Below are positions 1-64,000 of a DNA stretch of 64,000 nucleotides, in pieces. The stretch's first letter is position 1, and every line of letters begins with the position of its first letter. Below the pieces are notes generated by a model, which saw only the letters and a program-made list of their open reading frames with translations, did not search any database and had not been told where the DNA came from. Both the position numbers and the translations under genes were made by a program. Origin of the DNA: Cymbomonas tetramitiformis (lineage: Eukaryota; Chlorophyta; Pyramimonadophyceae; Pyramimonadales; Pyramimonadaceae); assembly GCA_001247695.2 (NCBI GenBank), contig LGRX02027676.1:1-64000 (forward strand), in the 5' to 3' direction.

Positions 1-164
1 GTCTCAACACGCGCGGCGGGGGCCAACACGCGCGGCGGGTCTCAACACGCGCGGCGGGGGCCAACACGCGCGGCGGGTCCCAACACGCGCGGCGGGTCCC
101 AACACGCGCGGCGGGGGCCAACACGCGCGGCGGGTCCCAACACGCGCGGCGGCGGCGGCGGGTC
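1..164. repeat. 19-bp GC-rich tandem repeat
   Basis: Eight copies of a 19-bp unit whose core is CAACACGCGCGGCGG start at exactly 19-bp spacing (positions 5, 24, 43, 62, 81, 100, 119 and 138). The variable joint is GTCC, GGGC or GTCT. The array may continue to the left of the window. I see no gene in it. Confidence 0.9.
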
Positions 165-240
165 CCACGACACGCGCAGCGTACCGTGGGGTCTTTCGTA
201 GTATTACGAGTGATCCGACATGCGCCGCAGGCGAAAATTT

Positions 241-2355
241 TCAAATAGCGACATTGCTGATTCGTATGAAATGCACCATATTCGTTCTTTCACCCCCGCA
301 CTGCTGAGCACGGGGTACGACTTCCCTGCACTGCTGAGCACCTAGGGGTACGCCTCCCAAGACATTGCGATGTGATGTGGCCGTCCCCCCCGGGGAGCTG
401 GGCAGCACTGACCTCCAGCCGGTGGTCTCGGGTGTGCATGCTTCGCCAAGAGCCGCAGCTGAGAGCGGCGCCGCGGTGGCGCAAACACAGAGTGCACACA
501 CCATCACCACAACCGCCGAAGAGCGGCCGAACCCCCAAGGTGGCGTACCGCATCCCTGACGAGGGGCTGGAGGCTGCGGGACTGCATCCTCACCGTCACT
601 AGGGTCATACCCAGCAGCAGACCCGTCCACGTCGCCGTCGCAAGAGTCGGTCTCCGACCCGGCGTGCATGTACCGCATCGCCAAGACCTTGCCCTCGGCC
701 GTGATCGAAAGTCCCCCCAGCCGTGCGACCTTGTCCGCAAAGCAGAGGTTAGGCTCGTGCGCGTGCATGGGGTCCGCTGGCAACATGACACCGTCGTCGG
801 ACGCCTCCGACTCGTCTGGGCAAGCATGCGTGATTGCCGCCGGCGGTGGAGCCGGCGGTGGGTCGTCCTGGACATGCGTGCAAGCAGCAGCCGAGATCTT
901 GCTCTCAACACCACCTACTGTGAAGCCCCCCATGTGGGTGACAGGCTGGCAGTAGGGCATGAAGTCCTGCAACGCACCATCATCCCGCTCCGGCTCGAGC
1001 CCGAAGGCACACGCTGAAACGCCATCGAGCATCTCCGGCTTGCCCCCCGCCAGAAGGCAGAGCGCATCGAACCGCGCGTCGTCGTGCTCGTCCATTGCCG
1101 TCTGAAACTGCTCCGCCAGCAAGTCGTTCTCGATGTCACCGAGGGAGAAGCTGTGGAAGCTTCCCCCAGCGCCGTGCTTGCCGCCATTCGGGCAGTCGCG
1201 GTGCCAGTGACGCGACTCGTCCTTCTTGCACGTCGAATTTTGGCAAAACGGAATGAAGTCGCCGCTGCCTTTGTGAAAGGCAACGCGCTTCCTCCCCTGC
1301 GACTGCGACCAGTTCCCCCCCGTCGGGAGGTCACCTGCCGCAAAACGAACACCGGAGCCGCCTCCCCCGTTGCCGATCTTGTGCTTGTCCGCTCGCGGGG
1401 TGAACCCCTTTCCGTTGACCTTGTCCGTCAAGATCTTCAGCCGCCGCTTCACGTCGAGGATGATGGCCGTGAGGTCGGATAGCTGCGAGGTGTCACCGTC
1501 AATGGTCACGGCCGTTGCGGACAGGGTGCACGTGGCAGTGTGCGTACCGGCTGTGACGTGCCTCGCGTAACACTCGAGCACCCATTGTTGCATGGTGAGG
1601 AGGTCAACGGCCGCCCGCTGCTGGTGCGTGAAGAGCCTCGACACCATCGGCGCGTAGAATCCAGGATCCAGCGCTGCGAGGAACAGCTCCTTCACCTCGT
1701 CATCGTCGAGAGTGTTGCGCCTCTTGGCGGACCGCAAGGCCGCGTTGAAATCCGTGATGGACTCGGACGGGTCAAGGTAGGCCTTGAAGCGGACCGCAAG
1801 GAGGTCCGACGTACCCTGGAAGGGCGCACCGGAGTCCAGCAGTCGCCGTGCGAGCTCCAGAAGGACTCGCTTGCCGTCCAGCTGGTGCAGTGTCGCAGAC
1901 GCCTCGAGCCGGTCACCCGCCGGAGAGGCGGGACACACGATGAGCTCGAGCGTCGAAAACAACAGTTTGTTGGCCTCTGGGCGGACGGCCGACGTGGAGT
2001 CCTCCAAGTCGAAAAGCGGCGCAAATAAAGCGTCCTGCGCCTCGAATGCCTCCTGGAGAACAGGCACCAGCTTGGAGAGAAGCACCTGCGCGTTGGATTC
2101 CGTCCCCGTGAAACGGTCATGTTTCTCACGGAAACACTTCCGGATCACGTGCTTCGCTACGCTCTCGTCGAAGCGCTCACGGGTCAGTGAGCGAACACCC
2201 GCCAAGAAAACAGCCTGGGCGGAGTTCGCAGCCGGAACACCAGCAGGTGCCGGCGTAGCCGGCGTGACGGAATTCCGGGCAGCAGCGGAGTCGAAAATTG
2301 TAGCTAAGGAGCGTCGGCGAGACGCCATACTCGAGGTCAATCTAGTCGCAACCAT
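241..2355 (-). CDS. Retrotransposon gag-like protein
   Basis: This long minus-strand frame looks like a retroelement capsid polyprotein that packages element RNA in the cytoplasm. I chose the ATG at 2355 because it lies in a strong ACCATGG context; the frame is open further upstream only from a TTG. The middle of the protein (about residues 60-280) is a helical capsid-like region with the stretch RFKAYLDPSESITDFNAAL, a style seen in gag proteins. Around residue 390 is a Cys/His cluster (CQNSTCKKDESRHWHRDC) that looks like a zinc knuckle. The last 100 residues are low-complexity and may be read-through beyond the real gag end. No protease or RT follows before the window edge, so pol is either absent or outside. 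The family (copia or gypsy) is not decided by the sequence. Confidence 0.65.
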   Translation of the reverse strand: MVATRLTSSMASRRRSLATIFDSAAARNSVTPATPAPAGVPAANSAQAVFLAGVRSLTRERFDESVAKHVIRKCFREKHDRFTGTESNAQVLLSKLVPVLQEAFEAQDALFAPLFDLEDSTSAVRPEANKLLFSTLELIVCPASPAGDRLEASATLHQLDGKRVLLELARRLLDSGAPFQGTSDLLAVRFKAYLDPSESITDFNAALRSAKRRNTLDDDEVKELFLAALDPGFYAPMVSRLFTHQQRAAVDLLTMQQWVLECYARHVTAGTHTATCTLSATAVTIDGDTSQLSDLTAIILDVKRRLKILTDKVNGKGFTPRADKHKIGNGGGGSGVRFAAGDLPTGGNWSQSQGRKRVAFHKGSGDFIPFCQNSTCKKDESRHWHRDCPNGGKHGAGGSFHSFSLGDIENDLLAEQFQTAMDEHDDARFDALCLLAGGKPEMLDGVSACAFGLEPERDDGALQDFMPYCQPVTHMGGFTVGGVESKISAAACTHVQDDPPPAPPPAAITHACPDESEASDDGVMLPADPMHAHEPNLCFADKVARLGGLSITAEGKVLAMRYMHAGSETDSCDGDVDGSAAGYDPSDGEDAVPQPPAPRQGCGTPPWGFGRSSAVVVMVCALCVCATAAPLSAAALGEACTPETTGWRSVLPSSPGGTATSHRNVLGGVPLGAQQCREVVPRAQQCGGERTNMVHFIRISNVAI

Positions 2356-2421
2356 GGTGTAGAAGACTGTAGAGATGAAGCGAGGGAAATAGGGGCGAGA
2401 TGCGGAAGGAGGGGCGGCCAA

Positions 2422-3794
2422 GAGTCGAAATAGGGTCGTCGAGGAATCAAGGGAAAGCTGCGGCGCACAAAGTCCTCCAAACGTGCATGTGGATTAAATA
2501 ACGTGGCCAAGGAACGTGGTGTTGGATCCGACCAAAATTCCAACGTTTACCAACGCGAAGCAAGGAAAAACAAGCAGCCACGTGCACGAGCTTCCCGCAA
2601 ATCCAATCAACCAGACATTCAACTAGGCCATACCGCTCCGCCGCGCCTCTAGAGGAGCCCCTCACTCCATCTCAATCGTCGTCGTTTAGCCAGACATGGC
2701 CAAACCTCGCAGTGTCTAAATAAAGAGTGCGTGGGGCCAAACCTGTTGGAAATACCCCTAGAACCCGGGATATATTCACTCAGTGATGGTTTTCTCAGAA
2801 TGTGTTAAAGTTGATAAGTTAACCCGTTATATGGGCATAAACAGTTAGGGTTCAGGTTCGGGTGACAGTCATAAACACTACTACGGGAAGAGTCACAAAA
2901 GTGAGCGGTGTGACAATTCCAGCACGTCTTATCCAATCAGCAGCTCCGAAATATTGCAAAATATTGAATACTAAAACTCCATATAAAGACATTACAACTT
3001 CAGAAGGTGCTTGTCACGCTTTTGCGTTTTAATAATTGTTCACCACTTTTTGAGAGAATCGTCAAAGGGAGACGGCAGACGCATATGTGATACTCGTACG
3101 ATACAAATGCTTTCAAATTCCCCATGCACGTTTCGCTTTCCCCGTTCCCAGTTGTGGGCAGTCGCAAAACGCTGAATGTCACAGTCAACAGCGCCGTTGG
3201 TTAGTTATTAAGTATGGAAATGCAAGCTATCGCTCGCTTGCCCGCCCCAACTTTGTTGCGCTCCTGCAGGCACACCCCCTTGTGATTTTAATCACATTGC
3301 ATGAAGTACAAAAAATTTCAACGTTCACAACTAATATTTATATCTTCACAAGGCGAATACCTTTTTTTCAGCTCTTGATCGACCAAATCCGCAACCGCAT
3401 CAGCTTCGCTGGCAGTCACGAATGCAAGCTAAGTTGATGTGGTTCAAGATAGGGTCGATATTCCCCTCTTCTCAGTTTTTACCTTTTGTTCTTTCTTTTG
3501 TTCTTTCTTTACAGTATGGTGCAACATTTATTGTCCGCTACCAATAATAATAATAATAAAACATTTACGTCGATGAGTAAGGCAACGCCTTCGGAACGAT
3601 CTACTCGAGTCTGTTCCCCTCATACATGACAATCTGCTAAGGCAGGAAGCATTCCACAAAGCGTGGAAGCAGGGGTGGCAAAGCACTAATGAAAGCGTGT
3701 CTGCCACCAACGTCGGAAAAAACATCAGCAGGCCGTGGAGCTGATGCACGATGGAGATGGAGGCGGTGTGGGCGGTGGTGATGATGAAGTGAGA
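2422..3794. other. Non-coding interval with a possible LTR edge
   Basis: No supported gene. A TGTTGGAAATACCCC sequence begins at 2744, upstream of the gag in its own orientation. A related border (TACTGGAATATCCC) lies at 61631, upstream of the second gag in this window. Both could be the 3' end of a 5' LTR read on the minus strand, ending CCAACA or CCAGTA. The matching LTR copies are not in the window, so this is a suggestion. The rest is AT-rich with a short ATA/ATT microsatellite near 3545. Confidence 0.3.
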
Positions 3795-3969
3795 TTTCAC
3801 CAATTTCCGACTTAAGAGCGACACTCTGCGACACTTGGACTTCGAAGCTGGAGGTGAACCGCCACTTCGCGATTCTCCATTTCCGCGATCCGGGGAGTGA
3901 GATCGGACGATCCGTCTCCTGAATGACGGTCATCACTGATGACGGAAGGAAAGTCGGCGATCAACAGTG
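3795..3969 (-). repeat. 3' direct repeat of the YR retroelement
   Basis: About 175 bp matching 28508-28686 in the same orientation. The differences I see are one substitution (CTGGAGG versus CTGGGGG) and a 4-bp indel near GGAAAGTCGG. At its inner edge, 3959-3981, is a perfect 10-bp inverted repeat (GATCAACAGT, loop GAT). Together the two copies bracket the YR genes. Confidence 0.85.
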
Positions 3970-4160
3970 ATACTGTTGATCCTGCGGATTCCCCGTAAAT
4001 CGGATGACCGCCCAGTCACCTTGTCCGATCCGCTCCCGTTGGGTAGGAACGGCGAGAAAAAGAGCGGAAAGTAAGGCGAAGCAACAAGGCACCACTCCAG
4101 CGTCGCCTCTCCGCCAACACTCACAACCCCCGCCTCTTGACGCCTTTTCACCCCAACTCT

Positions 4161-4165
4161 CAAAC
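4161..4165. repeat. Target-site duplication CAAAC (left) of the gypsy element
   Basis: CAAAC at 4161-4165 is repeated at 19790-19794, directly outside the two LTRs. A 5-bp duplication is the usual product of Ty3/gypsy integration, so both ends of the element are exact. Confidence 0.92.
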
Positions 4166-4590
4166 TGTAGGAGTCTACACTCTTGCTTCTTCTCTTCTTT
4201 ACGGTTTCGGACTTATTCTATCTACACTTATTAAACGACCGCACGAGGTATGATTACGCTTGGTCAACTATAAGACTTCGGTTTCGTAAATCTATATAGT
4301 TATGCTTTTGCTTTCAGTGCATGCTTTCAATACACAATATACAGCAGTTACGGCTCTTTACTTTTATGTTGTACTTTTCAATTCAGTTCTCATCCCCGAA
4401 ACGGGTTACACTTAGAGTTCTTATACATTCAGGAACTCTTTCCATAACTCAACTGTACTGAGTACTCCGTACAACAGGCTAGGCACCTCACATCAACATC
4501 ATTCTGATCGGTCCTACTGTACTCCGTACTGAGTACTCTGCGTTTTATACTTAGCCGTTTTTCTTGCTCTTGTGCTTGCCTCCTAGCACA
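4166..4590 (-). repeat. 3' LTR of the gypsy element
   Basis: 425-bp LTR which, read on the minus strand, starts TGTGCTAGG and ends CCTACA, so it has TG...CA ends. It matches 19364-19789 except for an A/G substitution and one T indel. A TATATAG motif near 4290 on the minus strand is a plausible core promoter element. Confidence 0.95.
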
Positions 4591-4591
4591 A

Positions 4592-4604
4592 CTCCCCCCC
4601 CCTT
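4592..4604 (-). promoter_or_regulatory. Polypurine tract
   Basis: On the minus strand AAGGGGGGGGGAG lies one base from the start of the 3' LTR. This is where plus-strand DNA synthesis is primed in LTR retroelements. Its position confirms the orientation and the LTR edge. Confidence 0.85.
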
Positions 4605-4787
4605 AGGGAAGGTCACGTCCACGCTGACCACGTCGGACCAGTAAAGTTTTTATACAGATCTTCTACTGTTGCTCTTAATGATTATACAGGTCTCAGCCGC
4701 CTGTTGTCTGGGATGACATTACACTTCCCAAGACACACCGCGATAAGGAGATCGACCTCTTAAGCACAAGGGTCGGCCTCTCACCGG

Positions 4788-5589
4788 CTGTGTCTAAGTA
4801 GTCGCGTTTGCGGTGACGATTAGTCGCGCGATTAGTCGCATTTTGGGGTGTTCACGATTAGTCGCGATTAACGTTTAGACCTTAACACTGTGGGAGCATC
4901 TAACCGCTCCCGAGACATACTTAGACACCGCTTATCCTTCCTGTGAGCTTTGTATCCGTAACTTATTCGTATCACCCATATCGATGTGCATATATACCTA
5001 TACGAAGTACATTATATCATTACAGAGGCATTACAGAGTCTATTGCAAAGGCATTGGAGAGTCTATTACAGAGGCAGCAGACGAGATGGAATAATAGTAT
5101 AACACTACCGTTGCTTGCTTTTCAGATGATTAATTGTATCGATATCGTGTAAAATTACGGTAAGCAATTAAGGTCTTATCAAGAGTAAGGAGCTGCACTG
5201 GTCCCGACAGTTTTTGGAGGTTTCAGCAAAGACCCCTCCACACCTGGCGGATCAATCACCCTCAGAAACCACCACAAGAACTTGGTGTCATCAGCGCGGC
5301 CGGGTCGTGTGAGCACAGGTCTGGCCGGGGCTGCTGCTGCCATGATGGTCGGTGAAGTATGAAGTGAGATGTTGAGAACTGACGTGTCCCTGTCGTGTAC
5401 ATCTTTCACTTCGTTCGGTTGTGTTATTCGTGTTATGTGACGCTCCGAACCTCCGATGTCGCGATATATAACTCATCGGTCGCGACTAAATCCTTAACAC
5501 TGTGGAGCCCCAAGCCACGATTAGTCGCGCGATTAGTCGCATTTCGGGTTGTCCGCGATTAGTCGCGACGAGCGACTACTTAGACACAG
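4788..5589. mobile_element. hAT-type MITE in the gypsy 3' UTR
   Basis: 802-bp non-autonomous element with perfect 18-bp terminal inverted repeats (CTGTGTCTAAGTAGTCGC) and an 8-bp target duplication, CTCACCGG, at 4780-4787 and 5590-5597. An 8-bp duplication points to the hAT superfamily. Just inside each end are clustered GATTAGTCGC motifs; a stretch of about 60 bp carrying them is present in the same orientation at both ends. No transposase is encoded. Confidence 0.9.
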
Positions 5590-5792
5590 CTCACCGGTCT
5601 GCCATCTGCACTACCAGGCTCCCCCAAGGCTCAAGGTCTCACATCCATTACCACGCTCAAGGTTTTAAACCTTCGAACACGGTACACTTACAGGGGATGA
5701 CAATAGGTTTGCAAATTACCTGACAGTTTTCGGGATGCCGGCCCGGAGGAAAGGTTTTAAACCTTCACCGCCTCCTCGGAGTGCTTAGAGCT

Positions 5793-6110
5793 TTTACCCA
5801 GATCTCCAACTGCTGCCCGGTCGTGCCAGGTCCGGAGCCAATGCTCTCGTGAAATGGATTATACAGATTTCCACCTGTTGCCTGGTCGCACCGAGGCTAG
5901 AGCCACTGCTCGGTTGGATAGATTATCCAGGTTCTCACCTGCCGCCTGGTCATACCGAGGCTTAGAGCCACTGCTCAAATGGATTATACAGATTTCCACC
6001 TGTTGCCTGGCTGTGCCGAGGCTAGAGCCACTGCTCTCTCGGATGGATTACCCAGGTTCTCACCTGCCGCCTGGTCTCGCCAAGGCTGGAGCCACCGCTC
6101 TTCCCGACGC
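5793..6110. repeat. Tandem repeat of about 64 bp in the gypsy 3' UTR
   Basis: About five degenerate copies of a unit of roughly 64 bp containing GATTATACAGATTTCCACCTG and GAGCCACTGCTC variants, between the pol stop and the MITE. The plus-strand frames through it are artefacts of the repeat. Confidence 0.8.
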
Positions 6111-6122
6111 TCCCCAACGCTC

Positions 6123-9100
6123 TCAATCGCTAAGACCACTCGCGTCAGATTCCCATCCGCCCTCAGGTATGATCGTCACTTCAGCTCGTACTCCCGCTAA
6201 CGCTATCGGTTCCGGCTCAAACTCGGGCGGGTCACTCTCAACAACAGCTGACTGGACTAAAACGCTCATCTCGCTCAGATCCTCCCTGACAAGCAGTTCA
6301 GACAGGAACGCATGCACCTCTTCATGTAGGGTCAGGTTGTGGAAAAGCTGTTTTAACAGTGCCGACGGAATCCCATACAAATTCTCTCGCGCTCCCATGC
6401 CCTCCGCAAACACACCTCCGGCTCTCATCGCGCGCCCTCCTTGCGCTACTTTCTCGTGCCTACCGTGCTGCCGGAAGAACTCGCAAGGCGTGTCGGAATC
6501 GCACACTCGCAAGGGTGTGCGCAACGGAACGTTGGTCCAGATGTGCGTGGGCTTCCTGTACGCGGTCCCGTATTTGCAGTACGTGACGAGGTGCGGAGCT
6601 GGTAGATTGCTCATGCAGCGACGCGTGTGCAAACCGTGGGGCTCTCTTCCCTTCGGGTTCTCAATGAAGTATGCTTCGGGCCTCAAGTACCGGATGATCT
6701 CCAATGTCCTACGAACTCGCCTGTCCGCAGCGCGCAAATCTCGGATGCCTACCGTCTTCGCCTGGCTGTACTCTGTACAAGGTGGGCTAGCCCAGACTAC
6801 GTCGAAGTGTCCTGGTCTGAACTGTCGGTAGTCCCATCGCATGATATCCTCGCAATGTGTGGGGCCCCACTTGGGCTGAATGTCTACGGCAACTACTTCG
6901 CTGTTGGGAAATTGCTTAGTGAACTGCCTCTCGACTGACCCGGTCCCACAAAACAATACGAGAATCTTAGACTGGCCGACTGGCTCCTTCTCAAGTGCTG
7001 CGGCTCCGTTGACTGGCGGCAGGGTGCTCTGAGCAGATACTCTCGCGAAAGTTCCTACTTCCTCATCAAACCTCTCCTCTGGCACCCATGGCATTGCTCC
7101 GTCTACCTTGAGCTCCTCCGATAGCGTGGTCCATACCGCTCCTGCGGACTCGTCGCGCCTCTTACGGACCCTAAGCTTCTCTCGCTCCACTCTCTTAGCC
7201 TCGATCCTCTCAAACTCCAACAACGCCCGGTTGGGAACACCGGGCCTGCCGGCTCCGTCCCACTCCAGATCCTCTCGGGTCTTCCACTCGTTCTCACTGC
7301 GGGGCATTCCTGTCCACTTGACCAGGTACTCCGTCCACCTCCTACCCTGACGCTGGCGCGTGCGCGAACGCTCCACCCTCTCGACGTGGGTTTCCTTGCG
7401 CCCGCTGACGTCCAACGGAGGAGGGGGAATCTCCTTAGCTCTCTCAACAAAGCGGCTGCTCGACTCTACCGGCGAAAGCCGGTCCACGGTAAACACATCG
7501 TGCACTTTCCACTGCTTAGGCGTCTGCAACCTATAGGCCGACGGTGCGCCTCTATCGCTCGCGGGAAGGGCCATCTGCCTGTCGCTGTGAAAGACTTCCA
7601 GCACCCGAAGGGGCCCGAGGCGCTTCTTAAGCAATTTCTTGTGCAACCCGCGGTCGCCCGGCTGGGTGAGGTACGTGGCGTCCACCCAAACCTCATCGCC
7701 TACTGCGTAACTCCTGGACTTGTGACGCGCGTCGTACTGGGCGATCTGCTGCTGCTGAGCTAAGAGCAGCTTCTCCCTAGCGAGCTGCAACTGGCGAACA
7801 AATTGGCGGGCTGTCTCGTGGGCTGTACCCTTTTTTACTGCTGCGCCCCTCCCCCCCTTAGCTCGGCCTCTCCGTGATGCAAGTGCTGCCTCCACGAAGA
7901 AGTCCAGCTGAGAGGCCGGAGCGTGACCATACGTCAGTTCAAAAGGGGTGAAGCCCGTGACGGCGGAACGAGAGTCATTAATGGCGTACTCGACCGGGGT
8001 ACACCACAAATCCCAATCGTGCTGGTTGGCGTCGACATACGCGCGCAACATGCGTTCGACCGTGTGGTTTGTGTGCTCTGCCTGCCCATCACCTTGTGGG
8101 TGGTACGGCGTGGTAGAGGCAACCTGGACTCCCATCAACCGATGTAGCTCGAGATGCATCTCATCCCTGAAGCGGGAGTCCCGATCACGGACGATCTTCA
8201 TGGGAGCGCCGTGCAAACGCCACACTTGGTCGAAATACATGCGCGCGATCTGTGCAGCTGAGCTGTCAGCGTAAAGCATGGGGACTACGTGCACCATCTT
8301 GGACAACTTGTCCGTGAAGGTAGCAAACGCGTCGTACCCTCGCTCTGTGCGGGGCAGCCCAGTGACGAAGTCGATACTAACCACTTGCCACAGTCTTACT
8401 GGGACTTGCAGGGGGTTAAGCTGACCGTCTGGATACCCGTTGCGTGGCCGGGTCTGTTGGCACACGACGCAGGATTTGCACCAGTCGGTGACATCCTTGC
8501 TCATGCGTGGCCACCAAAAACGACGGGATACCCTGTCCAGTGTCTTATCCCTTCCTGTGTGCCCTGCTGCTGGGGACTCGTGTGCTTCGCGCATCACCAG
8601 CTCTCTGAGGGGGGAATCCTGAGCTAGCACTAGCTGATACCGCCCTTCTGCCACTCGCCATATCATGTCGTCTACCATGCGAAATGTGTCTGTCCTCTGA
8701 TGTGGGGCTGCGATCAGTTCTTCCTTCAACGAGCTGAGGTACGGGCTGCGTTCGTATTCCGCTTGCAAGGCGCGGACGAACTCATCAGCCTTCAGTGGTC
8801 CTGACGCTGCCCTGGCCTTTGCTGCAACCCCTGTAGTGACTAAAGGCTCGTCGGGTTCTGCCTCACTGTCCTTTCGCGCAGGCGGCGCTCGGGGCTTTGC
8901 CCTGCTGGCTGCTGGGGCCCACACCAGAAGGACCGGCCAGCGCAGCGGGGGTCGACCTCCATCAGGAGACTCGAAGAGGTGGTTGGGACGACCTTTTTCG
9001 TCCTTTGTGTCAAAGACCTTGACCGGATGAAGCCCATACTTGGGGTGAATCAACCGCCTCCAGGGAGCGTCATAGTCTGGCAGAAGGAACATTGCCGAGG

Positions 9101-12100
9101 TGTTTTCAGGATCGGCGCGCCACTCAGCAAGGAAATGCCGAAGAATTCTTTCTATCAAGTCTGAATCCTTCGTGTAAGGGGGGTTACACCAAACGTGTTT
9201 CCCGCGCCACTTTTCCTTCAAGCAGTCGGTCCAATAGGTGTCAACCTGCCGGTTAACGCCCATGGAGTCGCAACACGCGTCAACGTCAAACATCCCGTAC
9301 TGGGCCGCTATCTCCTCAAAGCGCTCCCTGATCAGCTTCCAGTCCTGGCGATCTACGACCTGGTCGTAGTGGGAGCTACCTTCTGGGGGCTTAACGGGCT
9401 CAGGTACCTTTCCGGCTGCCTTTGGATGATTCTGGGTCTCAGGGTGGGGGAACTCGTCGGTCCCCGGTGCTCCTTCCTCCGGATGACTCTGGACTTCTGC
9501 TGTGGCCTGTTCCCTAGCTCGGTCTGCTCTGGTCATGACTGCTAGCGATTCGGCATCCCTCAAGGACTTCTCGCCTACTGCTAGGGTGGCAGCTGCGTCC
9601 AGCCAAAGGGCCGGCGACTCTACCCACGTGAGCCCATTCAGATGGGTGAGCTCACCAATGACCGGTGCTGGACTGGTGGGAGGGAAGGACTCGTCCTCGG
9701 AATCACTATACTCGAAGGTGGCGCCTAAGACAGATGTGGGATCCTCGTCCTCTTCACATCTCTTGCCTTTCGGCTCAGAGTACTCGGGTCCATCGGTGGT
9801 GCGATCCACTGCCCCGAGGACAGAGGTAGGATCCTCGTCCTCTTCGGACCCCTTGCCTATCGGTGCGGAGTCTCTGGGCCCATCCGTGGCGCGATCCACA
9901 ATCCCTTTTTCCTTTAACACTTCTCTGGCTGACATTTCCTGATAGCCTGGTCGCTGGGACTGCGCATCTGGTACTACTAAACAGCGCCCTGGCACGTGCT
10001 CCATCTGATGGACTCCTACCTCTACCAAGTCCTCGTACCAGCGAGCCTGACGTCGGCTGAGCTCCCTAGCTGGGGCGAAGAGCCACTGAAGGGGTTTATG
10101 GTCTCCCATGAGCTTAAATGATGTAAAAATCAGATAATGTCTCCAGGTGACCGTGGTGCAATGATGGATGGCACAAAGCTCCCGTTCCCCAGCGTGATAG
10201 TTCTGCTCTGCGCTGGAGAACTGCCGGCTTTCAAAGGCCAAGGGCTGCAAGCCTCGTCCCTGATCCTGCATGAGTACACCCCCTAGTGCTACTCCACTGG
10301 CATCTGTCTGTACAAAGAAGGGTCTGGAACCGTCTGCTGCGCCCTTTTGATCGGGTAGGGCCAAGGCTGGGGAGGAGATCAAAGCAGTTTTTAGCTGTTT
10401 AAATGCTGCCTTTTCATTCTCGCCCCAGGTCCAGTCCACGCCGGATTTGGTGAGGCGGGTCAACGGGTACGCGATATCTGCGAAGTTCTGGATGTACCTC
10501 CGGTAGAAGCCACACATGCCCAGGAACTGTCGCACGTGTGTGACAGTTTCTAGGTCTGGCCAATCGCGTACCGACGCAACCTTATCCTGCTGTGGGCGGC
10601 ATCCATCCCGATCCACCACATGCCCTAGGAACCGGACTGATCGTTTGCACAGTTTGACTTTCGACTTTTTAAGGTAGACGGAATTCTTTCGACATGCCTC
10701 CAAGACCTGGCGGAGGTGGTCGAGGTGTACCTCATGGGCGCTCTTACCCGGAACCTCAGCCGAGAAAATCATGATGTCATCTACAAATACTCTGCAAAAG
10801 GGTAGGTGCCCGAGGTACTGTTGCATCATCCTTTGCCAGGTACTTGGGGAGTTTGACAATCCCATAGGCATGACCAACCACTCGTACGCTCCAAAGTGCG
10901 TAGTCATTGCGGTTTTCTCCACGTCCTCTGCTTTCATAGGAACCTGCCAAAATCCCCAAAGGGCATCCATCGTAGAGAAGACGGTAGCCCCTTGTAGGTC
11001 ATCTAAGAGACTCTGGACATCCGGGAGGGGGTACTTATCCTTGACTGTGATCTCATTGATCTGTCTGTAGTCAATGACTAGACGCAACTCCTTGGGATTA
11101 CTCGGCTTGGGGACCATCAGCACGGGGCAGCCCCACGGAGAGGCCGAGGGTCGTATGTACCCTTTGGCTAAGAGCTCATCTAGCTGTTGCCGGAGTTGCC
11201 GCAACTCCTCCTGCGACAACTTGTACCCTCGCCGGTGCAAGGCGTTCCCACTCCAATCTGGCCTGAGCCGGATGCCGGACTTGAATTCCCTTGACTGGAC
11301 TGATTCTGGCAGCTCTGTGCAAATGACATCTGCGAACTCCTTTTCCAGGTCCCTAAGCTGCTGCCAGATTTCCGGCGACACCGTCTCGTCTATCTCGTCC
11401 TCCGGCGGTTCCGGGGAGGCCTGAGCAGTCTGTGGGGCTGGCGGCGGGGTAGTGCCTGGCGGGACGGCCGGTACCGGCGGGTCTGTGGTCTGCGGAGCTG
11501 GCGGCGGGGTAGTGTCTGGCGGCACGACTGGTGCCGAGGCTCGCGACTTCTGACTCTGAGGGCTCGGGACGGTGGGGACTTTTGGTCCCGGCGGCTGCTC
11601 GGTGGAGGGGCCACTTTCAGCACCAGGCTGACCGACTGCTGCGACCTGGTCACGCCAACGCACTCGCTTACGCCGTGCTCGGGGTCGTCGCTCCGCGACC
11701 AGACCCCGGCCCTGCCGGAGCGCCGCGGCTGCCTGAGCGTGCCAGGTGGGTGGCTTCCCGGCCGCGTGATCCTCTATCGCCTGTCTACGCACCGCTGGCG
11801 GAAGCAACGCAAATGCTCCGTTCGCCTCCTGTTTGCTAGCGAAAACGCTGAGAGGGTCAGGATGATCCCCGGCCTCGTCGACCGTACTCGCAAATCCCTG
11901 TGGCCTAATATCCTCGACCACCGCCCCTACTCTCTGCAAATGACACGCTCCTTCCACGTCACTATAGCCGGACTCGGAGCTGTCCGAGACCAACCCTCCC
12001 GGCCCCTCAGACTCCTCTGCTCCGTCCGGCACCGTTGCGCTGGGACGCACGCTGACTTCACTATCCTCGGACCCGGAGGAGGGTTCTGACGCTAGGCCTG

Positions 12101-14222
12101 CTACAACATCGTTGGGGGAATCTTCGTCGGAGTCTCCCCCCCAGGGGAGAAGTCCTGTCGCGATTGACCGGCCCCTGGCCGAGAGAGTAGTCTCCAAAAA
12201 AGAGGGTTTGGCCGAAGATTGGCCGAAAGAATTTTGACCCTTAAGTATGCAAAAAGATGTCAAAACAAGAAAAAACAAATGTTTTCTCGAAAACTGGCCG
12301 AAAGACCTCCGGATAGGACTTCTGCCCTGCTCCCCCCCCTTGTTGCAGGCCAACGCGCCAAAAGTCCCATCGGGGCCGAGGTAGACGACGAAAGCTTGCT
12401 CCTCTCTGTTTCGGAGGGTCCGCAGGTCCCGGCGAGCTCGACGTTGGCTCAAAAGGACTCCCTGTACCAGTGCTATTGCCGTGTCCTTGGACCGACTGGG
12501 GTCCGGGGACCCCGGCGAACAGCCGGTGATGACGACCTCTTCCCTGCCTTTGGTGAACCGGACCGAACCCCAGTTCTTATAATCCAGTGTAACCGGGGAA
12601 AGGTTCGCCAGCCAAGGACCTCCCAGGATGACATCCACCTTGAGGTCGAGGGGCATTACCCGAAGCTCAACCTGCTGGCCGTAAGACCCCTTCGACGTCT
12701 CAGCAAGGAGCTTGGGCCTGATGCAGGAATTAGCATCATATGTGGTGCCGTCAGCCACTCGAACCCGCATGGCTTGCTCGTGGCGCACCGGCTTGACGCC
12801 GGAGAGCTTCTGCAGTGTACTCTTTGCGATAATATTGGTGGATGCTCCCGAATCCACCAACACCTTGACTCTGACGCCCGCAATCCAGGCCCAAAACAGC
12901 AACAACGTCGGTGTGCGACTGTGCCTGTCGAAACTCCTCGGGCGCGCTCCCATCGAGGACACCGCTGCCAGGGACTCACACCAGCTCGGACTGATATCGC
13001 CGTCCTGCATTATGCAGTCCAGGCGGGTGACTGACGTTTCTGCGTCGGAGTCACAGTCCGGGAGGCAGTAAGTACATGCGTCCGCTAGCAGGCCGATGGC
13101 GACTGCTTTCTGGACTGCACTGCGCTCCGGGAAGTCTGGGGGGGACACCGCGACTTGGACTGACGCTGCAGCCAGTTTAGCCGCTATGTGCTTTCTGACT
13201 TGCTCGTCCCGGTGCATCAGCTCATTGTCTTGCTGAAGTTCCCTATTCTCCCTTTCCAACTCCTCCTTTACGAAGGCGTGGAAGTCCGCATGGCGTTCTG
13301 TTGAGGTAGAAGCCGGGTCCCTACCCTCCAACTCGTACCTGCGCTGCAATCGAGAGGTTCGAAGCGCCTTGTCTTCAGGAGTCAGCCATGGTCTGCGTTT
13401 CGGGCCCAAAGCCTGGCGAGCCCTGCTTCGGGTCAACCACGGCCGACTGGGCTTTGAAGTTCTCTCTGGTGGTGAGAGTTCTTCTCCCTCGGCAGGCTTG
13501 GGCTTGGCAACGCGAACGAACCGTCCGAACTCCTGATCCAAGATGGCTTTGCGTCGGCGATTGAACTCGCGCACCCTGACGAGCCGCTTCAAGCGCTTAT
13601 CTAACTCTTCTCGATTCAACTGGGGCTTACTAGTCGTGGGTCCAAGCTTCTGGCTCATCCGCCTTTGACCTGCCCTCCAAAGCGCAAGGGACTTGACCGG
13701 TCGGACCTCTGACTCTTCCAGCTTTAGATACCTTTCTAGCGCCCTGATGGCGGAACGCAGGCGAGCACTTGGCTGCTGGGCCTGAAAGGCTTTCCTAACT
13801 CTGGGGGGTAAACGCTGAGCCCTGAACTTCCAGTGCCCGCGAACTCTCGCAACATCCGACCCCTGGTTCTCCAGGTGCTGTTGGTAGACTGCCCGTGGCT
13901 CAACTGTGTGGCTCGACCGGTTTTTATCCCGGGTGTCCGCACCGGTGATCCAACAGAGCAGCTCCCACGGCTCCTCGGGACGCGGAACTGAGGCGGTTGC
14001 TGGGGTTCTGGCGGACTTCCAGAAGTTCGCCTGCTCTCTTTGGACGCGTTGCTCGACCTGTTCCCGCTCAGGAGGCTCTGGGCTTCCCGTGCGGGTGGCG
14101 GCTAGCATGTCCAACCCTTCCTGCTCATACTTCTCGACTCGACTCTGGCTCTTGAGGTGGCGCCTGGCGCTGCCACTAAGGTGTCTCCCACACCTTCTCC
14201 ACCTATCACGCAGCACCTGCAT
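6123..14222 (-). CDS. pol: Gypsy Pol polyprotein: protease, RT, RNase H, Dam-like MTase, integrase, chromodomain, C5-cytosine MTase
   Basis: A 2699-residue polyprotein from an ATG at 14222. Approximate domain positions are: protease near 455 (LVDSGAS); a Pro-rich linker; RT near 1030-1200, with DALWGFWQVP and the catalytic FVDD near 1145; RNase H from about 1300 (QTDASG, ERELCAI); an acidic linker with an internal repeat; a Dam-like N6-adenine methyltransferase near 1620-1790 (FDVDACC, WCNPPY near 1676); integrase from about 1880 with an HHCC finger and a D-D-E core; a chromodomain near 2300 (YLVKWTGMPRSENEW); and a C5-cytosine methyltransferase near 2425-2590 with LFCGTGSVE, SPPCTEYSQ (catalytic Cys) and YFIENP. 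RT and RNase H copy the element, integrase inserts it, and the chromodomain probably reads histone marks. That the two methyltransferases modify element or target DNA is inferred. All catalytic residues I checked are present. Confidence 0.95.
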   Translation of the reverse strand: MQVLRDRWRRCGRHLSGSARRHLKSQSRVEKYEQEGLDMLAATRTGSPEPPEREQVEQRVQREQANFWKSARTPATASVPRPEEPWELLCWITGADTRDKNRSSHTVEPRAVYQQHLENQGSDVARVRGHWKFRAQRLPPRVRKAFQAQQPSARLRSAIRALERYLKLEESEVRPVKSLALWRAGQRRMSQKLGPTTSKPQLNREELDKRLKRLVRVREFNRRRKAILDQEFGRFVRVAKPKPAEGEELSPPERTSKPSRPWLTRSRARQALGPKRRPWLTPEDKALRTSRLQRRYELEGRDPASTSTERHADFHAFVKEELERENRELQQDNELMHRDEQVRKHIAAKLAAASVQVAVSPPDFPERSAVQKAVAIGLLADACTYCLPDCDSDAETSVTRLDCIMQDGDISPSWCESLAAVSSMGARPRSFDRHSRTPTLLLFWAWIAGVRVKVLVDSGASTNIIAKSTLQKLSGVKPVRHEQAMRVRVADGTTYDANSCIRPKLLAETSKGSYGQQVELRVMPLDLKVDVILGGPWLANLSPVTLDYKNWGSVRFTKGREEVVITGCSPGSPDPSRSKDTAIALVQGVLLSQRRARRDLRTLRNREEQAFVVYLGPDGTFGALACNKGGEQGRSPIRRSFGQFSRKHLFFLVLTSFCILKGQNSFGQSSAKPSFLETTLSARGRSIATGLLPWGGDSDEDSPNDVVAGLASEPSSGSEDSEVSVRPSATVPDGAEESEGPGGLVSDSSESGYSDVEGACHLQRVGAVVEDIRPQGFASTVDEAGDHPDPLSVFASKQEANGAFALLPPAVRRQAIEDHAAGKPPTWHAQAAAALRQGRGLVAERRPRARRKRVRWRDQVAAVGQPGAESGPSTEQPPGPKVPTVPSPQSQKSRASAPVVPPDTTPPPAPQTTDPPVPAVPPGTTPPPAPQTAQASPEPPEDEIDETVSPEIWQQLRDLEKEFADVICTELPESVQSREFKSGIRLRPDWSGNALHRRGYKLSQEELRQLRQQLDELLAKGYIRPSASPWGCPVLMVPKPSNPKELRLVIDYRQINEITVKDKYPLPDVQSLLDDLQGATVFSTMDALWGFWQVPMKAEDVEKTAMTTHFGAYEWLVMPMGLSNSPSTWQRMMQQYLGHLPFCRVFVDDIMIFSAEVPGKSAHEVHLDHLRQVLEACRKNSVYLKKSKVKLCKRSVRFLGHVVDRDGCRPQQDKVASVRDWPDLETVTHVRQFLGMCGFYRRYIQNFADIAYPLTRLTKSGVDWTWGENEKAAFKQLKTALISSPALALPDQKGAADGSRPFFVQTDASGVALGGVLMQDQGRGLQPLAFESRQFSSAEQNYHAGERELCAIHHCTTVTWRHYLIFTSFKLMGDHKPLQWLFAPARELSRRQARWYEDLVEVGVHQMEHVPGRCLVVPDAQSQRPGYQEMSAREVLKEKGIVDRATDGPRDSAPIGKGSEEDEDPTSVLGAVDRTTDGPEYSEPKGKRCEEDEDPTSVLGATFEYSDSEDESFPPTSPAPVIGELTHLNGLTWVESPALWLDAAATLAVGEKSLRDAESLAVMTRADRAREQATAEVQSHPEEGAPGTDEFPHPETQNHPKAAGKVPEPVKPPEGSSHYDQVVDRQDWKLIRERFEEIAAQYGMFDVDACCDSMGVNRQVDTYWTDCLKEKWRGKHVWCNPPYTKDSDLIERILRHFLAEWRADPENTSAMFLLPDYDAPWRRLIHPKYGLHPVKVFDTKDEKGRPNHLFESPDGGRPPLRWPVLLVWAPAASRAKPRAPPARKDSEAEPDEPLVTTGVAAKARAASGPLKADEFVRALQAEYERSPYLSSLKEELIAAPHQRTDTFRMVDDMIWRVAEGRYQLVLAQDSPLRELVMREAHESPAAGHTGRDKTLDRVSRRFWWPRMSKDVTDWCKSCVVCQQTRPRNGYPDGQLNPLQVPVRLWQVVSIDFVTGLPRTERGYDAFATFTDKLSKMVHVVPMLYADSSAAQIARMYFDQVWRLHGAPMKIVRDRDSRFRDEMHLELHRLMGVQVASTTPYHPQGDGQAEHTNHTVERMLRAYVDANQHDWDLWCTPVEYAINDSRSAVTGFTPFELTYGHAPASQLDFFVEAALASRRGRAKGGRGAAVKKGTAHETARQFVRQLQLAREKLLLAQQQQIAQYDARHKSRSYAVGDEVWVDATYLTQPGDRGLHKKLLKKRLGPLRVLEVFHSDRQMALPASDRGAPSAYRLQTPKQWKVHDVFTVDRLSPVESSSRFVERAKEIPPPPLDVSGRKETHVERVERSRTRQRQGRRWTEYLVKWTGMPRSENEWKTREDLEWDGAGRPGVPNRALLEFERIEAKRVEREKLRVRKRRDESAGAVWTTLSEELKVDGAMPWVPEERFDEEVGTFARVSAQSTLPPVNGAAALEKEPVGQSKILVLFCGTGSVERQFTKQFPNSEVVAVDIQPKWGPTHCEDIMRWDYRQFRPGHFDVVWASPPCTEYSQAKTVGIRDLRAADRRVRRTLEIIRYLRPEAYFIENPKGREPHGLHTRRCMSNLPAPHLVTYCKYGTAYRKPTHIWTNVPLRTPLRVCDSDTPCEFFRQHGRHEKVAQGGRAMRAGGVFAEGMGARENLYGIPSALLKQLFHNLTLHEEVHAFLSELLVREDLSEMSVLVQSAVVESDPPEFEPEPIALAGVRAEVTIIPEGGWESDASGLSD

Positions 14223-14261
14223 CGCTGTGGACGCCGGCGCGGGGCCCTTTTGTCCCCCTGA

Positions 14262-14298
14262 CCCCGCAGTGACGGGGCCCGCGCCCTTTACTGCGGGG
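14262..14298 (-). promoter_or_regulatory. Stem-loop across the gag stop codon
   Basis: CCCCGCAGT (14262-14270) and ACTGCGGGG (14290-14298) are perfect 9-bp arms; the gag stop TAA (14288-14290) sits at the arm edge. Pol starts at 14222 in a different frame after a 65-bp gap. The hairpin may influence how ribosomes reach pol; the sequence alone does not show this. Confidence 0.5.
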
Positions 14299-17200
14299 AG
14301 GACGCCCCGGGCTGGGGAGCGTCCTCCTGGACAAAATCCAATCCGATGGCAGCCAAAGCTTCATCCGCCGACTCGTCCCCTATCAACGCCAGGGTGTCCT
14401 CCAGGAGGCACTTGGCCCACTCCTTCGGGCGCTGCTTCGCCTGCGGACAGTCGCGGGCATAATGGTCCATGCTCTTGCACAGACGGCAGCCCTCGTACTC
14501 TGGGGAGCCGAGTCGTTGCCCTGTGGGTGTCGGAGTGCCAGCGGATGTCGCCATGGCTAGCAGCTCCTCCGTGACATCTACGTGGGCCAGCAGCTGGACC
14601 GAGCGGCTCGTCTTATCCTGGCTCTGCCGCAACTCCCGCTCAGCCTCTATGGCCCAGGTCAGGAGTTCGTGGCGGCCTTTACTGGCCGTCCGGCTCAGGG
14701 TCAGGACCGAAGAGCTTTTCCTCTCGGCTATAAGGAAGACCTTCCTCCTTATCTCCGGTATCAATCCCGTAAGGAATATCTCCAGCAGCTCCTCTTCCGG
14801 CACCGGAGAGGTGAGCTCGTGGGCAGCCAGCATGCTCACGATGTCGTGAGCAAGGTGCACCCCGTCCCAGAACTCGCGGACCGTGCGAGTCTGTCTGTCC
14901 TGACTTTGGCGCACGCGACGCAGGAACGGACCGATCGACGCCATTTCCCCCTTGTCGGGCATCACCAGCTGCGCCAAGGGGACCACTATGACGTCCAGGG
15001 TGAGGTTCTTACCTTCCCGAGCCTCCGTCAACACCGAAGAAAGCTCGCGGTACTCGGAGCTGAGTGCGCCGAAGCAGTGTCTGGCCACTTCTGACAGCAG
15101 GGAGTGGTCCGACAACACCTTCTCCTCACCCCCGCTCTCCAGACGCGCCATCTCCATGGCGTAGCGCACCGGCTCCAGTTCCCGAACCTCCCTGACCTGC
15201 CGAACAAATCGGAGGAGCCGACCAAAGACGTGGGACGACCCCTCCACCTCTGTGTGGTATTTGTCCACTGCCTTCTCCATGGCTCTGAGGGCCTCCTTGA
15301 GAGCGTGCTGCTCGTCCTTACGACTGTAATGGCTTCGGGGCTCCCTGTAACGAGAGGAAGACGAGAAGGTGAACTGGCTGTCGCCATCCCCGTCCTCGCC
15401 ATCGCCGCCAGGGTCCTCGCCCGGACTCCCCGGGCCTCCCGGCCCTCCAGGGTCACCGCTCCCCGAGCCTCCAGGACCACCATGACTGCTGGCACCGGGC
15501 ATCTCCGAAAGCTCGTTTGGCTCCGAGTGCTCCAGTTGAGGGACCATCCCCCCCCCGTCTTCCGGTGTGTCTACCGCCGTAGCAAGCGGAGGCGGTGTCA
15601 CAGCCGGAAAGTGGTCGAAAGCACCGGGCCACACGTCCGCGGCGCAAAACCCACACACCGGCAGGTACACCTTTTTCAGGAACGCTACCACACTTTTCTT
15701 AGCGCTTGCCTGACACGCCCACATACGCACCGGGCTTTCCTCGTGCCCGCACCCACAGCGAGCGCAGCTCTCTGCGACGGACGCCAAGGCCGTCGTGAGA
15801 CTGTGAATCACCTGGGCCCCGAGGACCCTGTCCTCGTCCGAGACTCTTGCCTTCAGGCATTGCCTGATCTGACTGGCAGGGTGCAAGCACCCGGCGACCT
15901 GACCAAGGGAGCGATGCCTACGAGCGTCGTCGTAAAACAGGCGCTGGGCTTCGATCCCCGGGTTGGCATACCCGACCACGTGTTTCCGGAGGGCGTCGCA
16001 GACTTGTATAGGAAGGGAAACAAAGTCCCATGAGTGCGGCGGAAGCGATGTCACGCCCGCGCGTGACTCCTCCGGAGGGCTTTGAACGCCCCGGTTCTCG
16101 ACGTCACAGGTGACGACGGAAGTCGGCTCTACCAGCTCATGTCCCTCTCGGGAGATGGGCGTCTCCTGAACCGGACTCGACGCTGCCGCTGAGGGCCCTC
16201 GAGCGTCTGACTCCACGGGCCCTGGGGGCGAAGCCTGAACCAGGGCGAGCCTTTGGACTTGTGACTCTATGACCGCCTGCAGCCTCTCCTCTAGCTGGGC
16301 CTCAGCTGCTGCTCGCCGCTCATCAGCAGCTACCTGCTGAGCGACGCTCTCGTCGACAGCCAACTGCCTGGCAGTCTCCCGGGCCTCTGCGGCCAGCCGG
16401 TCTGCAGCCCAGCGCTCTTCGACAGCGCGTTGCTCGGAGGCCCTGCGTTCCTCGGCAGCGCGCTGATCGGAGATCCTGCGCTCCTCGGCAGCTCTTTGAC
16501 TCTCTTGGAGTTGCCGAGACAGCTGTTCCAGGCGAGCCTCGGCAGCCGCCTCCCGAGCTTGCGACTCCTTCTGCCAGGCTTCCTTCAGCTCTTGCAGGTC
16601 CTGACTGTTCCTGCTCGAGGTGGACTCCGGGGACGACGACGTGTTCCCTGAGGAAGTCGGACCGGGGTGCGGGGCCGATGGTGCTCGACTGGGCTTCCGG
16701 GTGCGAGGCACCGGGCGACTGGGGCCGCTCGGCTTAGGCGCCTGAGTCCTGGGCCTCGGACGTTCCGCGGGATGCTCTTCCTCCGATGAGGACGAGAGGG
16801 GAGCAAACCGGTTCGACCAGTTCCCACCGGGGGCTGCGGAACTCGGAGGTGCTGTACCTGACTTCCTAAGACCCCTGTGTGACTTCCGGGTGCGGCCGCT
16901 CATTCTGACGGCCGCGACGACCGCTCTCCTTACCTCCTGGAGGTCCACTCCTCGGCGTACTAGCTCCCCTGGTCTGCTGGCGTTGATGGCAAAGACAGAG
17001 AATCTACACCTCCCGAGGGAGTTGTGAGGGTCCTCGCGCTTTTGCTGCATCAACCCCCTGGACTCGGAGACTGACTGCTGGTGGATCTCCAGGCGATAAG
17101 CGCCGTCCTCGGAGAGCCCATAGTCCTTGAGCTGGAACCACATTAGCCCTGACAGCGGGTGGTCTTTCCCCAGGCGCTTTAGGCCTCGACGGATGTCTTG

Positions 17201-18559
17201 CCACATAGACTCCTGGTCGGAATCCGAGCAAGAGCTGACACCGGATGAGGTTCCCGCCTTTCTTACTGGACGGCGGGCACTCGTTCCCTGGGACGAGTCC
17301 GAGCTGACTGGGGTCGTCCTGGGGAGCCGGCGCCACTCGCGGAGACACCTCCTGCCCATCTGGGTCATCCGGTGTCTCCGGGCTCCAACCCACCAGGTGC
17401 TCCTCTCCTTGGCGAGCATCGTCTGCTGGTGCCATGCCATGAAGACAGCTCCAGCTTGACGTCTGCCTCTGCGCCACAGACCCTGTGTCTGGACGACATG
17501 CTGGCGCCATGCCGCGAAAGCGGACTCGACTCGGCGCCGACTGCCTCTGTCAAACAGGCCCTGAAGTTGGGCGACCTGCTGGGTGACGTCATTCCACGCT
17601 TGGAATGCCAGGCGCTGGAGCTCGCGCTGATGCGCTGACTGGTCCGTTCTGGCCTTCCATGCGACCCACGCAAGCCGCGCGGTTGCGCGCTGACGAGATG
17701 GCAGGGAGACTCTCGCACGTCGTTGCGCTGAATTCAGCGCCCAGGTGCTCCATTGACGGAGGGCCAATGCGAGCATGGATTGACGTCGCTCTCCTCGCCA
17801 AGCCGGATTGGGCCGGATGCGAGACTCGCGCCCCCGTGATTGGACGACGTCCAGCCGCTCTGGGCGCCGGACATCATCAGACTCCCCTTCTGCAGGGGGG
17901 CTCCAGTCACTGGCTCGGTAAATCTCAAAGCGCCCTGGGGCGCTGATGAGATTTCCTTGCTCGCTCCCCACGAGGGGAGAGAGGGAGGACGCTGCCGGTC
18001 CCGACGTCGGTTCCTGACGGACGACCCTACTGCTCGCACTCCTGCTGGACGCAGGGAGTGGGGAGAAGGGAGCTGCCGAGGGGTTCAACCCCTTAGCAGA
18101 GCGGTCCGAGTCCGACCCGGAGCTGGCGCCTGCCGCCGGTGGTGCCGGAGCTTCGGGCGACGCACGCTTCCGGCGCGCCGGCTGCCGTAGCGCCGAGCTC
18201 AATGCGAGCTCGGATACTGGCTCAGCCCCACTGACTCTCGCTGGTGAAGGGGTTTTCGGTGGCGAGGCCCTGGGGGGCCCACCAGACAACCCTGGAGGGG
18301 CTCTCAGGGGCGTGCGCGCCGGTGTAACCTCGAGGGCTTCACCGCCGTATTGGCGTGCAAGCGCACGCCGCACTCCCTCCCCCCTCTCACGGGAGCGCCA
18401 ATCCCGGCTGTCTGACCCGCCAGCCGCGCCCCAGAACTCCCCAGAGCCTGGGCCGACCGACAGGCCCGCAGCGCGAGACCCCGACCGACCGGACCCCACG
18501 GCTGAGCCGGGGGCGGCGCCGGCCCGACCCCCCCACGACGGCCCGACCGACCGAGGCAT
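14288..18559 (-). CDS. gag: Gypsy Gag with coiled coil and CCHC zinc knuckle
   Basis: 1423 residues from an ATG at 18559, far longer than the few hundred usual for gypsy Gag. The first 650 residues are Ser/Arg/Pro-rich and probably disordered. A long charged coiled coil rich in AAEERR repeats lies near 660-770, a collagen-like Gly/Pro stretch near 1030-1060, a helical capsid-like domain near 1080-1330, and the zinc knuckle CRLCKSMDHYARDC (C-x2-C-x4-H-x4-C) near 1370. It should form the particle that packages the RNA; the knuckle binds nucleic acid. Pol follows 65 bp downstream in another frame. The N-terminal extension is unrecognised. Confidence 0.88.
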   Translation of the reverse strand: MPRSVGPSWGGRAGAAPGSAVGSGRSGSRAAGLSVGPGSGEFWGAAGGSDSRDWRSRERGEGVRRALARQYGGEALEVTPARTPLRAPPGLSGGPPRASPPKTPSPARVSGAEPVSELALSSALRQPARRKRASPEAPAPPAAGASSGSDSDRSAKGLNPSAAPFSPLPASSRSASSRVVRQEPTSGPAASSLSPLVGSEQGNLISAPGRFEIYRASDWSPPAEGESDDVRRPERLDVVQSRGRESRIRPNPAWRGERRQSMLALALRQWSTWALNSAQRRARVSLPSRQRATARLAWVAWKARTDQSAHQRELQRLAFQAWNDVTQQVAQLQGLFDRGSRRRVESAFAAWRQHVVQTQGLWRRGRRQAGAVFMAWHQQTMLAKERSTWWVGARRHRMTQMGRRCLREWRRLPRTTPVSSDSSQGTSARRPVRKAGTSSGVSSCSDSDQESMWQDIRRGLKRLGKDHPLSGLMWFQLKDYGLSEDGAYRLEIHQQSVSESRGLMQQKREDPHNSLGRCRFSVFAINASRPGELVRRGVDLQEVRRAVVAAVRMSGRTRKSHRGLRKSGTAPPSSAAPGGNWSNRFAPLSSSSEEEHPAERPRPRTQAPKPSGPSRPVPRTRKPSRAPSAPHPGPTSSGNTSSSPESTSSRNSQDLQELKEAWQKESQAREAAAEARLEQLSRQLQESQRAAEERRISDQRAAEERRASEQRAVEERWAADRLAAEARETARQLAVDESVAQQVAADERRAAAEAQLEERLQAVIESQVQRLALVQASPPGPVESDARGPSAAASSPVQETPISREGHELVEPTSVVTCDVENRGVQSPPEESRAGVTSLPPHSWDFVSLPIQVCDALRKHVVGYANPGIEAQRLFYDDARRHRSLGQVAGCLHPASQIRQCLKARVSDEDRVLGAQVIHSLTTALASVAESCARCGCGHEESPVRMWACQASAKKSVVAFLKKVYLPVCGFCAADVWPGAFDHFPAVTPPPLATAVDTPEDGGGMVPQLEHSEPNELSEMPGASSHGGPGGSGSGDPGGPGGPGSPGEDPGGDGEDGDGDSQFTFSSSSRYREPRSHYSRKDEQHALKEALRAMEKAVDKYHTEVEGSSHVFGRLLRFVRQVREVRELEPVRYAMEMARLESGGEEKVLSDHSLLSEVARHCFGALSSEYRELSSVLTEAREGKNLTLDVIVVPLAQLVMPDKGEMASIGPFLRRVRQSQDRQTRTVREFWDGVHLAHDIVSMLAAHELTSPVPEEELLEIFLTGLIPEIRRKVFLIAERKSSSVLTLSRTASKGRHELLTWAIEAERELRQSQDKTSRSVQLLAHVDVTEELLAMATSAGTPTPTGQRLGSPEYEGCRLCKSMDHYARDCPQAKQRPKEWAKCLLEDTLALIGDESADEALAAIGLDFVQEDAPQPGASSPQ

Positions 18560-19363
18560 TCCTCTTCATCCGAGTACATTGGCATTGTATGCGTGCTATG
18601 CGTGAGATCTAATTAGCTAAAGCCGAAAGTGCCACACGACACACGTGGCGACTAGCACCCGCCGATCCAGAAATTCACCACTTGCGCCCGAGCACAAGCA
18701 GCTACACCGGCCGAGGCGCGGAGATTTCCGGAAAAGAGGATTCTAGAAAACTAAAGTCCCATGGGGAACATCACACGTTGCACGCTCGTGAATTAACCAA
18801 TCGAAAAACGGTTGGCGTGGCAACTAGTACCCGCTTCCAGGAATTCGCTACTTGCGCGCGAGCACAAGTAGACACACCGGCCGAAGCGCGGAGATTCCCG
18901 AATAGGGGGGACTAGGGGGCCAAATTAAAGGTAGGCGAAATCCCGAACCAGCTCCGAATTTCAGCAAAAGCCACGCAAAATTCAAAAATTTGCGCAGCGC
19001 TTCCGCCGCGAAGGGTCGGATTTGCCGAAAAACTGAGACGATTCCGATTTCCCGATACCTGCGAGTCCAAAACACGGCTATGCGTGCTATGCGTGCTATG
19101 CGTGCTATGCGTGCTAGGACCAAGGCAACGCGCGCACCTCAAAAGATTGTCGTCGGGCTAGATTCCTCCACACCGACGCGGCTCCAAGCGACCTGGAACC
19201 CTCAAACCCACACACCACCGCGCAACAAGAACGAAAGCACAGGCATTCTCGATTTCGTAGTGTCGCACTTCGCTAGCTAGTCGCGCAAGGCGGGGCGGGT
19301 ATGATCAGAATTCGCGCTAAAAAGACAGGGAAGCAACGTGAAAACACGAACTAATTACCATTT
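18560..19363 (-). other. Gypsy 5' leader with internal duplications
   Basis: About 800 bp between the 5' LTR and gag with no supported ORF. An imperfect direct duplication of about 90 bp lies at roughly 18645-18733 and 18816-18904. A 10-bp repeat (GCGTGCTATG) runs four times at 19080-19118. Next to the LTR the minus strand reads TGGTAATTAG three bases in (19360-19351); this is the only primer-binding-site candidate I see, and it matches the plant-type initiator tRNA site only in its first five bases. Confidence 0.6.
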
Positions 19364-19789
19364 TGTAGGAGTCTACACTCTTGCTTCTTCTCTTCTTTAC
19401 GGTTTCGGACTTATTCTATCTACACTTATTAAACGACCGCACGAGGTATGATTACGCTTGGTCAACTATAAGACTTCGGTTTCGTAAATCTATATAGTTA
19501 TGCTTTTGCTTTCAGTGCATGCTTTCAATACACAATATACAGCAGTTACGGCTCTTTACTTTTATGTTGTACTTTTCAGTTCAGTTCTCATCCCCGAAAC
19601 GGGTTACACTTAGAGTTCTTATACATTCAGGAACTCTTTCCATAACTCAACTGTACTGAGTACTCCGTACAACAGGCTAGGCACCTCACATCAACATCAT
19701 TCTGATCGGTCCTACTGTACTCCGTACTGAGTACTCTTGCGTTTTATACTTAGCCGTTTTTCTTGCTCTTGTGCTTGCCTCCTAGCACA
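19364..19789 (-). repeat. 5' LTR of the gypsy element
   Basis: 426 bp, a near-identical partner of 4166-4590. It should carry the element promoter on the minus strand. The CAAAC duplication follows at 19790-19794. Confidence 0.95.
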
Positions 19790-19825
19790 CAAACTCGAGC
19801 CAACAGAAATTAATAATCAAATTAC

Positions 19826-20965
19826 TCATACAAATACCCGCACGAATGATTGTGCCGCATTCAGCTCCATGTATTCTTTCGTCGAGACTTTCTCTATCTG
19901 CCTTGAGGATGACATTCCCAAGACTTGCCACACTTTCATATAATGTCTAGCAATCCTCTCTGTTTTCCAATACGCCTGTCCCATAACCTGCTGCAGGTCG
20001 GCTCCTTCAAGGAAAAGTTCAATTGCTCCCGCTGTCCGAATGCTGAAGAATGTTTCCCCATTGAACAGCCCCGCTTTTTGCAACCAGCATTTGAGGTCTG
20101 AATTCATCTGCTTCCTGGAAATTGGACTATTTTCCACTTTGCCAGACCTGACTGGTCTGAACAAGAATCCTTGTGCAAGGTTCAAACCCAAAATTTTCAT
20201 CACTTGGAGGTAGTCCTCCAACGCTGAGATGGGGCATTTAGATTTATCAGGGAGTCTTTTGATTCCGAAAACGTGTTCATCGCCCGAACGGAGTGCCTTC
20301 CCCCACTGGTAGTTGAAGAGAAAACCGGAGTTATCGGGAAATCTTATGATCCCTTCCACCCTTGTGGCGCCCAGCTCCGCCGGTCTCTTCAGAGCGTATA
20401 AGTCCATCAGGATCATTGCCTTACATCTAAGAGTGATGAACAAAAGTATCCAATCTTGTGTCGAGGCAAAACCAGCTGCCTCTGCGTTCATGTGAATCAC
20501 TAGCTTGTCGATCGTACAACTGAAAAGTGGTGTTGCCTGATTTGGGGTGATTCTTGCTTGCAACTGTTCGTTCCTGGTCATCGTTTCATAGACCTTAACC
20601 ACTCTACCTGTGCACGGGTTGTCCGACCCACCCCTTCCGAAATCCTGGAAGGCACTAGAGAGTCTGCCGATAAGGGAATTCACCGAACTTGCGGCTTGCC
20701 TGACTGGGCAACTACATCCTCCCAGTTGAGGGCACGTGGCCGAATGTACGTTAGTCTTACCGAACTGTTCCAAGTAAATAAGATACCATAAGATGTGTTG
20801 TGCTGTACACGAATCCAATGATTCTGGTGGGGTCATGCAAGCCAGGAATTCCCCGAGGGTCCGCAAATTTCGGAGTTTGGCCGATTGGTACACATCCCTG
20901 GCCCTTGCTTCCTGAAGCTCCTTCGTTCTTAGATGTATGGCGGCCCAGTCAGGGGCTTTTCTCAA
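19826..20965 (-). CDS. Tyrosine recombinase of the YR retroelement
   Basis: About 380 residues of a phage-integrase-type recombinase, which inserts the circular DNA of DIRS-like elements by cutting and rejoining with a tyrosine. The first catalytic Arg is in LKRPAEL; the C-terminal block has SIRTAG (the Arg present, the usual HxxR His replaced by Ser), then YWKTERIARHYMK with the presumed nucleophilic Tyr. The Ser at the HxxR position is worth noting. The start is uncertain: 20965 is a TTG and the frame is open upstream to a good splice acceptor (GGTTAACAG, about 20987), so this may be an exon spliced to the RT part or a separate ORF. The gypsy element lies directly downstream. Confidence 0.85.
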   Translation of the reverse strand: MRKAPDWAAIHLRTKELQEARARDVYQSAKLRNLRTLGEFLACMTPPESLDSCTAQHILWYLIYLEQFGKTNVHSATCPQLGGCSCPVRQAASSVNSLIGRLSSAFQDFGRGGSDNPCTGRVVKVYETMTRNEQLQARITPNQATPLFSCTIDKLVIHMNAEAAGFASTQDWILLFITLRCKAMILMDLYALKRPAELGATRVEGIIRFPDNSGFLFNYQWGKALRSGDEHVFGIKRLPDKSKCPISALEDYLQVMKILGLNLAQGFLFRPVRSGKVENSPISRKQMNSDLKCWLQKAGLFNGETFFSIRTAGAIELFLEGADLQQVMGQAYWKTERIARHYMKVWQVLGMSSSRQIEKVSTKEYMELNAAQSFVRVFV

Positions 20966-21117
20966 CAGGCTCTTGCCACCACCCTGTTAACCTCAAAATT
21001 TTCCCCTTCCCCGAAAGTTACAGGCGTTCAACAATTTATTTTCCAAGGTAAACGGATTACTATGGGAGGCTATTAATATATCACATGAATTTTGTGTTTT
21101 TGGAATACGAAGTGTTT

Positions 21118-24100
21118 TTAGGAAAAATCGAATCTAAAAATCCAGACTGCCCACGGGAGTGGGCCTGCATCTGACCATCTTCCATTTCTAAGTTGTTGGA
21201 AACAGACCTCTCCTGCTTCAGCGATTCTGAACTTTTGTTTGCACAGTTTATTGTACGCAGTCCACCAGAACCCATCTGGAGAGAAACCATCCCACTGTGG
21301 AGCAACCACAGAGGCTGACGCTTTCTGTTCTCTAAGATACATCAGGAACGGTCCCATTAATGCAAAAGGCGGATTAGCATAACAGTTCAGTCCAGCTAGT
21401 GGATAGGCAAAGACATTGGTGCCACAAGCTTCTTTCTCTGGCAGCCTTGAGCAAAATCGCATTTTGGGACATCCCCGAACATTAGCCGTTGTTGCGAAGC
21501 AGTCGATGTTGTGCCGTCCAAACATCATGTTCAACAGAGGAGAGAACCGTGGCATTAATGAATAATGAGACTCTTCATCCGGGACTACAATAGTTCCATC
21601 AGGTCCCCTTGAAAAGGAAACCACCTTCAGCTCCAAGTTGTTATCCGCGACAAATCTATAGAGCTTTTCTGCCAAGTCCTTGCATGCTTTCGCGCCCAGG
21701 TTAGACGAGAGGACTCTCGATGAATCCCAGATATTTTTATCCAGGATTATGTCCCAGCGTTGCGGGACCCGTTCTACTGGGATTTCGAACAAGGCTTCAG
21801 AAATCAAAATTGACTGATACACCGACGAGCAGGTTCTCAAATCTCGATAACACGAAATTTCATCTTGGAATTCCCCTGCTCTGATTGATGCCGTGACTTT
21901 TGTACCATCGACGTTTGTATCCACGAGTATCGAGCAGTGGGCCTGCTTCCTAAATGCGGACACCTTAATCAGCGACGGCTGGAAGAGTTGACTCAAGTAG
22001 AGTTTGAAATGCCTCATCTGCTTACTGTTCAGGAAAAAACTTTTTCTGCAGAATTCGTGCCTCTTTGCCAGGAAGGCATACAGCTTCCTGCATGCAATAA
22101 GGATGCCCGGGGCTGCGATTGACATTGAAACCAACTTTCCTGCCACTCTTTCCAGGTCCCTGGCCGAAATACTTGACGAAGCTCGCAGGTCCGTTGCCAG
22201 GCTCAAGAACTTATCCCATTTTTTCTGCGGGATGAAGAATTCCTGCTTCGCAAGGTCAATACCAATGCCTAGCCAGGTGATGGTCAAGGACGGAATGAAC
22301 TCCGTCTTCTCCAGATGAATAAAATATCCTGCCGCCGTCATGCATGACGAGACAACGAACGCCGAGATTTTGGCTCTTTCCTGTTTCGTAAGAGTTGAAG
22401 CTCCCACTGGGGCCGGCCCCCCGGCATTATCATCAATGTAGTATAAATATGGTATCCCCAGCCGCCGGATGAATCCCGCGAATTCTCCCGCGAAGGCGCT
22501 ATAAATGACCGGCGCTAGCTTCCATCCAAAATTGAGAACTGTATAGACGTAATAAACGCCCTCCCACAGGAAACCCATGTACTGTTGCGACTCCTCTGTA
22601 AGCCTCACATGGAAGAATCCGTTCGCTTGGTCCATAATAAATGCCGGATCCCCCACCTCTAAGATTTGTGGAAGCATTGTCACCGACTCGTAGGTAAACG
22701 GAATATCCTTACACCAAGGGTTAACCCCTCTTCCGGTATGTGCTTCGAAAACGAAGCATCGAAAATCCTGTGCTCAATTTTGATTTGTTAAGGCATTTGA
22801 CCTCCGATCACAATTTTGAAAACAGATCTGAAAACGTCGCATCAAGGCGCATTCAAACATGTGTATGGAAATTGTGAAGAAGCAACATTTTGCATAAAAT
22901 TTCAAGTTAAATGAAAACCGATACATACAAGTTCGTTACATTTAAGCTATACAAGCCCTAATGATGTAACAACCCTCATTTTGACCGTGGACCTAGAATA
23001 TGAACTTTAAAGGGTTTATGGAGCCGACATTAGGGTCAATATCAGGGTTTATAGTTGGGAATCGATGTTGAGCATATGTAACATTCGCAATTTGTAACTT
23101 GACACCGAAACGCTTTGTGTATGTTTACAACAATGTATTATGCACGGTGCAGCGCGATGCGCCTCGCCGAGACGTTTCCGGCGGTATCTTTAAAGTTCGA
23201 ATTGGACCACGGACACGAGAGTTATTCGAAAAAAGGCGGGCAACACCATAATGGCAACATCGACTTACCGGAAGAGGGGTTAAGGAATCTTGCATCGTTG
23301 ATCTTTCTTGGTTTGGCTGGCTCCACTCCTACCGGCATAACAAGATGCGGGGGAGAGCATTCCCCTTCTTTGCCCCAGACTCTTATCGCTCCCCACTTGA
23401 GCTCGTCCTGTATCTTCCCAGAGATCCAGGGCGGGATCAAATGATCCGGTATCGCATGATTCTTGAACTGCATCTTCGGGGGTGTTCTTGAGTCGAAACG
23501 AGCCCCTTCGTAAGTGCCTGAAAAATGTTGGAAGAAATCCGAGATGGAGACTCCATTCTTTGCCCATTCTTTGACCAGCAATCCCATCTCTGATGATGTC
23601 ACCACCGTGTCCCAGAACTGGGTACGCTCATGGATAGTTCCCACCCGGAACTCCCCCGGATCCCTAGCTGGTGCGGAAAGGGGGTCCGGGACCAAATTAC
23701 CAGTGAGGGCATCAATTACTGAAGGGGCCAAGGTGTCCCGCCCTTGGGCTTCACGTGGCCCTAAGGACTGTTGCCTCTCCATCACTTCCCGGGCACTGTC
23801 GAATCCTTTTACTGCCATGGTAATAAATGCAAGCGGGTCTCTCACACTTATCGTAGCCGGCATGCCAGAATCCAGTGCGAAGTTGGCCAGGCTGTCAGCC
23901 AGTTTATTGTGGTCCCGTGCCACATGCTTGAAATTGAAAACATAATCCGGGCGCAAGGCCATGTGAGCTTTCCCAACGATAAGTAGTCTCTCCAAGTCTT
24001 TTGCGATAACGTTACGGGAGCCCGAGAATGCTGACACCACCAGCTCCGAGTCCCCAACAATTGTTGCTGTGGTCAAGTTCCATTCTATTGCTCTTTGGAT

Positions 24101-24331
24101 TGCAATCACGGCCCCCACGAATTCTGCATAATTATTCGTCTTGGATCCAAGGCGCCCGTAGTCCCGGGTCCACTGTTGACCTTGTTCTGAGCAGAGTGCC
24201 ACCCCGAACGAGGCTTGCCTCAAATCCGGCGACGCGTTAAAGCGGCATGCACCATCGAAGAAAAGCAATCCCTTCCGTGGGGCTGAGTTTGGCTCGTGTC
24301 CCTGTTCGAGACAACAACCACACCAGAGCAC
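21118..24331 (-). pseudogene. RNase H-RT-MTase polyprotein of the YR retroelement, split by a MITE
   Basis: The upstream part (24331-23284) begins with an RNase HI domain: FFDGACR, YAEFVGAV, VGDSELVV and a final HNKLADSLA. It ends at RT motif 1 (KINDARFLN). The downstream part (22720-21118) continues RT with MDQANGFFHV (motif A Asp) and LYYIDDNAGG (catalytic YIDD), then a degenerate second RNase H-like stretch, then the DIRS-type methyltransferase-like tail with DCFA and CYANPPF. The two parts are separated by the insertion 22725-23279, flanked by TTAA; if that segment and one TTAA are ignored, the frame continues with no stop. The insertion is the only disabling change I see. The N-terminal start is not clear; the frame opens after a TAG near 24385 and may be a spliced exon. 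Confidence 0.85.
22725..23279. mobile_element. piggyBac-type MITE
   Basis: 555-bp non-coding element with 14-bp terminal inverted repeats (CCCCTCTTCCGGTA) flanked on both sides by TTAA (22721-22724 and 23280-23283). TTAA duplication and ends beginning with CCC are diagnostic of the piggyBac superfamily. It interrupts the RT of the YR element between motif 1 and motif A. It contains no transposase. Confidence 0.9.
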
Positions 24332-25177
24332 TCTTCCTTTCAGGAGAAATGCTCCTCGAAAATCGCACCCCGGTCTCTACCGGGCCCCAATCTTGTGGAA
24401 AGGGATGGACGATTTTCGAGCCTGGCCACTTCCGGTGTGCTACTCGTGTAGAGTAACCCACCCGTTGTGGTCAGTACTCTAACCGTCCAGCATCCCCATG
24501 TTAAAGGGAGGCTTCTATGACGGACGGGACCAGGTGGTCCGTGCAGGCAAGATAATTGGCATTAATTGCCTGTATCCGCGAAGCACTCCAATTTGAGATA
24601 TGCATCCCAAAGTCCGAAACCCAGTGTTCCGAAGCTGATCACGAAATCTAACGTAGAGCAAAAAAACAAATCCAAATTTCGAAATCCAGGATCCCGAAGG
24701 CTGAAATCTGAAAATTTAACGTAGAGCAAAATCAGCGAAATCGAAATTTCGAAAATCTAACGTAGATCAAAAAAACAAATCCAAAATTCGAAAATCCAGC
24801 ATCCCGAAGACTGAAAACTGAAAATCTAACGTAGAGCAAAATCAGCCAAATCGAAATTTCGAAATCTAACGTAGAGCAAAAATACCAAATCCAAAATTCG
24901 AAAAATCCAGCATCCCGAAGACTGAAATCTGAAAATCTAACGTAGAGCAAAATCAGCCAAATCGACATTTCGAAAATCTAACGTAGAGCAAATTCACAAA
25001 AATGCAAAATTAACTTATCAAGCAAATCCATATCACATGCAACAATGCATTTCAATTTGGTATTTAAACCTGGAATCTGATGTTACAAGGTAAGACAGGC
25101 ATCCTGGCCCGCTCCCAACTATTGATACACTATATACATATTATACAGACCAGCATTCTGGCAACTTTTGACGGTTC
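24332..25177. repeat. Non-coding spacer with tandem repeat of about 108 bp
   Basis: Between the gag and RNase H-RT parts of the YR element. From about 24640 to 24995 three or so copies of an AT-rich unit of roughly 108 bp recur, with the motifs TCTAACGTAGAGCAAAA and CATCCCGAAG. The minus-strand frame through it is a repeat artefact. It could be an intron or untranslated linker. Confidence 0.7.
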
Positions 25178-25894
25178 CTAAACAGGCTCCCTCTGAGGAG
25201 GTGGTGGCAACTGAGGCAACTGGTTCTGGTTATTCCTATTGTCATTCTTATTTCGTTTGTCCACCCAAGTCACATTGATGGATCCATCCTTGTTCAACGC
25301 ATAAGGGGACTTGCAGTCCCGCAGCATATGTGACCCCTGGCATTTCGGGCATTTGGCATTACCATCTGCAGGGGCTCCCGGTTTTGCAGTAACATGCTTA
25401 GTGGCTCCTGATAACGAGGCCTTCTTGGATTGAGTTTTAATGAACATCTGCAGTTCTGACTCGTGCGCATCATCCTTCTCGCACTCTGGAACTGTAGCCC
25501 TTATTTGTTGATGTGCAAACAGGGCAATGTGATTGTCCGGCAAGGACGCATCCCTAGTACCTCCCGCCAACTCCCTCTCGATGAGAGTGGCAAGGGAATA
25601 CAAGGACTGAGGAGTCTCCGGCTCCCTCGAACTGGCTCCCGGCAAACCAAAGGCAGCTGCCACCTTTCGCATCAGCTTCGGTATCTCCGGCACCGATTTC
25701 CCCGGGGTCAGGCACCAGTCCAACAGCTCGCTTCTCAATCGGTGGGCTTTCAACCAGTTGGAGACCCCCTTGGTCTCCCCTTGCATGGATCTTTGGAGCA
25801 CCGAGTCCACGTACGCCTGAATGTCGAATCCCGGCGTCACCGATGATGCCAATCCCAAGGGAGCCTGCTCCCTCATGCCACCATCCATCTTCAT
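25178..25894 (-). CDS. Gag-like zinc-knuckle protein of the YR retroelement
   Basis: 238 residues from an ATG at 25894. The N-terminal half is helical (YVDSVLQRSMQGETKGVSNW and following) and resembles a capsid-type domain. Near residue 190 is a zinc knuckle, CPKCQGSHMLRDC (C-x2-C-x4-H-x4-C), followed by an Asn/Gln/Pro-rich tail. It lies downstream of the RING gene and upstream of RNase H-RT in the same orientation. A splice acceptor-like CTCAAG precedes the ATG, so it could also be a 3' exon of a longer gag. Confidence 0.75.
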   Translation of the reverse strand: MKMDGGMREQAPLGLASSVTPGFDIQAYVDSVLQRSMQGETKGVSNWLKAHRLRSELLDWCLTPGKSVPEIPKLMRKVAAAFGLPGASSREPETPQSLYSLATLIERELAGGTRDASLPDNHIALFAHQQIRATVPECEKDDAHESELQMFIKTQSKKASLSGATKHVTAKPGAPADGNAKCPKCQGSHMLRDCKSPYALNKDGSINVTWVDKRNKNDNRNNQNQLPQLPPPPQREPV

Positions 25895-26501
25895 TTACTT
25901 GAGGTTGAGAAAACACTCACATATCGTCCTTTGCCTCGATACAAACATGCATAATAATGTGTTACAACAGTAGCATCTTCTCGCCCCCACTCTGATAATG
26001 CACGTAATGCAATAATCATAAGGGGTCATAATCTGAGGCAATCACATCACCCTCCCTAATCATTATTTCCAGCATCAGCTTGTCACGAGCATGCAATCTT
26101 TCATCGATCGGATCAAAGAAATTTTCATACCTATCCTCACATCGAACAAAGCAATCATAGTCATCATAAATGCAGCACTTATTGTCCAACATCACAGCAA
26201 CTATTTCGTCATAATTAGAGCAACTACATCATCATGATAACAGCATTAATTTCAATCCTATTTTCAGCAATCCTCACAGCAATTCAAGTTGTAATATAAC
26301 AAATTCATATTTTCAATATAAACAAATTCATATTTTCAAATAGCATTCATCTCAATTGCAGCAATTATTTTTCATCATAATAACAGCAAACAATTTCGAT
26401 CCTAATCACAACAATTAATGCCAAAATTTTGAAACAATGCCACAATCAGGAAATTACAACTCTCATGCAAGCTTGCCCTCAGAAAAATAATACACCTATA
26501 T
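25895..26501. other. AT-rich spacer, nothing recognised
   Basis: About 600 bp, AT-rich, with many CATCATAA and AATTTCAT-like fragments. No ORF, inverted repeat or motif I can support. Confidence 0.6.
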
Positions 26502-28428
26502 CTACCACAGATATGTGAATCTGTCCTCCCCATATGGGAGTTCGTCCACAATCAGCACAGATCTACACAATGGACATCTGACTACTTTTCTATAGGTCAT
26601 GGTGAAAAACAGCATGGATTGCTGCTGGCTGGACTAAGCTGGTCAAATGGTACATTTCATCCAGGCCATCGAAACAGGCTACATGATAGTGGTGATTGCA
26701 TGCAGTTGAAACACACGGCATTTCTCCTAGCAGGCTGGCTAGGCAAATGGCACAATCATCTCCCACCGTTGGGGCAGTCAGAGTTCTTGTGAGCACCACT
26801 TCATCATCAGCCTCCCGAGCCTGCAATATCAACCAATTTTTGTCAAGAAGGCCCATAACCAGGAGCTTACATCCGACCAGATTTTTTGGAACCAATTGTC
26901 CACATAAACAACCCCCACGGGGTACAATGTCCCTCCAAGAGGAGACACCTCACAGATTGAGGATTTCAAACAACAAAACCCCCACGGGGTACATACTCTT
27001 CCAAGAAGAGCCTCACTCAGTGTGAGGATAACCAAGTTCTTGTTGTCCCCACGGGACACAAGCAGCATTTTAAATTCAAACTTTTTAAAGCAAGTCAAAC
27101 TTTTTAAATTGGCAGGCTACAAACAGCAGCATAAAAGTTTACAAGAACCAAATTTCACCACCTAGGAAGCGCCCACAAGCCCAGGCACTGCGCTCCTAGA
27201 TTACTGCAAGGGCCCTAACTAATTACTCTTTGTGACAAGGACGGGGACCGGACTATTCTAAAAGAGGGGAAGAATTCCTAACTAGTGAAACGGGTTGAAC
27301 AGGCTGATTAAGTTTGTATCAAACTACAGGGAAGGAGAAGGCCCTAGCAAATTTAACCGAAACGAATTCAAATTTCTAAAGGAAAAGGAGAGGTCAAGCA
27401 GGAGCGCTCGGGCTAGCTACCTGGGCTGGTTGCAGAGGTTCTTGTGCTTGGCTTGCGGGGGGGTCGAGGCCAGAGAAAAGACCTTGCTCCGCATTCGGGT
27501 CCGTGTGCGGGCCGAACCCCGGCGGGTACGTCGGGGTCTGCGCGGCTCCCGGCCGGACGTGCAACGGGGACGGGGGCCGCCGGGGGCCCGTGCCCTCGGT
27601 GACAGGGACAACTGGAGGCGTTTGGTGTCCCGATTCCCGGGACACCAAGTCAGTCGGGACGTCCCCCATTGGCGGGGGGACCGGCCCCCCCGCGTTCAGA
27701 TCAGTACGCGGGGTCAAAGTCACAGGTGTAGCCATATCCCCCGTCGGGGGCGTACGTGACCTCTTTAGCACCTCGCGGAAGCTCTCCAAATTCCGAACCA
27801 TAGTTGCTCTGGACTGGTTGTTCGACACCTCCAGACCGGGGACCTTGGCACAGATCTTCCGAAGGTGCTCGGACTTAAAGATCGAGGGGTTCAAAAGTAA
27901 TTCCTTGCTAGGCAGCACGAAGAAGTTAAGTCCAGTAAAGGCGTTCACCGCCAAGTCGGGAATAGTCAGCCTTTCCTCCGTCGCGTGGTGGACTTCATCG
28001 CGGGACGCCTGCGGACGGAGAGGGAGGCTGGCCCCCCCCGCAACATCCTCCGCCAAGGACGTTCTCTGCAGCACATTTCTTGCCGGAGGAGGAGAGTCAG
28101 CGCGTCCAGGGGCAGCTTGGTCACCAAACGACAATTCCTGCAACAAGGACGGTCCGGACGGCGACTCCGGCGTTTCAGCATTCTCTCGGGACCACCTTTC
28201 CCCCGCGTCGACCACCTCGTCGCCGTCTTCAGATTCATTAAGACCCAACGAGCGAAAGATTGCGGGCTCCTCCCGCGGAGGGGAGACCCGCGGAGCCGAG
28301 GTCGCTGCATTCAACGCGGACGACACGTTGGGCACGGAATTCTCATCAAGCTGACGGGGCCGTGCGCTGCGGGAGGCGCGGGTCGCCCTCCGCAAATCAG
28401 AACTAGTAGCGAATGCTGCGAAACTCAT
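26502..28428 (-). CDS. RING-H2 protein with SAP-like region (spliced), inside the YR retroelement
   Basis: I predict three exons, 28428-27421, 26820-26654 and 26589-26502, joined by GT-AG introns of 600 and 64 nt with all phases matching; total 420 residues. Residues 1-170 are disordered. About 180-240 hold a helix-turn-helix-like stretch with LRKICAKVPGLEVSNNQ, which resembles a SAP DNA-binding motif. After a Pro-rich linker, exons 2 and 3 encode a full RING-H2 finger: CAIC, then ACNHHYHVAC, then CPLC, with the last Cys pair supplied only by exon 3. RING-H2 proteins are usually E3 ubiquitin ligases. The gene starts 80 bp inside the 5' direct repeat, so it is probably ORF1 of the element; a captured host gene is the alternative. 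Confidence 0.75.
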
Positions 28429-28507
28429 GATTGTAAGAAGAAAACTTGCGTTAGGAAACGGAGAAGAAAGACGCAGCAATCGTCAGCAGGTAGGAAAAGT
28501 GAAGTAT

Positions 28508-28686
28508 TTTCACCAATTTCCGACTTAAGAGCGACACTCTGCGACACTTGGACTTCGAAGCTGGGGGTGAACCGCCACTTCGCGATTCTCCATTTCCGCG
28601 ATCCGGGGAGTGAGATCGGACGATCCGTCTCCTGAATGACGGTCATCACTGATGACGGAAGGAAATAAAGTCGGCGATCAACAGTG
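28508..28686 (-). repeat. 5' direct repeat of the YR retroelement
   Basis: Partner of 3795-3969. It lies directly upstream of the RING/SAP gene in transcription direction and so probably includes the element's promoter. Confidence 0.85.
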
Positions 28687-28819
28687 TCACTGTATTCGCT
28701 TTGAACGCTCGAACTTTCACTCCTCAAGCTCGCGCACACGCCACACGGCATTTGATCGGCACGCGACGGGCACGCGACGCGACGTTACACCTGACAGTAA
28801 CCTTTTTTTAAAAGGGAAG

Positions 28820-29159
28820 GGTTATGTGACACGCCTACACTATGGGACCCCCCTATCTACCCTAGCTAAACCATAATCACATTTGAAATCAGCAAGAGCT
28901 AATCTGAGAAGGGTATTTTCAGTACACTAAAACGAATCTTATTATTGAACACACTATAATCTGCATTAAAGCTTGACACTCCACCCTGTACATTCGAAAA
29001 GTAACGAAGCACCAAAATCATCAGTGTAACTCAAAAACACAGCACCCCTGAGGGTGGGGGGAGGGAATAAACCCTTTCTCAAACAGTCAAAAACTTGTGA
29101 GGCCGAACTCACACTGGGTTCGAAACCTTATTCCCTCCGCTACGGCCTGTCACATAACC
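28820..29159. mobile_element. Possible MITE, about 340 bp
   Basis: 16-bp inverted ends, GGTTATGTGACACGCC at the left and its complement with one mismatch at the right. No target duplication is visible. More GTTATGTGACA motifs follow at 29161-29212, forming a hairpin. It may instead be the outer part of the Mutator-like element that follows. Confidence 0.4.
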
Positions 29160-29304
29160 AGAGTTATGTGACACAGCACCTCTCGTTCCACTCGTTGCAC
29201 TGTGACACATAACACCCAGTTATACGCGCTGGAATTCACACGTCGTTTCCGTCTCAATCCCGAAAAAATTCTAACAGGCGAACCGTCGGCAGAGGTCAGC
29301 ATTT

Positions 29305-29630
29305 GCCCCATGCCCCATGCCCCATGCCCCATGCCCCATGCGCCACTACGCATGCCCCATGCCACATGCCCCATGCCCCATGCCCCATGCCCTGCATGCC
29401 CCATGCCCCATGCCCCATGCCCCATGCCCCATGCCCCATGCCCCATGCCCCATGCTTGCGCATGCCTTATGCCCCATGCCCCACGGTACACCGTATTCCC
29501 CATGCCCCATGCTCCATGCCCCATGCCCCATGCCCCACCGCTGCATGCCCCATGCCCCATGCCCCATGCCCCATGCCCCATGCGCCACTGCTTACTGCAT
29601 GGCCCCATGCCCCATGCCTCATGCCCCATG
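29305..29630. repeat. (CATGCCC)n heptamer array
   Basis: About 325 bp of CATGCCC units with a few interruptions. Both strands are open in several frames because the unit has no stop; these frames are not genes. It lies just upstream of the splice-acceptor-like start of the transposase region. Confidence 0.95.
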
Positions 29631-29658
29631 AATAAACCACTGTCATTTTCCTTCACAG

Positions 29659-32220
29659 GGGTACCTGCGGATAGCAAGTTCTGCGACAAGTACAAAACCT
29701 TCACCAGCATATGCCTCACAACTGAGCCCCTTGTCACTGTTCCATTCGCTTTGGGTATTATGACCGCTGCGCAGTTGAGCGAGTTGGTACAAAACCCGCA
29801 AACCACTTTCATGGACACTACCTTCGGTGTTAATCGGTATGGCTATGAAGTATGAACTGGCTACGATGAGCTTGGTCAACGAGTTTGGCAATGGCTTTCC
29901 TTTTGCCCATGCTATTTTGCAGCGAACGGACGCCGCTGAACTATCAAAGTTTCTCCGTGCCGTCCAATCCAGAGTTGCGCCCCGGCTTGGTCGGCCATGG
30001 CGACCTACCTTCATAATTGACATGGACGTCGCAGAGGTCAATGCAATCAAAGCAGTGTTTGGTGAAGACTATGCAAAAAAATGGATAATATACTGTACCT
30101 GGCATGTCACTTGCGCCTGGGTGAAGAATGCTTGGGAGAAAATGCCGTCGAATTCCACTCAACGATTCGATCGATCCAATTGTCTTACCGAACTCCTGGA
30201 TGTGTCGTTCACTGTCACTGAGAAGGATGAGCGAGCTATACCATCGCAGTTGCTTACCTCGTGGGTTTTCAAATGGACACCCACCTTCCCCGTTTTCGTG
30301 AAGTATATCGACGACAACTACCGCCCTACCATTCATCGATGGGCGCATGCCCTGATGGACTTCGCGCATGCTGATCAATACACCAACAACTTGCTCGAAC
30401 GCTGGCACCGTACTTTGAAGGAATACTGTCACTGGAAGTCTAACAGTCGTCTGGATTGGCTCTGTAGCCAACTTTTGTCCCTCTGTGATAACATGTGGAC
30501 AAGGGTGACATGTCAAAGGCAAGGAGCTTTTGGTAACGCAAAGCACGCCAAAAAGCTTGAGGTGCTCATATTCCTTCATATCCGCACCGTGTTATTGTCA
30601 TTACGTACCACCGTTAGCGTGTTGTTAACTTACATGGCGTCACCGCTCTTGCAGTTTACCATCATCAAAGCTGCAGAGTTGGCTGGTATTGTGTACGACA
30701 CGGACTTAACACAAGATCCCGTCCTGTACACCTTTCCCTCAGAAAAAAAGGCGACGCAGGAGACGGACGTGTCAACAGCACAAACTGTCGTGGAGGTTGG
30801 ACCGGTTGCCTCGGAGTCCTTGGAGACCATCCCGCCTTCAGGCAAGGGGGGCCGCAAAAAGAAGCCACCGGTCCCAGCTCCAGCATGCGAGGTGTCCTTG
30901 TTCCTAAAACAGGTGTTTACTCCTCATTGCTAGATAGAATCTGTATGCCCCATTCATGCCACCCACTAAAGTGGCACCATTTTGTCCGTGCAGGTGTCCC
31001 AACCGCTGCACCTGGGTTTGGGAACATGCCACATTGCCAAGCAAGGCCGGATGTGTAAGCATATCTTCAAGGTGGCTATTGACAAACAACTGTTCAGTAT
31101 GAAGGGCACGAGTCCTATTTTCTGCCCGCCGCCTCCAGCGGCAACGCCCGGTTCCGCCCCAACCCAATCAAATCTCACTCTGCCCATCGACTTGCTACGG
31201 TCTCTTCACCTAGAGCTCGAAAATCTTTCACAAGCAGCCTTGCTCCAACCCCTAGGTGCTGCAGATCGTAAGCGCCAAGATCTGTTACTCGCGACCTTGG
31301 AAACGCTTGAAGATGCTGTGGACCCCCCCAATGTGGCGGGGGAGGCGGTCGGTGACCCTACGTCCCTAGAGGGGGCGCCTGGTGAGGCCGTCGATTCATT
31401 GGCAGAGGAGGCAGTCGGTGACCCTACGTCCCTGGAGGGGGCGCCTGGTGAGGCCGTCGATTCATTGGTGGTAGACGGTCGGGCTTCGGATGCCCCGGAG
31501 CTTGGCGAGGAGGAATCCTCGTTCCCTCAAGGCCTGGGGGGGGGAAACCCCTGATGTAGCGTTGCGTGTGTCGGGTGAGGCTGCCGTGCACCCATCTCAG
31601 CAAGCGGACGCATGCGTGCAACCTCCCGAGGTCCCGGTGGAGGACGTGCCAGCCTCAGATGCGACCTCTGGTGACGTGCCAGCCTCAGATGCGATTGCTC
31701 GGTTCCAATCCGCCATTGCAGACTACAGCCCATCGTCCAAGGCGACATCAATACGTTTTTTCGAATATCGTGTTGGCCTCGCCGCCACCCAAGCGGTGCA
31801 CCATGCTCATGTCCGCAAGCGTATCAACTTAGCAACTGCTGCTCCTGCTGCTGATGGTACGGCTTTGGTGAGTAAGGGGGATGGAGGTCATGGCAAGCAA
31901 GCAAATAAAAGGAAGCTGGACAAGGTGGACTCCGCTGCACTTCGGAAGAATAACAGAAAGCGCAAGACACCGAAGACAACCGGAAGATATAACACCATCG
32001 CGGGGCTAAAGGAGCAAGAACTGGCCGAGGCCGCCTCGAGCCAGAAGCCGGAAGACTCGCACGTGGAAGACAATGTTCATATCGTCAATCAACTGAGGGG
32101 GGAGCGGCAGGTGAAGAACACCAAGAGAGGTGGGGTGGTTGCTTCCTACTACACGCAATATCAAACTGGCGTCTGTGAATGGGCGACCACCGATGAGCTG
32201 CTGGCATACAATACGTGCGT
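29659..32220 (+). pseudogene. Mutator-like (MULE) transposase with SWIM zinc finger, broken
   Basis: A reading frame begins after an acceptor-like TTCCTTCACAG. It carries the first DDE Asp in TTFMDTTFGVNRYGY, then after a frame change the second in FIIDMDVAEVNAI with CTWHV, and the Glu in NNLLERWHRTLK. An 81-nt GT-AG intron (30913-30993) joins in frame to a SWIM finger (GTCHIAKQGRMCKHIFKV), the standard MULE tail. The C-terminal part has a 66-bp direct duplication near 31341-31470 and a Lys-rich stretch. Two frame breaks are visible: a 7-bp near-tandem duplication at about 29846-29859, and a change of frame at a G run near 31545. MULE transposases cut and insert at terminal inverted repeats; this copy looks inactive. 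Confidence 0.8.
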
Positions 32221-32221
32221 T

Positions 32222-32370
32222 CAATTGCCCATGCCCCACCCATGCCCCATGCCCCATGCCCCACTGCTTCTTGCATGCCCCATGCCCCATGCCAAGGCCC
32301 CATGCCCCCTGCCCATGCCCCATGCCCTGGTCCCGTGCCCCATGCCCCATGCCACAGGCCCCATGCACTA
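32222..32370. repeat. Second CATGCCC array
   Basis: About 150 bp of the same heptamer as 29305-29630 but more degenerate, at the 3' end of the transposase frame, which runs into it. Confidence 0.9.
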
Positions 32371-32429
32371 GGGGAAAAGTGTAGGTCAATATAGGGAGTA
32401 AATCCGGCAGATGGGGGGCTACTTACGAT

Positions 32430-33450
32430 TGAAATTTTCAGGCCCTGAAAATTTACTCCCTGAAAACCATTTTCAGGCCCTGAAAACCATTTTCAGGCCC
32501 TGAAAATGACTTTCAGGGTCTGATCTTGTTTTATACTAGGCTAGTTATACACCTTAGAAAAAACCTCATATAAGTTTTCCACAAAAGTTCAGGGCCTGAA
32601 AATTTGGAATTCACACTCTTAAGAACCCCCCTGAACTTTTTTTTCAGGGCCTGAACTTTTTATTCACTTTTCGTGTTATATAAAGTTTAAAATTATATTC
32701 TCATGTCCCCATCTATCCCCCTGAAAAAAAAGTTCAGGGCCTGAACTTTTACAGTGTTCCAAGCCCTGAAAATTCACATAAGGCCCCGAAAGGTCGTTTT
32801 CAGGCCCTGAAAATGGTTTTCAGGCCCTGAAAATGGTTTTCAGGCCCTGAAAATGACTTATCAGGCCCTGAAAATGACTTATCAGGCCCTGAAAATGACT
32901 TATCAGGCCCTGAAAATGGTTTTCATGGCCCGAAAATGAGTTTTCAGGCCCTGAAAATGGTTTTCATGGCCCGAATATGAGTTTTCAGGCCCTGAAAATG
33001 GTTTTCATGGCCCGAAAATGAGTTTTCAGGCCCTGAAAATGCTTTCCAGGCCCTGAAAATGAGTTTTCAGGGCCTGAAAATGAGTTTTCAGGGCCTGAAA
33101 ATGAGTTTTCAGGCCCTGAAAATGAGTTTTCAGGCCCTGAAAATGAGTTTTCAGGCCCTGAAAATGAGTTTTCAGGCCCTGAAATTGAGTTTTCAGGCCC
33201 TGAAATTGAGTTTTCAGGCCCTGAAAATGAGTTTTCAGGCCCTGAAAATGAGTTTTCAGGCCCTGAAAATGACTTCTCAGGGCAGAAAATGTTTTTCAGG
33301 CCCTGAAAATGACTTTTCAGGCCCTAAAAATGGTGTTCAGGCCTTGAAAACAAGTTTCCAGGCCCTGAAAATGGTTTTCAGGCCTTGAAAACGAGTTTTC
33401 AGGGCCTACGACTTTTCGGGGCCTGAAAATGCCTTTCGGGCCCGAAAACA
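32430..33450. repeat. Palindromic 21-bp minisatellite
   Basis: About 1 kb built on TTTTCAGGCCCTGAAAA, a 17-bp inverted repeat with one central mismatch, mostly spaced every 21 bp (joint TGAG, TGGT or TGAC). Left of about 32780 the palindromes are scattered in AT-rich DNA; from 32800 to 33260 they are regular. Frames through it are artefacts. Confidence 0.93.
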
Positions 33451-34200
33451 GGGCACTTCATTGCAAGTTATGCATGCCCCCCCCCCCTATACTCATGTTA
33501 TCCATTATTAAGTGTGCTCAGGCACGTGACGGGCATTCCTCCCAAGTAGACAACCCTCTGGAAGGGTATTCAACCTATAATTGCCGCTTAACACCGCTAC
33601 CGCAACCCCCCTTGCTTTCCACGGTGTGTGGCTAAGGATTGAATCAAGAAAGTTGCATCCTTGCTTGGAATGCCCATGGCCCGCCACAAAAAGGGATCCA
33701 CACAAATTTTGGGCTGCCAACCCGATACCTTTGTGTGGTCGGGGACTTGCCCACACTCTCCTTGCCACGGTCACATTTCTGAAACACGTGTTTACGTGTA
33801 TCACCAACAATCCTACCCCAAAATATTGCATGCCCCACACACCTTTACATTTATATACATGCCTTACTTACATTGCCGCCCGCCAACCTAAGCGCATCTC
33901 TCTAATCATTTGCAAGAATGCAACCTACGTTCTACCATGGATGAATTTTTCACTTCTTCGTGGCTAATTCCTATGGCAACAACATTCTTGTCGGCTACTA
34001 ATCAGATCATGTGGGTTAACAGCAACGGCGATGTCCACGCTCCCTCGATGGCTTCGCTGGTCATGTCGCGGCATGCTCTGTTGCTCCAATCGCTCCTGCT
34101 GCTCACCACACACACACCACACCACACCACACATGCGCCCGGCATGTGCGCCCCCTGCTCAGTTCCATGCGCCCGACAAGGCGCCCCCCAGCTTAGTTTA
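33451..34200. other. Interval without a supported gene
   Basis: Short frames only. A CA-rich microsatellite lies near 34105-34130, followed by three imperfect copies of a GCGCCCGGCAGGCGC-like motif at 34133-34250. Confidence 0.5.
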
Positions 34201-34613
34201 ATGCGCCCGGCAGGCGCGCCCCAAGCTCGGTTACATGCGCCCAACAACGGCATTGTACCATCAAGCGGGACGAGGACTACACCCACGGCTATCCGTTCCA
34301 GCAGCTTAATTCAGCAAAGACGAGTTATGTGGAAGTGCGCATACCCGAACGGCTAGATGGGGAAACCCCGGCGATGAGCGTCTGCACGGCGGAGAAGGTA
34401 GCGGAGGAGCAGGATCGGTGCGATATTTTTGAGCAGGTCAAGAACTTCATGTTTGAGAGAATCATGGGGCAGAGCACTGTGAAGCAGACGGTGAAGCCTG
34501 GGGAAGGGAGGGACTGGGTTCTGGCTTCTTGGAACTTCTCTTTAGGGAACATGTTCCGTTTAGTGGGAACGGTGGCACGGACCGAGACGGGAGCGGTCGC
34601 ACGAGTGAGATAG
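34201..34613 (+). CDS. Unrecognised ORF, possible exon
   Basis: The frame ending at 34613 is open upstream beyond 34329 (a GTG), with no ATG nearby, so it may be a 3' exon. The encoded part has RIPERLDGETPAMSVCTAEK and a hydrophobic/aromatic stretch (DWVLASWNFSLGNMFRLV). I do not recognise the family. It lies between the palindromic array and the LINE-like element and could be a remnant of either neighbour. Confidence 0.3.
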
Positions 34614-35309
34614 CCGAAATGCATAATCGATGATATCCATGGAATCGCTATATCGGACTGCGATCGCAGTGGAATCGCATGAATTCTAAGGACATTGCGA
34701 AAAAAATCAAAAAAATATTTTTCAGGGTGAAATCGCCAAAAAAAACCCCGTTGTTTTTAGCTTGTTTTGGCGTTCTACACCATTATGCGGGTGAGGAGTG
34801 CAGCGTTTCGTGGAATTGAGGGGTTTCACATATCACGTAAATAATCCTGATGGTCACCGCAATTTTTAAATTTTGAAAAGAAAAAAAAATTGCCCAAATC
34901 GGCCGAAAATCGCGTTTTTTTGCCTGTTGTGGTGAGCGCAAGCAAAAAGTGAACAGGGATGCCACTTCTCCGTGGGCCACCTGAGCGTGCCACCTCAAAG
35001 AAGCCGCGGACCTAAAAATAAAATTCAAAAATGTGATTTTACTACTAACTGTGATTGCAGGAGCGGGCGCACACCGGGACAACTACAAGGACGACCACGA
35101 CACCGCAACGGCACCATACAGATGTGGCCCGACCGTACCCTGCGCCCAGCGCCAGCCGAGATGGAGGGCCGTACAGAGCTAACGGTTTTTTGGGTGCTAC
35201 GCAGGTTGAAGAAACGAGAAGATTGACGTTTTACAGCAAGAACACCGCTAACCGAGCTCAGCAGCACACTCTCACACACAGCCCCCAACAAAAAGTCCCG
35301 ACTCCAGAT
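34614..35309. other. Non-coding interval upstream of LINE ORF1
   Basis: AT-rich with several A and T runs (34700-34920), then more GC-rich. No gene or inverted repeat seen. It probably includes the 5' end of the LINE-like element, which I cannot place. Confidence 0.4.
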
Positions 35310-38273
35310 ATGGCCATCACCAAGAACAAACCCCGCAAGACCTGCACCACCGAAACCCCATCACCACGACAGCCCGACCGCGATCCCGCGGAGCAGGCCT
35401 CCAAACGGGCGAGGAGAGCCCCGGAGGAGATAATAGACATGGAGATACTCCAGGACTCTCCGGGGACTACAGCAATCGGGGACTCCCCCAACCTGCCTAT
35501 GTACACCCCACCATCCTCTGCAGAAAAGGGGAAACCCCCCTCACCACCCGTACGCCGTAATCCCGCCAGGCCTCCCAGCCCTGGCGCGGAGGCAAGAACA
35601 ACAAAAAGTGTCAGCTTGGGGACCGCAAGAACCAAAACGTACAAAAAAAACCACCGATACAACCGGAAAAAAGGGAGCTACAGTAATACTGCATATTTAA
35701 GAGAACAGGGATATGCGGTCAGCCAGCCTCATCGGAAAAAAGTGAACCCCCCCCCGCCCCCCAACACGCCAGCGGCGCTTAACGAAGCGCGATCCAATAA
35801 GGTCAGCGATAGCCAGGTTTGTTCCTTATTTGCGACCATACCATATTTAATACATGGTTTAACATGGTTTCCCAACCATATTTCCTCATCTAGCCAGCTC
35901 CCGTTCTCTTATTTGGACCCATTCTCTTAACGATTTGAAAAGGCTCAGGGTCATCGTAAAAAACGCGACCCCCCCCAAAAAAAAAGAAAAAAACCGCTGG
36001 CTGGTCTCTTATCGTCGATTCTCTTAAAGGTGAGGTATTACTGTACGGGCCCCAGCCACCCACGGGTGGAGGTCTCCACGGAGCCAAAAGAGGGGCAAGT
36101 CCCCGCAAAGACGATAAAATCGGTATTGCAGAAGGCATACCCTTATCGCAGCCATAAATCCTCCACTACGGGGGAGGCCCCACCGATCCGCAAAACACGC
36201 CTGACCCTCTCCCACCTGCCGGAACAAGTTCCGGGGCAGGACAGGGAGGGGGAAATCGAGTACCTGTCGGAATCCTGGTGGGGTGACGACAGGGACCTCC
36301 AGAGAGCAGACTCCCCAGCAGCGGAGTTCTGCAAACTGGGGGTCCCTGAGCGGACGAAAGCCGACGAACAAGGAGTCAGGCATCAGCACTTCCACCATCT
36401 TCCTGCAGTCACGAACTGTAGCCTACACACAACCGAGACCAACAAGTACGGCTTCCCGGTGGAGGGCCACCCGCAGATCAAGATAACAGGGCTGAGGGAA
36501 ACCCAAGGGTATGCCCTCCTCTACCTGCGGTACCTGCAGGACCTCATCCAGCAGTCCGCCCTCTCCAACCAAGAACGTGTCTTTAACTACGAAGACACCA
36601 ACATCTTGACCAACGAAGAAGGGGTCGTGTACCAGATCGACCTCGCCTTCAAAACGCGCCTGCTGGCGCCAATCTTTATTTTTAATACAAACTTCCTGGT
36701 GCCTATGTTCGTGCAGCCGGAGATGTGGGCGGACCCGGGTGCAGAAAGAGTCCTCCCCAACGTCTACGTTTGGTCCCCGCCCATCTACACTGCGGGGCCT
36801 ATGAGGCTCCGCACTGTACAAATATCATCCCCACACTTCGCAGGGCTCGCCGCAGGTGACGTCGCTGGGGTGATAACTCAGCACTCTACTCACAACTGGG
36901 GGGGAGCGGAGGGCATCACCCGCATCAGAAAAGGGGACTGGGGGGAGCCCGAGGAGGACGCGGAGCTCAGGGAAGTCGTGCTCCTCGAGACAGTCATCCC
37001 GGAGCACGCTGACAAAATAACACACGACAAGGACCTGGACTTCGGGTTCCCCACTACCAGAGGGCTCCTCCCAGCCACGGAGCTCAAACGGGAGGCTGGT
37101 AGGCGGGAGGTGGCGGTGATCGACTACAGCGAGCGGGCCTGGCTGGAGCACCGTGGGGCTCTTGTACGGGCCATCACGGACAAGCTGTCGAAGCTGGCAG
37201 TCAGTGCGGGACTGAAGTCGGGCTATGGCCGGGACAGCAGCCTGGTGTTCCAGAAGCACCTTAGTACGCCCAAGTGGGCCCCATCCGACTCCAGGCAGGA
37301 GTCGCTCCTGCAGTGGAAACGCAACACGAACGTCACTTTCAACTTCTACGCGGTCTTCACCCAGGAGGCGTATGACATCCTGGCAGACGCTGGCACCCAG
37401 ACAGTCAAGATAGTGGTGGGCAAGGACCCGCAGACCGAGGAGGACATCATCACCCCCGTGACCGTAGAGGTCGGGCAGTGGAGCGAGAGAGGGGCGAAGA
37501 GCCAGCAGCGGAATCCTCGGCAGCCACGAGCACGTGACGAGGCGACCAGGGCCGCTGAGGCAGCAGTCGAGCTAGCCCAGGACAAGTCCACTGAGCAGCA
37601 GGCGGCGGCCATACAGCAGGCTCTGGTCAACGCCAGACCCTCTGCATCCTCCACCCCCGAAACCAAGTCCATCTTGAAGGACGTCCGTACCGAACTGGAG
37701 CTCCTGAACTCCAAGGCGGTGACGGCAGCGGCCAGAACAGAGACACTTGAGGCGGCGGCCGAGCAGCGCCACACCGAGGTCACAGCAGGCATCAACAGCT
37801 TCCACACGACCTACAAGAGCACAGGCGAGGCTATGGTCACCACCCTCACGGCCCTAACGGACCGCATCACGGGCCCCATGGGGACAGTTCCCCAGGCCCA
37901 AGCCGCCGAAGCAGGCGGCCAAAACCACCACCAGGCACAACCGGCATCCGGAGGTGCCACCGGCAAGCCGAGCCCTCCGGACTCCCCGTACAGGGGAATC
38001 CCGTACACAGGCCCAAAGCCCAGGTACACGATCCCGAAGAGGCAGAAGAAAGCCGAGGGTGGGCCGGAGAAGAAGAAAAAGAAATCGGCCACTGAGGAAG
38101 AGTTCCACTCACCCCAGCTGACAATCGTCACGAGGCAGGCGTGCAGGACCAAAAGACAGGTAACCAGCCAAACCAACAGCAACACTTCCCTGCTGACATC
38201 TACCGTAGCAAGCCTCGGCTGTCAAAAACTTACTGGGGGGTGGGGGAAACACTGCGGGTGCAGCACGACTTGA
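35310..38273 (+). CDS. LINE ORF1-like protein (unrecognised, spliced model)
   Basis: From the ATG at 35310, a first exon to 35816 joins in phase to 36030-38273 if a 213-nt GT-AG segment (35817-36029) is removed; the second part has no early ATG of its own. The N-terminus is Pro/Lys/Arg-rich. The centre (roughly residues 290-560 of the joined protein) is a globular domain with HPQIKITGLRETQGYALLY and VVGKDP-type blocks that I do not recognise. The C-terminus has an Ala/Glu-rich coiled coil (DEATRAAEAAVELAQ) and a basic tail (KKKKKS). By position it should be the RNA-binding ORF1. No zinc knuckle is visible. Confidence 0.6.
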
Positions 38274-39053
38274 ACTTGGACTTGGACTGAACACCATCCC
38301 GCACAGGAGGCCCGGCACCCCACACCAGGTGACACATCACCAACCCCCGAGGCAACTTACTCAATCCAAAGTGGCCACACCACACAGTTCTGACAGGGGT
38401 AAGGGGAACCACCGTCTGCCAGGGGACCCAGGAATATGCCAGGCCAAGAGCCAGCCAGGGCACTGGAGTGAACTGACAAAAAAAGGCAAAGCGTGTCTGC
38501 AAGCGAGCCAGCCAAGAACTGAGCAAAAAGGGGGGCTGCGATCGAACAGGGAGGCAGCACACCCCCCGGGACTGGAGAGGCAACTAGACATCTTTGGCAA
38601 GGGCCCCAGCCAGGGGAGGTAGTGACATAAGAAATAGCAGAACCAAGCTTGCTTGTTTAACACTGCAAATTATGGCAATATTTGTAACTGCTAGCAGCTA
38701 CCCACCTGCAGTGACCCACTATGCCACCCTGAGACATGACCTTGCCACACCAATTAATACCTGCAACTATTACATTAACCATACTGGGATGACGAGCATA
38801 CACCCCGCGCTGAGTGCACGAAACCAACGGACGCGCCGTAATAACTTACCAACAACTAACCGAGTACTGACAACAGAAATACGACTGGTAATACATGCAC
38901 AATGTCAATCAAGTGGCCCACCCTGGTAACTCACAAGACACTAAACTAAATACCCAGTGTGAAACCGATGAACACAAACCGATACTACACTATGAACACA
39001 GTAAACAACAACTAAATTCCTATAGTAATTGCGGGCAACACAAAAGGTATAAA
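38274..39053. other. Inter-ORF region, nothing recognised
   Basis: About 780 bp with short frames only, AT-balanced, no repeat I can support. Confidence 0.5.
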
Positions 39054-39971
39054 GTAAAGAGCCGATACGGATGTACGCCTGAGCATGCAGCAACGGCCCA
39101 AAGTGAACACCCCAGCCAGCTGAGAGCAATGTTACCACCCACCCGGTTAAAACAAAATTACCACGATACCACGGTGAACCCTATAGTAACCCTAAAAATA
39201 AAAGACACAAATGACGGCACACAGCCCAACATACTGAAAGAGATGTTAAAAAACCTTGGGGAATGGCTCGGGAGGGCATGGAGACAAGATACACAAAATA
39301 TAGGGGCGAACTGCCAACATTCGACCACAAGCGAATTCCCAAAAATGCTCTACGTAAAAATGGAAAAAAACCGAAAAACATAATGGAATACTACAAAACT
39401 TCTACACAATAGAGGGACAACATGCCAAAAACAAAACCCACCCAGGAAATAATATTAGGGGCGTTACAGCAGATGGTTTAGGGCAATGTAACGCTGTAAC
39501 CATAAACCCAGTAAAGAGCCGATACGGATGTACGCCTGAACATGCAGCAACAGCCCAAAGTGAACACCCCAGCCAGATGAGAGCAACATTGCCACCCACC
39601 CGGTTAAAACAAAATTGCCACGATACCACAGTGAACCCTATAGGAATCCTAAAAATAAAAGACACAAATGACGGCACACAGCCCAATATACCGAAAGGGA
39701 CGTTAAAAAACTTTGGGGAATGGCTCGGGAGGGCATGGAGGCAAGATACACAAAATATAGGGGCAAACTGCCAACATTCCACCACAAGCGAATTCCCAAA
39801 AATGCTCTACGTAAAAATGGGGAAAAAACCCCGAAAATATATACTGAAATACTACAAAACTTCTACACAATAGCGGGACAACATGCCAAAAACAAAACCC
39901 ACCCAGGAAAGAATATTAGGGGCGTTATAGCAGATGGTTTAGGGCAATGTAACGCTGTAACCATAAACCCA
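39054..39971. repeat. Tandem duplication, 457 and 461 bp
   Basis: 39054-39510 is followed directly by a second copy 39511-39971, both starting GTAAAGAGCCGATACGG and ending in AACGCTGTAACCATAAACCC. They differ by scattered substitutions and small indels. The basic ORF starts inside copy 2. Confidence 0.9.
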
Positions 39972-40721
39972 ACACCAGTGCAAGCTGAACTACGCTGCCC
40001 ACGATGGGCACAACGCGACATAACCAGGCCATTACAGAATGCTACACTCACCATAACCCCAATGCTCATTATGCTGGTTGCTACATTAAAACCAAGAGGA
40101 ACAACACGAGGTCGTACAGGGAAAACAAACTGTAGTAAACACAACAGAAGAACGCATAGTCGCAGAAGCAGGAGAAAAAGGACCACAGCGAAAAATGCAG
40201 CAAAGTGGAGCACACAGCCACCCTACGGCTACAAGCTGCTCAGACTAATTCACCGTAATGGTAGACCCATGTTCATTAGAACAAGGAAGCCAGAGCATGC
40301 AGTAACCGCGATAAAGGAAGGCACTCCAATAAGGGGCAGGTCGCTGATGCAAAAGATTGAGCAAAGGGTGGAGAAGCGAACCCGGAGCTGGAAGTCAAAC
40401 ATGACAGGAGGGGGAAACCAGGACCAAGCAGGAACGTACCCATACAACACCACCACGAAGGGGCTATTCGAGATGAAGGGCCGACTAAACATGTTCCAGA
40501 TACAGCACGCCCACTCACTGTATGAGGACAACCCAATGCCTCCCCTGGTGGTGGCCACAATGAGAGAAGCACTAAAACCCGAAGACAACAATAAGCCACA
40601 CACCGCAAAGGCACTACAACTGCTCGGGAACTCCCGAAGCAAGCTTTTGCATACAGGTGTGCGATGGCAAACACTGGAGGGTAGTGCTAGCCGGACCAGA
40701 CAAAAGAAACGACAAACTTAA
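39720..40721 (+). CDS. Basic unrecognised ORF upstream of the Ulp1-like fragment
   Basis: 333 residues, strongly basic, with RSRRKRTTAK and a conserved-looking middle (KLLRLIHRNGRPMFIRTRK). The annotated ATG lies in the second copy of the tandem duplication. In the second LINE-like element (57334-58836) a long basic ORF also precedes an Ulp1 domain. The coding signal seems to leave this frame near 40640 and continue in the frame of 40633-40821, so the ORF's own C-terminal 25 residues are probably out-of-frame. Confidence 0.5.
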   Translation: MAREGMEARYTKYRGKLPTFHHKRIPKNALRKNGEKTPKIYTEILQNFYTIAGQHAKNKTHPGKNIRGVIADGLGQCNAVTINPTPVQAELRCPRWAQRDITRPLQNATLTITPMLIMLVATLKPRGTTRGRTGKTNCSKHNRRTHSRRSRRKRTTAKNAAKWSTQPPYGYKLLRLIHRNGRPMFIRTRKPEHAVTAIKEGTPIRGRSLMQKIEQRVEKRTRSWKSNMTGGGNQDQAGTYPYNTTTKGLFEMKGRLNMFQIQHAHSLYEDNPMPPLVVATMREALKPEDNNKPHTAKALQLLGNSRSKLLHTGVRWQTLEGSASRTRQKKRQT

Positions 40722-40821
40722 GCTCTGGATATATGACTCCTCGAATGGGAAAACCAACGCAACTCTACGCAACACCAAACGGCTGACGACGGAAATGACC
40801 AACTGGGGGAGGGGGAGGTGA
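40633..40821 (+). pseudogene. Ulp1/C48-like protease fragment
   Basis: This short frame encodes CIQVCDGKHWRVVLAG and LWIYDSSNG, the His-Trp and Asp blocks of Ulp1-type cysteine peptidases. The same pattern (VCDNIHWRL, YIYDPFGD) occurs in the intact domain at 58827-59815. The catalytic Cys block is missing, because the frame stops before it. It overlaps the start of the endonuclease-RT ORF by a few bases. Confidence 0.5.
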
Positions 40822-41047
40822 GAGACGAACCAACCGCACAATGGGAGAAATTCGAAGACACACAACTGGACGCACCGGAGGCAAGTCAGGATTCCCAAGA
40901 ATACCAGCCCCCCCTCACAGAACCGAAAAAGACAGACATAGGGGAAGACCGCCTACACATGCTCACATGGAATGTAGCAGGACAAAGTGATGCCTGCCTC
41001 GACCTGGCAGAAGTCGTCATGAAAAGAAACCAAAACCAACTGGGTCT
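40818..41047 (+). pseudogene. LINE ORF2, 5' part (start of endonuclease)
   Basis: Open frame carrying LHMLTWNVAG, the first conserved block of APE-type LINE endonucleases (catalytic Asn). It runs into the hAT element at 41048. The frame is open upstream to a TGA near 40726 without an ATG. It continues in the same frame at 42396 if the hAT and one 8-bp duplication are ignored. Confidence 0.8.
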
Positions 41048-42387
41048 CAGGGCTCGTCATGAATACACTCGTAATCATGATTACTTTCATGATTAGACCT
41101 TTTTTGGTACTAATCAAGTCTTGATTAGACCCGGCAGGGTACTAATCAAGTCTTGATTAGCCACGGCAGGGTACTAATCGAGTCGCGATTTTTTAATCAT
41201 GACAAAAGTGGCGATATGACATATGTGGCCTCTGACAGTCGAGAGACAGTCTGACGCGACGGCCGGGTGCGTGGCCGTCGTCGGGTGGCCGTCGGTCGGG
41301 TGACTAATATCACTTTGTCTATTTTGTGGCTTCGTTGCACATGAGCGCACGTTCGTTCAGGCTCCACAATCGCCCGTGTGTTTTCTCAGATTTCTAGGAC
41401 AGTTCGTCACGCATACTGTACTTAAGCAAGCACACACCGCAGAATGGGTCGGAGCAAGAAAAATCCCGTTTCTAACAGGCAACAAACGCTAGACATGAAG
41501 CAGTATCCGGCTTTGAAAAAGCCGCTTGAGCACATAGGGAAACAGATCCAGATCCCGGGGTCCTTTTGGACGCTTGCTTCCGGGCGCATGTCAGAGAGCG
41601 AGAAGGAAACATTTTTTTGTGTACTATACGCGAGTTCTCGCTTTCGCAAAAAGTCTCAGGCGAGGCAGCTCCTTCGCAGGCTTTTCAATTGCAGGAGATG
41701 GGTCCGACTGGGACCGGCAGCCTTGAGGAAGGCGATGCTAGTGGCAAAATATTTTGGATTGAATATCCACTGCCATTTCTACAGTATTTCTATGCCACAT
41801 TCCCTCTTTCTACTGAAGAGCAAGCACCACGTGTGGAATCCGCTTTGGTACCCCTCACACCGCAGGATGAGAAACGTCCCCCTCGCCATCCCGACTTTCC
41901 GAACCTGGCATTTCCGTTTGCTGAAGTGTGCAAGTTTTATTCAGTTACTTCTGGCGATCTGGTTGAGATGGGGCCTAAGTCTGGACAATTTGCGACTCAG
42001 TTTGTGTGCACGGTTAAGAACAGTGATGGCACCGCCTGCGGCACGATACGCAACATCTCACCGCGTTATTACATCTCACCGCGTTATTACATCTCACCGC
42101 GCTTTCACACGCCTCCGCGATATCACATGTCTCCGCGCTATGCACATGCTATACACATGCCTCCAAGCAATGAGCTAAAATTTACCCCACTCAGATGAGC
42201 AAAGAATGACTAAATGATCCAACAACCGAAAATATTCGAAAATCATGATTAAACTAATCAAGTCTTGATTAGACCCGACAGGGTGCTAATCAAGTCTTGA
42301 TTAGCCACGGCAGGGTACTAATCAAGTCTTGATTAATCACAGGACCCCACTAATCAAGTGTAATCATAGTATTCATGACGAGCCCTG
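41048..42387. mobile_element. hAT element inserted in the LINE endonuclease
   Basis: 1340 bp with perfect 19-bp terminal inverted repeats (CAGGGCTCGTCATGAATAC) and the 8-bp duplication CTGGGTCT at 41040-41047 and 42388-42395. CAGGG ends with an 8-bp duplication are classic hAT. Palindromic AATCAAGTCTTGATT motifs recur just inside both ends. The coding capacity is too small for a full hAT transposase, so it is non-autonomous. Confidence 0.95.
41444..42198 (+). pseudogene. Unrecognised ORF remnants inside the hAT element
   Basis: A frame from the ATG at 41444 (MGRSKKNPVSNRQQ) and another open from 41566 to 42198 overlap. The second looks more protein-like in its later half (CKFYSVTSGDLVEMG, FVCTVKNSDG with a possible Cys pair as in a BED-type finger). 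Near 42058-42110 an 18-bp unit is repeated three times. This may be the 5' remnant of a hAT transposase gene; no DDE or dimerisation region is present. Confidence 0.35.
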
Positions 42388-42395
42388 CTGGGTCT

Positions 42396-45300
42396 GCAAG
42401 TAATTGTGCTTACGGAAGTGAAGCACGCACACGACAGTGTGATGAGGAGATTCAGAGACATGCAATACACCGCGATAGGCACCAAAACAGAAGTGCAAAA
42501 GGCAGAGGGCACTGCAGAACAAGCAGTGAAAGGGGGAGTAGCAATACTCCTCAGCAACCCCTACAGCCACGCACACAACCACCACGTTGTCCCTGCGAGG
42601 CACCTCGAGGGGTACCTCCTACATGTTGTGCTGCACCTGCCCGGGGACGTGATGTACCACATACTAGGCATTTACAACCCGCCAGGGGCAGAGGAATGGA
42701 AAACCAGAAGCAAAATACTCAAGTACACAACCAACCTGCTCCGGAGAACAGCGGAGAAACCGAACGAGCATGTGGTTGTAGGGGGAGACCTCAATGCGAG
42801 CAACACCAGCACAGGTAAGGGGGTGACAAAAACCGACAAGCAATGGACGAAACTTGCGGAGGAGCTGGACCTCCACAATGTAGGCCCGCCAGTCAATACC
42901 ACACTGAACTGGGCGAGAAACAGATACATTGACAGATGGCTAGCACCGAGGAACAAACGAGTGCAATACGAGACGGGGAGCACCACGCACCTCACTCAAC
43001 ACCACACGAGTGACCACGAGATGGTGAGCCTAGCGACCCTTCGGTTGGACAGCATAGACACCCACGAACCGTACGTGGACCGCGACCCCCAACCAGGGTA
43101 CGTGAAGCTGGACACGCCCCTGAACAAACCCCACAGGGAAACACTCCAAAGCGTCCTCCTCAGGACACACGACTACGCCAGGACTGCTGAGCTGAAACGC
43201 ATAACAGAGATAGCCACCCAATGCAGAGAAGAGGGCAACAGGCAGGTAGCGCATGCCACCATAGACAGAGCAGGCGAAGCCGTGCTGAACATACTCACCA
43301 GGGCGAACAAATGCGCGCTGAAGGACGAAGAACTACCAACTGCGATAGTGGGAGGCACCTCCAACCGAGTGGCAACAGACCTGCTAATGAGCAAAAAGGA
43401 CAGAAAAGCAAGAGACGCCGCACTACTCACAATGCGGACGCACAAGAAGGCCAAACAACACTTACGAAACCCGCACACGGAACACTCAACCCTCCGGGAC
43501 CTGAAAGAAGGCGAAATGAAGGGCCCAACAAACAGAGACAATGCGGATGCAAAGGAATGGGTGACGTGGCTTACCGCAGAGGCCAAGAAAGAAAGGTCGG
43601 CAGCACACAAAGTGGTCAAACAGCACTGGAAACGAGCCAAGCAAAGGCACAATGACAAAACGGTAAAAGAATACTGGAACAACCAAAAAAGATACCACAA
43701 GAGGATATACGCCAAGGCGCAGGAAACAGGCCACGCCCCCATGGTGAACATACAGGCACTACAGGACAAGGAGGGCAACCTGGCTGTAGGCCATATGGAC
43801 ATTGCAAACGCACTCGCGGACCACATGGCTCACTCGGCGCCATACAAGATGGAACACCGCAGTCCGCCTGACCCGAACCCCCCACCATGGGAAGACCCAG
43901 TCCAAAAAGAGCGCCTCACGAAGGCACCAAGGCCGGACTCCACGGGACTGGACCTCACAATAAGTAGACAGGGCTACAGCAAAGCGGTGCACACCTTAAA
44001 CAACAACAAAGCACCGGGCCCCACCAGAACCCCAAATGAAATTCTCAAGTACATGCCGGAGGATTTCCACGACGCTCTACATGCCCTCATGCTGGAAATG
44101 TGGAACAGCAAACACGTCCCCCTCACCTGGAAAAAGGGGACATTCTGCTTCCACCACAAGAAGGGGGATGTCACCCTACAGCAAAACTACCGACCCATAG
44201 CCCTACTTGAGGGGGTATTCAAGCTATACACCTCACAAATAGCGAACATGCTCTCCACGTTCTGCGAGACGCAGGGAATACTAGCTCAGGCGCAGGAGGG
44301 CTCGAGAGAGAAAAGGAACACACTCCGACAACTCACTAGAGTGACCAATGCGATAGAGGATGCAAACGTCTCAGGACGAGAATTGCATGGCCTGTATATA
44401 GACTTCGAGAATGCGTACGGCTCGGTGGACCACAACAAGCTACTGCACACAATGCAATGCCTCGGGATACCCGAAGAACTCACACAGGTGGTGCGAGATG
44501 TCCTGGGTACACAAAGCCACGACACCATGTCAATGAACACCAGGGTAGGGGGAGAAACCTCTCTCAAAACGGTGCAGGTGCAAAGAGGACTCCTCCAAGG
44601 GGACAGCATGAGCCCCCTCCTCTTCATAATATACCAAGAACCGTTGCTAAGATGGCTAGAGGTGGGGGAGCATGGATACCAACACAAGTACGCAGCAGAA
44701 CAGGAAAGACTGGGCCCCCTCAGGACAACAGCAGGGGCGTTCGTCGATGACCTACTCATACTGTGCCCCACAATTTTCCACATGAGAGCACAGTTGCACA
44801 AACTGCAGGCATTCTCACAATGGAGTGAACTCAAGATTAACCTTACCAAGTCAGCCATAACCGGCATAAAGAATGGGGTTTCCATACCTGAGCAACTCCA
44901 TAAGGACCTCAAAACGATTGGAGCGGACGGTAAGCTAAGCCACTTCAAAATACTCAAACCAGACGACACATACAAATACCTGGGGGTACTACTGGCATTC
45001 TCAGGCAAATGGGACAAGGAGAAAGAAGCCGCCAGGGAGGAGATGAACCACAGAATACAGGCACTACTGCGCTCCCCACTAACGCCGGACCAAAAAGAAT
45101 ACTCCCTGCATTCCGCAATACTGGGGAAGTTCAGATATGGACTGCACCTGGGGCTCTACACAGCGGGTGAAATAGACGACTTCAACAAAGTAATAGGCGG
45201 GGCCACAAAGAACATACAGGGCCTGCCCCGCAACGGAACGCCAAACATCTTTACCACACAGGAAAAGGAAAGGTTCGGCCTGGGCATGGTGCCACTCCAG

Positions 45301-45495
45301 GCAGTCTACGCCCAGTCGATTTGGAGCGGACTACTGGAGGCCATGCACAGTGAAGAGGACAGAGGAGCAGTACGGGGCCCGGCGTGGAGACAAATAAACC
45401 TGAAGGTCAAGACTCAGAATGTCCCACGTCAGCAGGTCCACCAGAGGACTGGTAGAATACCACTGCACCACACGCATGAATTGCACAGACCTTGA
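42396..45495 (+). CDS. LINE ORF2, main part: APE endonuclease and reverse transcriptase
   Basis: Endonuclease blocks come first: LTEVKH (catalytic Glu), VVGGDLNASN (Asp and Asn) and HTSDHEMVS (terminal Asp-His). RT follows with KAPGPTRTPNEILKYMP, NYRPIALL, GLYIDFENAYGSVD (motif A), QRGLLQGDSMSPLLF (motif B) and GAFVDDLLIL (catalytic FVDD, about 780 residues in). These make new copies by target-primed reverse transcription. All catalytic residues seen are intact. The frame ends at 45495, but coding continues in another frame from about 45419, so a frame change lies near 45405-45430. A C-terminal Cys/His cluster is not obvious. Confidence 0.9.
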
Positions 45496-46132
45496 CAAAC
45501 TCTGGGGGGGACACCAGACAAAACACAACACACTAAGAAAACTCAATGCCCTACTCAGATACAACATTACGCCTCAGGGGACGGAGGGGATGCTCAGGCA
45601 GCTCCAAACCCCCGTACCAAAGATAATGGAACAGTTGAAGGGGGCGACCAGAAGAAAGTCTGACAAAGAAATGGAAGGGACAACGAGAAAAACGAAAGCA
45701 GGCAAAATAATGGATGGGGACCTACCGGCACCTCCAGACTGGCAGGCGATGTGCACAGACCAAACCGCCAAGCTCACGGTACCCAAGGACACGCCAACCG
45801 CGATAAACTTCACGACGTGCCTTAAACTATTTACACACTTCCCAGACCTGGCGTTCCTTATTACCCAGGATGGCCAGCAGGCGATTAGCCAGGTGAACAT
45901 TAGGGAACAGTGCACGGACGCAGCCCTCAAGGCAGACCGCAATGCCATAGCAAAAGGCCTGGCACACCTATACCCGTACCTGTGTGAAGCCCAACCGAGG
46001 GACATAGCGAAGCCGGGAGACTTCTATGATAGCAGCACGAACCGGCGGCTGAAGCAACAATACAGGAGCATTCCCAGCGTGGGACCGCTGGACCCCCACG
46101 CAATGCGAACCAACCTCCCGCGCCTCAACTAA
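45419..46132 (+). CDS. ORF2 C-terminal continuation (unrecognised)
   Basis: 237 residues opening at an ATG that overlaps the end of the RT frame. It contains LDKLWGGHQTKHNTLRK and a Lys/Arg-rich stretch, then LFTHFPDLAFLITQDGQQAI. Probably the C-terminus of ORF2 displaced by a frameshift, though a separate small ORF cannot be excluded. Family not recognised. Confidence 0.45.
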   Translation: MSHVSRSTRGLVEYHCTTRMNCTDLDKLWGGHQTKHNTLRKLNALLRYNITPQGTEGMLRQLQTPVPKIMEQLKGATRRKSDKEMEGTTRKTKAGKIMDGDLPAPPDWQAMCTDQTAKLTVPKDTPTAINFTTCLKLFTHFPDLAFLITQDGQQAISQVNIREQCTDAALKADRNAIAKGLAHLYPYLCEAQPRDIAKPGDFYDSSTNRRLKQQYRSIPSVGPLDPHAMRTNLPRLN

Positions 46133-46153
46133 CCCGGAACAACTAGGGCTAAA

Positions 46154-46711
46154 ATGACGGAGTGGGAAGCAAGGCTGGTTCTCAAAGAGGAAATCCACAG
46201 GCAACTCTCCCTACACCCGCTCACAAGGATTAATGAGACGGAAACCACCGGCCAAACGCAGGGGGAGGAGGGGGAAGAGCTACAAGGCCTCCACAAACGC
46301 CCACAAACCAAGTGGATAGACGAAATAGACCCCATGGCTGAAAAAATGGAGACATGCCGTTTCGAAAAAGGCCAAACAATAGACAAGCCAAAGGAAATTT
46401 TGGTAATGAGGACCCTACTCATTGACCCAACGGACCCCCACTCCCTGGTAACGCAGTACAGAACTCAGTGGCGGCACTCAGATGGGAACGACTCCTACTC
46501 ATGGAGTACACGGGAAACCATAACTGACTACCTAAAACTGGCCAAGCGAAGGAGCCAAAGTGCGACCACCTTCTCAACCCTGAAAAGAAGGCTGCAAGCA
46601 AAAGGCTCCCAGGTGACCCACCCCACAGGACTCAGAGAAATATTGGCTGCTGGAAGGCCACACCTGGGGCAGGCCTGGCCCATGCACTACATGCGGGAAA
46701 CCTCACCCTAG
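46154..46711 (+). CDS. Unrecognised ORF between RT and PCIF1-like ORF
   Basis: 185 residues from an ATG 21 bp after the previous stop. Glu/Arg-rich with SYSWSTRETITDYLKLAKRR. The coding signal appears to shift frame near 46680: another frame is open from there to a TAA near 46899 (SYHRNGKYIGTLTKEKLI). I do not recognise the family. It may be the N-terminal part of the methyltransferase protein that follows. Confidence 0.4.
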   Translation: MTEWEARLVLKEEIHRQLSLHPLTRINETETTGQTQGEEGEELQGLHKRPQTKWIDEIDPMAEKMETCRFEKGQTIDKPKEILVMRTLLIDPTDPHSLVTQYRTQWRHSDGNDSYSWSTRETITDYLKLAKRRSQSATTFSTLKRRLQAKGSQVTHPTGLREILAAGRPHLGQAWPMHYMRETSP

Positions 46712-46929
46712 ACCTGACCGAAACCAACCCAGAGCAAGACATTGCGGACAACAGAGAACACCCCTGCCAGATACGGCTGGAAGGGGAGCTTGCCCACAGC
46801 TACCATAGAAATGGGAAGTACATAGGTACCCTCACGAAAGAAAAGCTCATCAGACTACACGAAAGGTGCACCCAAGCAGTGGGTACCACACACAACTAAA
46901 CCCCGCACCAACGCACACTGCGCACGGAA

Positions 46930-47685
46930 ATGTGGGAGGACCATAGGATACAGGTCTCCACGTTCGAAGAGGAAATAGGGCACCTCCTCATTAGGTACTC
47001 AAGCAAAGAAGAAAAGGAGGAGCGCAAAAAGAACCTACAAAACTACTGGACATTTCCTGCCCAGATGCAAAGCGCACTACAACAGGCATTCGGAATTACC
47101 ACTGAACTCTTTGCCTCACCCCTCAATGTTCACCACAACACCACGACGTACTACGCCAAGTATGACAGAGACAAGGTGTTCGGGGCCGGAGGCTCAGCCT
47201 GGACGACAAACTGGATGAAATTGGGGGCCTACCAATTCAACCCAGAATACACGCCACAGGACCTCAAAAAAGCACTGGACTTTGCTATTGCGGCCGCAAC
47301 CACCCAAGACCCGGTGTTCGGGGTCGGAGTATGCCCGACATATGAGAAAACTCCGTACAGGAAACTATACAACGCACACGCGGGGCACCGAATACACGAA
47401 CTGTTTGAAATACCACAAGGCAAATTCACCTTCCTGCCCCCTGACCACTGGATGGGTACCACCCACCAACAAGCGAAACAGTGCAACTGGAACCTCAGGG
47501 TACTGATAGTTGCCAACAAAGCAGGGTGGCAGGCCCACTGTGGTGACCCAGATGCCGCCGCGGATTACATAAGGGGGGCACTCACGACGTGTCCGCAAAG
47601 CAAGGTCCGCACGACCACAGCCGTCAATTACGGCCGTGCTACGGCCATGCTACTGCCGTGCTACAGGCGTGCTACAGGCGTGTAA
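46930..47685 (+). CDS. PCIF1/CAPAM-like N6-adenine methyltransferase domain
   Basis: 251 residues from an ATG. The order and spacing of blocks match the methyltransferase core of PCIF1 (CAPAM), which methylates the cap-adjacent adenosine of mRNA: ELFASPLN, YYAKYDRDKVFGAGGSAW, GAYQFNPEY and a late VLIVANKAGW. In PCIF1 the catalytic block is NPPF; here it is NPEY, so activity is uncertain. No WW domain is present. It lies downstream of LINE RT and its satellite ORFs on the same strand. The alternative is an independent gene 3' of the element. The identification is by motif pattern only. Confidence 0.65.
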   Translation: MWEDHRIQVSTFEEEIGHLLIRYSSKEEKEERKKNLQNYWTFPAQMQSALQQAFGITTELFASPLNVHHNTTTYYAKYDRDKVFGAGGSAWTTNWMKLGAYQFNPEYTPQDLKKALDFAIAAATTQDPVFGVGVCPTYEKTPYRKLYNAHAGHRIHELFEIPQGKFTFLPPDHWMGTTHQQAKQCNWNLRVLIVANKAGWQAHCGDPDAAADYIRGALTTCPQSKVRTTTAVNYGRATAMLLPCYRRATGV

Positions 47686-47713
47686 CGAGCGTGTTACCGG
47701 CGTGCTACGAGAC

Positions 47714-47742
47714 AGTTTAGCATGCTACAAGCATGCTAAACT
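47714..47742. repeat. Perfect 13-bp hairpin
   Basis: AGTTTAGCATGCT and AGCATGCTAAACT are separated by ACA, 29 bp past the PCIF1-like stop codon. Many TAGCATGC and GTGCTA motifs surround it. It could be a 3' end signal of the element or part of another repeat. Confidence 0.6.
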
Positions 47743-48301
47743 CGGAAATTATGACACATCTGAAGAAGATTCCTCAAAAGAATTTATTCCGTAGCATGTC
47801 GTTAGCATGTTATGCTCATCCTAATGACGTGCTACCTAACGAAGGTCTTTCGGACCTCCTGTACTCCAATTACTATGAATGTAGGGGGAGGGGGTGCTAA
47901 CCGCATATTAAGGGCATTTGGACCAGCAATGGTGGTTTTCACAATCGTGGGCTTGGCGAAATGCAGGCACGGCCGCATTACCAAAATACTACGAGTGGAG
48001 ATTGCTGGAGAGTTGTACACCTTACTCAAGTGCGATTGGCTTGCAAAGCCGACCTAGAAACAGATCAAGGCCTACCGTCTACGAAACTCCATTCTCGGCC
48101 CGGATGATTTGACTAGGACGGTCTACACCCGTTCAACCCGCACGTTGACCCAGCAGCCTTTGAGCACAAGGAGCCATTCATATTACCCAATCGAGTAGAA
48201 CAACAAGTTGTTATTGTGCCACATCCGTGCATGGAGACCGCCGTTATTCTCGACCCAACGGCCGACTTCTTTGAGTGCATAGGATGACATTAGAATGTTA
48301 A
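47743..48301. other. Interval without a supported gene
   Basis: Only a short frame (47812-48057) with a GGGGG-rich start; nothing recognised. TAGCATG motifs continue. Confidence 0.4.
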
Positions 48302-48866
48302 ATGTGTGATGATGACATGCTAACGCTGACGTGCTATCGGCGTCCTAAGGACATGCTAGCGACATACTAACGTTCCTACCTTTCCGAGGAATTCCGCTCG
48401 CTTACCACCTGACCCGAATCGCATCATACTCCGTGGCATATCCTTCCCCTGCCCTTCTAATCACCATATAACATGTTCCTGGTGATCTACGCACCCCCAC
48501 ATGCCTCACCACTCACTACCCCTCAAGTTGGCGCGAACACATGCTTAAGGCGCAGTGGCGTTAGCATGCCTTTAGCATGTCTGATGTGTGATAATGACAT
48601 GCTAACGCTGACGTGCTATCGGCGTCCTAAGGACATGCTAGCGACATACTAACGTTCCTACCTTTCCGAGGAATTCCGCTCGCTTACCACCTGACCCGAA
48701 TCGCATCATACTCCGTGGCATATCCTTCCCCTGCCCTTCTAATCACCATATAACATGTTCCTGGTGATCTACGCACCCCCACATGCCTCACCACTCACTA
48801 TCCCTCCAGTTGGCGCGAACACATGCTTAAGTGGCGGCAGTGGCGTTAGCATGCCTTTAGCATGGA
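48302..48866. repeat. 282-bp tandem duplication
   Basis: 48302-48583 is repeated at 48584-48866 with few differences. Each copy begins ATGTGTGAT and ends in a cluster of GTTAGCATGCC and TTTAGCATG motifs. To the right (48867-48980) the TAGCATGC motifs continue in both orientations. Confidence 0.9.
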
Positions 48867-49079
48867 CATGCTAACAGGCCTATGGGGCTTTAGCATGCCG
48901 TTAGCACGCATGCTAACACCTATCTGGCGTTAGCATGTCATAGCATGTCCATGGCACGCGTTTAGCATGTCGTTAGCAGCATACTAACCTTTTCCAGGAC
49001 CGTAGGGGGAACTGCGAGTTCCGCACGAGTTGCAGGGGCAGCGAGGTCTGCGCGAGCTGCCGGGGCAGCGGGGTCTGCG

Positions 49080-50392
49080 CGAGCTTGCATTGTGGGCTGC
49101 GTCTTAGTGCTGCTGATAGGGCAGCATGCTTGCGCCATGGGCTGCAGCTCAGCGCTGCTGATGGGGCAGCGTGCTTCCGTCGTGGGCTGCAGCTCGGTGG
49201 TGCATGCGCAGCACGCCGCTGTGGGCTGCAGCTCAGCGCTTTTGGGGCAGCGAGCCACCAAGGGCTGCAGCTCAGCGCTGACGGGACAGCACATCGCCAA
49301 GGGCTGTAGCTCAGCACTGCATGGGCAGTAAGCCGCCAAGGGCCGCAGCTCTGCGAAGGGCTGCAGCGCAACGTGGCATGCACCGCACGCCGCCAAAGGT
49401 TGCAGCTCAGTGCTGTCTGCGCGAGCTGCCGGGGCAGCAAGGTCTGTACGAGCCGCAGGAGCAACAAGGTATGCGCGAGCTGTCGGCGGGGCAGCGAGGC
49501 AGCACGCCGCTGTGGGCTGCAGCTCAGCGCTGACAGGGCAGCGAGCCACCAAGGGCCGCAGCTCAGCGCTGACGGGACAGCACATCGCCAAGGGCTGCAG
49601 CTCAGCGCTGCATGGGCAGCAAGCCGCCAAGGGCTGCAGCTCTGCGCTACCAGGGCTACATGCTTGCGCCGTGGGTTGCAGCTCTGCACTGCTGGTGGGA
49701 CAGCGCGCTTGCGCCGTGGGCTGCAGCTCAGCTCTGCGGGTAGGGCAGCGCGTTTGCGCCGTGGGCCGCAAGGCCTTCCCAGCGCTGCTGATGGGGCAGC
49801 ACGCTTTTGCCAAAGGCTGCAGCTCTGCGCTGTTGGGGCAGTGCGCAACCGAGGGCTGCAGCGCAGCGTTGCATGCGCAGCACGCCGCCAAAGGTAGCAG
49901 CTCAGCGCTGCATGAGCAGCACACCGCCAAGGGCTGCAGCTTAGCGCTACCAGTGCAGCACGCCGCCAAAAGTAGCAGCTCAGCGCTGTATGGGCAGCAC
50001 ACCGCCAAGGGCTGCAGCGCAACGTGGTATGCACCGCACACCACCAAGGGTTGCAGCTCAGTGCTGTCTGCGCAAGCTGCCGGGGCAGCAAGGTCTGCGC
50101 GAGCTGCAGGGGCTGCGAGGTGTGCGCGAGCTGTTGGCGCAGCGAGGTGTGCGCGAGCTGCTTGTGCAGCGAAGTCCGCTCGAACTGCCGGGACAGCGAG
50201 GTTGCTGCGAGTTGCTGGGGCAGCGAGGTCTGCGCGAGCTGCCGGAGCAACAAGGTATGCGCGAGCTGTCGGCGGGGCAGCGAGGCAGCACGCCGCTGTG
50301 GGCTGCAGCTCAGCGCTTTTGGGGCAGCGAGCCACCAAGGGCCGCAGCTCAGCGCTGGCGGGACAGCACATCGCCAACGTCGTTATATCATC
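49080..50392. repeat. 45-bp coding-phase minisatellite, array A
   Basis: Degenerate units of about 45 bp with GGGCTGCAGCTCAGCGCT and GGGGCAGC motifs. Because the unit is a multiple of three, long frames are open on both strands (for example 48962-50425 minus). It directly follows the end of the DUF7869-type gene in that gene's direction. Whether any of it is translated is not known. Confidence 0.85.
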
Positions 50393-50399
50393 CATGCAT

Positions 50400-51965
50400 T
50401 CAGCCCTTGATATCGTGCACCTCATCGACCAGTTGGCATTCCGGAACTACTCCATCCTTAAAGCAATTCCTAGCCACCTCCATCAAATGCTCGATGTCCC
50501 AAACGTTCAGCCTCCTCAAAGCCACAGAAAACCTTGAAAACATCTGATCGATATTTTCGTGTGTAGGTCCCACGATCAAATAGTTGATCTTCGCCTTGCG
50601 GAATACCCCACGTTTGACCAGCATGGCACAATAAGCAATCAAGAAGTGGCTCTTATTGCTGCTTACATTGTCCAGTTGTAGATACAATACTTCCGGTAAC
50701 GGATGCCCACCCGATCGTCGATGCTGATGAAGTCGCGCTGCTGCCCGCTGTATGACGTTCGCAAGATAGTTCGAGTTGTCAGAGTAGTTATGACTGAAAT
50801 TGAATTCCATAAAACGGCCGATGCCTTCGATGAGTATCCCTATGCAGTGGGTATCTATCAATGCCTTATCGTCTTTGACCCAAGAGGGAATTCGACGAAA
50901 GTGAGGCAATTGTGTGGTACGTTGTGTCATGCCATCGATGGTCATGGTAGTATATTTCCACCACTTCGGGTTGCCTTTTGCTGCGCTGGATTTCTGAATG
51001 TGTATGTAGTACTTCTCCCGTTCAGCCCTTGCATCCATTCGATGAGCTTGCAATAGATTTTCGATTCGTACTGCAACGCAAACACATTCAGGTAAGTGGT
51101 CACGTGTATGAACAAGCAGTATTTATCTACACGGCAAGATTGGGTTTTCTTTTTAACACACCTCTCATTTCGGCCGGGGCGACTTGCTTGTGAAGCTCTG
51201 CGGTCGAGCAGATCTTGCACTCTGAGAACTTGCAAATCTTCGGACACTTAAGCCACTTGAAGTGTTTTCTCCAGATCGTATACCAGTATGGCTCGCTGAC
51301 CTTGAATCTGTCAGAACCAAAGGCTGGAATCTCTTCGATAAACTTTTCGTAGACGTCAAGCTTTGTCATTCCTTGAGGCAGATGTGTTTCTTTCTTGTCC
51401 GGTTGATGTTGACCTTGCTTGCTCTTTGACAATTTTCTGCAGAAAGGTTTTCGCTGCTGAAACCTTTAGAGAGTTTTTTGGAATATATGACAAGCCCTGT
51501 ACTTGCACTTGTTCGCTGTTTCCGTGCAGCCTGAAAATGAAAAAAGGTATATTATTATAATGAAGCTGTTGTAAAGAATGCTGGGCGCATATATGAAAAC
51601 TTTAAATCGGTTTACCTGTTAAGTTTTCTTCCGGCAAATAAATCCTTTATTAGCTTCGTCAGCCGTTCATGAGATATCGGCAAACATTTCTCATAGAACT
51701 TGCGACACACACGCTGAGAGCCAATGGCAAATTTGAGAACTGGTGCATCTTGATCTGAAAAGTCGGACGAGTTTTTAAGGGTAGATATGATCCATTGTCT
51801 CTGCATTCCTTGAAGACTGTTCTCTTTAGGATATGCCGCGTTCAAGGTCCAGAATTCAGAGCGAAGATCCTTGACGTCTTGTTTAGAAATATTCGACGAA
51901 CATAACCTCTTACAGCGACATGAGAAATTGAACACGTCATTCAATGAAGGCGGTACAAGTAAGTC
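50400..51965 (-). pseudogene. DUF7869-type transposon-associated protein, multi-exon, frameshifted
   Basis: Three exons are supported: 51965-51616, 51530-51162 and 51070-50400, with GT-AG introns of 85 and 91 nt and matching phases. Exon 1 has a Cys-rich start (CRCKRLC). Exon 2 carries HQPDKKETHLP, KHFKWLKCP and a Cys cluster. Exon 3 has the family hallmarks IDGMTQRTTQLPHF, LQLDNVSSNK and GPTHENIDQMFSRF. From memory, such proteins are common in protist and animal genomes and are thought to derive from transposons; the acidic residues resemble a DDE-type nuclease. A 4-bp TTGC duplication at 51414-51421 shifts the frame of exon 2, and the exon's length fits the flanking intron phases only without it. 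Exons upstream of 51966 are missing or lie in the repeat region. Confidence 0.7.
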
Positions 51966-52004
51966 CTGCAATCGAAATGCATGCAAATTAGTTTTTTGCT
52001 GGAG

Positions 52005-52195
52005 TCGTCGAGCTGAAGGGCGACTCATCCGCAGATGAGCCGCCCGCTGGAGTCGCCGATCTGAAGGGCGAGTCTTTCGCGGATGAGTCGCCCGCTGGAG
52101 TCGCCGGGCTGAAGGGCGAGTCTTCCGCGGATGAGTCGCCCGCTGGAGTCGCCGAGCTGAAGGGCGACTCATCCGCGGATGAGTCGCCCGCTATA
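52005..52195. repeat. 48-bp tandem repeat
   Basis: About four copies of a 48-bp unit (CTGAAGGGCGAGTCTTCCGC and following, ending CCCGCTGGAGTCGCC) just upstream of the first identified exon of the DUF7869-type gene. The phase is kept, so it reads as an Arg/Ser/Pro repeat. Confidence 0.9.
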
Positions 52196-52274
52196 TATTG
52201 CCCTCCCCGTCCGTCGAATCGTGCGGGGCGCGCGACCATACTGATGGTGATGACGCTGCGACGATGGTGGGAAT

Positions 52275-52935
52275 ATCATCTGCTTGCAATGTGGGCTGTA
52301 GCTTAGTGCTGCTGGTGGGGCAGCGCGTTTGCGCCGAAGGCTGCAGCTCAGCACTGCTGATAGGGCAGCACGCCTGCACCGTGGGCTGCAGCTTAGCGCT
52401 GCTGATAGGACAGCACGCCTGCGCCGTGAACTGCAACTCAGCACTGCTGATAGGGCAGCGCGCCTGCGCCGTGGACTGCAGCTCAGCACTGCGGATAGGG
52501 CAGCGCGTTTGCGCCGAAGGCCGCAGCTCATCACTGCTGATAGGGCAGCACGCCTGCGCCGTGGGCTGCAGCTCAACACTGCGGGTTGGGCAGCGCGTTT
52601 GCGCCGAAGGCTGCAGCTCAGCGCTGCTGATAGGGCAGCACGTCTGCGCCGTGGGCTGCGGCTCAGCGCTGCTGATAGGGCAGCACGCATGCGCCGTGGG
52701 CTGCAGCTCAGCACTGCTGATAGGGCAGCACGCCTGCGCCGTGGACTGCAGCTCAGCACTGCGAATAGGGCAGCGCGTTTGCGCCGAAGGCCGCAGCTCA
52801 GCTCTGCTGATAGGGCAGCACGCTTGCGCCGTGGGCTGCAGCTCAGCACTGCTTATAGGGCAGCACACCTGCGCCGTGGGCTGCAGCTCAGCATTGCTGA
52901 TAGGGCAGCACGCCTGCGCTGTGGACTGCAGCTCA
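52275..52935. repeat. 45-bp coding-phase minisatellite, array B
   Basis: About 14 copies of a 45-bp unit containing GGGCTGCAGCTCAGCACTGC and GATAGGGCAGC. It is closely related to arrays A and C. On the minus strand it reads as a 15-residue repeat around CCPISSAELQPTAQA. Confidence 0.93.
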
Positions 52936-53011
52936 GCCGGTGTGCCAACTTCCGCTCTCCGTGCGTCTCGTAATTGCGACGAAAACCGGGAGGCCAACTC
53001 ATGGGCCGTAC

Positions 53012-54184
53012 TCACCCCCCTTTCCGTCGCATGAAGTCAGGGTGTGCTGCTAATCCTCGAGACATACCCTGTTGCGACATAGCTGACTCCCCATAACAGG
53101 TCTTGCTGCGCATCTCCGAACCCTGTGGCCGTTGTAGCGACCGCTGCTGCCGCGGGAGTCTTTGCCCATTAGAGGCTAGATTGTGGGATTGCTGCCGTTG
53201 CTCCTGCCGCCAAGGCCGTTGCGCCGCCTCTCGTTGTTGTTGCAGCAGGGACACTACCGACGAGAATAGTACCTTGCACACCATCGAGCTGGTCCGCGAA
53301 CGGCTGTGCAGCCTGCGTGTGCCATCCACCTTGGCAGCTGCCAGTGCCCACATGTTGTCGGAGGTCTGGTTGGGGACCCTGCCTTTTTGCAGTACCTCGC
53401 CTTTTCCCGACGATGCAGCCATCAAATCAATCGTCACCATACGGTGGCATATATCTCCTCTCTTCATTAGCCATAGAGTTGTGCTGCATGTACTGGGCAG
53501 ACTCCACAACTGCGCGTGCTGCACCCCACTTCCCGAGAGGTGCACAAATGCTCTGGCAGGCGGTGGCCATGGCGGTGGCATGCTGCGACTCTGCACCGGC
53601 TTGCAGTTTATCGGCCTCGTATCTATATTGGCACTTATATTACTTAGAGAAGACATTCCCAGTACCTCATCCACAGTCCCCAACGTCAGGTGCTGCTGCG
53701 CGTCCATGAGCTCCGTCTCCGATGGCAACAATCGTATATGCAAGCGGTCAAACATATCCGTATCCGCCAAAATCCCACCGGGCGTGCACATGTGGGCTAC
53801 TACCGTTTCTCCAAGCATGTGCAAGTGCTGAGCCACTGCTGCCTCACCTTGCTTAGTCTCGATTGACGGTTCTTCATTACATTGAACCAACTCTGGCGTT
53901 AAATGTCGAAGTAGTACCGCCACCGGTTGTTGAGGTAACAAGGCCGTGGTCTGCATTAGAAGCACTGCTGCAGATTGTTGGGACGACAAGGCCGTGAGCA
54001 GTGGAGGTAGCGCCTCGGCCGTACAGCCGTTGGGCGCCGCGCCAGGCTGAGGAGACTGTGCCTTAGTCGTGCAGCTGCCGGACGTCGCGCTAGGCTGCTG
54101 AGAAAGCGCCTCGGACGTGCAGCCGCCGGGTAACGTGCCAGGCTGCGGAGGCAGCGCCTCAACCGTGCAGCCGCTGGATGTCAT
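53012..54184 (-). CDS. Hypothetical Gln/Ser-rich ORF
   Basis: 390 residues from an ATG at 54184. The first 70 residues are 48-bp array units; the rest is non-repetitive, with EEPSIETKQGEAAVAQHLHM, a Pro/Trp-rich middle and a Gln/Arg-rich end. I do not recognise it. It could be an upstream exon of the DUF7869-type gene on the same strand or an unconstrained open frame in GC-rich DNA. Confidence 0.25.
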   Translation of the reverse strand: MTSSGCTVEALPPQPGTLPGGCTSEALSQQPSATSGSCTTKAQSPQPGAAPNGCTAEALPPLLTALSSQQSAAVLLMQTTALLPQQPVAVLLRHLTPELVQCNEEPSIETKQGEAAVAQHLHMLGETVVAHMCTPGGILADTDMFDRLHIRLLPSETELMDAQQHLTLGTVDEVLGMSSLSNISANIDTRPINCKPVQSRSMPPPWPPPARAFVHLSGSGVQHAQLWSLPSTCSTTLWLMKRGDICHRMVTIDLMAASSGKGEVLQKGRVPNQTSDNMWALAAAKVDGTRRLHSRSRTSSMVCKVLFSSVVSLLQQQREAAQRPWRQEQRQQSHNLASNGQRLPRQQRSLQRPQGSEMRSKTCYGESAMSQQGMSRGLAAHPDFMRRKGG

Positions 54185-55800
54185 ACTAGGCTACAGATGT
54201 AGCGTCTCGGTCATGCAGCCACTGGGTGCCGTGCCAAGCTGCGGAGGCTGTGCCTCGGCCGTGCAACCACTGGGCGCCGTGCCAGGCTGCGCAGGCAGTT
54301 CCTCAACCGTGCAGCCGCTGGGTAACACGCCAGGCTGCAGAGGCAGCGCTATTGCCGTGCAGCCGCTGGACGTCGCGCTAGGCTGCTGAGACAGCGCCAT
54401 GACCATGCGGCCGTTGGGCATTGCGCCAGGCTGTGGAGGCAGCGCCTTGGCCGTGCAGCCGCTGGCCATCCTGCCGAGCTGCGAAGGCTGTACCTCGGCC
54501 GTGCAGCCGCTGGTCATCATGCCGGGCTGTGGAGGTTGCGCCTTTGTCGTGCAGCCGCTGGCCATCCTGCCGGACTGCGGAAGCTGCGCCTTGGTCGTGC
54601 CGCCGTTGGGCAACGTGCCAACCTGCGCAAGTCGCGCCTTGGTCGTGCAGCCGCTGTGCGCCATGCCAGGCTGCGGAGGCAGCGTCTTGGTTGTGCAACC
54701 GCTGGGCATCATGCAAGGCTGCAGAGGTTGCGCCATGGTTGTATAGCTGTTGGGCGTCGCGCCGAGCTGCAGAGGCAGCACCATGGTCGTGTAGCCGCAG
54801 GGTATTGCGCCACATTGCTGAGGCAGCGCCTCGGCTGTGCAGCCGTTGGGCGTCGCGCAAGGCTGCGGAGGCTGAGCCCCGGCCGTGCAGCGGATGTGTA
54901 TTGCGCATGGCTGCAGACGATGTGCCTTGGACGTGCGGCCGATGGGCATTGCGCATGGCTGCAGAGGCAACGCCTGCGTGGGCTGCTGGGACAGCGCTTG
55001 CGTGGGCTGCTGGGGCAGTGCCGGTGTTAGCTGCTGGGGTAGTGCCAGTGTTAGCTGCTGGTGCGTGGGCTGCTTGGGCAGCGCCTGCGTGGGTTGCTGG
55101 GGCAGCATCTGCGTGGGCTGCTGGGGCAGCGCCTGCGTGGGCAGCTGAGGCAGCACTGGCGTCGGCTGCTGAGATGGCGCCTGTGTGAGCTGATGAGGCA
55201 ACGTCTGCGTAGTCCGCTGAGGGAGTGCCTGTGTGGCCTGCTGAGGCAGCACGTCTGTGGAAAGCTGCACCTCGGTCGTGCAACTGCTGGGCACCGCGCC
55301 AGATTGCGGAGGTTGCACCTTGATTGACCATGCAGCCGTTGGGCATCGCGCCGGGCTGCAAGGGCTGGGCCTCAACCGTGCAGCCGCTGGGCTCCGCGCC
55401 AGACTGTGGAGGCTGCGCCTTGACCATGCAGCCGCTGAGAACCACGCCGGGCTGCGGAGGCTGCGCCTCGGCCATGCAATCGCTGGGCACCACGCCAGAC
55501 TGCGGGGGCTGCGCCTCGGCCGTGCAGTCACTGGGCATCGCGCCGGCCTGCAGAGACTGCACCTCGGCCATGCTGCCGCTGAGCACCACGCCGGGCTGCG
55601 GAGGCTGCGCCTCGACCGTGCAGCCGCCGGGCACCACGCCAGACTGCGGGGGCTTCGCCTCAACCATGCAGTCACTGGGCACCGCGCCGGGCTGCAGATA
55701 CTGCGCCTCGGCCGTGCTACCCCTGAGCACCACGCCAGGCTGCGAAGGCTGCGCCTCGACCGTGCAGCCGCTGGGCACCACGCTAGACTGCGGAGGCTGC
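54100..55800. repeat. 48-bp coding-phase minisatellite, array D
   Basis: About 35 degenerate copies of a 48-bp unit built on GTGCAGCCGCTGGGC and GCCAGGCTGCGGAGGC. On the minus strand it reads as a 16-residue repeat (AEAQPPQPGVVPSDC-like). A subsection at 54975-55250 has GGCTGCTGGGGCAGCGCCTG units of another length. Very long frames on both strands (up to about 600 codons) result from the repeat. Confidence 0.9.
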
Positions 55801-55804
55801 GTCG

Positions 55805-56050
55805 TGGGCTGTAGCTCAGCACTGCTGATAGGGCAGCACGCCTGCGCTGTGGGCTGCAGCTCAGCACTGCGGGTTGGGGAGCGCGTTTGCGCCGAAGGCT
55901 GCAGCTCAGCGCTGCTGATAGGGCAGCACGCATGCGTCGTGGGCTGCAGCTCAGCACTGCTGATAGGGCAGCACGCCTGCGTTGTGGGCTGCAGCTCAGC
56001 ACTGCTGATAGGGCAGCACGCATGCGTCGTGGGCTGCATCTTAGCGCTGC
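55805..56050. repeat. 45-bp coding-phase minisatellite, array C
   Basis: Five or so copies of the array B unit directly next to array D and just before the splice acceptor of the next ORF. Confidence 0.9.
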
Positions 56051-56087
56051 TTGTGGCTGTCCATCCCCCCTTCTCTACAAACGGCAG

Positions 56088-57262
56088 TGGACTACTCTGA
56101 GACGGTGAAGAACGCCGAAACCGAAATCGAAGGCCACGAAGGTGACTTGGAGAACGAGGACTTTCTCCAGACACTGAAGATCACGAGACACAACGTCCAG
56201 AACATCGCGCGCTTCACTGGACGCGAGCTGAGTGAAGTCAGAAGGCAGTGCGAGGAGACCCTGACCAGGAAGCGTCTCGACGTTGGCTCACTGGCAGTTG
56301 ACGGTTTGTCGCGTAAGGTGGACGCATCGGGTGTCGCTAAGGTAAAAACCGCCCTCTCACTTCACGTAAAAAAGCATTCTCATAACTACTGCTCTTGCAT
56401 TAAGCGCCATTGGCCATTCAAAGTCTTCATTTCTATAAACATTACGACAACGTGCATTCTAACTAGTGCAAAAGCGCAGACTCCCTTCATCAAAGTTCAG
56501 CTAAAGAGCGAGGACGAAGCTGCCGCAATTCTCGAGCTGGGAATCCTTTTGGTGGACGGGCAGCGTTTTAACATCACCCCCAAGTCTTCAAGGCTGACTC
56601 GATTCTACCTGTTCCTGCGTGCTTCCGCTCCCAATCTCCAAGTCTCAATGGAAAACATCACTTCATTCCTGCTCACGACTCCATTTTCAAGCTCTGTAAA
56701 GCGGGTTGTTTTCCAACAGACATTCACAGAGCAACCAGGCAAGGGCAGAGGATCACGGTTGGTCAGAAGGATTTACGCAGTTCTTAGGCCCCCAGTAGCA
56801 GCAGCACCGGAACCGGCAGTACTTGACATCCAAAACCCGGATCACGCAGTTTACTTCATTCCCCTTCAATACATCTACAACCCTGTAGGAGTAGTCCTGA
56901 TTACCCAGTGCAGTGCCCACGAGTGTTTCAAGTGTGCCCCATCTCCTAAAAGGTTCGGTCATTGCTCCAAAAACTGTATGGACAGCGGAAAAGGGAAGGG
57001 AAAGGGGAAAGGATCTGGTAAAGGAAAAGGATCCGGAGGAGGAGGCCCACCAGGATTCCCACCAGGAGGCCCACCGGGACCGCCGAGTACCCCCACAAAA
57101 AACTCAGCCAAGTGGGAAGCAGCTAAAGCTAAAGCATTGAAGAGAAAGCTCACCCCCTCAGCTCTCAGCCCTGCTCACAAGATCCCCGCAGGAGGCAGCC
57201 AGAGACCACCCCTGACACAGGAAGGTGACGAAGGAATTAATCTTGCTGAAGGTAGATACTGA
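56088..57262 (+). CDS. LINE ORF1-like protein with RRM-like region and zinc knuckle
   Basis: Frame open from an acceptor-like CCCCCCTTCTCTACAAACGGCAG at 56087; the first in-frame ATG is only at 56648, so the start is probably a spliced exon. Near residues 20-85 is a helical region; about 130-230 resembles an RNA-recognition fold (FIKVQLKSEDEAAAILELG). Then a Cys/His cluster (CFKCAPSPKRFGHC, then CSKNC), a Gly/Lys-rich and a Pro-rich linker, and a basic tail. By layout this is the RNA-binding ORF1 of a second LINE-like element. Confidence 0.6.
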
Positions 57263-57333
57263 GAAATTAGCCTGCTCAATCCGTCTCTTCTCTCTGAACA
57301 CTTTCTCAGACTTTGTGATCCCGTGCATCTGAT

Positions 57334-58836
57334 ATGCAAGTGACCCACACTAGCATTCCTGCAACCAGAAAAGCCAATCTCTTCCTGGCTCTGCTCATTG
57401 TAACCCATCGGCCAGCAGTAAATTTAAGTATGCACAGCAAATATTTAAACCCCTGCTCTTGCACCGCATTTTCTTTTGTAACTGCTGTACACTCCCCACA
57501 GTTTGTCTCACCACACAATGCATATTTTTACCAACTCCAAAAGCTCACCCCAGAAGCAGAGCACGGACATATATATGGCCCAAAATTCACTCTCAAACTT
57601 GCATTATATAGTCACCTTCATCATATGGACCCTTCTGTGAACGGCACACTGTCACTAAACAAATGCAAAGCACCCAACTGGCATAATAATAACCTGCCAC
57701 TTGATAAACACTTATGCAATGAATACAGTTCCTCACATAGCTCACCTCCCGAGGCACCCGAACCAACAAACTTACAAGATAACCTGCACCGGTTACTCAA
57801 CACTACAATATTAATAAATAGCCACACACGGTGCCTAGCTAACTTAAGAGGACGGGAAAACAAAGCAGGAAACACTACACAATATGCAGGTAACTTAACA
57901 CGGCATACTGATAACTCAATGCATTATACAGAAAGTTTGATAACATTTACACGGTGCTTAGAAAACAACATGCGGTCAACAAATAACACAAATAACACAA
58001 ATAAACCCATATACTTTCCGAAGCGGTTTGCTGCTAACCTGAAGCGGGTCACGGCAAACTTAGCTTGGTGTTTACACAACTTAGAACTGAATGCAATACA
58101 CCGTAATAGTACTGATAAAATAATTTTACGAGAGGCCCGGGGGCACGAACACATGATTTTAGGGGAAAAGGCGGCTATAAGCACCAAAATAATGGGAAAC
58201 CCTAACCTCTTGAGTCGATACCTAGTGAATATGGGACGGGTAGAGGTGCGTAGGAGTAAAATTGGGCGAAAATATTTCACACAATGCTTATATATGACAA
58301 TAAGGGATAGTAAGGAAAAAATAAAGGCAAACGGACAACCTTGGACCGGAAGCGAATTGCATGAGGCACAATTCGTTAAAAATCGAAATTTTGCAAAAAA
58401 GAGCCTAGAACCAAAAAATTTCAGGGAAGGGACCCGAGGACATATACGAAGCCATGTGCGAAAGAGGAATGCCCAAATAAACGATATGGTAGCTGAGGGG
58501 AGGCAACAAGTGGGTGTAACGCGTAACACGGAGAGCACAATAATGCTCAGAAGCCACGGGAATGGGGGAAGCAAGGTGCGCACTGGTCTTGCAAAAGACA
58601 CACGGGATGTAGTCAAGCGGGCTACAGATAAACTAATACGGAGCTCGGAAATAATGCGGCGATATATTGCAAATCTGACACGGTGGACGGAAAACTTAAA
58701 AAAGTATACTTTCAATCTGATATGGACCGAAAATAAATCAATACCTTCTGTCGGTAAAACTACAAGTCACCCTGAGAACTTAAGACTGTACTTAGTAAAC
58801 CCAGCACGGACCGAGACATATTTTAAATGGAGATAA
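57334..58836 (+). CDS. Basic Asn/Thr/Arg-rich ORF of the second LINE-like element
   Basis: 500 residues from an ATG. The middle repeats a loose pattern of Asn-Leu followed by Thr/Arg (NLTRHTDNS, NLKRVTANL, NLTRWTENLKKY). I do not recognise a domain. Its ATGG...TAA end overlaps the start of the Ulp1 ORF by 10 bp, which is typical of coupled ORFs in non-LTR elements. It matches the basic ORF at 39720-40721 in position and character. Confidence 0.5.
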   Translation: MQVTHTSIPATRKANLFLALLIVTHRPAVNLSMHSKYLNPCSCTAFSFVTAVHSPQFVSPHNAYFYQLQKLTPEAEHGHIYGPKFTLKLALYSHLHHMDPSVNGTLSLNKCKAPNWHNNNLPLDKHLCNEYSSSHSSPPEAPEPTNLQDNLHRLLNTTILINSHTRCLANLRGRENKAGNTTQYAGNLTRHTDNSMHYTESLITFTRCLENNMRSTNNTNNTNKPIYFPKRFAANLKRVTANLAWCLHNLELNAIHRNSTDKIILREARGHEHMILGEKAAISTKIMGNPNLLSRYLVNMGRVEVRRSKIGRKYFTQCLYMTIRDSKEKIKANGQPWTGSELHEAQFVKNRNFAKKSLEPKNFREGTRGHIRSHVRKRNAQINDMVAEGRQQVGVTRNTESTIMLRSHGNGGSKVRTGLAKDTRDVVKRATDKLIRSSEIMRRYIANLTRWTENLKKYTFNLIWTENKSIPSVGKTTSHPENLRLYLVNPARTETYFKWR

Positions 58837-60047
58837 TACTTGATAAAGACATAAGCGGCAGCATAATTATGACATATTACATAATGCGACACCTCTTGAG
58901 ATGTGAGGAGAATATTAAGACACGAGCAGAACTGCAAAAAATCATCTACGGGCCCGCTATCATGCTTTTTCATTTAATGGCGGGACTCAGCAAAATGAAG
59001 TTGAACTCTAAACAATATTTTCCAGGGCCTAGAGTCATAATACACTTAGCTCACAAGAGACCTAAGGCATGCAAAAGGATCAGCAAGGGCGCCTTGAAAT
59101 ACATGATACAAAACCCCCAAATGGCATGGCTATGGGAGAGGGCACGGACCCAAAATATAAAGAAATCTAAAATGAAATCACCCCTAAAAATAACGAAACG
59201 TAAAATCCACCGCAAGAAGGGCAATGACACCGAACAACATAATATGCCTAAACCTGATCAGATGTTAAGCGGTGGTGCAAGCACCGAAGATAATGCAATA
59301 GATGGAAATAGGATGGCCACGGAATCACTGTACTCAGAAAAGGGGTGGTTAAATGCAACCCATGTCGGTGACGTAATGAAAATCCGGGACCCGAGTACCA
59401 TTGCCCCCATGGACCTCACAGACATGATGCTAAAAATGACATTGGAGGATCAAAAATTCACACAACTCATTATCAGTAGACTCAAGAAATATGGCCACAC
59501 ACAAATAGGCGTGTGTGACAATATACACTGGCGCCTCATAATGATCCGCTTGTCATCACCTGGGAAAATAGAAGCTTACATATATGACCCTTTTGGAGAT
59601 AGAGCCGAAAGAGAAACCATCAATACGATTGTGGTAGCACTCAGAACTTGGCTGGAAAATCTCAAAGCCACCACAGAACATAAGGTATTCACAATTACCA
59701 TTAGCAAAGATACATTCCAAACAGATACATACAACTGTGGCACATGGGTAGCAAAAACTGCTTTCAGATGGGCCCAATGGAACAGAGAAGTGGTACAGCG
59801 CCTTACCGGATTTCTTGGAGCGGGTACAAAGCGGCTTCGCCCGCTGCTCGTCACGATCGTAGCCCACTGCCGGTGGGGATTGGACCCCCATGCGGAAGAA
59901 GCCCCGCTGCGACTGCCCGCGCTGCTGCTGCTGCCGGCGCTGGCCGTGCTGCCGCTGCGGCGGGTCCTGCTGCCGCTGCACCACCGGCGTAGCTGCCTCG
60001 TACCTTTGCTGAACCAGCGCGGTCAGCTCGTAGATTTTGTCCAGTAG
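58827..60047 (+). CDS. Ulp1/C48 SUMO-protease-like protein of the second LINE-like element, chimeric C-terminus
   Basis: 406 residues from an ATG. Residues 220-325 carry the Ulp1 fold: VCDNIHWRLIMIRL (catalytic His), AYIYDPFGD (Asp) and TDTYNCGTWVAK (catalytic Cys in NCG). Ulp1 peptidases process or remove SUMO-type modifiers; element copies may process the element's own protein or its host partners. The last 75 residues, from about 59815, are antisense sequence of the gag pseudogene and not part of the family. No endonuclease or RT follows, so the element is cut at that junction. Confidence 0.8.
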   Translation: MEIILDKDISGSIIMTYYIMRHLLRCEENIKTRAELQKIIYGPAIMLFHLMAGLSKMKLNSKQYFPGPRVIIHLAHKRPKACKRISKGALKYMIQNPQMAWLWERARTQNIKKSKMKSPLKITKRKIHRKKGNDTEQHNMPKPDQMLSGGASTEDNAIDGNRMATESLYSEKGWLNATHVGDVMKIRDPSTIAPMDLTDMMLKMTLEDQKFTQLIISRLKKYGHTQIGVCDNIHWRLIMIRLSSPGKIEAYIYDPFGDRAERETINTIVVALRTWLENLKATTEHKVFTITISKDTFQTDTYNCGTWVAKTAFRWAQWNREVVQRLTGFLGAGTKRLRPLLVTIVAHCRWGLDPHAEEAPLRLPALLLLPALAVLPLRRVLLPLHHRRSCLVPLLNQRGQLVDFVQ

Positions 60048-61490
60048 CACCTGGTGCTCGCTGCTGGTGAGCATGGCCGACGTGCCACCACCTGCGGGCT
60101 TAGCCAGCAAGGCCTTCCCGACGTCCGTCTGCGCCCATGCCTGGTAAATCTCCACAACCAGAGAGCGCAGAGCACCGAGGGAAACCGCCGCGAGATCGGC
60201 TACCATGGGGTACAGTAACGCACCTTGACCGCGGCGTAGAACACCGGGTCAAGCCGGCTGTACAGGCTGAGCTTCCTGGTGGCCTCGGTGGGTGTCCAGT
60301 CGGCTGCCTTGTTATCCCGCACCAAACGTTGTTTTTCGAGCCAAGATCGGCTGCGGGTCAACTTTTGCGGGATAACTCAGCGCGGCGTGCTCCTGCTGGA
60401 AGGACTCCCTCAGCGCCACAGGTACGCTGCGCTTGACGATGTTCACCAGCGCTCGTCGCCCATCTCGGTCGGCAGACGCGTCCGTACCCGTAAGCCAGAC
60501 GTGCGCGTTGCTGTGCTTCTCGATGATGAGGCCAAGCACGTCGTACAGCAACGCATTCACCTTGCCCACCACCAGAGCCTGGGGGTCGTCAAGGTCGAAC
60601 GAGACGAGGTCCAACCCAGCGGACTCGAACTCCGTACGCAGCTGAACCACCACATCGGAGAGGAGGCCCGCGTCAGTCGTACCGCTGAAATAATGCTTCT
60701 TGTCGCCAAGGATATCCTCACGGATACCCTTGGCCCATGTTCGATGCAGCCGCCCCTTGTAGACCTCGTCCACAAGCTTGGACTGCTCCTGCAGATCAAG
60801 GTATGTCTTACGCGAGGTCGACTTTACACAAAACTTCTGATTTTCTAGGTCGTGAGATATAAGCGATTTAAGTTTCCGCTTATGTATGGTTAAGTATGGG
60901 AGATAACTGAGCGGTATCGACCATAACTTTTCAATGCCTGGGTCAATTGCATACCCGGAGTACGCAATATGTTTAGATTGCTTTGAGCGACATGTTTATC
61001 GAATAAAAGTATTTTCGGAAGTTTTGTGTAAAGTCGACCTTGCGTAAGACATACCTTGAGATACTTCCTCGTCGCAACGTCGGCGTCGGTGTTGGAAGCA
61101 GGGTCGGGGTTCGTAACAGTCGGTGACCTAGCCGTCGGCGTGTTGCTTGCGAACCGCGTCAGTGAGCCTCAGCGAGGCGTCGATGTCGGAGTCCCTCGTG
61201 AGGGACCGTTTTGCTCTAGTGTGAACTACCATAACTCTGAAAGCCTGATGGGAGATGGTACGCTGGGGCGCGTCCGGGTAATGTCGTGGGGAAAATGCGA
61301 CGCCACAGTCACGGAAAGAGCGGTAGAGCCATGCGAGCGAGGGGCACTGGAAGACGTCGTCGAGGTCGAAGGTGCTTAAGCCACCAGCCCAAAAATCGGT
61401 AGCAAGCGGGATCAGGGCAAGCGTAATACCGTAAATGAACATTGCGCCAACGAAGCCCGGTCCAGGTCGAATCCCCATAGCGGCGGCTCA
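59815..61490 (-). pseudogene. Retrotransposon gag-like gene with an intron, degenerate
   Basis: Minus-strand coding pieces: an upstream piece (61490-61055, with SLAWLYRSFRDCG and ASLRLTDAVRKQ in a frame that later shifts), then across an intron (60789-61054) the longest block (from KEQSKLVDEVYKGRLHRTW), then a piece with DNKAADWTPTEATRKLS, and a Gln-rich tail near 59960. Frame changes lie near 61140, at an A run near 60328 and near 60215. The capsid-like style recalls the gag at 241-2355, but the sequence is only loosely similar. It ends at the junction with the LINE-like element. Confidence 0.6.
60789..61054 (-). other. Intron with near-perfect terminal inverted repeats (introner-like)
   Basis: 266-nt GT-AG intron (donor AAG|GTATGT at 61054, acceptor CTGCAG at 60789). 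Its ends carry inverted repeats of about 38 bp (60801-60838 against 61054-61017) with two mismatches, beginning GTATGTCTTACGC at the donor side. Splicing joins the two gag pieces in frame. The repeat begins exactly at the donor but ends 11 bp before the acceptor. Confidence 0.8.
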
Positions 61491-62004
61491 AAGACGCACT
61501 TACAAACTGCTCATCTCAAATTTCCCACTCGTACCCAAACGCGCCGTTGCGCACCACCTCTCAAAGCGGCTGTTTTAGCCAATCATGGCCAAATTAGCTG
61601 TGGAATATAGCGTGGAATGGGTCCACGACCTACTGGAATATCCCGGTTCAAGATATCAGACAGTCAGTGAACCAATATAGATAAACTCTCATAAGAAATA
61701 AACCCTAAGCTAGATATACCCGGAACGGTCACGGAGTCGGAACGGTCTCGAGTCTAGCTACCTGTGACACTCGGTGTGTCACAGCACAGGCTTACGGATC
61801 AGTCACGGTCCAGTGTTGGCTACCTAGGAATCTGTCATAGGGGCCTGCACCGGGACTCCCGGTCAGGGCTGCCTATACAGATTTCAGCAAAACTTGCGGG
61901 ACGACTTACGTGTCGCTTACGTGCCGCTTACATGGCACATTTCAGATGACGTGGCGATAATTTTTAGACGACGAAAATTGTGTCAAAATGAAGGTTTTTA
62001 GACG
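61491..62004. other. Non-coding interval, possible LTR of the second gag
   Basis: No gene. TACTGGAATATCCC at 61631 resembles the border at 2744. A hairpin CTGTGACAC/GTGTGTCACAG lies near 61760-61785. Confidence 0.35.
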
Positions 62005-62433
62005 ATGATCGAGATTCATTTATTCCCAATAGTATGTTATTTTGATACTGAGATGTGGCACGTCGATTCGAATATCGACTTGGGCCTCCAGCGACTGATG
62101 GCTCCTCGAATGGACTTGAATACACTGACAGTGCATATGATTTCCCAGAGCCAGGACGATGAGTGGACAATATTGCGAACACGTAGCTTCGACTTCACCC
62201 GCTTCGGACCTCTCACCGACGAATCCACGGCAGCCGCGGATCTGTGGAATTTGGTGAAGGACGACCTTCAGCTCCCGAACGCGCTGGAGCCAGTGCTTTA
62301 CACTGGAGCGACCACAGACGCCTCCCGTATTTTTTTGGCGTCTCTTCTTAGGCTAGATAAGCCCCTTGCTTACATTCGGCAGAGTGAGTTTTATGGGGAC
62401 ACTGTCTGTGCGCATACAGTAATCACTCAGTAA
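62005..62433 (+). CDS. Unrecognised ORF
   Basis: 142 residues from an ATG. Balanced composition with a protein-like look (WHVDSNIDLGLQRL, RSFDFTRFGPLTDESTAAAD, LASLLRLDKPLAYIRQSE). I do not recognise a family. It ends in a TAA; the next gene lies 0.6 kb downstream on the same strand and may or may not be connected. Confidence 0.4.
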   Translation: MIEIHLFPIVCYFDTEMWHVDSNIDLGLQRLMAPRMDLNTLTVHMISQSQDDEWTILRTRSFDFTRFGPLTDESTAAADLWNLVKDDLQLPNALEPVLYTGATTDASRIFLASLLRLDKPLAYIRQSEFYGDTVCAHTVITQ

Positions 62434-63013
62434 TACAGAAAACCCGCCAATAAGAAAATAGCCAGTTTTGTTGGGGGCGGGGAGGGGGGTGCCCGATTTG
62501 GTGAATATTGCTGGCTGGTTTCCTCTTGGCGGTGTTAAGAAATAAGTGAATACAGTGTTAAGCTAAGAAAATGGTGGTGCTGGCGGGGGGTACCAGATTT
62601 GGCGAATATCGCTGGCTGGCCCCAAATCTCCGGCTTTCTTAACACTGGCTGGGTGATTACTGTAGGAAGGCGATGTCCCACTCGTGGCATTGGTCGAAAC
62701 GGGGGCCCACGCGCTGGGTTGGCCGTGAAATCGGCAATCAGGAAGAAGCATCCGGCGATGACTCCGAATCAGCAAGGCCTTTGCCTTATTGTCATGCAGC
62801 CGAACCTGGTTTTGACTCCGGAAATAGGTGGGTGCGTGGTGACCTGGCTTGTATTCTTTGATGTTGCGCTTTTTTTTGTGTGTGTGTTCATCCATGCCAA
62901 CCTACAGACCTGTACATGCTACAGTCTGATTTTCGGTTTTTCGTTCAAGTCTATTTTTGTCGATGTTTCGATTATTTGGTGGCCTTCTCCGTCCCATGTT
63001 GTGTGTTGTGTAG
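62434..63013. repeat. Interval with a 32-bp direct repeat
   Basis: A 32-bp sequence (GATTTGGTGAATATTGCTGG core) at 62488-62519 recurs at 62588-62619 with a few changes, exactly 100 bp apart. Inverted GTGTTAAGAAA/TTTCTTAACAC fragments flank the second copy. No supported gene; probably the intron or 5' region of the next gene. Confidence 0.55.
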
Positions 63014-63937
63014 GTCATCATCCCGAGCCTTTGGTGAAACAGGCGCCGGAGAGGATGAAGAACTACGTGGATGGCCGCCACGCCACCCAGACGTTGGCTA
63101 AGGTCGACGAAATTTCCTTGTTTCGTCGAGTGACTGTTGTGGCGTCCAAGAACCGCCACTACAAAACGTCTAAAGTGAAGAAAATGCGTTTGAGTTCAGG
63201 TGGTGAGTGCGTGATTTCTTGTGCTTTATATCTGCCTTGATACTACCATGTTTCCCCCTGTGGAATCACGTATCTGTATCTGAATCACTGTATCGATATG
63301 TCACATTTGTATGTGTTATTGTGGTACCTCTTGTGTTTTCGTCTACTAACCTTTTTTACTTGTGTCTTGCGCAGCATCCAGCAGCGGTTCAAGTCTGGGT
63401 GATGCTCTTGGTGTTCCTGGTGCTCCAGTCCCGTGCGAGCCCATGGAGTCCGATTTCTCTAAGTGTACCCCGCAGTTTCCGGATATTCCTTCCGTTCTGG
63501 CTCCTGCGGTTATCACCACGTGTGCTCCCCAAAACCTGGCGCCGATCACCAGTAACCTGCCACAACCGGCTGCACCGGCATTCGCAGCCCCAGTTGCCCC
63601 GACGTTTCTGGCACACGCTGTCCTAGCCCCACAGCAACCGGCTGCACCGACCGTCCTGGCTCCAGCAAACCCTGTCCCGCAGCAACCATCTGCACCGGCA
63701 TTCGCAGCCCCAGTCGCCCCGGCGCAGCAACCGGCTGCATCGACCGTCCTGGCACCGGCAGCCTCAGCCCCTGCTATCGCCCCGCAGCAGCAATCGGCTG
63801 CACCGACCGTCCTCGCACCGGCAGTCTCAGCCCCGATCGTCCCGCAACAACCAGCTGCGCCCACCGTCGTCGTTCCGACAAACCCTAACCCGCAACCAAC
63901 GGCTGCACCGTCATTCGCAGCCCCTATTGCCCCGTAG
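63014..63937 (+). CDS. Spliced gene with basic region and Pro/Ala-rich repeats (partial)
   Basis: Exon 63014-63202 (acceptor TTGTGTAG, donor GTGAGTGC) joins in phase across a 172-nt GT-AG intron to 63375. The first exon encodes a compact basic segment (RRVTVVASKNRHYKTSKVKK). The second encodes about 190 residues of Ala/Pro/Val-rich repeats of 20-30 residues (QQPAAPTVLAPA style), probably disordered. A TAG at 63935 ends the frame, but the same repeat continues in the same frame to the window end, and other units have CAG at that place. Upstream and downstream exons are not identified. The family is not recognised. Confidence 0.5.
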
Positions 63938-64000
63938 CAGCAACCGGCTGCACCGACCGTCCTCGCACACGCAGTCTCAGCTCCGATTGCCCCGCCCGCA

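Follow-up and report, generated by a model that had tools for sequence, protein, structure and literature searches.

Two predicted methyltransferase domains, Dam-type and C5-type, in the Pol polyprotein of a multicopy Ty3/gypsy retrotransposon of Cymbomonas tetramitiformis

A Ty3/gypsy retrotransposon of Cymbomonas tetramitiformis was found to carry two distinct methyltransferase (MTase) type domains, a predicted Dam-type N6-adenine MTase and a predicted C5-cytosine MTase, in a single open Pol polyprotein (ORF2, 2699 aa, no internal stop), as had been proposed in a sequence-only reading of the same DNA. Retroelements with a single MTase are already known, and what appears to be new, judged by open-licence papers, is the occurrence of both MTase types in one gypsy pol. 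The retention of two unrelated enzyme types for two bases in one polyprotein, and in divergent families of the element, argues that the modification of DNA (or RNA) is useful to the element. The many copies in one alga, some of them with full-length open frames, make the question of why the domains are retained a tractable one.

The window, i.e., the whole stretch of 64,000 nucleotides that was analysed (contig LGRX02027676.1, positions 1 to 64,000, assembly GCA_001247695.2), contains the element at positions 4166-19789 on the minus strand. Its features, in the 5' to 3' direction of the element, are the following:

19790..19794, minus strand: target-site duplication GTTTG, 5' side
19364..19789, minus strand: 5' LTR, 426 bp, termini TGTGCTAGG...CTCCTACA (TG...CA type)
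14288..18559, minus strand: ORF1, gag-like, 1423 aa, separate from and upstream of ORF2
6123..14222, minus strand: ORF2 (pol), 2699 aa, zero internal stops
12570..12875, minus strand: aspartic protease, aa 450-551 of ORF2
12143..12331, minus strand: private in-frame insert of 189 nt between protease and reverse transcriptase, found in 0/10 other copies examined there
10476..11225, minus strand: reverse transcriptase (RT), aa 1000-1249, Pfam E 3.4e-30
9963..10427, minus strand: RNase H (RH), aa 1266-1420, matched by two Pfam RNase H models
8919..9389, minus strand: predicted Dam-type N6-adenine MTase domain, aa 1612-1768, NPPY present
7896..8780, minus strand: integrase (IN), H2C2 and core, aa 1815-2109, Integrase_H2C2 E 1.7e-23, rve under the Pfam cutoff
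7254..7427, minus strand: chromodomain, aa 2266-2323, PF00385 E 1.8e-7, passing the cutoff
6303..6989, minus strand: predicted C5-cytosine MTase domain, aa 2412-2640, LFCGTGS, SPPC and ENP present
4591..4604, minus strand: polypurine tract AAGGGGGGGGGAGT, read by eye, abutting the 3' LTR, with T as final base
4166..4590, minus strand: 3' LTR, 425 bp
4161..4165, minus strand: target-site duplication GTTTG, 3' side

The two LTRs, previously described as nearly identical, agree in 424 of 426 aligned columns and differ by one substitution and one 1-base gap. ORF1 contains a CCHC zinc knuckle at aa 1357-1373 (Pfam E 0.0011, slightly under the cutoff). The frame of ORF2 is open from position 14360, which makes it run, in the -1 frame, over roughly the last 70 nt of ORF1; a canonical slippery heptamer was not seen in this overlap when it was checked by eye. 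The Pfam scan gave the ORF2 domain order protease-RT-RNase H-Dam-integrase-chromodomain-C5 and thereby confirmed the placement of Dam between RNase H and integrase and of C5 after the chromodomain. The order of protease, RT, RNase H and integrase is of the Ty3/gypsy type, the top PDB match is the Ty3 gag-pol (E 3.1e-107), and the chromodomain lies 3' of the integrase as in chromoviruses. ORF2 has Integrase H2C2 and rve and not the tyrosine recombinase of DIRS elements. The window copy is a recent insertion of a multicopy chromodomain Ty3/gypsy element. It had also been called intact, which holds for the open frame; because of the private 189-nt insert, absent from 10/10 copies, the copy is open and not typical of its family.

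The identity of the two MTase domains was assessed using Pfam and PHROG profiles, PDB sequences and AlphaFold2 models, and the assignments made earlier from motifs alone agreed with the results. When the whole ORF2 was searched, PF05869 (Dam) matched aa 1624-1692 with 34.3 bits (E 2.3e-8, cutoff 28.1) and PF00145 (C5) matched aa 2451-2525 with 19.7 bits (E 6.4e-4), i.e., under the cutoff of 22, which the C5 domain exceeded when it was searched in isolation (24.7 bits). Among 12 aligned domains of each type, PF00145 matched 11/12 C5 domains and PF05869 matched 12/12 Dam domains (E up to 0.01). The PHROG phage MTase profiles matched both domains (phrog_757 and C5, E 1.1e-15; phrog_111 and Dam, E 8.8e-12), and weak relatives of C5 and Dam were present in 11 and 191, respectively, of 50,697 phage genome records. 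By family membership the domains are thus two unrelated, phage-type, putative SAM-dependent MTase domains. Their active-site motifs appear intact (NPPY in Dam; LFCGTGS, SPPC and ENP in C5), as had been noted from the letters. The AlphaFold2 models were confident for Dam (mean pLDDT 89.5, pTM 0.85) and for C5 (mean pLDDT 84.2, pTM 0.82). In the C5 model SPPC comes after the strand at residues 69-72 and ENP closes the strand at 111-117, the places at which C5 enzymes have their motifs IV and VI.

The C5 domain is short (about 228 aa), and no target-recognition domain was recognisable in it. Its PF00145 match spans only positions 41-113 of the 324 profile positions; motifs I, IV (PPC) and VI (EN) are present in the window domain, in which two conserved stretches, YCxYGxxYxK and IPxxL, may be the counterparts of motifs VIII and X. 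When a profile of the 12 aligned C5 domains was searched against PDB sequences, the sole significant match was DNMT2 (motifs I-VI, E 1.7e-8), followed among C5 enzymes by a tRNA enzyme (E 0.013), a 5-cytosine DNA MTase (0.063) and DNMT1 (0.18 or worse). DNMT3 was not listed in this search up to E 1, and the name Dnmt3 did not occur among the best 120 of 1892 C5 relatives, most of these 120 being nameless; on these comparisons we saw no sign that the C5 domain would be of the Dnmt3 type. The corresponding Dam profile had zero matches among PDB sequences up to E 1.

The genome of C. tetramitiformis, a marine prasinophyte green alga (Chlorophyta, Pyramimonadophyceae), was searched for further copies (851.7 Mb, 25,745 contigs). 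With a 501-bp probe from the chromodomain region all 40 places that were scored, out of 1395 candidates, had 99-100% identity. For the C5 domain, with polyprotein P0003 as reference and families pooled, 150 of 7965 candidates were scored; an internal stop was present in 2/150, and 19/150 were enclosed by open frames of 2753-2759 aa. Twenty copies drawn from the 40 scored places (the window being one of the 40) were compared using local blocks of at least 85% identity and at least 150 nt, and blocks of at least 97% identity for the CpG and N/S tests described below. A domain was counted as present in a copy when at least 100 codons of Dam or at least 190 codons of C5 were covered. Both domains were present in 15/20 copies, C5 without Dam in three (L229, L235, L236) and Dam without C5 in one (L234); L242 was the sole copy with neither, and six of the 20 had at least one in-frame stop within the aligned blocks. 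The two outcomes that the earlier reading had named as refuting it, searches that fail to place the segments among methyltransferases and copies elsewhere that lack the domains, did not occur: profiles assigned both segments to MTase families, and other copies carry both. Annotated proteins also correspond to genomic copies: P0003 (CYMTET_43851) is 100% identical to the genome over 215 aa of C5 and to stretch L245 over 1043 aa, P0027 (CYMTET_32924) is 100% identical to genomic stretch L246 over 635 aa, and the C5 of the window is 96-99% identical to CYMTET_12107, CYMTET_53226 and CYMTET_32376. A dinoflagellate host, considered because of the published precedent, was rejected on the exact matches to C. 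tetramitiformis.

For the comparison of related polyproteins 44 sequences were retrieved in total, 23 with the C5 probe and 27 with the Dam probe, and together with the window these formed a set of 45 (P0001-P0045), in which domains were called with home-made HMMs. C. tetramitiformis names stood on 18/27 of the Dam-probe matches. Dam and C5 occurred together in 31/45 polyproteins (window included), Dam only in nine and C5 only in five. The order RH-Dam-IN-C5 was shared by 30 of the 31, the exception being P0011 with its C5 at the N-terminus, and an additional element with this order was found in L186, a contig labelled Verrucomicrobiaceae (bacterial MAG bin). A local artefact or chimera was rejected in view of the copies on many contigs and the presence of both domains in 31/45 polyproteins. 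The "Dam only" P0027 was considered as a truncated gene model and this was rejected; it is instead a copy with an interrupted frame, in which DNA coding for C5 follows shortly downstream in a different frame (L246), so the "Dam only" label does not always imply the loss of C5. The motif NPP[YF] was present in 34/38 Dam rows and lost in P0012, P0041, P0042 and P0044, two of which are polyproteins that retain C5; among the C5 rows PPC was present in 27/27 and ENP in 26/27. Relatives of C5 were also seen in EukProt, in Prorocentrum minimum entries and in one Tetraselmis-coded entry, where contamination is possible.

When the window element was compared with three divergent ones from the same genome, synonymous sites proved saturated (pS 0.72-0.86 across four domains, 0.80-0.86 where Dam and C5 are concerned), and pN was 0.07-0.14 in Dam, 0.21-0.22 in C5 and 0.05-0.08 in the integrase. 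Since the protein was kept between families while synonymous sites were saturated, both domains are under purifying selection. In P0002-P0004 the linkers were 51-65% identical, Dam 85-92% and C5 69-72%, and in P0005, P0007, P0031 and P0014 the linkers were 21-41% and C5 50-56% identical; between close families C5 was conserved only moderately better than the linkers, and Dam was conserved more than C5. Distinct changes among the 20 young copies gave N/S ratios of 0.27 for Dam and 0.42 for C5 (P 0.003 each; P 0.012 for Dam and 0.023 for C5 with transitions weighted threefold). The ratios for two linkers, 0.46 and 0.53, lie just above that of C5, and the within-family selection signal for C5 is therefore weak.

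The descent of the domains was analysed using the 23 polyproteins in which the domains are complete. The Dam and the C5 distances both correlated strongly with those of the core of RT, RH and IN (Mantel r 0.923 for Dam and 0.853 for C5; reached by 0/2000 permutations each), and the core, Dam and C5 trees shared the clades P0001-4, P0005-6, P0007-8, P0031 with P0035, and P0012 with P0014-19. Conflicting branches were those of P0005/6 in the Dam tree and of P0010/P0011, which are joined in the C5 tree, weakly joined in the core tree and separate in the Dam tree. As distances track the core and the main clades are common, both domains have for the most part descended together with the core. A tree of 102 C5 sequences places the elements that have Dam and C5 among compact stand-alone proteins, 45 in number and 38-49% identical to the window C5. 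A single clade for the C5 of the Dam+C5 elements was not rejected (AU p 0.39), which is no proof of a single origin. One capture for all retroelement C5 domains was considered and rejected, the grouping of the C5 of P0020 (with P0080) and the Dam+C5 clade having an AU p of 0.020, and at least the gypsy lineage of P0020 therefore probably acquired such a C5 separately. A compact phage-type C5 has been taken into eukaryotic gypsy elements, with the P0020 lineage as a probable second uptake. Phage C5 proteins, about 28-34% identical to the window C5, belong to a family widespread in phages; when viral contigs were scanned three times, each time with one stand-alone C5 protein, 1, 0 and 0 relatives were found.

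Several known systems resemble the element in part. KnitGypsy-Dnmt3 of Klebsormidium nitens has a cytosine MTase within the gypsy Pol ORF, and as in the present element its key residues are conserved and it is under purifying selection (PMC5890265); its domain is a Dnmt3, whereas the C5 of the window has its nearest relatives among compact C5 proteins of phage type, and the passages of that paper on KnitGypsy-Dnmt3 mention no adenine-type domain. The same source describes SymbioLINE-Dnmt and SymbioDIRS-Dnmt3 of Symbiodinium, which are likewise retrotransposons encoding cytosine MTases but of the LINE and DIRS and not the LTR/gypsy type, with no Dam partner in the passages concerned. DIRS elements do contain a Dam-like adenine methylase domain (PMC5890265; PMC3537659), but they have a tyrosine recombinase in place of a DDE integrase, and no C5 is mentioned for them in the passages concerned. 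The stand-alone C5 proteins (P0106, P0110, P0111; 202-221 aa) have the same motifs and, like the retroelement C5, start at motif I; they and the phage C5 proteins (phrog_757) differ in being free-standing and not part of Pol. In the 2015 genome of C. tetramitiformis over-represented scaffolds with homology to chromodomain, RNase H and cytosine DNA methyltransferase had been tied to retrotransposons, the pertinent section mentioning neither element structure nor an adenine enzyme (PMC5741210). A Sola transposon of Ectocarpus encodes a protein that combines ParB-like and DNA methyltransferase domains (PMC12477816), and retrotransposon DNA methylases, including cytosine MTases and the DIRS Dam, are treated in PMC6338049. 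Of the open-licence PMC papers listed, in several cases the best 15-25 of a longer list, none was found to report both MTase types, adenine and cytosine, in one gypsy polyprotein, and passages of PMC8775202, PMC12695648, PMC12344493 and PMC9998398 were silent on the combination.

For the function of the pair we prefer, at about an even chance of being right, the following reading. The Dam and C5 pair of this multicopy gypsy element would have been acquired once ancestrally, both domains would be made as part of Pol, and they would travel with the reverse transcription and integration complex, C5 beside the integrase-chromodomain. Since in the Pol translation Dam adjoins RNase H and integrase and C5 adjoins integrase and chromodomain, both could act on cDNA or target. 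The predicted MTases would methylate the new cDNA of the element, perhaps also the target DNA, and incoming methylated copies would be better protected from, or tolerated by, the host; the methylation of cDNA has been discussed as protecting DNMT-encoding elements by de Mendoza et al. (PMC5890265). Our first choice is that methylation hides newly made DNA copies from recognition by the host, with RNA modification and a non-catalytic Dam as the main rivals. As the pair was kept together during diversification the element may tag DNA itself and not via the host. A more far-reaching version, which we hold only tentatively, is that of a high-copy lineage with an autonomous two-letter kit of 6mA and 5mC for cDNA or insertion sites, the pair being older than the families and the two marks jointly affecting host recognition.

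That Dam could serve in structure or DNA binding without being catalytic, leaving C5 as the only enzyme, is unlikely but deserves weight: in the four polyproteins that lose NPP[YF] the remaining domain still matches, and the adenine methylase of the ALOG/DIRS1 class has been described as catalytically inactive (PMC3537659). The retention of NPP[YF] in the other 34 of 38 rows, including P0011 at only 35% identity to the window's Dam, and the stronger conservation of Dam than of C5 between close families both count against this reading. We consider it rather less probable that one or both enzymes modify RNA, such as the tRNA primer or the genomic RNA of the element, and hereby control reverse transcription or RNA sensing. 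The sole significant PDB match of the C5 profile, DNMT2, is a tRNA C38 methyltransferase; this match is, however, confined to motifs I-VI, which are common to C5 enzymes, and the phage relatives carry a DNA methylase annotation. An m6A RNA demethylase domain has been reported in an orchid Ty3/gypsy element (PMC9289625), which would fit an RNA substrate. Improbable in our view is a cargo function in which the enzymes aid host or element against DNA viruses or competitors, a hypothesis published for retrotransposon-encoded DNA methylases (PMC6338049) and in keeping with the numerous endogenous viral elements of the host assembly (PMC10675990), although selection on a multicopy element cannot separate a benefit to the element from one to the host. 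The similarity of the within-family C5 and linker ratios would be expected of neutral passengers carried unselected, yet such passengers, or an assembly chimera, are very hard to reconcile with the low pN seen between families whose pS is saturated, with copies on many contigs, and with the order shared by 30 polyproteins and L186, and this explanation is given hardly any weight.

Footprints of methylation were searched for in the base composition and among the copies. Changes from C/G to T/A were found at 39/1174 CpG sites and at 108/3566 other C/G sites of the copies, i.e., without an excess at CpG, so that nothing here points to heavy CpG methylation in the element family; transient cDNA methylation, 6mA and non-CpG contexts would escape such footprint tests. 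The CpG observed/expected ratio was 0.85 in ORF2 compared with 0.80 in window positions 20001-64000. Counts of four motifs (GATC, GCGC, CG, CCGG) were compared with those in codon-preserving shuffles of ORF2. GATC was not enriched in ORF2 (28 vs 29.5 in the shuffles), and neither was GCGC. CG was below the shuffles in ORF2 (587 vs 646.6, sd 9.9) and in ORF1 (392 vs 423.6), and CCGG was somewhat high in ORF2 (64 vs 53.3), with 13/500 shuffles equally high, uncorrected.

A Ty3/gypsy polyprotein with both a Dam-type N6-adenine methyltransferase domain (PF05869) and a compact C5-cytosine methyltransferase domain (PF00145) was found to be encoded on contig L186 (NHEN01000032.1), whose label assigns it to Verrucomicrobiaceae bacterium TMED86. 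Because of this polyprotein the contig is probably of eukaryotic origin and probably mis-binned. The compact C5 domain was also identified in other gypsy-like polyproteins (P0020, P0021, P0022, and P0023), in which neither Dam nor a chromodomain was detected. The phylogenetic tree of the C5 sequences supports a separate event by which P0020 would have taken up the compact C5.

Further features of the window were as follows:

4790-5587: nested element, ~800 bp, 15-bp inverted ends
5852-6100: tandem 125-bp repeat, units 87% alike
12143-12331: private in-frame insert, 189-nt
19826-24331, minus strand: DIRS-type element, with ORFs for a tyrosine recombinase (bearing an ALOG domain), RT and RNase H
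29827-30933, plus strand: MULE transposase-like ORF, just below the Pfam cutoff
42406-45495, plus strand: LINE-like ORF with endonuclease and RT
53012-54184, minus strand: ORF with weak KR match

The nested element, whose inverted ends are perfect (GTGTCTAAGTAGTCG / CGACTACTTAGACAC), is hosted by the 3' untranslated region of the gypsy. The tandem repeat directly follows the stop codon of ORF2 (pol of the gypsy) and is overlapped by a weaker match in 5799-6101. The gypsy is adjoined by the DIRS-type element, and the ALOG domain on the tyrosine recombinase of the latter was assigned to PF04852 (E 1.4e-26); a 2012 paper reported that this domain was not found in chlorophyte algae (PMC3537659). 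Among the copies compared at the site, the insert in ORF2 is carried by the window copy alone; it leaves the reading frame open.
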